Shown here one piece after another: positions 1 through 33,994 of a stretch of DNA of 33,994 nucleotides. How positions within the stretch are numbered: position 1 is the first letter of the stretch; each line of letters opens with the position of its first letter. Origin of the DNA: a virus; IMG/VR virus record IMGVR_UViG_3300008120_000169, positions 1 through 33,994 of that record; one strand, 5' to 3'. The translations under genes and the position numbers were made by a program. The notes beneath the pieces were generated by a model, which saw only the letters and a program-made list of their open reading frames with translations, was not told where the DNA came from and did not search any database.

Positions 1-82
1 TAATACGGTTGTGGAAACACAGAAGAACATAGGTATAGATAGGTTGTTTATGTCTATAGGTTTAGAAATAAATAAAGAATTA
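1..82. repeat. Left copy of 82-bp terminal direct repeat
   Basis: These bases are identical to the last 82 bases of the window, and the reading frame of the winged-helix gene continues across the joined ends. This is what a circular or circularly permuted genome looks like after assembly, with the same stretch reported at both ends. It is less likely to be a true short packaging repeat, because it sits inside a coding region and the putative origin. Confidence 0.95.
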
Positions 83-265
83 AAAAAGACTTTAGAAGAT
101 TGTTTAGATTCTAAAATGATCATTACAACTTTCGACGAGCTCAAGGCGAGGTACGCAGCAGAGGGCTTAGACATCCCAAAGAACCCCGAGGCAGTTGTTG
201 AGATGATGATCCTACTGGCAGCTGATGCCTCTCTGACGCGATCTGAGGCACCGCCATGCCCTTGA
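1..265 (+). CDS. 3' part of winged-helix putative replication initiator (continues from the window's right end)
   Basis: This is the C-terminal part of the protein that begins near the right end of the window. Joining the ends at the 82-bp repeat keeps the frame open (…PNTVVETQKNIGIDRLF…). The tail of the protein is helical and charged, ending EAPPCP. The DNA from about 41 to 130 is strikingly AT-rich: by my hand count 70 of 90 bases are A or T, and codon choice there differs from the flanking genes. This suggests a DNA-level role such as strand opening at an origin. The GTG at position 11 is an internal Val codon of the complete protein rather than a start. No catalytic motif is visible in this part. 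Confidence 0.8.
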   Translation, partial: NTVVETQKNIGIDRLFMSIGLEINKELKKTLEDCLDSKMIITTFDELKARYAAEGLDIPKNPEAVVEMMILLAADASLTRSEAPPCP

Positions 266-551
266 TACATGGTAGGGTAGGCAAGGGTATCAGGCACACA
301 GCGCAAGCCTGCCACAGGGCCTGTAATGCGGTTTGTACAATTGCCAAAGGAACGTATGGCTTTTGTACGGCACCGGGGATACGCTGCGTGTCGTGTGTCT
401 GGCGGCCAGGCGCGGTGCGGTGGCCGTCCTTTTCGGGGGAGCCAGGCGCTAGCTGGTTGTGGGAAAGTGACCCCTTCCCTCCCCCCCGTCCATACCGTAG
501 CGCGGGGGTCTCTCCGAAATTTTCCTCAACTTTTCCTAGAAGGAGTTTTTG
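266..551. other. Leader/intergenic region upstream of the SSB-like gene
   Basis: No convincing gene is seen here. Two rightward ORFs (256-552 and 326-562) are open across it, but their products are rich in Cys, Trp and Arg and look like translated non-coding DNA. The first does overlap both neighbours in the ATG/TGA manner seen elsewhere in this genome. The region holds a C/G-rich hairpin, CCCCCG at 483-488 pairing with CGGGGG at 503-508, without a following T-run. TTTGTAC also occurs twice, about 30 bp apart (near 330 and 361). The 3' end carries a clear AGAAGGAG ribosome site for the next gene. Confidence 0.45.
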
Positions 552-851
552 ATGGCGTATGAGATGAAACCTGGGCAGGGCTCTGCTTTTCCCAACGAGA
601 AAAAGACCGAAGATTGGCACGCAGACTTTCGCGGCAAGGTGATGCTGCCAGACGGCAAGACCCACTGGCTGGACATTACCAACCGCAAGACCAAGGACGG
701 AAAGACGTACGTTACCGTCAAGATTGGCAACCCAACCCAACAGCAGGGAGATGTCTACTCTGCAGCCCACAAACCCTTCCCGGCCCAAGACCAGCACAAC
801 AAGGCCAAGGCCAACGGGTTCGTGGACCTCGATGAAGACATCCCGTTCTGA
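552..851 (+). CDS. Small protein with SSB-type acidic C-terminal tail (putative ssDNA-binding protein)
   Basis: The 99-aa product is hydrophilic, with a predicted beta-rich middle (KVMLPDGKTHWLDITNRKTKDGKTYVTVKIG) of the kind found in small OB-fold-like phage proteins. It ends in DLDEDIPF, which closely matches the acidic tip bacterial SSB proteins use to recruit replication and repair partners. I chose the ATG at 552 over a TTG just before it because AGAAGGAG lies at ideal spacing. The stop overlaps the next start (TGATG), so it is co-translated with the terminase genes. The ssDNA-binding role is inferred from the tail and from the phage's RecT/exonuclease genes; I see no specific OB-fold signature. 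Confidence 0.6.
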   Translation: MAYEMKPGQGSAFPNEKKTEDWHADFRGKVMLPDGKTHWLDITNRKTKDGKTYVTVKIGNPTQQQGDVYSAAHKPFPAQDQHNKAKANGFVDLDEDIPF

Positions 852-1282
852 TGACCAGGCCAAAGTCGCGCATCTCAGAGCAGGTGCCCAGCCTCAAGAA
901 CTGGGGCGGGGTGCGCTCTATCCAGCGTCGCATGGAGCGCTCTGCCACAATTACGGAGAACCGAGAGGCCATTGCGTTTTCTCTGCTGTGCATGGCCAAC
1001 ACCAAGATCACAGATATCCTAACGTGGGACGAGGACGGCAATGTCAAGGTTAAGGCGGCAAGTCAAATTCCAGATCACGCCCTCCAGGCAATCAAAAATA
1101 TCAGGGTCAGGCGTGAGAAGGATGGTTCGCAGACGCTTGACGTTGAACTCTACGACAAAGTGGGCGTGCTCCGTCTACTTGCTAAAGCGTCTGGATTGCT
1201 TGATAACCCGGACGATGGATCAGATAAACCGTCGGTGCTAGATGTCAACGTAATTGCGCCGCCAAGCGAACAGGAGCCATAG
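851..1282 (+). CDS. terS: Terminase small subunit-like protein
   Basis: The small subunit recognises phage DNA and regulates the large packaging ATPase. This 143-aa protein has the C-terminal half typical of many phage small terminases. That half contains a 'TDILTWDEDGNV' strand, a segment like 'ALQAIKNIRVRREKDGSQTLDVELYDK', and a final helix 'LRLLAKASGLLD' (about residues 110-120). The N-terminus is short, so the usual helix-turn-helix DNA-binding part is reduced or diverged. It lies about 500 bp upstream of the large terminase in the same transcription unit. The start overlaps the preceding stop. The assignment rests on this pattern and position; no enzymatic motif is expected. Confidence 0.72.
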   Translation: MTRPKSRISEQVPSLKNWGGVRSIQRRMERSATITENREAIAFSLLCMANTKITDILTWDEDGNVKVKAASQIPDHALQAIKNIRVRREKDGSQTLDVELYDKVGVLRLLAKASGLLDNPDDGSDKPSVLDVNVIAPPSEQEP

Positions 1283-1284
1283 AC

Positions 1285-1500
1285 ATGAGCTTTGATAGCT
1301 GGGTTGAGTCCAGGCAAGACGCCAAGCACTGGTCAGAAGACGAGCTGGCCTGCGCAGAGATAGCGTGGAAAGAGTGCCAAAAACACTGGGAGAGTGTGTG
1401 CCAGATGCACTTGAACCGCGTGGCCGAGCTCGAGCGCTCCGTGTCCTGGCAAGACCACCACATCTGGAACCTAGAAAACCGCAAGGAGACCAACAAATGA
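1285..1500 (+). CDS. Hypothetical protein, 71 aa, Trp/Cys-containing helical
   Basis: I do not recognise this protein. It is highly charged and predicted helical, with repeated aromatic residues (SFDSWVES, KHWSEDEL, QKHWESVCQM, SVSWQDHHIWNLE). The two cysteines do not form a CxxC motif. It begins two bases after the small-terminase stop, and its own stop overlaps the ATG of a 27-aa membrane peptide (ATGA). The tight packing and protein-like composition support a real gene. No function can be assigned; it might be a terminase accessory by position only. Confidence 0.6.
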   Translation: MSFDSWVESRQDAKHWSEDELACAEIAWKECQKHWESVCQMHLNRVAELERSVSWQDHHIWNLENRKETNK

Positions 1501-1580
1501 ACGACGCTGGATGGTTTTTAATGTATTCCGTGGCCTGGGCGGCCTTTTCTGTGTGGATATCTTGGAGAGCCGACAAATGA
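1497..1580 (+). CDS. 27-aa single-pass membrane peptide
   Basis: This is a very short gene fitted between two ATGA overlaps: its ATG overlaps the previous stop, and its stop overlaps the ATG of the DUF3310 gene. Apart from short polar ends (MNDAG, WRADK) the product is one hydrophobic helix rich in Trp, Phe, Val and Ala (FLMYSVAWAAFSVWIS). It is therefore likely to insert in the inner membrane. No family is recognised. The exact fit between neighbours is the main evidence that it is translated. Confidence 0.55.
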   Translation: MNDAGWFLMYSVAWAAFSVWISWRADK

Positions 1581-1792
1581 GCCAGGCAAACGACAGGCAA
1601 GAGGGTGGCAGCCACTATAAAACCAAGGCGATCCAGCCGTGGGACTACATTGTGGCCAACGAACTTGGGTTCCTCGAGGGCTCAATCATTAAGTACGTTA
1701 CCCGCTACAAGGAAAAAAACGGGGTCCACGACCTAAAGAAGGCCGCACACTTCCTCGAGAAACTAATCGAGGTGCAAAGTGGCAAGAACTAA
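1577..1792 (+). CDS. DUF3310-type small phage protein
   Basis: The 71-aa product matches the DUF3310 pattern known from many phages, sometimes annotated as SaV-like or nucleotide-kinase-associated. The features are 'GGSHYKTKAIQPWDYIVANELG', then 'GSIIKYVTRYKEKNGVHDLKKAAHFLEKLIE'. The Pro-Trp-Asp-Tyr and Lys-Tyr-Val-x-Arg segments are the hallmark, and the length is normal for the family. The biochemical role of the family is not established. I chose the ATG inside the ATGA overlap rather than a longer upstream GTG form, because the domain begins right after it. The end overlaps the large terminase start by 14 bp. Confidence 0.82.
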   Translation: MSQANDRQEGGSHYKTKAIQPWDYIVANELGFLEGSIIKYVTRYKEKNGVHDLKKAAHFLEKLIEVQSGKN

Positions 1793-3332
1793 GGAGCAAT
1801 CCACCAAGGCCGTGGCCACCACGGGTCTTAACTTAGACTTCTCGAGGTCTCCCACCGTCTACGACTTCATTGGATCAAACGCTTTTGTGCAAGGCGTCAT
1901 GGGACCGGTGGGGTCTGGCAAGAGCTACGCGTGCGCTGCCAAGGTAATGATCAAGGCCGTCAAGCAAAAGCCCTCCCCTATCGATGGCATCCGATATACG
2001 CGTTTTGCAATTGTACGCAATAGCTACCCAATGTTGAAAACCACCACCATCAAGACCTGGTTGGACCTCTTCCCAGAGGCAACTTTCGGTCCAATGCTGT
2101 GGACTCCACCAATCACGCACCACATCAGGTTGCCGGCCAGGGACGGGGCCGCCGGAATCGACTGCGAGGTGATATTTCTTGCGCTCGACCAACCCAAAGA
2201 CGTGCGAAAGCTGTTGTCCTTGGAGCTTACCGGCGCCTGGGTCAACGAGGCCCGAGAGCTGCCAAAAGCGGTGATCGATGGCCTCACCCACCGTGTGGGT
2301 CGATACCCAACAAAACGCGATGGTGGGGCCACCTGGCACGGTATCTGGATGGATACAAACCCAATGGACGACGATCACTGGTGGCACAAGATCGCAGAGA
2401 AAGAAAAGATGTCCGGACAGTATGCGTGGAAGTTCTGGAAACAACCGGGCGGGATTATTGAGGTGGACCCAGATCAGCTACCAGAGAATCCAGAGGCAAA
2501 CGACCACATATTCTCAGCTGGTAAGTGGTGGAAGGTGAACCCAAAGGCAGAAAACATCAACAACTTGCCTCCTGGCTACTACCAGCAGATGCTGCTTGGC
2601 AAGAACCTAGATTGGATCAAGTGCTACGCGGGGGGTCTATACACCTACGTTCAAGAGGGAAGGCCGGTGTGGCCAGAGTATAACGACTCAACCATGTCTG
2701 GTGATACCACCGTGAACCCGCAGGTACCCATCCAGGTGGGCCTGGACTTCGGTTTGACCCCAGCTGCAACCATTGGCCAGAGGCTGCCAAACGGACGGTG
2801 GGAGATTCACCACGAAATTGTTACCTTCGATATGGGCCTCGAGAGGTTTGGCCACCAGCTGCTAGCGGAGCTCAACGCCAGGTACCCCAATCACCAGGTA
2901 ATGATCTGGGGAGACCCTGCTGGCCAGGCCAGAGACGCCATCTACGAGGTGACGGCATTTGATTTTCTAAGAACCCTGGGGCTCAAGGCCCAGCCCACGG
3001 CATCCAACGACTTCAAGGTCAGACGCGAGTCTTCAGCTGCGCCAATGCAGCGGCTCATCGAGGGCAAGCCAGGACTGCTGGTCAACCGAGAGTGCAAGCT
3101 TTTGCGCAAGGCGCTAGCTGGTGGATATCACTTTAAGAGGGTAGCAATTGGTGCCGGCCAGGAACGATTCAGAGACGCGCCAAACAAAAACGAGCACTCA
3201 CACATTGGCGACTCTTTCGGATACTTGCTGCTCGGGGGCGGCGAATACAACCGAATGACCAGGAGCCACAAATTGGGTGGCCAGCCACAGGGCATGATTG
3301 TGGCCAAAACCGACTTTGACATCTTCGCATGA
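1779..3332 (+). CDS. terL: Terminase large subunit (DNA-packaging ATPase/nuclease)
   Basis: This 517-aa motor pumps DNA into the prohead and cuts it. The N-terminal ATPase has a Walker A motif GPVGSGKS at residues 42-49. A Walker B-like strand with catalytic Glu follows in GAWVNEA (about 152-158), then the coupling segment DTNPMDDDHW (192-201). The C-terminal RNase H-like nuclease starts with QVGLDFG (Asp near 323) and has a further acidic position in HIGDSFG near the end. The GTG start overlaps DUF3310 and gives the expected N-terminus. The length is usual for podovirus large terminases. A 61-bp gap with a promoter follows it. Confidence 0.95.
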   Translation: MARTKEQSTKAVATTGLNLDFSRSPTVYDFIGSNAFVQGVMGPVGSGKSYACAAKVMIKAVKQKPSPIDGIRYTRFAIVRNSYPMLKTTTIKTWLDLFPEATFGPMLWTPPITHHIRLPARDGAAGIDCEVIFLALDQPKDVRKLLSLELTGAWVNEARELPKAVIDGLTHRVGRYPTKRDGGATWHGIWMDTNPMDDDHWWHKIAEKEKMSGQYAWKFWKQPGGIIEVDPDQLPENPEANDHIFSAGKWWKVNPKAENINNLPPGYYQQMLLGKNLDWIKCYAGGLYTYVQEGRPVWPEYNDSTMSGDTTVNPQVPIQVGLDFGLTPAATIGQRLPNGRWEIHHEIVTFDMGLERFGHQLLAELNARYPNHQVMIWGDPAGQARDAIYEVTAFDFLRTLGLKAQPTASNDFKVRRESSAAPMQRLIEGKPGLLVNRECKLLRKALAGGYHFKRVAIGAGQERFRDAPNKNEHSHIGDSFGYLLLGGGEYNRMTRSHKLGGQPQGMIVAKTDFDIFA

Positions 3333-3344
3333 GGTGATTGCACG

Positions 3345-3354
3345 GTGATATCAC
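3345..3354. promoter_or_regulatory. Short perfect palindrome GTGATATCAC upstream of promoter
   Basis: A 10-bp self-complementary sequence lies five bases upstream of the -35 hexamer of the promoter that follows. Its placement would suit an operator or activator half-site. A 10-bp palindrome can arise by chance, so this is only a note. Confidence 0.25.
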
Positions 3355-3359
3355 AGGTA

Positions 3360-3387
3360 TTGCATACCGATTAAAGACCAATAGAAT
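3360..3387 (+). promoter_or_regulatory. Putative sigma70-like/late promoter TTGCAT-N16-TAGAAT
   Basis: TTGCAT (3360-3365) and TAGAAT (3382-3387) are separated by 16 bp in the only sizeable gap between the terminase and head genes. The same two hexamers with the same spacing occur upstream of the capsid gene at 8606-8633, and ACCAATAGAAT recurs before the tail fibre gene. The expected transcription start falls at or next to the ATG at 3394, so the message would have almost no leader. Confidence 0.6.
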
Positions 3388-3393
3388 AAAAGC

Positions 3394-3882
3394 ATGAATG
3401 GCTTAGTCATCTTCGAGAGCGGAGATCTGTCAGTTGCAGATCAGCGCGAGTTGGTGATTAAGATGCAAGGGGAGCTGCTCGATATGGAGCAGGCAAAAAT
3501 TGTTACATCTCATCGATTCTTGCCTGGCATATATGAGCGCACGATTACGATACCGCCGTGGACTGTGTTAACCGGAGCTGCACACAAAACGCAATACCGG
3601 GTTCGCCTTGAAAGCGGAACCATAGCAGTCAACACAGACAGTGGAGTGAAAGTGCTGGTGGCCCCAATGGAATTTGATGTTCCAGCTGGTTTTCAGAGAG
3701 CTGGCAGGGTGTTCGATGAAGAGGTTGTGTGGACTGACATATACGAAAACCAGGACAACTGCCGCGACATTGAATTGCTTGAGGGTCGGTTGTATGAGGT
3801 TCCAGCGTGTGGGCTGGGTGAAAATCGCAGGTTGAAAGGGGAACTAATATGGCGGGATGGGTCGCAGGCGCAATTATCTTAG
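3394..3882 (+). CDS. Hypothetical cupin-like phage protein
   Basis: The 162-aa protein has a central beta-sandwich-like stretch ('YERTITIPPWTVLTG', 'YRVRLESGTIAVNTDSG', 'FDVPAGFQRAGRVFDEEVVW'). It resembles the small cupin-like proteins found near terminase genes in many marine and freshwater phages. No metal-binding histidine cluster is obvious, so an enzyme is not implied. The start lies six bases after the -10 of the upstream promoter, with no good ribosome site, which suggests leaderless or weak translation. The 3' end overlaps the next gene by 34 bp. The function is unknown; a virion or assembly role is only suggested by location. Confidence 0.65.
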   Translation: MNGLVIFESGDLSVADQRELVIKMQGELLDMEQAKIVTSHRFLPGIYERTITIPPWTVLTGAAHKTQYRVRLESGTIAVNTDSGVKVLVAPMEFDVPAGFQRAGRVFDEEVVWTDIYENQDNCRDIELLEGRLYEVPACGLGENRRLKGELIWRDGSQAQLS

Positions 3883-4295
3883 GCTCTGCCTACACAGCAA
3901 ACGAAGCTCGCAAGGCCAGGAAAGACGCCGAGCGCCAACAGGGGCAGGCACTTCAGCAACAGGCAGCAGACGCAGCTGCAATGCGCGAGCAGGTTGCCAA
4001 GCAAAATGAAATTTATTCGATGCAGGCGGCCAGCCTCAAAGAGCAGGCAGACCTGGCCAGGCAGCAGTTTGAGCAGGGCTCGCTGCAGTACAAAGAAAAC
4101 AAGCTGGCCATGGAAAAGAAAGCAGCCGAGGTGCAAGCCGCAGCTGATGAGGAGCGACGCAAGGCCGCAGCAGCTGAAGCATCGGCCCTAAAAGCTAGAA
4201 CTCGCGGTGGACGCCGGGCCCTGTTGTCTCAAGAAAGACTAACACCGGAACTTGGAATTGAAAGCCCGCAGCTTGGAACGAGGGCGATGGTGTAA
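3849..4295 (+). CDS. Coiled-coil protein with N-terminal hydrophobic segment
   Basis: The 148-aa product starts with a short hydrophobic, glycine-rich stretch (MAGWVAGAIILGSAY). A long Ala/Gln/Glu/Lys-rich helix follows (roughly residues 20-120) with strong coiled-coil character. The C-terminal tail is basic and ends LGTRAMV. AAAGGGG lies upstream of its ATG within the preceding gene. The architecture resembles small internal virion proteins of podoviruses, but no family is recognised. It is followed two bases later by another coiled-coil gene, and the pair may act together. Confidence 0.62.
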   Translation: MAGWVAGAIILGSAYTANEARKARKDAERQQGQALQQQAADAAAMREQVAKQNEIYSMQAASLKEQADLARQQFEQGSLQYKENKLAMEKKAAEVQAAADEERRKAAAAEASALKARTRGGRRALLSQERLTPELGIESPQLGTRAMV

Positions 4296-4297
4296 CC

Positions 4298-5068
4298 ATG
4301 GCGGCGCCGACCCTATATCAAAAACGAACTGCGGCAAAGCGCGGGTCTAGAGATATTGCGCGCCTAGCCGAACAATATAAGCGCGGTATTCAGTCTGTGT
4401 CGTCTGAGTACGAGCAGGCGTTTGGCGCATATCAGGCCAAGACAGCTGAGACGCTGGCTCCATACGAGGCAGCAATTAAGAAATATCAAGAGAGCACTTT
4501 GCCTCAATACGAGAGCGCAGCTGCCGCATACGAGACCAAAGCCAAAGAATATCAAAGCAAGGTGTCAAGCTACCAGGATTTATTAAAAAGCTATGTCGTT
4601 GACACAAGCGGAAATCTCGCCAGGTTCGAGCGGTGGGCATCTTTTATTGATCCCAGTATTTTTAATATTATGGGTGGCCAACCAGTTAACTTAGATGAGA
4701 GCGCATATTACGCAGCTCAGTTTCCAAATCGCGTTAGACCCGACCTTGGAAAATATGAATTTGTTGTCACTGGCGCCAGGCAAGAGGGAAGAACCAGCCT
4801 TCAGCAGGGGTACTTAAAAGCAAGAAGCGCGGCAAAACCATTCTCTGAGTTCACGCAACGCACATCTCCTGGAGCGTTTACAGAGAAGGCCCCAGCCGCA
4901 CCAGAGGCGCCGCCATCTGCGCCAACAATTGAGTCATTCTCTGATGAGCCATTTCAGCAAAAACGAGCTGGATTAGAAAGCGAGTTTCAGCGCGAATTGG
5001 GCGAGCGCAAATCTGCCCGCATATCAGCTGTATCACGCCGCTCTGCGCGGCCACTAATGCAAGGGTAA
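4298..5068 (+). CDS. Coiled-coil structural-type protein, 256 aa
   Basis: I do not recognise a named family. The N-terminal third is a long amphipathic helix with regularly spaced Tyr and Gln (EQYKRGIQSVSSEYEQAF, then YQAKTAETLAPYEAAIKKYQ, then AYETKAKEYQSKVSSYQ). A more globular middle follows (FERWASFIDPSIFNIMGG). The C-terminal region is Pro/Ala-rich (EKAPAAPEAPPSAP) and ends with a basic tail. The composition suggests a virion or scaffold-associated protein. It sits between another coiled-coil gene and a run of very small genes ahead of the portal. Confidence 0.62.
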   Translation: MAAPTLYQKRTAAKRGSRDIARLAEQYKRGIQSVSSEYEQAFGAYQAKTAETLAPYEAAIKKYQESTLPQYESAAAAYETKAKEYQSKVSSYQDLLKSYVVDTSGNLARFERWASFIDPSIFNIMGGQPVNLDESAYYAAQFPNRVRPDLGKYEFVVTGARQEGRTSLQQGYLKARSAAKPFSEFTQRTSPGAFTEKAPAAPEAPPSAPTIESFSDEPFQQKRAGLESEFQRELGERKSARISAVSRRSARPLMQG

Positions 5069-5070
5069 CC

Positions 5071-5229
5071 ATGGACAAAGTTGAAAAAGTAATGGGTGAA
5101 TATAAACGCGGAAAGCTCAAGAGCTCCTCTGGAGATAAAGTCAAAAGCCGCAAGCAGGCGTTGGCCATTGCCCTATCTGAACAGAGACGCGCTCGCAAGG
5201 GCGGTCTAATGAAAGAGGCCCGCGCATGA
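5071..5229 (+). CDS. Small basic protein, DUF6496-like
   Basis: The 52-aa product begins MDKVEKVMGEYKRGKLKSSS and continues SRKQALAIALSEQRRARKGG. This matches a short protein family seen in many phages and bacteria (DUF6496) with the signature VMxEYKxGKL…RKQAxAIALSE. Its function is unknown. The high Lys/Arg content suggests nucleic-acid or capsid contact. It starts two bases after the previous stop, and its stop overlaps the next ATG (ATGA). Confidence 0.72.
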   Translation: MDKVEKVMGEYKRGKLKSSSGDKVKSRKQALAIALSEQRRARKGGLMKEARA

Positions 5230-5390
5230 AAATTGAAATTGAAATTGAAAAAAATGGCGAGGGCAAAGACAAACCCGAGCTGGAAGACGAGCAAAAAATG
5301 GCCATTGCTAAAAAGCTTAAAAAAAATATGGTGCTGACTCGCATGGAGCGCAACTTGTTGGCTGAGTATTTGCTTGAGGAGGAAGACTAA
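5226..5390 (+). CDS. Small highly charged protein, 54 aa
   Basis: No family is recognised. The N-terminus has an alternating KIEIEIE strand. It is followed by an acidic-basic mix, a lysine-rich helix (KMAIAKKLKKNMV), and an amphipathic helix ending LLAEYLLEEED. The start is within an ATGA overlap with the DUF6496-like gene and the end is within a TAATG overlap with the next gene. The AT-rich poly-lysine codons differ slightly from the flanking genes. The exact coupling on both sides supports translation. Confidence 0.55.
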   Translation: MKIEIEIEKNGEGKDKPELEDEQKMAIAKKLKKNMVLTRMERNLLAEYLLEEED

Positions 5391-5548
5391 TGAAAGAGGT
5401 TTGGGACAAACCGCGGCCAAAAAGCGCCGGGAAGCCAGAGAAACTTACGCCATCAGAAAAGCGCATGGCTATGCGTAAAGCAAAAAAGTCTGGGCGACCG
5501 TATCCAAATTTAATCGATAACATGATGGCGGCCAGAGGCGAGAAGTGA
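5390..5548 (+). CDS. Small basic protein, 52 aa
   Basis: This is an unrecognised Lys/Arg-rich protein, with segments KPRPKSAGKPEKLTPSEKR, AMRKAKKSGRPYPNLIDN and MMAARGEK. The central 'AKKSGRPYPNLIDN' looks like a conserved phage small-protein motif, but I cannot name it. Its ATG overlaps the preceding TAA, and its TGA overlaps the GTG of the next gene. It is part of a run of four tiny basic or charged proteins directly before the portal. Confidence 0.58.
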   Translation: MKEVWDKPRPKSAGKPEKLTPSEKRMAMRKAKKSGRPYPNLIDNMMAARGEK

Positions 5549-5868
5549 GCAAATACAAGGACCCAGAGGGCGGCCTGACTGAGGCCGGGCGTCGCAAATT
5601 TGAGCGATCAGGGGAAAGCAAAAACTTGCAGCCTGGCGTCAAAGATTCGTCTCCGTCTGGCGAGCGAGCCAGGCGCAAGGGTTCTTTTTTAACTAGGTTC
5701 TACACCAACCCAAGCGGTCCCATGGTTAACGAAAAGGGTGAGCCAACTAGGTTGGCCAAGGCTGCTAATGCCTGGGGCGAGCCGGTTCCAAGAACACGCG
5801 CAGCTGCTGCGCGACTAGCTGCCAAGGGCCGCAATTTGCTTGAAAAGTACAAACTGGAAAAGGACTGA
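5545..5868 (+). CDS. DUF6321-like basic phage protein
   Basis: This 107-aa basic protein has the layout 'YKDPEGGLTEAGRRKF…NLQPGVKD…ARRKGSFLTRFY…EPTRLAKAANAWGEPVPRT…AAKGRNLLEKYK'. I recall that pattern from a widespread phage family (DUF6321) encoded next to portal or terminase genes. The family's function is not known; the basic charge suggests DNA or capsid binding. The GTG start is supported by the GTGA overlap with the previous stop. The portal ATG follows one base after the stop. Confidence 0.7.
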   Translation: MSKYKDPEGGLTEAGRRKFERSGESKNLQPGVKDSSPSGERARRKGSFLTRFYTNPSGPMVNEKGEPTRLAKAANAWGEPVPRTRAAAARLAAKGRNLLEKYKLEKD

Positions 5869-5869
5869 T

Positions 5870-7492
5870 ATGGATATTAGTTACTACGACAAGAAGGCTC
5901 CGGGCGGGCTGCGTCTTTCCCCTGATGAAATTATGAAACGTCAGGAAATAGCTCAAAAGAAAAAAGACGAATTTCAGCAAATATATCAAGACGCCTACGA
6001 ATTTGCTCTCCCGCAGCGCCAGCTATATGGCGTATGGGAAGGCGGCGCTACCGGCACAAAAAAAATGCACCGGGTATTTGATTCGACCGCAATTAACTCG
6101 ACTCAGAGATTTGCTAACCGACTGCAGTCTGTGGTGTTTCCACCCCAGCGCAAGTGGTGCCGACTAGAGCCGGGGCCCTCTATTCCTACTGACAAGACAC
6201 AGATGGCCCAGGCAATCTTGGATGTCTACCAGGACAAGATGTTTTCGGCGCTGCGTCAATCTAATTTTGATATTGCAATTGGAGAGTTTCTCTTAGACCT
6301 GGCGGTTGGTACGGCCTGTATGATGGTGCAGCCAGGCGACGACATTAGCCCAATTAACTTTGTGCCGGTCCCGCTCTTTCTTGTGTCCTACGAAGAGGGC
6401 GCCAACGGCCAGGTAGACAATGTATACAGAAGAATGCGCATGAAGGGCGAGAGCATCGAGCGCCAGTGGCCAGATGCCAAGATGCCAGACGATATGGTGC
6501 GCCGCATTCAAAATAAACCCACGGACGACGTTGAGCTGCTCGAGGCAACCATATTTGACGCCAAGCGCGGGGACTACTGCTACCACGTTATCGACAAGAC
6601 ATCTAAGCAAGAGATTGTCTATCGCCGAAGAAAGACCTCCCCGTGGGTTATATCGCGCTACATGAAAGTAGCCGGCGAAATCTATGGCCGCGGCCCGCTA
6701 ATGACAGCGCTGCCAGACATTAAGACACTCAACAAGACCAAGGAGCTTTTGCTTAAAAACGCCTCTATGGCCGTGTCTGGTGCCTACACCGCAGCTGACG
6801 ACGGGGTCTTAAATCCCAACACAGTCAAAATTGTGCCTGGCGCGATTATTCCGGTGGCCCGTAATGGTGGGCCACAGGGTCCGAGCCTGTTAGCGTTGCC
6901 CAGGTCTGGAGATTTTAACGTGTCGCAGCTGGTGATCAACGATATGACTGCCAGCATCAAACGAATTTTGTTGGATGAGTCTCTGCCGCCAGACAATATG
7001 TCCGCTAGGTCTGCCACAGAAATTGTGGAGCGAATGAAGGAGCTGGCCCAGAACCTGGGCTCTGCCTTTGGTCGCCTGATTAATGAGACCATGATTCCTC
7101 TAACGGCCAAGATTCTTGAAGTAATGGACGAGCGCGGCATGATTGACTTGCCACTGCGCGTCAACGGCCTAGAGGTCAAGGTTACCCCGGTGGCACCGCT
7201 GGCCCAGGCCCAGGCAATGGACGAGATCAACGCAATCTTGCAATACTCGCAGCTGATGCAGGGCTTTGGCACAGACGGAGCCGTCGCAATCAAGACAGAC
7301 CTTGTCGTGGATTACATTGGCGACAAGCTTGGGGTGCCGGCCACGCTCAGAAACAACCAAGCAGAGAGGGCCGTTCTCATGGAGCAGATGCAGCAACAGC
7401 AACAAAATGCACTCGCCATGCAGGCAATGAGCGCTCAGATGGCCGCAACCGCGGAGCAGCCCATGGTCCCACCTGAGATGGTGCCGGCATGA
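5870..7492 (+). CDS. Portal (head-tail connector) protein, T7 gp8-like
   Basis: The 540-aa protein forms the ring through which DNA enters and leaves the capsid. It matches the podovirus head-tail connector family. Recognisable segments are 'QQIYQDAYEFALPQRQ', 'RVFDSTAINSTQRFANRLQS' and 'PPQRKWCRLEPG', plus the later 'LLDESLPPDNMSARSATEIVERMKEL' and a C-terminal Gln/Met-rich tail (MEQMQQQQQNALAMQAMSAQ). I chose the ATG at 5870 because it follows the previous stop by one base and the family N-terminus begins there. A longer form starting at a TTG 30 bp upstream is unlikely. The end overlaps the next gene (ATGA). Confidence 0.93.
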   Translation: MDISYYDKKAPGGLRLSPDEIMKRQEIAQKKKDEFQQIYQDAYEFALPQRQLYGVWEGGATGTKKMHRVFDSTAINSTQRFANRLQSVVFPPQRKWCRLEPGPSIPTDKTQMAQAILDVYQDKMFSALRQSNFDIAIGEFLLDLAVGTACMMVQPGDDISPINFVPVPLFLVSYEEGANGQVDNVYRRMRMKGESIERQWPDAKMPDDMVRRIQNKPTDDVELLEATIFDAKRGDYCYHVIDKTSKQEIVYRRRKTSPWVISRYMKVAGEIYGRGPLMTALPDIKTLNKTKELLLKNASMAVSGAYTAADDGVLNPNTVKIVPGAIIPVARNGGPQGPSLLALPRSGDFNVSQLVINDMTASIKRILLDESLPPDNMSARSATEIVERMKELAQNLGSAFGRLINETMIPLTAKILEVMDERGMIDLPLRVNGLEVKVTPVAPLAQAQAMDEINAILQYSQLMQGFGTDGAVAIKTDLVVDYIGDKLGVPATLRNNQAERAVLMEQMQQQQQNALAMQAMSAQMAATAEQPMVPPEMVPA

Positions 7493-7749
7493 GCTGGGAG
7501 GACCTAGAGGAACCAATGCCCCCAGATATTAGGGACGTAACACAACAGCGCGAGGAGCTGGCCAAGCTGTGCCTGCGTGTATTTGCGACCGAGGACGGGC
7601 AAAAATTGCTGACCTGGCTTCGGGCAACCTATGTCGATGTGCCTGTCGCCGCGCCTGGCACCGACGCCTCATTCGCTTACTTTGTCGAAGGGCAGAGAAA
7701 CGTAGTGAGGGATCTAATGTCGCGGATTAACCAAGCAAGGAAACTATGA
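7489..7749 (+). CDS. Small Bbp19-like phage protein
   Basis: The 86-aa protein has the pattern of a small family found between portal and scaffold genes in podoviruses (Bbp19-like). The pattern is 'LAKLCLRVFATEDGQKLLTWLRATYVDVP', a variable loop, then 'YFVEGQRNVVRDLMSRINQA'. The 'FATEDGQKLL' and 'EGQRNVVRDL' segments are the recognisable parts. Its function is unknown; it may assist head or tail assembly. It overlaps both neighbours by 4 bp. Confidence 0.72.
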   Translation: MSWEDLEEPMPPDIRDVTQQREELAKLCLRVFATEDGQKLLTWLRATYVDVPVAAPGTDASFAYFVEGQRNVVRDLMSRINQARKL

Positions 7750-8528
7750 GCGAAGACACCAACATCGAGCCCGGAGAGTCCGGCCTACTCGATAACGTGC
7801 AACTAGAGGACCCAAACGCAAACAAAGAAGTAAACCCATCCGCAACCGCGGTGGACCACAAGGCAGCGCCGCCAGGCGAGCCAAAGCCAGAGAGTCCAAA
7901 GGACCGCCCAGATTTTCTCCCAGAGAACTTCTGGAAAGATGGCAAGGCAGACTATGAAAGCCTGGCCAAGAGCTGGAAGGACCTGCGGGCAAAAATCTCC
8001 AAGGGGGAGCACAACGCCCCAGCGGACGGCAAGTACAAGCTCGAGGCATTCGGAGATGGCTACGACGACCAGAATCCCATCGCGGGAACACTGACCAGCT
8101 GGGCAAAAGAAAACGGTATATCCCAGGCCCAATTTGATGACCTGGCCGGTAAGCTGTCCTCGCAGGCCAGGGAACTCATGCAGGGAGAATCTATTGACCC
8201 AGCAGAGGAGCTCAAGGCTCTGGGGCCAAACGGCAACGCCATCGTTAACGGCATGGTCGATTGGGCCAGGGGAATGGTCAAAAAAGAAATTTTGTCTGCC
8301 GAGGATTTTGAGGAATTCAAAATTATGGGCGGCACGGCCAGGGGCATTAACGTGCTGATGAAAATTCGCTCTGCCTACGAGGGAAGGGTTCCGGTTGAAT
8401 CTGTTCCGCTCGATGACGGCATGAATCGATCCAAGCTCGAGGGCTACATTAAAGACCCAAGATGGAACAGCGACCCCGCCTGGCGAGAGTCAAGAGAGCG
8501 GGAGTGGATGGCATCTCAAAATTCTTAG
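7746..8528 (+). CDS. Capsid scaffolding protein
   Basis: The 260-aa protein occupies the conserved place between portal and major capsid gene. It has a low-complexity acidic N-terminus. The segment 'RPDFLPENFWKDGKADYESLAKSWKDLRAKI' is very common in podovirus scaffolds. A helical central region and a C-terminal 'SDPAWRESREREWMA' segment follow. Such proteins direct prohead assembly and leave before or during packaging. A strong terminator follows the gene, so the capsid gene just downstream is probably transcribed separately. Confidence 0.85.
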   Translation: MSEDTNIEPGESGLLDNVQLEDPNANKEVNPSATAVDHKAAPPGEPKPESPKDRPDFLPENFWKDGKADYESLAKSWKDLRAKISKGEHNAPADGKYKLEAFGDGYDDQNPIAGTLTSWAKENGISQAQFDDLAGKLSSQARELMQGESIDPAEELKALGPNGNAIVNGMVDWARGMVKKEILSAEDFEEFKIMGGTARGINVLMKIRSAYEGRVPVESVPLDDGMNRSKLEGYIKDPRWNSDPAWRESREREWMASQNS

Positions 8529-8564
8529 CAAGCATTTCCTCCTCCCCTCTCCTTCGGGGATTTG

Positions 8565-8591
8565 ACCCGGCCACCGCGCCGGGTTTTTTTT
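8565..8591 (+). terminator. Rho-independent terminator after scaffold gene
   Basis: A perfect 7-bp stem (ACCCGGC pairing with GCCGGGT, six-base loop CACCGC) is followed by eight T residues. It stands between the scaffold and capsid genes and is followed within about 15 bp by a promoter. This suits tuning of capsid expression independently of upstream genes. Confidence 0.85.
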
Positions 8592-8605
8592 ATATTGCAC
8601 CGTGC

Positions 8606-8633
8606 TTGCATTTTGGTTTTTAACAAATAGAAT
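8606..8633 (+). promoter_or_regulatory. Putative promoter TTGCAT-N16-TAGAAT for the capsid gene
   Basis: The same hexamers and 16-bp spacing as the promoter at 3360-3387 appear just after the terminator. Transcription from here would give a leader of roughly 135 bases before the capsid ATG. That leader contains a small GCTGC/GCAGC hairpin (8693-8707) and ends with a strong AAGGAG site. The match of two independent copies makes chance less likely. Confidence 0.62.
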
Positions 8634-8777
8634 GCAACCATGGCCCACCGCTTTTAATAGCGACCCTGACCGCAGCGAGATGCTGACGATTGGCTGCCGT
8701 AAGCAGCAAGCACAGGCCCAGGTTACTGGCTCACCGACGCGATCAACCCTTTTTTTGACTAATTCAAGGAGCACGAA

Positions 8778-9632
8778 ATGGCACTGTCTCTCTCAAACGC
8801 CTTCGTTACGCTCTTCGATGCTGAAGTCAAGCAGGCCTACCAGGGCAAAGCCCAGTTGGTCGGCGCGGTTCGTCAGCGTCGTGGAGTCGAAGGTTCTACA
8901 GTTAAGTTCCCCAAGGTTGGACGTGGCGTAGCAACAGCTCGCGTAACGCAGACTGAAGTTACCCCAATGAATGTGGGATTCTCTAACGTCACCTGCACGC
9001 TAGGTGATTGGAACGCCGCTGAATACAGCGACATCTTCTCGCAGCAAAAAGTTAACTTTGACGAGCGCTCTGAGCTTGTCCAGGTAGTTGGCAACGCAAT
9101 TGGCCGCCGCCAGGACCAGATCATCCTCGACGCGTTGAACGCAGCCTCCGGCACCGGAACTGTGGCCAACAGCATCGGTGGCTCGAACACCAACATGAAC
9201 ATTTCCAAGCTGCGTGAGGCTGCAAAAATCCTCAACACAAAGAATGTTCCGTCCGACAACCGTCACATCATCATCCACGCCAACAGCTTGGCATCGATGC
9301 TCGAGCAGACCTCGGTCACCAGCTCGGACTTCAACAGTGTCAAGGCCTTGGTCCAGGGTGAGCTCTCAACATTTATGGGATTCCAGTTCCATATTCTCGG
9401 TGATCGTTCCGAGGGTGGCCTGCCCATCGATGCATCCAATGACCGCACGCTGTACGCATTCCACAAGGATGCAATCGGCTACGCAGAGGGTATCGCTCCT
9501 CGCACGGAAATCAACTACATCGCCGACAAGACAAGCTGGTTAGTAAATGCTTTGTTCTCTGCTGGCGGTATAGCGATTGACGCCGAGGGTATTGTTAAAA
9601 TTACTGCACGCGACACCGCGGCTGCAGCTTAA
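8778..9632 (+). CDS. Major capsid protein
   Basis: This 284-aa protein follows the scaffold gene and has the features of the short HK97-fold capsid proteins of podoviruses. The N-terminal helix is 'LSNAFVTLFDAEVKQAYQG'. Beta segments with 'VKFPKVGRGVATARV' follow, then 'LVQVVGNAIGRRQDQIILDAL', and 'NRHIIIHANSLASMLEQTS'. The end is 'TEINYIADKTSWLVNALFSAGG…', typical of the family C-terminus. An AAGGAG site precedes the ATG at good spacing. Codon use is more regular than in neighbouring genes, as expected for a highly expressed protein. Confidence 0.9.
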   Translation: MALSLSNAFVTLFDAEVKQAYQGKAQLVGAVRQRRGVEGSTVKFPKVGRGVATARVTQTEVTPMNVGFSNVTCTLGDWNAAEYSDIFSQQKVNFDERSELVQVVGNAIGRRQDQIILDALNAASGTGTVANSIGGSNTNMNISKLREAAKILNTKNVPSDNRHIIIHANSLASMLEQTSVTSSDFNSVKALVQGELSTFMGFQFHILGDRSEGGLPIDASNDRTLYAFHKDAIGYAEGIAPRTEINYIADKTSWLVNALFSAGGIAIDAEGIVKITARDTAAAA

Positions 9633-9647
9633 TAAGGGGAATCACAA

Positions 9648-9926
9648 ATGGCTTACTCTGCTGATGGCCTCAATCTTGTTTCCGGCTCTAAAGCTGGCAA
9701 CGCACCCCAGGTTTGGGCATACCAGACCGCCGACACCGCAGCCACGGTTGACACCTCTGGCTACTTCAACACGGCTGCTAGCCTGTTGAAAGTTGGCGAT
9801 ATGATGTATGTCTACTCTGGTGTAGGTGGCACGCCTGCCTACGGCATTATGATTGTGTTGTCCAACACCGGAACCGTTGTCGATATGTCTGATGCCACCA
9901 CCCTTGGCGGCACCGACACCGACTAA
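9648..9926 (+). CDS. Small capsid-associated protein (possible decoration protein)
   Basis: The 92-aa protein is rich in Gly, Thr, Ser and Asp, with no long helix. It has alternating beta-like segments (VWAYQTADTAATVDTSGYF, LLKVGDMMYVYSG, AYGIMIVLSNTGTVVDM). It lies directly after the capsid gene with its own AAGGGG ribosome site and is followed by a terminator, so it is probably expressed at capsid-like levels. Proteins of this size and place often decorate heads or form head fibres. That assignment is from position and composition; I recognise no specific family. Confidence 0.68.
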   Translation: MAYSADGLNLVSGSKAGNAPQVWAYQTADTAATVDTSGYFNTAASLLKVGDMMYVYSGVGGTPAYGIMIVLSNTGTVVDMSDATTLGGTDTD

Positions 9927-9944
9927 TTGGTGACGTTGTAAACG

Positions 9945-9980
9945 GGCCAGCCACTGAGTAATCGGGGGCTGGCCTTTCTT
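9945..9980 (+). terminator. Rho-independent terminator after capsid operon
   Basis: A perfect 8-bp stem (GGCCAGCC pairing with GGCTGGCC) encloses a 14-base loop and is followed by TTTCTT. It separates the capsid pair from the tail genes. The T-tract is interrupted, so read-through into the tail operon is likely. No promoter was clear between it and the tail gene. Confidence 0.75.
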
Positions 9981-9996
9981 ACATTGAGAGGTTGAA

Positions 9997-10611
9997 ATGG
10001 CTTCAGGCGACACCGGAATTCGGATTTGTTCAGATGCCTTGCTCATGCTTGGGGCCAAGGCAATTACATCTTTTAATGATGGAACAGATGAAAGCTCTGT
10101 CTGCGACCGCCTGTACCCAAATGTCAGAGACTCCACAATTACAATGTATCCGTGGGGTTTCAGTATAAAAAAAGTTCAGCTCTCGCAGCTGATTACAGCG
10201 CCTGGCTCCGTGTGGAGATATGAGTACCAATTGCCAGGCGACAGGCTAGCTAGCCCCAGGGCGGTCTTTGAGACTAATGTTGTAGGTGGGTACCCGGTCA
10301 AGGATTGGGAGATCCAGGGCGATAGGCTGCTAACAAACCTAACGTCCGTATATATAGACTATCAATACTCGGTTCCAGAGTATGCGATGCCGGCATATTT
10401 TATTCAGCTGCTTAAGTACCAGATGGCGTGGCACATAGCGGAGACAATTACTGAGCAGCAAGAAAAATCTACCAAGTGGCAGCGCGTGGCGCTGGGTGAC
10501 CCATCAGAGAATATGCGGGGTGGATACTTTAGAGTTGCCGCCAACATTGATGGCCAAAACCAACCCACCAGGGTCATTGAAGACTTCAGCTTAATTGCAG
10601 TGAGAAACTAA
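9997..10611 (+). CDS. Tail tubular protein A (T7 gp11-like adaptor)
   Basis: The 204-aa protein matches the podovirus tail tubular A family. It starts 'GIRICSDALLMLGAKAITSF', followed by 'CDRLYPNVRDSTITMYPWGF', then 'PGSVWRYEYQLPGDRLASPR' and a helical C-terminal segment around 'AYFIQLLKYQMAWHIAETIT'. It forms the ring between portal and nozzle. The order portal, scaffold, capsid, tubular A, tubular B is the standard T7-like order. Its stop overlaps the next ATG (TAATG). Confidence 0.92.
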   Translation: MASGDTGIRICSDALLMLGAKAITSFNDGTDESSVCDRLYPNVRDSTITMYPWGFSIKKVQLSQLITAPGSVWRYEYQLPGDRLASPRAVFETNVVGGYPVKDWEIQGDRLLTNLTSVYIDYQYSVPEYAMPAYFIQLLKYQMAWHIAETITEQQEKSTKWQRVALGDPSENMRGGYFRVAANIDGQNQPTRVIEDFSLIAVRN

Positions 10612-12827
10612 TGCCGCGCTTTGTCGAGTTTCAAACCAACTTTTCTACGGGTGAGCTCGACCCCCTGCTGCGTGCTAGGGTGGACCTGCAGTCATATAAC
10701 AACGCACTGGCCAAGGCGACCAACGTCTTGATTCAGCCCCAGGGCGGCCTGCGTCGCCGGCCCGGTACTAAGCACATCCTTGAGCTACCCAACAGCTCCA
10801 CACCATCTGCCGGCAACGGCGTGCGCCTGGTCCCGTTTCAGTTCTCGGTAGATGATAGCTATATGCTGTGCTTTACGCACAACCGTATGTACATCATTAA
10901 AGACGGCGTGGTGCAGGCCAACATTAACGGCAGTGGCAACAATTACTTAACCACCACAATTGGCAGCAGCATTGTTGATGATATGTGCTGGACTCAGTCT
11001 GCCGACACACTGATTGTGGTTCACCCTGATTTGCAGCCCGTGCAAATTCAGCGCACAAGCGACACCGCTTGGACAGCCACAACGATCACATTCGACACCA
11101 TTCCAAAGTACGCATTCAACATTGATTTTCACACCAATAATGGCTCAACTCTGACGCCATCTGCGGTTTCCGGAAATATTACGTTGACGGCATCAACAAC
11201 GCACCATGACAGCGGCGCGGCGCAAGCGGGAACCAGCACCACCATTACGCTAAAATCAACGGCAAGTGCCACAGATGATGTCTACAATGGTATGTATGTA
11301 ACGATCACCAGTGGCACTGGCGCTGGCCAGATTAGAATTATTGAAGACTATGTTGGCAGCACCAAGGTGGCAACGGTAACCCCAGCGTGGACAACGGCGC
11401 CAACAAGTTCTAGCAATTATGAAATTACCACCTGGACCACTGAATCTGTAAATCAATACGTCAATGCTAGCCCACAGGGTCGAGCAAGAATTACTAGATA
11501 TGTTTCCGCAACCGTAGTTGAAGCTATCACCGAGTATCCATTTTTTAATACCACAGCTATTGATGCTGGCCGCTGGGAGTTAGAACACAACTACGAAGAT
11601 GTGTGGTCAAGCACTAGAGGGTGGCCACGCACCGTGACTTTTCACGAAGGCCGATTATTTTTTGGTGGATCAAAAAGCAGGCCATCCACAATCTGGGGAT
11701 CTAAAATTGGTCTCTTCTATGATTTTGTTCCCAGTGAATCTCTTGATGACGACGCGGTCGAGGCAACACTAGATACCAACGAGCTCAACGTAGTCACAGA
11801 CATTATCAGCTCAAGGGACTTCCAGGTCTTTACTACTGGCGGTGAATTCTATGTCCCACAACAGGGAACAGACCCTGTTACCCCGCTGACGTTTACATTT
11901 AAGAACGTCTCGCGCAATGGCACCAAACCAGGCACCAGGGTGCAATCTGTTGAAACTGGATCGGTCTACATCCAGCGCCAGGGCAAGTCATTAAACGAGT
12001 TTGTGTTTTCGGACACGCAGCTCACCTACATCACACAGCGCATCTCGCTGCTAGCTGGTCACTTACTCAAGGGCCCGCAACGTATAGCTATGCGACGTGC
12101 GTCGTCCACCGAAGAGGGGGACCTGCTATTGATTACAAATACAGACGACGGATCGATGTCTGCATTTGCAATTATGCGCAGCCAACAAATTACAGCTCCA
12201 TCAGAGTTTATTACAGATGGAGAATTTATTGATGTGGGTGTAGATATTACTGATATCTACTGCGTTACAAAGCGCGTCTTTAATGGCACGACGCGGTACT
12301 TTGTGGAGTTATTTGGATACAACTACTTTACAGACTGTGCATTTGTTGGTGGCTCCGCAAGTGGGATTGGGTCTGGGTTGCCACACATTGGCAAGAGTTT
12401 AAATGTCATATGCGATGGCGTGCCACAATCCAACGAAACAGTGTCTGCTGGTGGCGCTATTACATTTGACCGAGAGTCTGTCACTAGCTACGAGGCTGGG
12501 TTGCCAATCACGGTGTATGTGAAAACAATGCCGGTAGAGATTAAGCTGCAAACCGGCAGCCGGGTGTCGTTCAAAAAACGTATTGTTGAAATTAGCGCAA
12601 TAGTTCAAGACACACAGAACCTAGAAATCAATAACCAGCTGATTGAGTTTCGGTTATTAGACAACCCACTTTTAGATTTACCTGTCCCAACATTTACGGG
12701 AATTAAGCGCGTCAACGGCGCGTTAGGTTATGGGCGCGAGCAGGCCATTCAAATTGAACAAACCCTGCCGCTGAAAATGAACTTGCTGGGCCTCGATTAT
12801 CGCGTGGCCGTCAACTCGGGGACATAG
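10611..12827 (+). CDS. Tail tubular protein B / tail nozzle protein
   Basis: The 738-aa protein has the N-terminus typical of podovirus nozzle or stabilisation proteins: 'FSTGELDPLLRARVDLQSYNN', then 'NVLIQPQGGLRRRPGTKHI'. Later segments include 'TVTFHEGRLFFGGSKSRPSTIWGSKIG' (broken here as two motifs), 'TGGEFYVPQQG' and 'RNGTKPGTRVQSVETGSVYIQRQGK'. The length is normal. It closes the tail tube and engages the fibres. A Thr/Ser/Gly-rich insert near residues 180-260 looks like an added surface domain. Confidence 0.92.
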   Translation: MPRFVEFQTNFSTGELDPLLRARVDLQSYNNALAKATNVLIQPQGGLRRRPGTKHILELPNSSTPSAGNGVRLVPFQFSVDDSYMLCFTHNRMYIIKDGVVQANINGSGNNYLTTTIGSSIVDDMCWTQSADTLIVVHPDLQPVQIQRTSDTAWTATTITFDTIPKYAFNIDFHTNNGSTLTPSAVSGNITLTASTTHHDSGAAQAGTSTTITLKSTASATDDVYNGMYVTITSGTGAGQIRIIEDYVGSTKVATVTPAWTTAPTSSSNYEITTWTTESVNQYVNASPQGRARITRYVSATVVEAITEYPFFNTTAIDAGRWELEHNYEDVWSSTRGWPRTVTFHEGRLFFGGSKSRPSTIWGSKIGLFYDFVPSESLDDDAVEATLDTNELNVVTDIISSRDFQVFTTGGEFYVPQQGTDPVTPLTFTFKNVSRNGTKPGTRVQSVETGSVYIQRQGKSLNEFVFSDTQLTYITQRISLLAGHLLKGPQRIAMRRASSTEEGDLLLITNTDDGSMSAFAIMRSQQITAPSEFITDGEFIDVGVDITDIYCVTKRVFNGTTRYFVELFGYNYFTDCAFVGGSASGIGSGLPHIGKSLNVICDGVPQSNETVSAGGAITFDRESVTSYEAGLPITVYVKTMPVEIKLQTGSRVSFKKRIVEISAIVQDTQNLEINNQLIEFRLLDNPLLDLPVPTFTGIKRVNGALGYGREQAIQIEQTLPLKMNLLGLDYRVAVNSGT

Positions 12828-12829
12828 AC

Positions 12830-13432
12830 ATGGCAGTCACAGCTGGTCAAATGTATGGTGTAGCTGGGCTCATTTCTGCCTACGGCCAATCGGAGGCGAT
12901 GAAGGCCCAGGGCATCTACAATCAAACCGCCTATCTTCTGCAGGCCAGAGACACGTTGGCCATAGCTGGCGTGCGGTCCGAAATGGACCTGCAATACGCA
13001 GAAATTCAAGCCGGACGCCTGCTCAAGAAAGCGGAGGTCGAGGCACAAAATTACACCATCGCTGGCAACTCATTGCTAAAAAATATGAGGGCCACAAATG
13101 CGGCCATGCGCGCCAGGGCGGCGGCGTCTGGCGTGTCCTATGCCGAGGGGTCGGTTGCAGCTGTACAGAGAGAGAACGTGGCGGCCACATACAGAGACGT
13201 TGGCATCACAGACCTCAACGCGTTGACAGCCAGAGTAATGGGATTCGAGGACGCAAGCGCAATGTTGCAGTCAGCAGAAATGCAAAACATTTTGACTCAA
13301 TACTCAGCGCAGCGCCAGGCCGGCCAATACGAAATGGCTGGCGAGGCTGGCCGCAGAACTAGCGGTCTCATGGCAGGGGCCACCTTAACCGCAGGCGCGA
13401 TCCAGGGCGCCAAAACAATTTCAAAGGCGTAG
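12830..13432 (+). CDS. Internal virion protein (T7 gp14-like)
   Basis: The 200-aa protein is almost all helical and Ala-rich. It has 'AGLISAYGQSEAMKAQGIYN', 'AAMRARAAASGVSYAEGSVA', and a Gly/Ala-rich C-terminal segment (GLMAGATLTAGAIQGAKT) that could enter a membrane. This is the layout of the first internal core or ejection protein in T7-like phages, which forms the outer-membrane part of the ejection channel. It starts two bases after the nozzle gene and precedes the other core proteins. Confidence 0.8.
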   Translation: MAVTAGQMYGVAGLISAYGQSEAMKAQGIYNQTAYLLQARDTLAIAGVRSEMDLQYAEIQAGRLLKKAEVEAQNYTIAGNSLLKNMRATNAAMRARAAASGVSYAEGSVAAVQRENVAATYRDVGITDLNALTARVMGFEDASAMLQSAEMQNILTQYSAQRQAGQYEMAGEAGRRTSGLMAGATLTAGAIQGAKTISKA

Positions 13433-13435
13433 AAC

Positions 13436-15163
13436 ATGGCAGAGCGAAGAATTGAGTCTGGTCGCGCACAGATTGCTGGGGTTGGCGGGGCGCCGCTGCA
13501 GCGGGTTGCTATGCCCCAGGTTGACTACGTTGGGGTGCGCGCCGAAGGTCAGGCGGCCGGCCAGCTATCACAGCTGCTAGAAAGAATGAGCTCCACTCTA
13601 TTTAAGGAGGCTGGCGAGCTGCGCCAGAAAGAGGGCCTGGAGTTTGTGGCCACAAATCCCATTACCCCGGAACAGCTTGAGGCCGCAAAAGGCGGCAGCA
13701 TTCAGCCACTAGGTTTAGGCGGCGGTCTTTCTATTTTTGATCAAGCGGTGCGCAAGGCAAGGGCAATTGAGATTGCTGGTCACTTTGAAATGGAGGGCCG
13801 CAACGAGCTTACAAAACTGCTTACGCAAGTCGAAACCGGACAGGCAACATCCGCTGACGTTGAAACAAAAATTAAGGCTTTCACAGACGGGTACACAAAA
13901 ACAGTTTCACAGATTGACCCAGAGGCGTCGTTTAAGTTTAGAGCCACAATGGCCACACAGGGCAACGCAATTCTAAAGTCGGCATACGAGACAGAGCTCA
14001 AGCGCGCCAAGAACCAGCGAATCGCCAAGTTTGACATGGATTTTGACAATCAGATGAGATTGCTGGAGGCGGCTGTGGCGCAGGACCCCAATAACATAGA
14101 GGGCATAGCTTCCGTCGCTCGCAATAATATTCAACTGCAGTCAATGATATTTGGCGACGCGGCCATACAGAAAGATTATTCCACTAAGTTCGAGGCCGGC
14201 TTGCGCAACGCCAAGATTAACGCGCTCACCAAAGTGCTAACCTCAGATGAGTTTATGGTTAACCCAGACGAAACATTATCTAAAATTCGTCAGGGAGAAA
14301 TTGGTAACTTAAGCCCCGTACTAAAGCAGATGATCAACACTGACTTTGACGCCGTGGCCAAGGTAACAGCAAACTTTATGGTGGCCGCAAACCAGCGCGA
14401 TACACTGGCAAAACAAAAAATAGATCGCAACAAGAGAGAGGGCGAGGCCGCAGCAATTAACTTGCTAGAGCAAATATTTCCGCTGCCAGACGGAGACCCA
14501 CGGCGAACAGCTTTGGTTTCACAATTAGTTGAACTGCCCCCCGGCTCTGTTCCAATTGGCACACTGAAAGACTTGCTAGATCCAAACGTGCGCAGCAACC
14601 CAATGGTGCTTGGAAATATTTACAATTTAATTGATAAAGGCGCCATCAACACTAAGGAACAAATCGACGCATACGTTGGCAAGGGCATTGGAGGAAACGA
14701 CTATGTGGCCCTGATTAAGTATCTTAATGCAGACGACAGACGAGACAAGCGAGATCTGCAGCAGGGTATCTCCAGGCTCGCTGGCATCCCGGTTATACCT
14801 GGCCAAATGATTGTGCTCGATCCCAAGGGAGCTGAGTTTCAGCGCCGCCAAGAGCTCGAGTCCGAGGCCCTGCGCATTCAGGCCGACGCGGCCAAGGGCG
14901 GGGTATCTCTAACCACGTCGCAAATCTTGCAGCAACTCGAAACCAACATTGCGGCTAGGCGTAAAAGTGAGTCTGCAATTAGCGCCACCAAGGCACTTGA
15001 GTTCTACGAGAAAAAGGATTGGATTGGCGGCCCGATTACTAGAGAAAAGCTTCCAGCCCTTGAGCGCAAGGCCGGAACAGACAAAAACAAACTAAACGAG
15101 CTGCGCCGTATTAAGACGCTGCTTGATCAAAAAGAAGGCATCACAGCTGGAGGTGCAAGATAA
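13436..15163 (+). CDS. Internal virion protein (T7 gp15-like position)
   Basis: The 575-aa protein is long, hydrophilic and helical, with no recognisable enzyme motif. Near the N-terminus is 'MPQVDYVGVRAEGQAAGQLSQLLERMS', a segment type common in podovirus internal proteins. It continues with charged helices such as 'DPEASFKFRATMATQGNAIL' and 'RNKREGEAAAINLLEQIFPL'. It lies second in the run of four ejection-type genes and is of usual size for the middle core protein. The stop overlaps the next start (TAATG). Confidence 0.78.
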   Translation: MAERRIESGRAQIAGVGGAPLQRVAMPQVDYVGVRAEGQAAGQLSQLLERMSSTLFKEAGELRQKEGLEFVATNPITPEQLEAAKGGSIQPLGLGGGLSIFDQAVRKARAIEIAGHFEMEGRNELTKLLTQVETGQATSADVETKIKAFTDGYTKTVSQIDPEASFKFRATMATQGNAILKSAYETELKRAKNQRIAKFDMDFDNQMRLLEAAVAQDPNNIEGIASVARNNIQLQSMIFGDAAIQKDYSTKFEAGLRNAKINALTKVLTSDEFMVNPDETLSKIRQGEIGNLSPVLKQMINTDFDAVAKVTANFMVAANQRDTLAKQKIDRNKREGEAAAINLLEQIFPLPDGDPRRTALVSQLVELPPGSVPIGTLKDLLDPNVRSNPMVLGNIYNLIDKGAINTKEQIDAYVGKGIGGNDYVALIKYLNADDRRDKRDLQQGISRLAGIPVIPGQMIVLDPKGAEFQRRQELESEALRIQADAAKGGVSLTTSQILQQLETNIAARRKSESAISATKALEFYEKKDWIGGPITREKLPALERKAGTDKNKLNELRRIKTLLDQKEGITAGGAR

Positions 15164-16929
15164 TGTCGTGGTCTGAAATTGAAAACGCATACTTGGACCG
15201 CCTGGCGGCATATGAATTTCCTGGCACCCCACCGGCAGAACAAGAGCCAGCCAAGGGACCAGAGGTAACACAGCCCAGTGCGGCACCAGCTGAGATGAGA
15301 GCCATCCCACGCAATGAAACCCTGGGAGCTGTTGCTGACTTTGTTGGCCGGGTACGAGAGATGGCCAACCAATATGAGATTAAAGATTGGGTCCCACTTC
15401 TTGGTGGCCTGGGCGTTGGTGATCTGTTGGTGGGCAAGTCTCCAGAGGAGATTGAAAATTGGGCATACGGCAACCTGCCCGCCACTATGCCGCCACCTGG
15501 CACCGGAGGTTATGTGCCGGTAATGAAGACCGGACGCAAGCAGAGTGTGGCAGACACCGCAATGCTAGGGCTCGATGTTGCTGGCCCAGCTGTTGGAGTT
15601 GGCAAGATAGCAAAAAATATAGCCACCGAGATTGCTACGACACCACCTGTGGGCGCAATCAATATTGACGCATTTAATCCGCAGCAAGAAATTAAAACAG
15701 CTGTAGATTTGGTGGCCAAAAATCCAGAGACATCTATTTATGTGCCGCAGGCAAATCGCGCGCCATCTGTTGCGTTATCAGTTACAAAACCAGAAATTAT
15801 TGGAACTGGCAGCAAAGGAATTATTACCGTCTCTGATGCTGGTAAATTTTTAGAGCAAACACAAGTTACATTTAATGGCGGCAAAATATTAGATCCTACT
15901 AATTCTCAAGACTTAACTCGAATGATTGACTCTGCATCAGCTGAAGCAGAGTTTCAACTATCGCAGCCAATTAGTGGTGCTACCTGGTACGAAGACGATG
16001 TGGCCACCGCATTTAAGTTGTCATCTAAGATTGTGCCAGAGCTAGCCACGGACGAGCCATTACGCGTGTTAACCACAGCATTTGCGGCATCCACTAGCTA
16101 CAACACAAGAGCTGGAGCAAACTGGGGAATAGCTACAAAAATTTCGGATCATTTAATTAAGACCGGAACCATAGCTGCCCGCAACCCAGAAAACGGAAAA
16201 CTGTGGGGTGGCACCACTGGCCCTATCATGGAGCAGCAGCTCAAGCTCCATGAATATATGATTAAAAAAATGGGACTAGATGGCTATGCTAGTTGGCTGT
16301 TAACGCCTCACACAGTTAAAGAAATTACTCAGATGAAAATGGAATCCGGTCTCTATAAGAGCGCAACAACTCCCGGCAAGGCAACAGATATGAAAATGGG
16401 TGCGTTCATTATGGGCGAAAAGGGCGGTGCGTTTTTCTTGAATCTTAACGGTATAAAAGAAACCACGGCAGATAAGTGGTTTACCCGTACATTTAACAGA
16501 CACACCGGAACGCTGACTTCTGGCCCGGTATCCGAGCAAGGATTAGTTGACGCACCGCGCAATGAGGCAGAGCGGTCAGTAATGAAATCTTGGAACCGAG
16601 CTGTAGCTCAAAACGTCAACTTAGACGAGCAGGCAAACCAAGCTGTTCTGTGGTATTTTGAGCAAAACCTGTATTACAATTTAGGTGTTAAATCAGCAAG
16701 ATCGGAGAGCTTTTCAGATGGAGCCAAAAACCTACTCAACGCCAGAGGAATTGCCATCGACGAACCCACAGGAGCTGGAGCTGCAAGCGGCAGCAATGCG
16801 GGTAAAGCTAGAGCAAAACAGGCTGGCCCAACAGCAGCAGGGAATCCAATCAGTAGCGGATCGCCTGCGGCAGATGCAAACACAACAAACGTAGAGCGGG
16901 GCCAGGCTCCCGCAATGGGAGCTGAGTAA
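15163..16929 (+). CDS. Large internal virion protein with conserved globular domain
   Basis: The 588-aa protein begins 'SWSEIENAYLDRLAAYEFPG' and has a Pro/Ala-rich linker. From about residue 270 to 515 it has a well-conserved-looking globular domain ('GATWYEDDVATAF', 'PLRVLTTAFAASTSYNTRAGANW', 'MLGLDGYASWLL'-like helices, 'ALWYFEQNLYYNLG'-type end). I recall similar domains in polyvalent-type phage proteins but cannot name a reaction. The last 70 residues become low-complexity Gly/Ala/Ser, exactly where a second reading frame opens. It is probably ejected with the DNA. Both ends overlap neighbours by one to three bases. Confidence 0.68.
   Translation: MSWSEIENAYLDRLAAYEFPGTPPAEQEPAKGPEVTQPSAAPAEMRAIPRNETLGAVADFVGRVREMANQYEIKDWVPLLGGLGVGDLLVGKSPEEIENWAYGNLPATMPPPGTGGYVPVMKTGRKQSVADTAMLGLDVAGPAVGVGKIAKNIATEIATTPPVGAINIDAFNPQQEIKTAVDLVAKNPETSIYVPQANRAPSVALSVTKPEIIGTGSKGIITVSDAGKFLEQTQVTFNGGKILDPTNSQDLTRMIDSASAEAEFQLSQPISGATWYEDDVATAFKLSSKIVPELATDEPLRVLTTAFAASTSYNTRAGANWGIATKISDHLIKTGTIAARNPENGKLWGGTTGPIMEQQLKLHEYMIKKMGLDGYASWLLTPHTVKEITQMKMESGLYKSATTPGKATDMKMGAFIMGEKGGAFFLNLNGIKETTADKWFTRTFNRHTGTLTSGPVSEQGLVDAPRNEAERSVMKSWNRAVAQNVNLDEQANQAVLWYFEQNLYYNLGVKSARSESFSDGAKNLLNARGIAIDEPTGAGAASGSNAGKARAKQAGPTAAGNPISSGSPAADANTTNVERGQAPAMGAE
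16718..16894 (+). CDS. Nested out-of-frame ORF, 58-aa helical Gln-rich protein
   Basis: This short frame lies wholly inside the 3' end of the 588-aa virion gene. Its product looks like a real helical protein (STPEELPSTNPQELELQAAA, then MRVKLEQNRLAQQQQGIQSV, then ADRLRQMQTQQ). The host frame in the same stretch is low-complexity Gly/Ala/Ser. A CGGAGAG ribosome site sits at normal distance before its ATG. I take it as a probable overlapping gene, perhaps a small virion or assembly factor. It has no recognised family, and translation is not proven. Confidence 0.5.
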   Translation: MEPKTYSTPEELPSTNPQELELQAAAMRVKLEQNRLAQQQQGIQSVADRLRQMQTQQT

Positions 16930-19853
16930 TGGCCATCAAACCACTTGAGCAGCGCTTAGAATCAATTCTGCCGGCTGCAGATCAGATCACATCTGATCCA
17001 ATGGCTCCGGTCGAGCCAATGCCCGGTGAGGCCATCGAGGTCCCACAAATGGAGCTGCTGTCTGGTGAGCCAGGCACGCCAGGCATGGAAGACACCACCC
17101 AGGTCGCCGGGTTATTTGACAGGATAGTGCGTGGTGGAATTGGATCGGTTACCCGCAAGGCGCCCAAGGCAGAGCGCCAACTTGTGCCAGAGGGTAAACC
17201 CGGTGTACTGCCGGAACCAGAGAAGGTTGGCCGATTTAAGGTAATCCCGGAGGCAGACGAGCAGCTGACAAAACAAGTTGGCGAGGCCATAGAAACACGC
17301 CAGGTTTCCGGTGAGGTAACCGGCAAGCCACCAGAGGAAGCATTTAATCTGTCTCGGTTTCAGACCGAAGACGCAGCTGCTGTTGTGGGTGGCGTGGCAG
17401 ACGCGCTGGGGATTAAGACCAAGTCTGTAAGCTTTGATGAGATCAAGGCCAGGGCAAAGGAAAGCGGAATCTCCGAGGCGTTTCTGTCCAGGCTAACAGC
17501 TGCCGACGGGAAGATGTTGCCGTCAGCTGTGGAGACATACAAGGCGCTCGAGGTTCTAGAGAGCTCGGCCAACGAGCTCGACCGTCTTTTCAAGCTAGTC
17601 AACGAAGGCCAGGCCACCGACGCACAAAAGCTGCAGCTTAGGCAGCAGGTAGCATTCCACGGCCTGGTGCAAAAGGGCGTTAAGGGAATCCAGACCGAGA
17701 CGGCCAGGGCCCTCGCTGTGTTTCGTATTCCAAGAGAGGGCAACGCAGACATTATTCGCCAGGTGCTAGATGAGTACGGCGGCGATAGATCGTTGCAGGA
17801 TATGGCGCGTAGCTATCTGACCCTAGAGTCTCGCGCAGCTCGCAACCAAATGGTTGAGAAGTCAATGTTTTCTAGTGTCAGGGATGTGTGGTTCACGACA
17901 TTCATTAACGGCCTTCTGGCGTCCCCAACATCTCACGCTAAAAATATGTTGGGCAATAGTATGTTTGGGCTGTATCAGATCCCAGAGCGCTTGATGGCTG
18001 GTCTCTACTCACAGTATTTGCCAAAGGCCGCACGCGAGGGAGCGGTGCCAAAGTGGCTAGGTGGCAGCTCTGTGTGGGGCGACCTAGTTCCAGGGAGCGC
18101 AGCTGAAAAAATAGAGCTGGACGAGGCGCTGACCATGATTCAGTCTCTTCGCAATGGGGTTCCAGAGGGGTTGCAGCTGGCGTCCACGGCATTTCGGACT
18201 AACCAGGCCAGCGATCTAGCGAGCAAGGTAGAACTGCAGCGTATGCCACAGGAAGCTTTGGGCGAGACGCTGCAGAGGATAACCGGGGTTGGCCAGGAAA
18301 CCTGGTTGGGCAAGGCAATGGACTACTATGGCACAGCCGTTACCCTACCAGGACGAGCTCTGATGTCTGAGGATGAGTTCTTTAAGGGCGTCTTCTACAG
18401 GATACACCTTAACACTTTGATTGATCGGCGCGGCAAGTCCATCTACCGTCAAGCCATCGAGGGTGGCGCGTCGGAGTCAGACGCACTGGCCAGGCAGCAA
18501 GCGGAGATGACCTCATTATTTGAGAACCCACCCAAGGACCTAGACGACGCGGCGATGGAATTTGCCAGGCGCGGCACGTTTACCGGCGAGCTGCCACCCG
18601 CCTTGTCTGCGCTACAGAAAGTATTTAATCACCCGGCCCTGAAGATTGCGGTGCCGTTCTTTAAGACCCCAGCCAACATTGGCCTGGAGGTGATCGAGCG
18701 CACGCCATTTGCGCCGCTGTCGTCCAGGTTTAGAGATGACATAGGCAAGGGCGGCGTCTACCGTGACATGGCTCTAGCAAAGGTAACCCTTGGGTCCACC
18801 TTGCTGACTACCTTTGCGCTGATGGCCGGAGAGGGAACAATCACTGGTGGTGGCCCAAAGAGACCAGCGCAGCGCCAGGCGTGGGAGCGCACCGGGGCGA
18901 AACCATATTCGTTCAAGATTGGCGATGACTACTATAGCTACCAGGGCCTAGAGCCGATTGGCGCATTTATTGGTATGGCCGCGGACTACGCGGAATACGC
19001 GATGGAGGAGCCAGACGCCGGCAAGGTAGAACAGGTCGCCATGGGTATGGTGTACGGGTTCTATGAGTACATGAAGGAGCAGCCATACCTACAGGGCCTG
19101 GCCGAGATAACAAAGGCCCTGGGCCTTGGCAGGGGCTCCGGAGAGGTAGACGGAGCGAAGGTTGTCAACGAGCTCACAAAGCAGCTCGGCCAGTTTGTAA
19201 TTGGTGGGTCACCTTTGCCTGGCACGTCCGCGCTTGGCGGCGCACTCGAGCGCCTATTGGACCCAAATGCAACAAACGTAAACGCAGACCCAAATTTACC
19301 AATGGGGCTGCGCGGCCTGGTAACCGCCTGGAACAGGTACCGCTCGAGGCTGCCGTACTTTAATAGCGACCTTCCAGAGGACCTTAATCTGTGGGGAGAC
19401 CCAAAGATGCAGGCCAACGCAGACCCGACCATGCGTATTTTAGGCATGGTGTTACCAACTAGGGTTTCCCCTGACCAGTTCTCGGATGTAGACGACGAGC
19501 TGGTGCGCCTGGGGTCACCCATTGGAATGCCTGACCCCAAGGTAGGGTTTCAGATTGGCCAGGGCGAGGGCGCCATATCAGGCAACGTGGAGCTTAACGC
19601 CGACCAACGGCACCGGCTGCTGACAATCTATGGCAAGGAAACCAACGCCAAAGACGACATCTTGCGCCTGATCCGCACCCCCGGATTTGATCTTCTATCG
19701 AAGGCCGACCAGCAGCAGCAGGTCCAGAGACTGCACTCCAAGTATATGAATATCGCAAAGATGCAGCTGATGTCTGAGGACCCCGGCATCGAGGCCAAGA
19801 TCATTGAGCTCAATGAATTGCGCCAGGCCCACGGAAACTACTACAAACCTTAA
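16929..19853 (+). CDS. Largest internal virion/ejection protein (T7 gp16-like position)
   Basis: The 974-aa protein has an acidic, proline-rich N-terminal region (about residues 1-130) followed by long helices. A repeat-poor central domain includes 'VWFTTFINGLLASPTSHAKNMLGNS', which I recall from large phage DNA-ejection proteins. A hydrophobic segment near residues 614-640 (MALAKVTLGSTLLTTFALMAG) may cross the inner membrane. No lysozyme or transglycosylase motif is evident, unlike T7 gp16, so peptidoglycan cutting may lie elsewhere. It is the last of the core genes, before a promoter-like site and the fibre gene. Confidence 0.78.
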   Translation: MAIKPLEQRLESILPAADQITSDPMAPVEPMPGEAIEVPQMELLSGEPGTPGMEDTTQVAGLFDRIVRGGIGSVTRKAPKAERQLVPEGKPGVLPEPEKVGRFKVIPEADEQLTKQVGEAIETRQVSGEVTGKPPEEAFNLSRFQTEDAAAVVGGVADALGIKTKSVSFDEIKARAKESGISEAFLSRLTAADGKMLPSAVETYKALEVLESSANELDRLFKLVNEGQATDAQKLQLRQQVAFHGLVQKGVKGIQTETARALAVFRIPREGNADIIRQVLDEYGGDRSLQDMARSYLTLESRAARNQMVEKSMFSSVRDVWFTTFINGLLASPTSHAKNMLGNSMFGLYQIPERLMAGLYSQYLPKAAREGAVPKWLGGSSVWGDLVPGSAAEKIELDEALTMIQSLRNGVPEGLQLASTAFRTNQASDLASKVELQRMPQEALGETLQRITGVGQETWLGKAMDYYGTAVTLPGRALMSEDEFFKGVFYRIHLNTLIDRRGKSIYRQAIEGGASESDALARQQAEMTSLFENPPKDLDDAAMEFARRGTFTGELPPALSALQKVFNHPALKIAVPFFKTPANIGLEVIERTPFAPLSSRFRDDIGKGGVYRDMALAKVTLGSTLLTTFALMAGEGTITGGGPKRPAQRQAWERTGAKPYSFKIGDDYYSYQGLEPIGAFIGMAADYAEYAMEEPDAGKVEQVAMGMVYGFYEYMKEQPYLQGLAEITKALGLGRGSGEVDGAKVVNELTKQLGQFVIGGSPLPGTSALGGALERLLDPNATNVNADPNLPMGLRGLVTAWNRYRSRLPYFNSDLPEDLNLWGDPKMQANADPTMRILGMVLPTRVSPDQFSDVDDELVRLGSPIGMPDPKVGFQIGQGEGAISGNVELNADQRHRLLTIYGKETNAKDDILRLIRTPGFDLLSKADQQQQVQRLHSKYMNIAKMQLMSEDPGIEAKIIELNELRQAHGNYYKP

Positions 19854-19856
19854 TTG

Positions 19857-19870
19857 TGAACCAATAGAAT
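19857..19870 (+). promoter_or_regulatory. Promoter-like element AACCAATAGAAT upstream of fibre gene
   Basis: The -10-like TAGAAT (19865-19870) is preceded by AACCAA, as in the two stronger promoters of this genome. No TTGCAT is found at 16 bp upstream, where ACAAAC is present instead. It lies in the only gap between ejection and fibre genes. It could be a weak or activator-dependent copy of the same promoter class. Confidence 0.4.
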
Positions 19871-19891
19871 CCATACAGGAAGGACCCGACC

Positions 19892-21904
19892 ATGCCAATC
19901 CAGATTAACAACGTCTCTCGCCGAGCTGTGTACTCCCCAACCGGGTCCGGTGGGGCGGGACCCTATTCTTTCACCTTCGAGATATTGGCCGCCGGAGACA
20001 TCGCCGTCTACAAGGACGACGTACTCTTAACGCTGACCACGCACTACACCGTCTCAATTGCATCTAACGGCACCGGGTCCGTAACCATCACAGCTGCTGG
20101 ATTGGCCCTGGCCCCGGCTAGCCCAACTCAATATGCAATTGTTGGGAATCGTACGATTGCGCGTACGACTGACTATGTGACAGGTGGCGACTTCTTTGCC
20201 AACACGCTAAACGACGAGCTCGATCAGCAAACCATCTTTGCCCAGCAAAACCAGGAGGGCCTGGCCCGCGCTCTGCAGGCACCGCAGACCGATCCAACCT
20301 CAATCAATATGATTATGCCGCGGGCATCGGCGCGGGCTGGCAGGGTGCTGTCATTTGACGCAAACGGAAACCCAGCGGCTGTGGACTACATTGGCGAAAA
20401 CCGTGGCAACTGGGCCGCTGGCATAGCGTATAACCAGCGAGATATTGCCAAGGACACAACCAACGACAACATCTACCAGGTTCTAACTCCGCACACCTCT
20501 AGCGGGTCATTGCCGATCACCACCAATGCAGACTCTGGCAAGTGGGCACTTCTGGTGAACGCTGCCGCCGCCAACGCATCTGCTGTAGCTGCAGCTGCTA
20601 GCGCGTCTGCCGCCTCAACGTCGGCGTCTAACGCATCGACCTCGGCAAGCAACGCAAGCACATCTGCTAGCAACGCATCGACTTCCGCGACCAACGCATC
20701 TAACAGCGCAACTGCAGCTGCCGCAGACGCAGCCTCCGCTGCCTCGGCCCTGGCTCAGACACTGTCCGCGTACGACAACTTTGATGACAGATACCTGGGA
20801 GCTAAAGCTAGCGACCCAGCCCTAGACAACGACGGTGATGCGCTAGTAGCTGGCGCTCTGTACTTTGATACAACCATATCAGGGATGAAGGTCTACACCG
20901 GGACGGCGTGGGTTGCCGCGTATATTTCTGGTGGCTCTGGTGTCTTGCTGGCATCAAATAATCTATCAGATGTCAGCAGCATCTCTACAGCTCGAACAAA
21001 CCTTGGCCTTGGGACCGGAGACAGCCCGCAATTTACAGCTGTAAATATTGGCAACGCAACAGACACCACTCTGACCAGGGTGTCGGCTGGAGTAGTGGCG
21101 GTCGAGGGCAGCAATATTTTGTTGGCGTCCAGCATTGGGTCCACGGTTCAGGGATACGACGCGCAGCTGGCAGACGTGGCCGGCCTGGCGGTTACGGACG
21201 GCAACTTCATTGTTGGCAACGGAACAAACTTTGTAGCGGAGTCTGGAGACACTGCACGCACAAGTTTAGGATTGGGCACAGGCGATAGTCCGCAGTTTAC
21301 AGCGGTCAACATAGGCAACGCATCTGACACAACCGTAACCCGTGTCTCTGCAGGGGTGATCGCAGTCGAGGGCAGCAATGTCCTGATGGCATCTAACATT
21401 GGGACATCGGTTCAAGCCTATGACGCACAACTGGCCAACATTGCGGGTCTAACCCCGACAGACAATGGCGTAGTCATTGGCAACGGCACTAACTTTGTTG
21501 TTGAATCTGGGGCCACGCTCAAGACTTCTCTTGGCCTGACAATCGGTACTGACGTACAAGCCTATGACGCAGACACAGCCAAGACTGACGTAGCCCAGAC
21601 ATTTACCGCACCGCAACGTGGCACGGTTACCACTGACAATGACGGTTCGTTTGACTTGTCGGTTACGAACAACTTTGCTTGCACACCAACTGGATCGATT
21701 ACCCTGACATTTACCAATATGACCGCAGGCCAGAGTGGGTTCATCCTATTGGTCAACGGTAGCAACTACACCGTGTCAGCTCACGCCAATACTAAGGTGG
21801 TGTCTGGGTCGCTAACCACAATATCTGCAACCGGGACGTACTTGCTGTCGTACTGGACTAACGGTACGAATACCTATGTAGTCAACTCAGGAGCACTAGC
21901 TTGA
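19892..21904 (+). CDS. Tail fibre protein with T7 gp17-like N-terminus
   Basis: The 670-aa fibre begins with the virion-attachment domain typical of T7-like fibres. Its segments are 'RRAVYSPTGSGGAGPYSF', 'YKDDVLLTLTTHYTVS', 'ARTTDYVTGGDFFANTLND' and 'ELDQQTIFAQQNQEGLARAL' (about residues 1-135). Next come a 'NWAAGIAYNQRDIAKD' carbohydrate-binding-like module and an Ala/Ser/Asn-rich repeat (about 225-290). Two copies of an 88-aa repeat with GLGTGDSPQFTAVNIGNA follow, then a beta-rich tip. Good ribosome site AGGAAGGA. It attaches the receptor-binding tip; a second adhesin gene follows and overlaps. Confidence 0.88.
   Translation: MPIQINNVSRRAVYSPTGSGGAGPYSFTFEILAAGDIAVYKDDVLLTLTTHYTVSIASNGTGSVTITAAGLALAPASPTQYAIVGNRTIARTTDYVTGGDFFANTLNDELDQQTIFAQQNQEGLARALQAPQTDPTSINMIMPRASARAGRVLSFDANGNPAAVDYIGENRGNWAAGIAYNQRDIAKDTTNDNIYQVLTPHTSSGSLPITTNADSGKWALLVNAAAANASAVAAAASASAASTSASNASTSASNASTSASNASTSATNASNSATAAAADAASAASALAQTLSAYDNFDDRYLGAKASDPALDNDGDALVAGALYFDTTISGMKVYTGTAWVAAYISGGSGVLLASNNLSDVSSISTARTNLGLGTGDSPQFTAVNIGNATDTTLTRVSAGVVAVEGSNILLASSIGSTVQGYDAQLADVAGLAVTDGNFIVGNGTNFVAESGDTARTSLGLGTGDSPQFTAVNIGNASDTTVTRVSAGVIAVEGSNVLMASNIGTSVQAYDAQLANIAGLTPTDNGVVIGNGTNFVVESGATLKTSLGLTIGTDVQAYDADTAKTDVAQTFTAPQRGTVTTDNDGSFDLSVTNNFACTPTGSITLTFTNMTAGQSGFILLVNGSNYTVSAHANTKVVSGSLTTISATGTYLLSYWTNGTNTYVVNSGALA
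20568..20760 (+). repeat. Ala/Ser/Asn-rich short repeats in fibre gene
   Basis: Tandem codon blocks encode variants of ASNASTS repeated several times. At DNA level the copies (AACGCATCGAC…, AACGCAAGCAC…) differ mainly at silent or Ser-codon positions. This suits a rigid shaft or coiled-coil linker that can change length by slippage. Confidence 0.75.
21002..21540 (+). repeat. 88-aa tandem repeat in tail fibre gene
   Basis: The fibre contains two full copies of a unit with GLGTGDSPQFTAVNIGNA, DTT-TRVSAGV, AVEGSN, QAYDAQLA and GNGTNFV-ESG. The copies start 264 bp apart, and part of a third follows. At DNA level the copies differ mostly at silent third positions, so the duplication is old and kept by selection on the protein. 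Confidence 0.85.
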
Positions 21905-24327
21905 GCGTCCTACCAGTAGGGTTTGGCTCGGCGCTTGGCGGCTATCAGATAGAGCGCAGTCTGCGGTTTAACTCTGCGGATAGTGCGTATCTGAATAGGA
22001 CACCTGCGTCTGCTGGTAACCGTAGGACTTTTACATGGTCTGGTTGGGTAAAGCGTGGTGCATTATCAAGTAGCGCATCTTACTTTTTGTTTGCCGCAGG
22101 TTCGTTTGCTGGCTCTACAAACACATCAATTCGTATCCTCAACGATTCAATAAACATTTACTGGGGTGGGACTGGTGGCCCTCAATGGACTGCTACCGCA
22201 GTACTGCGTGACCCATCTGCTTGGTATCACCTTGTGTTTGCTTTTGATACAACTCAGGCAACATTTGGAAACAGATTAAAACTATATGTCAACGGTGTTC
22301 AATCTACTGTTTGGTCTTTGCAAGAAACTGGTGGCTTAACAGCGCAGAATTCTGACTTGTACATTAACAACAACCAACAACATAATCTTGGTGCAAGCGG
22401 TACTCCGGGCAATTACTTTGATGGCTACCTAACCGAAGTCAACTTCATCGATGGTCAAGCCCTAACGCCGTCCTCCTTCGGTGAAACTGATTCTGCCACA
22501 GGTGTATGGAAGCCCAAGGCTTACTCTGGCACATACGGCACTAACGGGTTCTACCTAAAGTTTGCAGACAACTCTGGCACGACCAGCACAACGCTAGGCA
22601 AGGACAGCTCAGGCAACGGTAACAACTGGACACCTAACAACTTCTCGGTGACTGCTGGCTCCGGCAATGACTCGCTAGTAGATTCACCTACGTCATACGG
22701 TACAGACACAGGTGTTGGTGGTGAGGTGCGTGGGAATTACTGTACTTGGAATCCTCTTAAAAATTCAACTACATTGTCTGATGGAAACCTTAGATCATTC
22801 AATAGTTCAACAACACAATGGTTAGGCGTTGTTGGTACTTTTGGTATGACATCAGGAAAGTGGTATTGGGAATGTACTCCAACGGTAGCAGCTACGGTAA
22901 TAATCGGATTGGCAAATTCTTCGTATTCCACAGGGGGACACCCCGGCTCGGACGCAAATAGTTGGGGATATTATTCTGCTAACGGAAACAAGTATTTTAA
23001 TAATTCTGGAACTTCGTATGGTGCAACTTATACAGCCAATGATGTTATTGGTGTTGCGTTTGATGCCGATGCAGGGACACTAACTTTTTATAAAAACGGA
23101 GTAAGTCAAGGTACGGCTTATTCTAGCCTGACGAGTGGCCCGTACTTCCCAGCGGTTGGGGTTTTGAACAGCCAAATTCTGTTTATAAACGCAGGTCAAC
23201 GCCCATTCGCCTACACAGCCCCCTCCGGTTTCAAGGCACTATGTACGACTAATCTGCCTACGCCGACCATCGGTGCTACTAGCACTACACAGGCGAATAA
23301 GTATTTTGATATTGTCTTGTATCAAGCCGCAACAACTAACGGCACATTCACAAGAGGCAACCTGTCGTTTCGTCCTGACTTTACTTGGATTAAGAACAGA
23401 GACAACGTAGAACGACATTTTCTTATTGACGTAGTTCGTGGAAATACAAACATCACAGATAAGTTTCTTGTATCTAATAGTACTGCTGCGGAAGGGGCAA
23501 ATGCAGTAGGTGGAACAACATTTAGCGTTACAGATACTGGATACGAGTTTGTTGAAACAACAATCAATTCCGATGAGTTATTTTTTAATAATCGCACTTA
23601 TGTAGGCTGGAACTGGAAGGCTAACGGTGCAGGCTCATCTAACACCTCTGGCACTATAACCAGCACAGTAAGTGCGAATACGACTAGCGGGTTCTCGATT
23701 GCAACCTACACTGGCAACGGCTCTGGTGGCGCTACGGTGGGCCACGGTCTTGGCGTAAGTCCGGCGATGGTTTTTACTAAGTCCAGAAGCAACTCAACAA
23801 ACTGGATGGTTTGGCATCAAAATTTAACCGCTAACTACGCTTTTGAAGGACTAAATACAACCGGAGCAGAAGTCAACGGAGGTTCTCCTTCTAAGTATGT
23901 TCGTTCAGTTTCTTCAACTCTTGTGACAATTGGTAACGACATATCTGTAAACCAAAGTGCTTCTTACACTTATGTTATGTACTGCTTCGCACCAGTAGCA
24001 GGGTATAGCGCCTTTGGAAGTTACACGGGCAACGGTTCTACGGACGGCCCGTTTGTTTACACAGGTTTTCGCCCCGCCTATGTGTTAATTAAACGCTCAT
24101 CCGCTATTGAGGCATGGTGTGTTATGGACTCCAAGCGGGAAGGATACAACGTAGACAATGACCCTCTGTTTGCTAATTTAAGTAACGCCGAGGGAACGCA
24201 AGATTTTTTAGACTTGCTATCTAATGGTTTTAAACTTCGCTCTACCGACACAGGTGTAAACGGAAGTGGAACCTACATCTACGCCGCCTTTGCCGAAACA
24301 CCCTTTAAGTACAGTTTGGCCAGATGA
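21901..24327 (+). CDS. LamG/SPRY-containing adhesin (second tail fibre/receptor-binding protein)
   Basis: The 808-aa protein has three modules. A LamG/concanavalin-like lectin fold covers about residues 20-200 (RSLRFNSADSAYLNRTP, TFTWSGWVKRG, WYHLVFAFDTTQ, LKLYVNGVQ, GYLTEVNFIDGQALTPSSFG). A SPRY-like fold covers about 300-430 (GKWYWECTPT, VIGVAFDADAGTLTFYKNGV). A C-terminal beta domain follows, of a type common in aquatic phage fibres (PDFTWIKNRDNVERHFLID, YVGWNWKANG, GFSIATYTGNGSGGATVGHG), which I associate with DUF7483. It starts with TTG in a TTGA overlap. It is probably the receptor-binding tip. The base composition is more AT-rich and patchy than flanking genes, suggesting exchange. Confidence 0.87.
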   Translation: MSVLPVGFGSALGGYQIERSLRFNSADSAYLNRTPASAGNRRTFTWSGWVKRGALSSSASYFLFAAGSFAGSTNTSIRILNDSINIYWGGTGGPQWTATAVLRDPSAWYHLVFAFDTTQATFGNRLKLYVNGVQSTVWSLQETGGLTAQNSDLYINNNQQHNLGASGTPGNYFDGYLTEVNFIDGQALTPSSFGETDSATGVWKPKAYSGTYGTNGFYLKFADNSGTTSTTLGKDSSGNGNNWTPNNFSVTAGSGNDSLVDSPTSYGTDTGVGGEVRGNYCTWNPLKNSTTLSDGNLRSFNSSTTQWLGVVGTFGMTSGKWYWECTPTVAATVIIGLANSSYSTGGHPGSDANSWGYYSANGNKYFNNSGTSYGATYTANDVIGVAFDADAGTLTFYKNGVSQGTAYSSLTSGPYFPAVGVLNSQILFINAGQRPFAYTAPSGFKALCTTNLPTPTIGATSTTQANKYFDIVLYQAATTNGTFTRGNLSFRPDFTWIKNRDNVERHFLIDVVRGNTNITDKFLVSNSTAAEGANAVGGTTFSVTDTGYEFVETTINSDELFFNNRTYVGWNWKANGAGSSNTSGTITSTVSANTTSGFSIATYTGNGSGGATVGHGLGVSPAMVFTKSRSNSTNWMVWHQNLTANYAFEGLNTTGAEVNGGSPSKYVRSVSSTLVTIGNDISVNQSASYTYVMYCFAPVAGYSAFGSYTGNGSTDGPFVYTGFRPAYVLIKRSSAIEAWCVMDSKREGYNVDNDPLFANLSNAEGTQDFLDLLSNGFKLRSTDTGVNGSGTYIYAAFAETPFKYSLAR

Positions 24328-24342
24328 TTAACGGAGAATAAA

Positions 24343-24864
24343 ATGTTTCAACTCAATGGCAACCCAATCTCAATAGATTCTGAAGTAACCATCAATGGAG
24401 TACGTTATCCTCACTTAAGAGAGCCAGCCCTGCGTGAGCAACTAGGCATTGTAGAGGTAGCAGATCCTGAGCAGTATGACCAGCGGTTCTACTGGGGCGT
24501 AGGCAATCCCAAACTTCTAAATGACCGTGAGGAAGTAGACCAAGACGGAAACCCCATGTATGTCAAAGTCTTGGGTGAGGTCAACGGACAACCTGCGATG
24601 GTTGACTCCACAGAGCGTCTGGTCACCAAGGGACTCAAGAGCCAATGGACTGCTCAGGTCAAGACCACGGCAGGTTCTATGCTTGCCCAGACCGATTGGA
24701 TGGTGATCCGCAAGGCAGAGCGAAATGTAGACATTCCCGCCACGGTGGTTGCAAAGCGGGCGGCGATTGTGGCTGAGTGCGATAGGCTTGAAGCAGCCAT
24801 CACAGGCTGTGCAGATGTAGAAGCATTGATTGCGGTAGTTGGCAACCAAGGATGGCCTGCATAA
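24343..24864 (+). CDS. Tail fibre assembly/accessory-like protein
   Basis: The 173-aa protein follows the adhesin gene. It has the layout of small fibre-associated proteins of aquatic phages: 'FQLNGNPISIDSEVTINGVRY', then 'LGIVEVADPEQYDQRFYW', and a C-terminal region with 'TTAGSMLAQTDWMVIRKAER'. The last segment (many Ala/Ile, 'IPATVVAKRAAIVAECDRLE') resembles fibre chaperones that help folding or attachment. It has a GGAG ribosome site. No catalytic motif. The role is inferred from family resemblance and neighbourhood. Confidence 0.72.
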   Translation: MFQLNGNPISIDSEVTINGVRYPHLREPALREQLGIVEVADPEQYDQRFYWGVGNPKLLNDREEVDQDGNPMYVKVLGEVNGQPAMVDSTERLVTKGLKSQWTAQVKTTAGSMLAQTDWMVIRKAERNVDIPATVVAKRAAIVAECDRLEAAITGCADVEALIAVVGNQGWPA

Positions 24865-25049
24865 TGGCTACAATCGTAGAGGTCAAAGGCCAACTTGACA
24901 CCCACGAAGCTGTCTGTGCTGAACGCTACTTGGGAATCAACGCCAGGCTCAAGCGCATTGAGCTTGGATTGATTGGTGCGGCAACCGCACTCATTGCCAC
25001 AATGGGTTGGGCAATCAATCTTCTAATTAACTTAGTGGCAAAGCTGTGA
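24864..25049 (+). CDS. Small membrane protein, XhlA-like (holin-associated)
   Basis: The 61-aa protein has an N-terminal amphipathic helix (ATIVEVKGQLDTHEAVCAER) and a basic spacer (INARLKRIE). One C-terminal transmembrane helix follows (LGLIGAATALIATMGWAINLLI). This is the layout of XhlA-type holin partners or small holins. I use the ATG in the TAATG overlap, not an upstream ATG four codons earlier, because coupling is the rule here. A second, larger holin-like gene lies at 27076, so this may be its accessory or an antiholin. Confidence 0.65.
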   Translation: MATIVEVKGQLDTHEAVCAERYLGINARLKRIELGLIGAATALIATMGWAINLLINLVAKL

Positions 25050-25132
25050 AATTTTTAGGCAGGTTATTGGTCGCAGCTGGCCTGCATCTACAACGTATTG
25101 GATACAGGCTCACCCGTGACAAAGCTACCTGA
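25046..25132 (+). CDS. Short basic amphipathic peptide, 28 aa
   Basis: The GTG start is within a GTGA overlap with the previous stop. The product (VKFLGRLLVAAGLHLQRIGY then RLTRDKAT) is a basic amphipathic or membrane-associated helix. Peptides of the type 'LGRLLIxAGLxLQRxGYRL' occur in other phages near lysis genes, as far as I recall. It overlaps the next start by 17 bp. It may be a real tiny gene, but length and GTG start make this uncertain. Confidence 0.42.
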   Translation: MKFLGRLLVAAGLHLQRIGYRLTRDKAT

Positions 25133-25574
25133 ACCAGGCAATCCAGCAGATGTGGCCAGGCAGGCCCTGGGCGGCATCAAAGAGGCCATCAAGGTTGGTC
25201 GCGAGATCAAGCAAACCGGGGCCGAGGTCTCCAACTTTCTCGATGAGGAGGCCAGAGCTCGCATTGCCTGGAAGCGCAAGCAGCTCCAGCTGCAACGCCG
25301 AGGTGACCTGGTATTCATCGATGCCGGCAACGAGTACCGCGAGGTGCGAAAGATTAGGGCAGCCGAGGAGGGTATGTACCAGGATGTGGAGAAAGAGTTT
25401 GGCAAAGCTGCGGTCACAGAGGTAAAGGCATTGATCACACAGATGCGAAAAGAAAACAAGATACTAGATCACGAGTTCCAGCGCCTGCGAACCGAGGAGC
25501 GGCTGACTTGGATCATTATCTTTACTCTGTCCGGGATCATTTACGCAACATTCAAACTGATGGGTGCGTGGTGA
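25116..25574 (+). CDS. Coiled-coil protein with C-terminal membrane anchor
   Basis: The 152-aa protein starts 'VTKLPEPGNPADVARQALGG'. A long charged helix runs from about residue 15 to 125, and one C-terminal transmembrane helix follows (LTWIIIFTLSGIIYATFKLM). Phages with this type of protein carry it in the lysis/accessory region. It might act like a reversed spanin or a membrane-tethered assembly factor, but no lysis motif is present. The start could also be the TTG at 25098; I prefer GTG at 25116. The stop overlaps the peptidase start (GTGA). Confidence 0.62.
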   Translation: MTKLPEPGNPADVARQALGGIKEAIKVGREIKQTGAEVSNFLDEEARARIAWKRKQLQLQRRGDLVFIDAGNEYREVRKIRAAEEGMYQDVEKEFGKAAVTEVKALITQMRKENKILDHEFQRLRTEERLTWIIIFTLSGIIYATFKLMGAW

Positions 25575-26011
25575 CAACCATTGCTGCAAATTTTTTGACA
25601 GGCGAGATGGCCGCAGACTCAATGGTGAGCTCTGACGATAGCTACTATCTGATAAACAAATTGCGCCGCGGCAAGGGTTGTATTTACGGCGGCGCTGGGG
25701 ACTTTGAGAAACTGCTCAAGTTCTACCAGGTGTTAGACCAGGGCGGGGACTTGGATTCGGATACAGACATCAGCATTCTGATGCTCAACGCACAGGGACT
25801 GTGGGTATACGAGAGCTCTGTCATACCCGTACCAATCAAAAATCCATTCTTTGCTATTGGAACCGGGGCCGGGTACGCAATGGGGGCCATGCACCTGGGC
25901 AAGAGCCCACGCGAGGCTGTAGAGATTGCCTGTATGTACGACACCAGCTCGCACGGGCCAATCGATGAGATGAAATTGGAGAGAGTGCGTGGCACGAAAA
26001 AAAATACCTGA
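25571..26011 (+). CDS. HslV/proteasome beta-like N-terminal-nucleophile peptidase
   Basis: The 146-aa product begins (V/M)TTIAANF. After Met removal, Thr would be residue 1, the catalytic nucleophile of proteasome-type peptidases. 'EMAAD' supplies the conserved Asp (mature position 15) and 'INKL' the Lys (29), at slightly shorter spacing than HslV's 17 and 33. 'GCIYGGAGDFEKLLKF' is the usual Gly-rich turn and helix. 'FFAIGTGAGYAMGAMHLGKSPREAVEIACMYD' (about 100-130) matches the GxGxxYAxxA and 'AVEIAxxxD' helices of HslV. The second of two GTG codons gives the mature N-terminus; the GTGA overlap supports it. No HslU/ClpX-type unfoldase is encoded nearby. Confidence 0.8.
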   Translation: MTTIAANFLTGEMAADSMVSSDDSYYLINKLRRGKGCIYGGAGDFEKLLKFYQVLDQGGDLDSDTDISILMLNAQGLWVYESSVIPVPIKNPFFAIGTGAGYAMGAMHLGKSPREAVEIACMYDTSSHGPIDEMKLERVRGTKKNT

Positions 26012-26930
26012 CGAAGAAATCATTGCAGCGATGAAAAAGTTTGGCAGCTCCAAGCTTGCCGCCGAACACATTGGTATGTCTGTCCGGGCTCTTTGCCACC
26101 GCAAAGCAAAAATTCAAGAACAATATGGCGTTGTGTTGCCAGCCTACTCAGCGAAACAACACACCGTTGCCAACACATACATTCCAGATAACCGCAGGGT
26201 GATCCAGCACACGGTAGACAATGGCCATGTGTTCATTGCTAGCGACTGCCACTACTGGCCAGGTGAATCTACCGTAGCTCACAAAGCATTTGTTAAATTG
26301 CTAACTGAGTTTAAACCTAAAACGGCCGTGCTCAATGGTGACGTTTTTGATGGGGCTAGAATTAGCCGCCACGCCGCATTGATGGGTACTAACCCACCAA
26401 CACCAAAGCAAGAACTTGAGGCTTGCCAAGATCGATTAGACGAGATTGCAAAGGCATCTAAAAACGCAATCAAATTTTGGACCTACGGTAATCACGATAT
26501 ACGTCTCTTTAATTTTGCGGCCCAAAATGCACCAGAGTTATCTGAGTTCACCGATTTGTTTTCGTACTTCCCAGGCTGGCATACGGGGTGGCGAGTGGAC
26601 ATCAATAAAGATGTGGTTGTCAAACATCGATGGGCCAATGGCCAACACGCCGTGTACAACAATACTTTGCGTTCAGGGAAATCATTTGTAACCGGCCACC
26701 TACACAAACTGATGGTGACACCGTGGACGGACTATAACGGGCGCAGATACGGCGTAGACACGGGAACTCTTGCAGAGCCTACTGGAGACCAATTTGTCTA
26801 TGTAGAAGAAAACCCTGTTAACTGGTGTGCGGGGTTCTGCGTGCTTACGTTTGAGAACGGCAAGCTGCTGCCACCAGAGCTCTGTGAGGTGATTGATGGT
26901 GTTGCCTACTTTAGGGGCCAGCGCGTATGA
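25989..26930 (+). CDS. Calcineurin-like metallophosphoesterase with N-terminal HTH
   Basis: The 313-aa protein has an N-terminal helix-turn-helix-like region (about residues 10-45, 'AMKKFGSSKLAAEHIGMSVRA'). A metallophosphatase core follows: SDCHYW (Asp86, His88), NGDVFD (116-121), YGNHD (166-170) and GHLH (236-239). These are the metal ligands of the calcineurin-like family. The substrate could be nucleic acid or a phosphoester. The DNA-binding-like N-terminus favours a nucleic-acid role but does not prove it. GTG start, overlapping the peptidase gene by 23 bp. Confidence 0.88.
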   Translation: MARKKIPDEEIIAAMKKFGSSKLAAEHIGMSVRALCHRKAKIQEQYGVVLPAYSAKQHTVANTYIPDNRRVIQHTVDNGHVFIASDCHYWPGESTVAHKAFVKLLTEFKPKTAVLNGDVFDGARISRHAALMGTNPPTPKQELEACQDRLDEIAKASKNAIKFWTYGNHDIRLFNFAAQNAPELSEFTDLFSYFPGWHTGWRVDINKDVVVKHRWANGQHAVYNNTLRSGKSFVTGHLHKLMVTPWTDYNGRRYGVDTGTLAEPTGDQFVYVEENPVNWCAGFCVLTFENGKLLPPELCEVIDGVAYFRGQRV

Positions 26931-27073
26931 GCCCGTGGCTTATTATTTTTGTGGGCTGTGTTTACGCCTACATAGGATTTGAACAGGGCACCAAGGGCAA
27001 TCTAGCGATGGCCATTGTGTTTGCCGGGTACGCCTTTAGCAACATTGGTTTATATCTCGCAACGAAAGGATAA
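26927..27073 (+). CDS. Small two-helix membrane protein, 48 aa
   Basis: The product is two hydrophobic helices (WLIIFVGCVYAYIGF and LAMAIVFAGYAFSNIGLYL) joined by a short polar turn (EQGTKGN). It fits a small inner-membrane hairpin protein, such as a holin partner or antiholin. The ATG overlaps the preceding TGA, and the holin ATG follows two bases after its stop, so it belongs to the lysis cassette by position. No family is recognised. Confidence 0.62.
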   Translation: MSPWLIIFVGCVYAYIGFEQGTKGNLAMAIVFAGYAFSNIGLYLATKG

Positions 27074-27075
27074 CG

Positions 27076-27516
27076 ATGCTACCAATAGCAGCTCTGCTCT
27101 CAATCGGAGAGAAGGTTTTAGACAAGGTTCTGCCTGATCCAGGCGCGAAGGCAGAGGCCCAGGCCAAGCTTATGGAGATGGCACAGAAGGGCCAGCTCGC
27201 GGAGCTCGAGTCTCACGTCAAGGAGATGGACTCAGCCCGCAAGCGCGAGATTGAGATTGCCACCAGCGCAGCCGCTCCAATACTTAACAAAATTGTTACA
27301 CCCATCCTGGCGCTCGGTACCGTGGGGCTCACGTTCATTTTGTTTGCGGTCATTATTTTTGTGGACGTTGACGCTAACTCTAAGGACATTCTGATCTATG
27401 TCCTGGGCGCACTAACCAGCGCAGTCACAATGGTGCTCGGCTACTACTTTGGATCGAGCGCGGGGTCAAAAGAAAAGAGCCAACAGCTTGACGAGATACT
27501 GGACAAGAAGAAATGA
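27076..27516 (+). CDS. Holin, 3-TM-like family
   Basis: The 146-aa protein has the layout of the Holin_3TMs type. The N-terminal segment is 'PIAALLSIGEKVLDKVLPDPGAKAEAQAKL'-like (broken as two halves). A charged helix with 'VKEMDSARKREIEIATS' follows, then two strong transmembrane helices (IVTPILALGTVGLTFILFAV and ILIYVLGALTSAVTMVLGYY). The tail is lysine-rich (LDEILDKKK). It is followed by the endolysin with a 4-bp overlap, as expected for a holin that releases or times the endolysin. Confidence 0.87.
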   Translation: MLPIAALLSIGEKVLDKVLPDPGAKAEAQAKLMEMAQKGQLAELESHVKEMDSARKREIEIATSAAAPILNKIVTPILALGTVGLTFILFAVIIFVDVDANSKDILIYVLGALTSAVTMVLGYYFGSSAGSKEKSQQLDEILDKKK

Positions 27517-27977
27517 ACCTGACCGACAACTTTACTTTAGAGGAGCTGGTTAAAAGCGAGACAGCTCTTCGCCACAACATTGACAACACACCAGGGGAGA
27601 TTGAAATTGAAAACCTTAAAAGACTATGTGAAAAGATTCTTCAACCTGTTAGAGAGCATTTCAACACGGGGGTCAAAGTCAACTCCGGTTACCGCAGCCC
27701 AGCCGCCAATCAAAAAGTCGGTGGCTCGCCCACGTCGGACCACTGCAAAGGGCAAGCAGCGGACATCGAAATCCCAGGCATCCCGAACGCGGACCTAGCA
27801 ATCTGGATCATGGACAACCTGGAATACACCCAGCTCATACTTGAGTTCTACACGCCGGGTGTTCCAGATTCTGGGTGGGTCCACGTTTCATATGACCCAG
27901 GAAACCTTAAAAAACAAAACCTAACAGCGACCAAGCAGGCAGGCAAAACAGTCTACCTGCCTGGTCTGGTTGCCTAA
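27513..27977 (+). CDS. Endolysin, peptidase M15-type (D-Ala-D-Ala carboxypeptidase-like)
   Basis: The 154-aa zinc peptidase has 'VNSGYRSPAANQKVGG' (about 56-71) and SDHCKGQAADIE with His77 and Asp84. It then has GWVHVSYD with His124, which together give the M15 metal ligands. It would cut peptide cross-links of peptidoglycan. No signal peptide or cell-wall-binding domain is seen, so export depends on the holin. It ends two bases from the stop of the convergent lipoprotein gene. Confidence 0.92.
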   Translation: MNLTDNFTLEELVKSETALRHNIDNTPGEIEIENLKRLCEKILQPVREHFNTGVKVNSGYRSPAANQKVGGSPTSDHCKGQAADIEIPGIPNADLAIWIMDNLEYTQLILEFYTPGVPDSGWVHVSYDPGNLKKQNLTATKQAGKTVYLPGLVA

Positions 27978-28225
27978 AAAACAAACCTGGGAGCGCAGGT
28001 AACGTCCACCACAATGTCTGTGGTGAATCCGTTGATCTTGCGCTTTCCGTTTATAACGACAGCTCTCAGGCCAGAGCTCTCGCACTCTCTCACGGCGATG
28101 ATGACCTCATTGCGAGACATCGCTTGCACCTGCTTGTCCATCACAATCTCTTGCGTCTTTGGCGCATCAACTGTGGGGTTGGCTGCGCACCCAGACACCA
28201 ACAAAACTAAGGCTAGATATCTCAT
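27974..28225 (-). CDS. Small lipoprotein, 83 aa
   Basis: The N-terminus is a lipoprotein signal: MRYLALVLLVSGC, with Cys13 as the lipid-attachment site after LVSG. The mature part contains 'AMSRNEVIIAVRECESSG' and 'TDIVVDVTCAPRFVF', with two further cysteines that could pair. A similar pattern is known to me from small phage lipoproteins of unknown function. It is the last gene of the leftward RecT operon (ATGA overlap with recT), convergent with the endolysin. It could be a spanin-type outer subunit or a surface-exclusion protein; neither is shown. Confidence 0.68.
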   Translation of the reverse strand: MRYLALVLLVSGCAANPTVDAPKTQEIVMDKQVQAMSRNEVIIAVRECESSGLRAVVINGKRKINGFTTDIVVDVTCAPRFVF

Positions 28226-29229
28226 GCTGCCTCCCCCTCTAACATGGCACCCAGCGTGGCCAGGCGCTTACTGTAGGCCGCCGTGTGATTGATTCTGTCT
28301 GCGGGTGTAATTTTTTTCATCACAGATTCGTTGGCCTCCTTGAGCTGGCGCAGAGCTGTCATCCTCTCCCGAGGTGGGCGCAGCTTTGCCCTGGCTGTCT
28401 TGTCTGCCATCACTTCGTAGGCCGCGGCCCAATCAGATAGCGTCGAGTATTCGGCTACGGGTTCATCTTTGCCAGGCACAAATAGGTGGTGGCACGACTC
28501 AGGCTTTCCCTCGGGCTCCTGGGCGACCTCCTCTTCCATCTGAGCTGATGCCTGCTCCACCTCAACATGGTGGCGCTGGCCGTCGTCGCCCTCTGCGGCG
28601 GGCTCCGGCAGATCAGGTAGGGCAACCATAGGCTCCGGCTTTGGGAGGGCGTCTAGCGGGTTCCTGGTCGCCTTCGCGGGGGTGATGTCTCTCTCTGGTT
28701 GGCCTGGGAAATCTTGGGCCTCCTCGACGGTGATCAATCCCTTGAGTACATCTGGGAACGCATCGCGCAGCGCAAAACCCCGAGCTCTCATCTGCATCAT
28801 TCGCTTTGGGTACGCCTGCCATGGGCCGGCCTTGCCCCAGAGCCCAGCTCGCTTTGCGTCCTCGACTGAGAACTTGACCGTGACCGGAGTGCGCCCCTTG
28901 CGCTTTGCCACGCAAATCGCCACCGGGTTTGGGCTGCCCTCGCCATCGAAGTATTCCTCGATGTCTTCGCAGACAGGGCTGGCTTGCACCAGCGCCATAG
29001 CTGCGTCGCCGTAGACTGATGGCTTGCCGTTTATGCACGCGATGTTCTGCAGTGCCTGGAGCGGGGCCAGGCCCAGCTCGCGCCCCCACTGAATTGCTAC
29101 CAACACATCTTCTGGCTTTCCCTGGTACGCCTTTGGAACCATCTGTGACTTGGCCAACATATCGGAAAACCTCATGGCCTCATCGAGCGTTACGGGCGCA
29201 AAGCCCTGGTTAGTTTGTTGCAGCTGCAT
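28222..29229 (-). CDS. recT: RecT-family single-strand annealing protein
   Basis: RecT proteins anneal single strands made by a partner exonuclease. The core (about residues 10-175) has 'EAMRFSDMLAKSQMVPKAY', 'QWGRELGLAPLQALQNIACI', 'GKPSVYGDAAMALVQASP' and 'KRMMQMRARGFALRDAFPD', all matching this family. A long acidic, proline-rich linker then leads to a separate helical C-terminal segment (about 255-335) not usual for the core family. A GAAAGGAAAC ribosome site precedes the ATG. The YqaJ-type exonuclease lies in the same operon two genes upstream. Confidence 0.92.
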   Translation of the reverse strand: MQLQQTNQGFAPVTLDEAMRFSDMLAKSQMVPKAYQGKPEDVLVAIQWGRELGLAPLQALQNIACINGKPSVYGDAAMALVQASPVCEDIEEYFDGEGSPNPVAICVAKRKGRTPVTVKFSVEDAKRAGLWGKAGPWQAYPKRMMQMRARGFALRDAFPDVLKGLITVEEAQDFPGQPERDITPAKATRNPLDALPKPEPMVALPDLPEPAAEGDDGQRHHVEVEQASAQMEEEVAQEPEGKPESCHHLFVPGKDEPVAEYSTLSDWAAAYEVMADKTARAKLRPPRERMTALRQLKEANESVMKKITPADRINHTAAYSKRLATLGAMLEGEAA

Positions 29230-29422
29230 TTTTGTTTCCTTTCTTTTTTGGTGTCGAATCTAAACCCTTGATTTCCCCAAGCAAAGCCGCAAGATAAAAA
29301 AAGTAATCTTGAATAATCTCTTCTTGCGTTACTTTTGGAAGACCAAAGAAGCGAAGGTCTAAGCTAACGTAACCTTTCATGCCGCCCGATTTCCTATATC
29401 TCAGAGTTGCAAGCTTTGGCAT
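29210..29422 (-). CDS. Hypothetical protein, 70 aa
   Basis: The product begins MPKLATLRYRKSGGMKGYVS and continues with 'LDLRFFGLPKVTQEEII'; the tail is lysine-rich. I chose the ATG at 29422 because AAGGAGG lies at ideal spacing; a longer form starting upstream would lack this. No family is recognised. It lies between the exonuclease and recT genes, overlapping recT by 20 bp, so a recombination accessory role is possible from context only. Confidence 0.6.
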   Translation of the reverse strand: MPKLATLRYRKSGGMKGYVSLDLRFFGLPKVTQEEIIQDYFFYLAALLGEIKGLDSTPKKKGNKNAAATN

Positions 29423-29690
29423 TTTTGTCCTCCTTATGTTGATGTTTTGCGGTTTTATCGACACGTTGTTGGTTTGTGTCGATGGCGTGTACACAATTGT
29501 GTTGCTCATCAATTAAAAATTGATCCACGGTATCGAGCACGACCGTGACTAGCGCGTCCACTACGTCCATTGCGCGGTCTCGATTCATAAAGGCGCCCGG
29601 TGTTCGATTGGCAGCATCAAAACACAGCGCCTGCAGCTTAAGCGCCGCCTGCAACCGTGAGTTCATAAGCTTTTGGTCTTTTGGGCTCAT
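29394..29690 (-). CDS. Hypothetical protein, 98 aa
   Basis: The ATG lies in an ATGA overlap with the exonuclease stop. The N-terminal 60 residues are helical ('SRLQAALKLQALCFDAANR', then 'RAMDVVDALVTVVLDTVDQF'), and the tail is polar with many His, Lys and Asp (KTAKHQHKEDKNAKAC). It overlaps the start of the next gene by 29 bp. No family is recognised. It may be a helper of the nuclease, by position only. Confidence 0.58.
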   Translation of the reverse strand: MSPKDQKLMNSRLQAALKLQALCFDAANRTPGAFMNRDRAMDVVDALVTVVLDTVDQFLIDEQHNCVHAIDTNQQRVDKTAKHQHKEDKNAKACNSEI

Positions 29691-30652
29691 TTATTTTTTA
29701 CCTCCTTAATTGATACGGTGGACTGTCTGATGGTGTATGCATCCTTCGCCGGAACGGTCTTGGCTGGCTGCGCCTTGTAGTTTTTAATTGGCCACTTGAT
29801 GACATACTGGCCAGCGACACCACCCTCGGCGTTTCCAAGCAGCGACTTGATTGCTTGCTCGCTTGCGGCAACGTCGTCTTCTAATTTTTTAATTTCATTT
29901 TTAGCTGACAATATCGAGGCCGCGAGGATAGCTGCGCGCTCATCGAGCTGCAGTGTCTCCTCCGTGACGGGGTATGGTCCGCGGCGCTCTGGCCAGCGCT
30001 CTCCGTCCACCGGTGGATAGTAGTCAATCTCGCCGGTCTCCTTCCACTTGTCTAGCTTGTCTTGGAACTCTCTGGATACCCTGGCAATGTAGTCGATAGT
30101 TTCCTGGTGCGGCTCAAATAAAAATATCCGCAGGGCCGTGCCACGGTAGAGCGTGGCCACGCATCCCCACTTCGCGTGGACAATGTCCATCTGCGCCTGC
30201 AGCTGGATAGGCCCGCGCCACAGTGGCGGGGTGTCTTCTACGTCCATCGAGGTTAACTTGGCCTCGAGCACTCCGACGCCATCTAGTCTGATGCTGTCAG
30301 CTCCGACGACATATATGCCGGATTCTGGATCGTGGTGGATCACCTGGCCGCCACCATCTCCGGTCCCATCGAGGGAGCAGCACAGCGGCAGCTCCGCGTG
30401 GTACCTGGCGCTGGGGTGATCGATTACCAGGTCAGACAGGCGCAGGCGCTCGGCGGCCTGGGACAAAATGAGGGGCTCCATGAGATTACCCCAGGCCATG
30501 GCCTCATTGCCAATGTCTTCGCGCTCGATAAACTGCATCGCGTTGATTGAGCACTCGAGCTCATCATTTGGGGTCCGGTACTTCGATAGTCCCATGACAG
30601 CTGTGAGACGAGATGCCGACAGCATTGTGTCGGGCGTGACTTTACTTACCAT
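29687..30652 (-). CDS. YqaJ-type PD-(D/E)XK exonuclease (recT partner)
   Basis: The 321-aa nuclease would resect double-strand ends so that RecT can act. The lambda-exonuclease-like active site is visible: MAWGNLMEPLI (Glu59), CCSLDGTG (Asp95) and GVLEAKL (Glu130-x-Lys132), followed by QLQAQMD (about 150-156). The N-terminus 'SASRLTAVMGLSKYRTPNDE' is typical. A C-terminal helix with 'DERAAILAASILSAKNEIKK' and a beta tail follow. It lies upstream of recT in a leftward operon and is preceded by an HTH protein that overlaps its start. Confidence 0.92.
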   Translation of the reverse strand: MVSKVTPDTMLSASRLTAVMGLSKYRTPNDELECSINAMQFIEREDIGNEAMAWGNLMEPLILSQAAERLRLSDLVIDHPSARYHAELPLCCSLDGTGDGGGQVIHHDPESGIYVVGADSIRLDGVGVLEAKLTSMDVEDTPPLWRGPIQLQAQMDIVHAKWGCVATLYRGTALRIFLFEPHQETIDYIARVSREFQDKLDKWKETGEIDYYPPVDGERWPERRGPYPVTEETLQLDERAAILAASILSAKNEIKKLEDDVAASEQAIKSLLGNAEGGVAGQYVIKWPIKNYKAQPAKTVPAKDAYTIRQSTVSIKEVKNK

Positions 30653-30860
30653 TTTTCTTTCCCTTCAATTTAATTAGTCGATAGCTAGCGTAGCGCTTGC
30701 CGTTGCTGTAAATCATGGTGGTGTGAATGTTGTGGCCAATATCGCGTAGCTCTGCGATCCTGGCCGCCAGGCGAAAGCACTGGCACCCGGCCAGCGCAGC
30801 GATTGGCGTAACGTGAACACCGCGTTGCAGCTCCTCAAGAATCCACTCATTCTGTCTCAT
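30642..30860 (-). CDS. Small helix-turn-helix protein (HTH_39-like)
   Basis: The 72-aa protein has 'ILEELQRGVHVTPIAALAGC', then 'FRLAARIAELRDIGHNIHT' and 'NGKRYASYRLIKL'. This is the layout of a short winged HTH family in phages and mobile elements. It may bind DNA in regulation or recombination. A GAGGAG site precedes the ATG. Its end overlaps the exonuclease start by 11 bp, so the two are co-translated. The target is unknown; autoregulation of the leftward operon is possible. Confidence 0.8.
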   Translation of the reverse strand: MRQNEWILEELQRGVHVTPIAALAGCQCFRLAARIAELRDIGHNIHTTMIYSNGKRYASYRLIKLKGKKNGK

Positions 30861-30872
30861 GGGGTGAGCTCC

Positions 30873-31040
30873 TCAGACAAACATTGCGGTCAGGATCACA
30901 GCCGCCAGGCACACGGTTGCAATTACCTTGAGCCAGGTCGGGTCTTCGTCCTGGGCCGGCTCCACCGGCAGGTTGTCACGCCAGCTGCGGGCAAAGTTGG
31001 TACGCGGGTCAACGAAGTGGTCTTGCTTTACTTTTCTCAT
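30873..31040 (-). CDS. Small membrane protein, 55 aa (cytoplasmic N-terminus)
   Basis: The product is polar for the first 35 residues (MRKVKQDHFVDPRTNFARSW…) and ends with one transmembrane helix (WLKVIATVCLAAVILTAMFV). An AGAGGAAAAA ribosome site precedes the ATG. It sits between another small membrane protein and the HTH gene in the leftward operon. No family is recognised. Confidence 0.58.
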   Translation of the reverse strand: MRKVKQDHFVDPRTNFARSWRDNLPVEPAQDEDPTWLKVIATVCLAAVILTAMFV

Positions 31041-31056
31041 TGATTTTTCCTCTAGT

Positions 31057-31224
31057 TTAGTTATCGAATGGTGCGTGGTTCTGCAGCTGATCGACCATCT
31101 TGCCCAGCTCTCTCTTCTGCTGGGCGGTCAATCGGTTGCAGTGAATGCGGTCGGAGCGGTGGACCACCCAGCCAATGGCCAGGGTGAATCCCACAATGCC
31201 GACCAGAAACAGAACGCCATACAT
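31057..31224 (-). CDS. Small membrane protein, 55 aa (N-terminal TM helix)
   Basis: The N-terminus is one hydrophobic helix (YGVLFLVGIVGFTLAIGWVV), followed by a polar cytoplasmic-type tail (RSDRIHCNRLTAQQKRELGK…). The ATG overlaps the serine recombinase stop (ATGA). The opposite layout of the next gene (polar then TM) makes a two-part membrane system possible, but this is only a suggestion. No family is recognised. Confidence 0.58.
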   Translation of the reverse strand: MYGVLFLVGIVGFTLAIGWVVHRSDRIHCNRLTAQQKRELGKMVDQLQNHAPFDN

Positions 31225-31871
31225 CAGGCGGCCCGTCTCATTAGGTTGGCCACCTGGCTAGGCGACCATGTGATATTGCCGCGTGGCGTACATACGCCGC
31301 GAGCTGACAGCGCAGCTGCAATGTCGCGCAGCGACTTGGACCCGGTCTTGGCTATGATCTCGCGGACCACTGGACCAACGCGGTTGGCAAACGCATCTGC
31401 GCTTGCCTGGACGGCCTCGACGCCTGCAGCTGATGCTTTGGCTGGGTTTGGGGACCCAAGCTTGACCCCGCGGGCCTTGGCCGCTGCCAGGGCCGCCTTG
31501 GTGCGGCGAGATATCTCCTCCCGTTCGTGCTGGGCGAAGATAGCGCGCATACCGAAATCAAGGGTGCCAGCGTGTGGCATATCTGCGGCCACAATGTTGA
31601 TACCGGAGCCGCGCAGCGTAAACAGAAACCCGGCATCACGCGATAGGCGGTCAATCTTGGCAATCAGTAACGCGGCCTTGAGTTTCTTGGCCATCGCAAT
31701 CGCGGCTGCGAGCTGCGGGCGATCATTGTCTTTGCCGGACTCGATCTCGGTGAACGAGTGAACAATTTGTGTAGCGTATGACGCTACAGCTGCTTGCTGG
31801 GCCTCGAGGCCGAGGCCAGAGGCGCCCTGCTTGTCGGTGCTGACGCGGTAGTAGGCAACGTATTTTTCCAT
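31224..31871 (-). CDS. Small serine recombinase (resolvase/invertase family)
   Basis: The 215-aa protein starts MEKYVAYYRVSTDKQGASGL, with catalytic Ser11 and Arg9. It has the resolvase core 'AAIAMAKKLKAALLIAKIDR', 'LSRDAGFLF', 'MRAIFAQHEREEISRRTKA'. The C-terminal DNA-binding end (about 175-213) contains 'SKSLRDIAAALSARGV' and 'TWSPSQVANLMRRA'. Such enzymes resolve dimers, invert DNA or, in larger forms, integrate. The size is that of resolvases and invertases, not phage integrases. I found no obvious inverted copy of tail genes as an invertase target. It is the second gene of the leftward operon. Confidence 0.92.
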   Translation of the reverse strand: MEKYVAYYRVSTDKQGASGLGLEAQQAAVASYATQIVHSFTEIESGKDNDRPQLAAAIAMAKKLKAALLIAKIDRLSRDAGFLFTLRGSGINIVAADMPHAGTLDFGMRAIFAQHEREEISRRTKAALAAAKARGVKLGSPNPAKASAAGVEAVQASADAFANRVGPVVREIIAKTGSKSLRDIAAALSARGVCTPRGNITWSPSQVANLMRRAA

Positions 31872-31873
31872 GA

Positions 31874-32056
31874 TTAAGCCCCTACCAAATGCTTAATCAG
31901 GATTGACTTTGCGTGCTCTGCGTCTTTGGCCGCGTAGTCAGGGCAAATGCTTTGCTCTGTGCCGTTGTCATAAACAGCAACCCACCATGCTGGGATTGTC
32001 GCTTTGATGCGAGCGTTATAGCGCTCTGGCTGTAAGTAGATTTCAACTAATTTCAT
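31874..32056 (-). CDS. First gene of leftward operon, hypothetical 60 aa
   Basis: The product MKLVEIYLQPERYNARIKAT… has Trp-Trp and Tyr-Asp-Asn-Gly in a beta-like centre (IPAWWVAVYDNGTEQSICPD) and a helical C-terminus (AAKDAEHAKSILIKHLVG). No family is recognised. I used the ATG preceded by AGGAG at proper distance, not an earlier in-frame ATG 48 bases upstream. It starts about 30 bp from the palindromic operator and two bases before the serine recombinase, so it is expressed first when the leftward promoter is on. Confidence 0.62.
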   Translation of the reverse strand: MKLVEIYLQPERYNARIKATIPAWWVAVYDNGTEQSICPDYAAKDAEHAKSILIKHLVGA

Positions 32057-32085
32057 TTTCAACTCCTGTATCTCGGTGGTTGGTG

Positions 32086-32100
32086 ATTGCACTGTGCAAT
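32086..32100. promoter_or_regulatory. Perfect palindromic operator ATTGCACTGTGCAAT
   Basis: The arms ATTGCAC and GTGCAAT are exactly complementary around a central base. It lies ten bases downstream of the leftward -10, so a bound protein would block transcription start. A related GCACTGTG core appears on the opposite strand near 32217-32231, next to the rightward gene start. The ribbon-helix-helix protein encoded beside it is a likely binder. Confidence 0.65.
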
Positions 32101-32109
32101 ACAAAACGA

Positions 32110-32138
32110 ATAGTGCCTAAGTTGTTTTGCAATGTCAA
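32110..32138 (-). promoter_or_regulatory. Leftward sigma70-like promoter TTGACA-N17-CACTAT
   Basis: On the minus strand, TTGACA (32138-32133) is followed after 17 bp by CACTAT (32115-32110). The -35 is a perfect consensus. The transcript would start within or beside the palindromic operator and run through the recombinase, exonuclease, recT and lipoprotein genes. Confidence 0.65.
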
Positions 32139-32183
32139 ACCCCCTGTAAGCAGGTAATTTATAGGTGGTTTCCCTAATATTGG

Positions 32184-32211
32184 TTGCCCATGATCGCATT
32201 CGGTTATTATT
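32184..32211 (+). promoter_or_regulatory. Rightward promoter-like element TTGCCC / TATTAT
   Basis: TTGCCC (32184-32189) and TATTAT/ATTATT (32205-32211) lie 15-16 bp apart, upstream of the ribbon-helix-helix gene. The partial operator copy at 32217-32231 would overlap the transcription start. The hexamers are imperfect, so confidence is moderate. Confidence 0.5.
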
Positions 32212-32216
32212 CGGTG

Positions 32217-32231
32217 CATTCACAGTGCTAC
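32217..32231. promoter_or_regulatory. Partial second operator copy
   Basis: Read on the minus strand, this is GTAGCACTGTGAATG, sharing the GCACTGTG core of the perfect palindrome. It lies between the rightward promoter and the gene start. It fits a weaker second site for the same protein. Confidence 0.4.
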
Positions 32232-32243
32232 CAAAGGAACTAA

Positions 32244-32432
32244 ATGGCAACCCAGAACCGCCCACTGATGGTTAGGCTGCGCCCTGACACGCGTCAGCTG
32301 CTCGAGAGGGCAGTTGAGGACCAGCGCCGCAGCCGCTCTAGCCTGGTCGAGCAGGCCCTGCGCGAGATGCTCGAGGCCAGGTACGCGGATGTCGCGTCTA
32401 GGCTAGATCAGATGTTGGGCGGTGTGCGATGA
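32244..32432 (+). CDS. Ribbon-helix-helix (CopG/Arc-type) DNA-binding protein
   Basis: The 62-aa protein has the fold's short beta strand 'RPLMVRLRP', helix 'DTRQLLERAVEDQRRS' and second helix 'SLVEQALREMLEARYADV'. Such dimers bind short palindromes and often repress their own gene. It is preceded by AAAGGA at good distance and flanked by the palindromic operator, so control of the divergent promoters is the simplest role. It also resembles plasmid copy-number or partition regulators in size. The end overlaps the nuclease gene by 4 bp. Confidence 0.85.
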   Translation: MATQNRPLMVRLRPDTRQLLERAVEDQRRSRSSLVEQALREMLEARYADVASRLDQMLGGVR

Positions 32433-32785
32433 ATGGCCGGGGCAGAAGAAACAAGGGAGCCACTGGCGAGCGCGAGCTGGCCGGGATACTCTCTGACCAG
32501 CTGGGGTTCGAGGTCAAGCGCAAGCTTGGCCAGGCCAGGGACGGTGGCCACGACATCGAGATAGGGCGGTTTTGCATCGAGGTCAAGCGCCAGGAGCGCC
32601 TGGCCATCGAGGATTGGTGCAAGCAGGTCGAGCTCTCGGTTACCACCAGCTCACAAATCGATTCTGAGGGCTCTGTGGGCTCGCCTGTGCCCGTGGTGAT
32701 ATTTAGGCGCTCTGGGCAGCCCTGGAGGGCCGTGGTGCCCTTGGATTGGTTCTGTAAGGCAGTGAGGGAGGACCTCGGTGGCTAA
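32429..32785 (+). CDS. PD-(D/E)XK nuclease, Holliday-junction-resolvase-like
   Basis: The 118-aa protein has 'KGATGERELAGILSDQLG' with Glu14, then 'ARDGGHDIEIGRFCIEVKRQE' split around the catalytic residues Asp42 and Glu51-x-Lys53. 'PVVIFRRSGQPWRAVVPLDWF' follows. This matches small archaeal/phage Hjc-type resolvases or related Vsr-like nucleases. It would cut branched DNA made during replication or recombination, before packaging. It overlaps both neighbours by a few bases. Confidence 0.87.
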   Translation: MNGRGRRNKGATGERELAGILSDQLGFEVKRKLGQARDGGHDIEIGRFCIEVKRQERLAIEDWCKQVELSVTTSSQIDSEGSVGSPVPVVIFRRSGQPWRAVVPLDWFCKAVREDLGG

Positions 32786-32978
32786 CGAGCTATACAGGCA
32801 CGTCACACTGAGGGAAGAGGCCGTGTTGGGCACCAGGTGGTGCTCGCACTGTATGCATCGACGACCAATTGAGGGTGGCATATGGAAGATGTTGAACGGG
32901 GGAAAGAACCGGCGGTGGCAGTGCCTGAGTTGCGCAACGAACCAGAAGTTGAGAGCTGCTCAGACTGCAAGAACGTAA
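32778..32978 (+). CDS. Small zinc-ribbon protein, 66 aa
   Basis: The product starts with GTG in an overlap with the nuclease gene. It contains a four-Cys zinc-binding pattern: WCSHCMHRRP and WQCLSC, about 25 residues apart. Such small zinc-ribbon phage proteins often bind nucleic acids or host polymerase. No specific family is recognised. Confidence 0.72.
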   Translation: MANELYRHVTLREEAVLGTRWCSHCMHRRPIEGGIWKMLNGGKNRRWQCLSCATNQKLRAAQTART

Positions 32979-33067
32979 GTTTTAGGGGATGGTTTCTGTG
33001 GTGTCGATTCTTTGATAAGCCAACGACCGGGAGGGTCAACGGATGTTCCGCATACCAACGAGAGTGA
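32882..33067 (+). CDS. Overlapping small Cys-rich protein, up to 61 aa
   Basis: This frame overlaps the end of the preceding gene by 97 bp. The C-terminal part 'SCSDCKNVSF…WFLWCRFFDKPTTGRVNGCSAYQRE' has four cysteines and a C-x(n)-NGC-x-Y ending, like a real metal-binding protein. The start is not clear: the ATG at 32882 would leave an odd Glu/Pro-rich N-terminus, and GTG at 32918 is an alternative. The Cys pattern is the main support. Confidence 0.5.
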   Translation: MEDVERGKEPAVAVPELRNEPEVESCSDCKNVSFRGWFLWCRFFDKPTTGRVNGCSAYQRE

Positions 33068-33308
33068 CGAGCTACGCTGCCGGTCTTGCGGCTGTGTGCA
33101 CCCTGATTCTCGGATGGTCAATCTGTCTTACGGTGGCGCTGTTGGGAATTATTCTGAAAAGTATTTCTTGCACGGCGAGGCTGCGTGGGTGCTCAAGAAG
33201 TATCGCTCCAAGAGGACCCGCCTGGCTTACCTCGATGCTGTGGAAGAGAAAAGGGGGCGAGCCGCCCGAGTGGCGCTACGGGAAGAGATGTCCGAGACAG
33301 GGCCCTGA
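33012..33308 (+). CDS. Cys-containing helical protein, up to 98 aa
   Basis: The protein has 'CRSCGCVHPDSRMV' near the N-terminus and then a charged helical end ('AAWVLKKYRSKRTRLAYLDA', 'EEKRGRAARVALREEMS'). The start may be TTG at 33012 or an internal ATG in 'SRMVNLSYGG'. Its 3' end is open in a second frame that leads to the winged-helix gene. I prefer this frame over an overlapping hydrophobic one, because its C-terminal half has normal helical composition. Confidence 0.52.
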   Translation: MISQRPGGSTDVPHTNESDELRCRSCGCVHPDSRMVNLSYGGAVGNYSEKYFLHGEAAWVLKKYRSKRTRLAYLDAVEEKRGRAARVALREEMSETGP

Positions 33309-33994
33309 CTGATGGTCAGCTGCGAGCTCTGGCCATTCTGTGCTCATATTGCAACCGAGCCGGGATAACCTGGGTAAGCCAGGGCAGGTTGGCCAAGGAT
33401 ATGCAGGTGAGCCAGCAATCGATATCAAAGCACCTGAAGGCTCTGTCAGCTGCTGGGTATATCGAGGTCACCGCCAAGGGATTCCGGGGCGAGAGAGCCA
33501 ACACCACGAGGGTGATCTACGACCCAACGGTCACCCAGGTGGATGCGATAGCTATCACTAGCGGCCAGGAAGACACCAGGCCACCAGAGACAAGGCGCAG
33601 GGAGACCAAAGAGATGGCCCAGCAAGGAGAGGATGTAACCCGGTCGGGAAATAACCAGCCATCACAGGCCAACAAAGCACCAGACTTACCCGATCAGGAA
33701 CCTGAGTTCACAGAGGAGCAGATGGCAGCCAACCGAAAGCGCCTCAAAGAGATGCTCGGAGGATTAGCAGGCAGGGATGGATTTCACTACAACAGACCAG
33801 AGAAGATAGGAGACATGATGGCCAGGAAACCGAAGGCAAAACAGAGCTCTCATACACAACCCAATGAGGTTGTGAATGACAAGGGCTCCCATACACAACC
33901 ACATACACAACCTAATACGGTTGTGGAAACACAGAAGAACATAGGTATAGATAGGTTGTTTATGTCTATAGGTTTAGAAATAAATAAAGAATTA
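33185..33994 (+). CDS. 5' part of winged-helix putative replication initiator (continues at position 1)
   Basis: From 'RDRALTDGQLRALAILCSYC' onward the protein has a winged-helix domain: 'ITWVSQGRLAKDMQVSQQSI', 'KHLKALSAAGYIEVTAKG'. A basic, Pro/Gln-rich linker and a charged C-terminus follow. Such wHTH proteins with an N-terminal DNA-binding domain are common phage and plasmid replication initiators. It is 330 aa across the circular junction if the GTG at 33185 is used; no ATG is in frame, and a rare CTG at 33305 is the alternative. The repeats encoding HTQP motifs lie in its own gene. No polymerase or helicase is encoded, so it probably recruits host replication proteins. Confidence 0.75.
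   Translation, partial: MGAQEVSLQEDPPGLPRCCGREKGASRPSGATGRDVRDRALTDGQLRALAILCSYCNRAGITWVSQGRLAKDMQVSQQSISKHLKALSAAGYIEVTAKGFRGERANTTRVIYDPTVTQVDAIAITSGQEDTRPPETRRRETKEMAQQGEDVTRSGNNQPSQANKAPDLPDQEPEFTEEQMAANRKRLKEMLGGLAGRDGFHYNRPEKIGDMMARKPKAKQSSHTQPNEVVNDKGSHTQPHTQPNTVVETQKNIGIDRLFMSIGLEINKEL
33851..33925. repeat. Iteron-like repeats: two CACAACC-N6-GGTTGTG palindromes and a single half-site
   Basis: CATACACAACC occurs three times (33851, 33890, 33902). The first and third copies are each followed, after exactly six bases, by the inverted arm GGTTGTG (33868-33874 and 33919-33925). The two palindromes are 51 bp apart centre to centre, with the lone half-site between them. An imperfect arm GGTTGTT follows in the AT-rich tract (33954). 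Both arms would not be needed to encode the HTQP protein repeat, so the DNA itself is probably the constrained element. I read it as initiator-binding sites. Confidence 0.65.
33913..33994. repeat. Right copy of 82-bp terminal direct repeat
   Basis: These 82 bases equal the first 82 bases of the window. Joining the two copies gives a circle of 33,912 bp. The repeat begins inside the second iteron palindrome and covers the AT-rich tract. Confidence 0.95.
33926..33994. other. AT-rich tract next to iteron-like repeats (candidate DNA-unwinding element)
   Basis: Directly after the last inverted repeat the sequence becomes AT-rich and stays so through the circular junction to about position 130. 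It contains three copies of ATAGGT (starting 33941, 33951 and 33968), the first two exactly 10 bp apart. A repeat block followed by an AT-rich tract inside an initiator-like gene is the architecture of the lambda O gene/ori. The origin role is inferred from the layout only. Confidence 0.5.

Follow-up and report, generated by a model that had tools for sequence, protein, structure and literature searches.

The window analysed here is the whole stretch of 33,994 nucleotides from an uncultured phage (IMG/VR record IMGVR_UViG_3300008120_000169). Its bases 1-82 repeat bases 33913-33994, and because of this 82-bp terminal overlap the unique circle is 33912 bp. The locus of interest spans the circular junction and contains the following features.

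33302-33994, plus strand: initiator gene before the circular junction, encoding the winged helix (HTH_36), the linker and the putative origin (ORF list; Pfam and PHROG matches)
26-265, plus strand: 3' end of the initiator gene, encoding the C-terminal helical domain, with the stop codon at 263-265
33413-33454, plus strand: codons of the predicted recognition helix (QQSISKHLKAL...), placed by helix 82-95 in the AlphaFold model of L343, a close relative
33413-33415, plus strand: first Gln codon of the predicted recognition helix; its residue covaries with a half-site base
33290-33293, no strand assigned: join lacking 129 nt including the initiator start codon, as seen by comparison with relatives
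33855-33874, no strand assigned: dyad 1 of the putative origin, CACAACC-CAATGA-GGTTGTG, exact match
33890-33900, plus strand: lone half-site CATACACAACC (7-bp half-site proper at 33894-33900), kept in all close relatives
33906-33925, no strand assigned: dyad 2 of the putative origin, CACAACC-TAATAC-GGTTGTG, exact match, running into the terminal repeat
33926-33994, no strand assigned: initial portion of the AT-rich tract, probably the unwinding element (same DNA as bases 14-82)
33953-33965, minus strand: degenerate half-site AGGTTGTTTATGT (reverse of ACATAAACAACCT), an inverted repeat kept in close relatives
83-133, no strand assigned: remainder of the AT-rich tract past the circular junction (the 100-bp AT maximum starts at 34)

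The reading frame of the initiator gene stays open through the junction up to its stop codon. The N-terminus of the encoded protein matched the HTH_36 (pfam13730) winged helix with a Pfam E value of 4e-9, as did 54/54 family members. A PHROG replication initiation family matched 53/54 members, and O-like PHROG families matched up to 51/54, weakly and mainly over the DNA-binding half. The HTH_36 match and the replication-initiation families support the proposal of the initial annotation that this winged-helix gene encodes an initiator. A structural model of L343 was obtained with AlphaFold using a 54-row alignment (pLDDT 74), which replaced a poor single-sequence run (pLDDT 42). The model showed a canonical winged helix at residues 46-115 (helices 48-59, 71-78 and 82-95; strands 98-102 and 112-115) and C-terminal helices at 258-327. 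The origin-encoded segment at 219-257 was modelled at very low confidence, as in disordered segments. The model thus suggests that the putative origin encodes a disordered linker between the winged helix and the C-terminal helices. The best PDB fold matches of the initiator were the plasmid initiator structures 5kbj and 4pt7, and these were weak (best Foldseek E 5.5e-3).

The copy of the gene in the window is incomplete. A segment of 129-132 nt with the ATG start is present in all comparable relatives and missing from the window at 33290/33293. Over 27299-33290 the window shows 100% identity to one relative, L166, in which the 129 nt are nevertheless present; past the join on the right, the window agrees with the L125 type. 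Since L166 is intact while identical over the preceding 6 kb, the missing 129 nt probably reflect an assembly join of two strains. As the window copy probably contains such a join, the function of the initiator is argued here from its relatives. The neighbourhood of the circular junction is supported by an 18-kb contig behind L126 and L159. As a separate observation on the contig ends, the terminal overlap that gives the window its circular look sits in a stretch identical between co-occurring strains, and the contigs L047, L064 and L151 likewise break or shift frame in or at this stretch.

Two CACAACC-N6-GGTTGTG palindromes with a lone half-site between them had been noted inside the winged-helix gene, and we confirmed both their sequence and their coordinates. 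The right part of dyad 2 has a second copy at 1-13, and the degenerate reverse half-site at 33953-33965 is an addition to the repeats listed earlier. The distance from dyad 1 to dyad 2 is 51 bp, and this spacing is identical in L012, L044, L051, L059 and L093. No other pair of perfect 7-bp-arm dyads with identical arms exists in the genome. Synonymous permutation of the initiator gene produced two such dyads in 0/5000 trials and one chance dyad in 23%. The AT-rich stretch, described as carrying three ATAGGT repeats and crossing the junction, was likewise found to extend to about 133 and is the AT maximum of the genome. The 100 bp from window position 34 (equivalent to 33946 onward, through the junction, to 133) are 78% AT, compared to 68% for the next-highest 100-mer, and this composition was reproduced in 0/1000 synonymous permutations of the gene. 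The ATAGGT copies start at 33941, 33951 and 33968, and the middle one overlaps the degenerate half-site. A minimum of the GC skew had been predicted near 33.9/0.1 kb, but the detrended cumulative skew is lowest at 31.4 kb and highest at 19.2 kb. In a phage of 34 kb whose early operon is divergent, GC skew is weak evidence either way, and it was set aside as an uninformative origin marker.

Relatives of the gene were sought in several collections. IMG/VR contained hundreds, from which 122 non-redundant copies were used. Isolated phages and plasmids, including the PLSDB plasmids, yielded no relative of the window protein by tblastn, nor did phages by blastn at the sensitivity used. A search of genome contigs returned one distant relative, L155, on a contig of a Chloroflexi metagenome-assembled genome (MAG); a single distant relative on a MAG contig is not a safe host call.

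Comparison among the relatives indicated that the repeats are maintained as DNA. Close relatives show 0-1 synonymous change in the 45 origin codons as opposed to about 31-34% elsewhere. Between the window and L012, synonymous changes number 0/45 in the origin codons and 56/179 elsewhere (P 4e-7); for a second origin type, the numbers are 0/43 in the origin and 51/228 elsewhere (P 5e-5). Across the family, the half-sites fall in all three codon frames and encode HTQP, HRQP, HSQP, HIDN or LTT-like peptides. Because the sites are read in different frames, it is the DNA and not the peptide that is conserved. The inverted arms are therefore conserved beyond what the HTQP codons need, and the repeats are neither absent nor scrambled synonymously in close relatives, the outcome that had been named as refuting an origin. 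The AT-rich flank recurs among the relatives: over 99 genes, AT content averages 69% in the 90 bp past the sites, compared to 45% in the gene before the sites, and the difference between the DNA downstream of the sites and the flank just upstream is significant (Wilcoxon P 3e-15). Rfam gave no match and no terminator-like hairpins were found at the dyads, and RNA-level roles were dropped for these reasons.

Perfect DnaA boxes (TTATCCACA) are present at the origin in 35 genes of the relatives. Their density is 0.91/kb at the origin and 0.020/kb elsewhere on the same contigs, a 46-fold excess, and mapping their presence onto the tree takes 8 changes. The origin in the window has no DnaA box. In L359, whose helix is unusual (IHQSQISRE), four tandem TGTGGATAAC units (DnaA boxes) lie in the origin region at about 0.7 of the initiator gene.

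Sites across the family were located by an unbiased search for repeated-dyad 6-mers, which replaced a count of the densest CAAC cluster that was noisy for Arg-type genes. This search found the same kind of site in most of the 122 genes, with a mean score of 6.3 compared to 2.5 in controls. Where the sites differ among relatives, the predicted recognition helix differs too, and the covarying pair consists of the first residue of this helix and the base before CAAC. Arg occurs with G in 48/48 genes and Gln with A in 28/28. Lys occurs with A in 23 genes and with T in 7 depending on the neighbouring residues (T with SK or NK, A with QVAR), and the remaining genes are without a CAAC-type motif. The resulting motifs are ACAACC for Gln-type helices, GCAACC for Arg-type, GTCAAC for KQ[AS][IV][SN]K-type and GACAAC for KQQVAR-type. 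A different core, GGACAC, is found where the helix Lys five residues beyond the first helix residue is replaced by Asn (ITNQ). These Asn-for-Lys initiators (L366, L370, L272, L298 and L287) have GGACAC sites instead of GCAACC, and several of them retain one GGCAAC half-site.

The covariation was also evaluated with respect to shared ancestry. Counted as distinct helix 9-mers, the agreement was 13/13, 12/12, 5/5 and 4/4. Path-disjoint contrasts on a tree built without the helix and origin columns agreed in 6/6 (Arg vs others), 5/5 (Gln vs Arg) and 5/5 (Lys-T) when all branches were used, supported or not; the contrast sets overlap and many branches are poorly supported. With well-supported branches only, there were 2 to 3 contrast pairs with none against, too few for significance. 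Arg-guanine and Gln-adenine are classic pairings, and the simplest reading is therefore that the first helix residue would contact the base before CAAC. The covariation likewise argues at the sequence level that the dyads may be bound by the winged-helix protein. As the helix residue varies in step with the DNA letter that it is expected to read across about 120 related phages, each protein seems to be matched to its own site.

We propose that this stretch is very probably the replication origin of an uncultured phage, carried inside its own initiator gene. The layout on which this rests consists of a winged helix encoded upstream, dyads and half-sites in the codons of the linker, an AT-rich tract beyond them and a separate C-terminal helical domain. 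Exact dyads, frozen synonymous sites, AT-rich flanks, the DnaA boxes of relatives and the helix-site covariation all support the original assignment as an origin. Against it stand the absent skew switch, the lack of a DnaA box in the window's origin, the lack of a start codon in the window's initiator and the weakness of the PDB matches.

Other functions could be imagined for the same repeats. The domain resembles the MarR and ArsR repressors and dyads are typical of operators, so that the winged-helix protein might regulate its own gene in a MarR-like manner from sites that are not an origin. The sites, however, lie deep in the coding region at about 77% of the gene length, no promoter-like match was found near them and no dyad of this kind occurs elsewhere in the genome, while the AT-rich flank and the DnaA boxes fit an origin; we regard autoregulation as very unlikely. 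The phage also encodes a 215-aa, invertase-like serine recombinase (31224-31871), and resolvase sites contain dyads. That the repeats are the resolution or inversion site of this enzyme is nonetheless extremely unlikely, as the site sequence tracks the recognition helix of the initiator in relatives and both DnaA boxes and AT-rich DNA adjoin the sites. Finally, the half-sites in the window do encode HTQP, and the repeats might be a by-product of a repeated peptide motif needed by the protein. This is scarcely credible given that in relatives this kind of site is translated in other frames into HIDN, LTT or YAT, or with other residues into HRQP or HSQP, that the synonymous sites are frozen and that the encoded stretch is modelled as disordered.

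The remainder of the genome bears on how such an origin would be used. It encodes RecT-like, RecE-like, SSB-like and RusA-like/PDDEXK proteins and the serine recombinase, together with podovirus-type head, tail, internal-virion and lysis genes. No match to a polymerase, a helicase or a loader (including P, DnaC and DnaB) was found among the main ORFs, in line with the initial annotation of a phage without its own polymerase or helicase, and replication would therefore have to use host enzymes. In the proposed origin mechanism, an initiator dimer would bind each dyad by way of the recognition helix, and the dyad-bound initiator would open the AT-rich tract. The host helicase and replisome would then be recruited by the C-terminal domain, acting with DnaA in some relatives; recruitment from the host is proposed since none of the main ORFs matched a helicase, a loader or a polymerase. 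On a separate note, the genome combines a RecT/RecE-like recombination module (28222-30652) with podovirus-type portal, tail-tube and internal virion genes (5840-19853) with no match to a phage RNA or DNA polymerase, and the short serine recombinase lies in its early region.

An origin within an initiator gene, with iterons and AT-rich DNA, is a layout already known from lambda O and from the plasmids pSK41 and pPR9. In lambda gene O (ori-lambda) and in the Stx-phage relatives P27 and 933W, the origin lies inside the initiator gene with an adjoining AT-rich unwinding region (PMC6022878, PMC7466680). The phage origin is similarly placed between the DNA-binding and C-terminal domains, with several inverted-repeat iterons adjoining an AT-rich tract. 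In contrast to lambda, its iteron sequence is different, its dyads occur together with single half-sites and the main ORFs include no match to a P-type helicase loader. The earlier description as lambda-O-like holds for the layout; as to homology with lambda O, the PHROG match is weak and mainly to the winged-helix half, and the window protein has no match to the Pfam lambda-O model. In pSK41 Rep (RepA_N), the Rep boxes lie centrally within rep; the Rep proteins of pSK41 and pPR9 have an N-terminal DNA-binding domain, an origin-encoded linker and a C-terminal domain thought to be host-specific, and pPR9 has a pfam13730 N-terminus and a different origin in place of those of pSK41 (PMC5703833). 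The phage protein shares pfam13730 with pPR9 Rep, and Rep-DNA and initiator structures came out as its top fold matches in the PDB; pSK41 and pPR9 are staphylococcal plasmids, whereas tblastn found no relative of the phage protein in PLSDB. There is no match of the window protein to the RepA_N Pfam domain, and the similarity is one of fold only. By domain, the phage module thus belongs with the pfam13730 initiators rather than RepA_N, and weakly with lambda O. The Vibrio cholerae PLE RepA also binds semi-palindromic iterons, and its replication modules change under antagonism (PMC8263062). The phage resembles the system of PLE RepA and the phage nuclease Odn in its semi-palindromic iterons for an initiator, but the PLE, a phage satellite, has its origin in noncoding DNA and not inside a gene.

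Identity computed per 20-codon DNA block shows that the DNA-binding domain and the origin, two separated blocks, changed together between L123 and L128. Identity between the two genes reaches 96% over the first 19 codons and 92-95% across much of the linker, but is only 45-70% over the DNA-binding domain and about 49% at the origin. A joint change of these two parts was similarly reported between pPR9 and pSK41 (PMC5703833). With the target contained in the gene itself, the DNA-binding domain and its sites would stay matched and could be swapped or evolve as a pair.

On balance, we lean towards reading these results jointly as a natural recognition code of HTH_36 winged helices, in which the first residue sets the base and Lys to Asn accompanies the new core GGACAC, with repeated switching between compatible types, perhaps as a way to escape attack on shared origins or titration by them. 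The open-access literature searched yielded no report of this covariation between residue and base, and this code is apparently the part that has so far gone undescribed. A large group of uncultured phages gains a defined origin, an initiator and a predicted mode of replication with host enzymes only. Each such gene contains both reader and target, and metagenomes therefore offer more than 100 natural protein-DNA pairs; specificity among winged-helix initiators and the incompatibility of origins in co-infecting phages become questions that a small binding matrix can test. In the more distant relatives L382 and L360 the repeated sites are different again (GACAAG; TGATAA dyads), which makes further codes probable.
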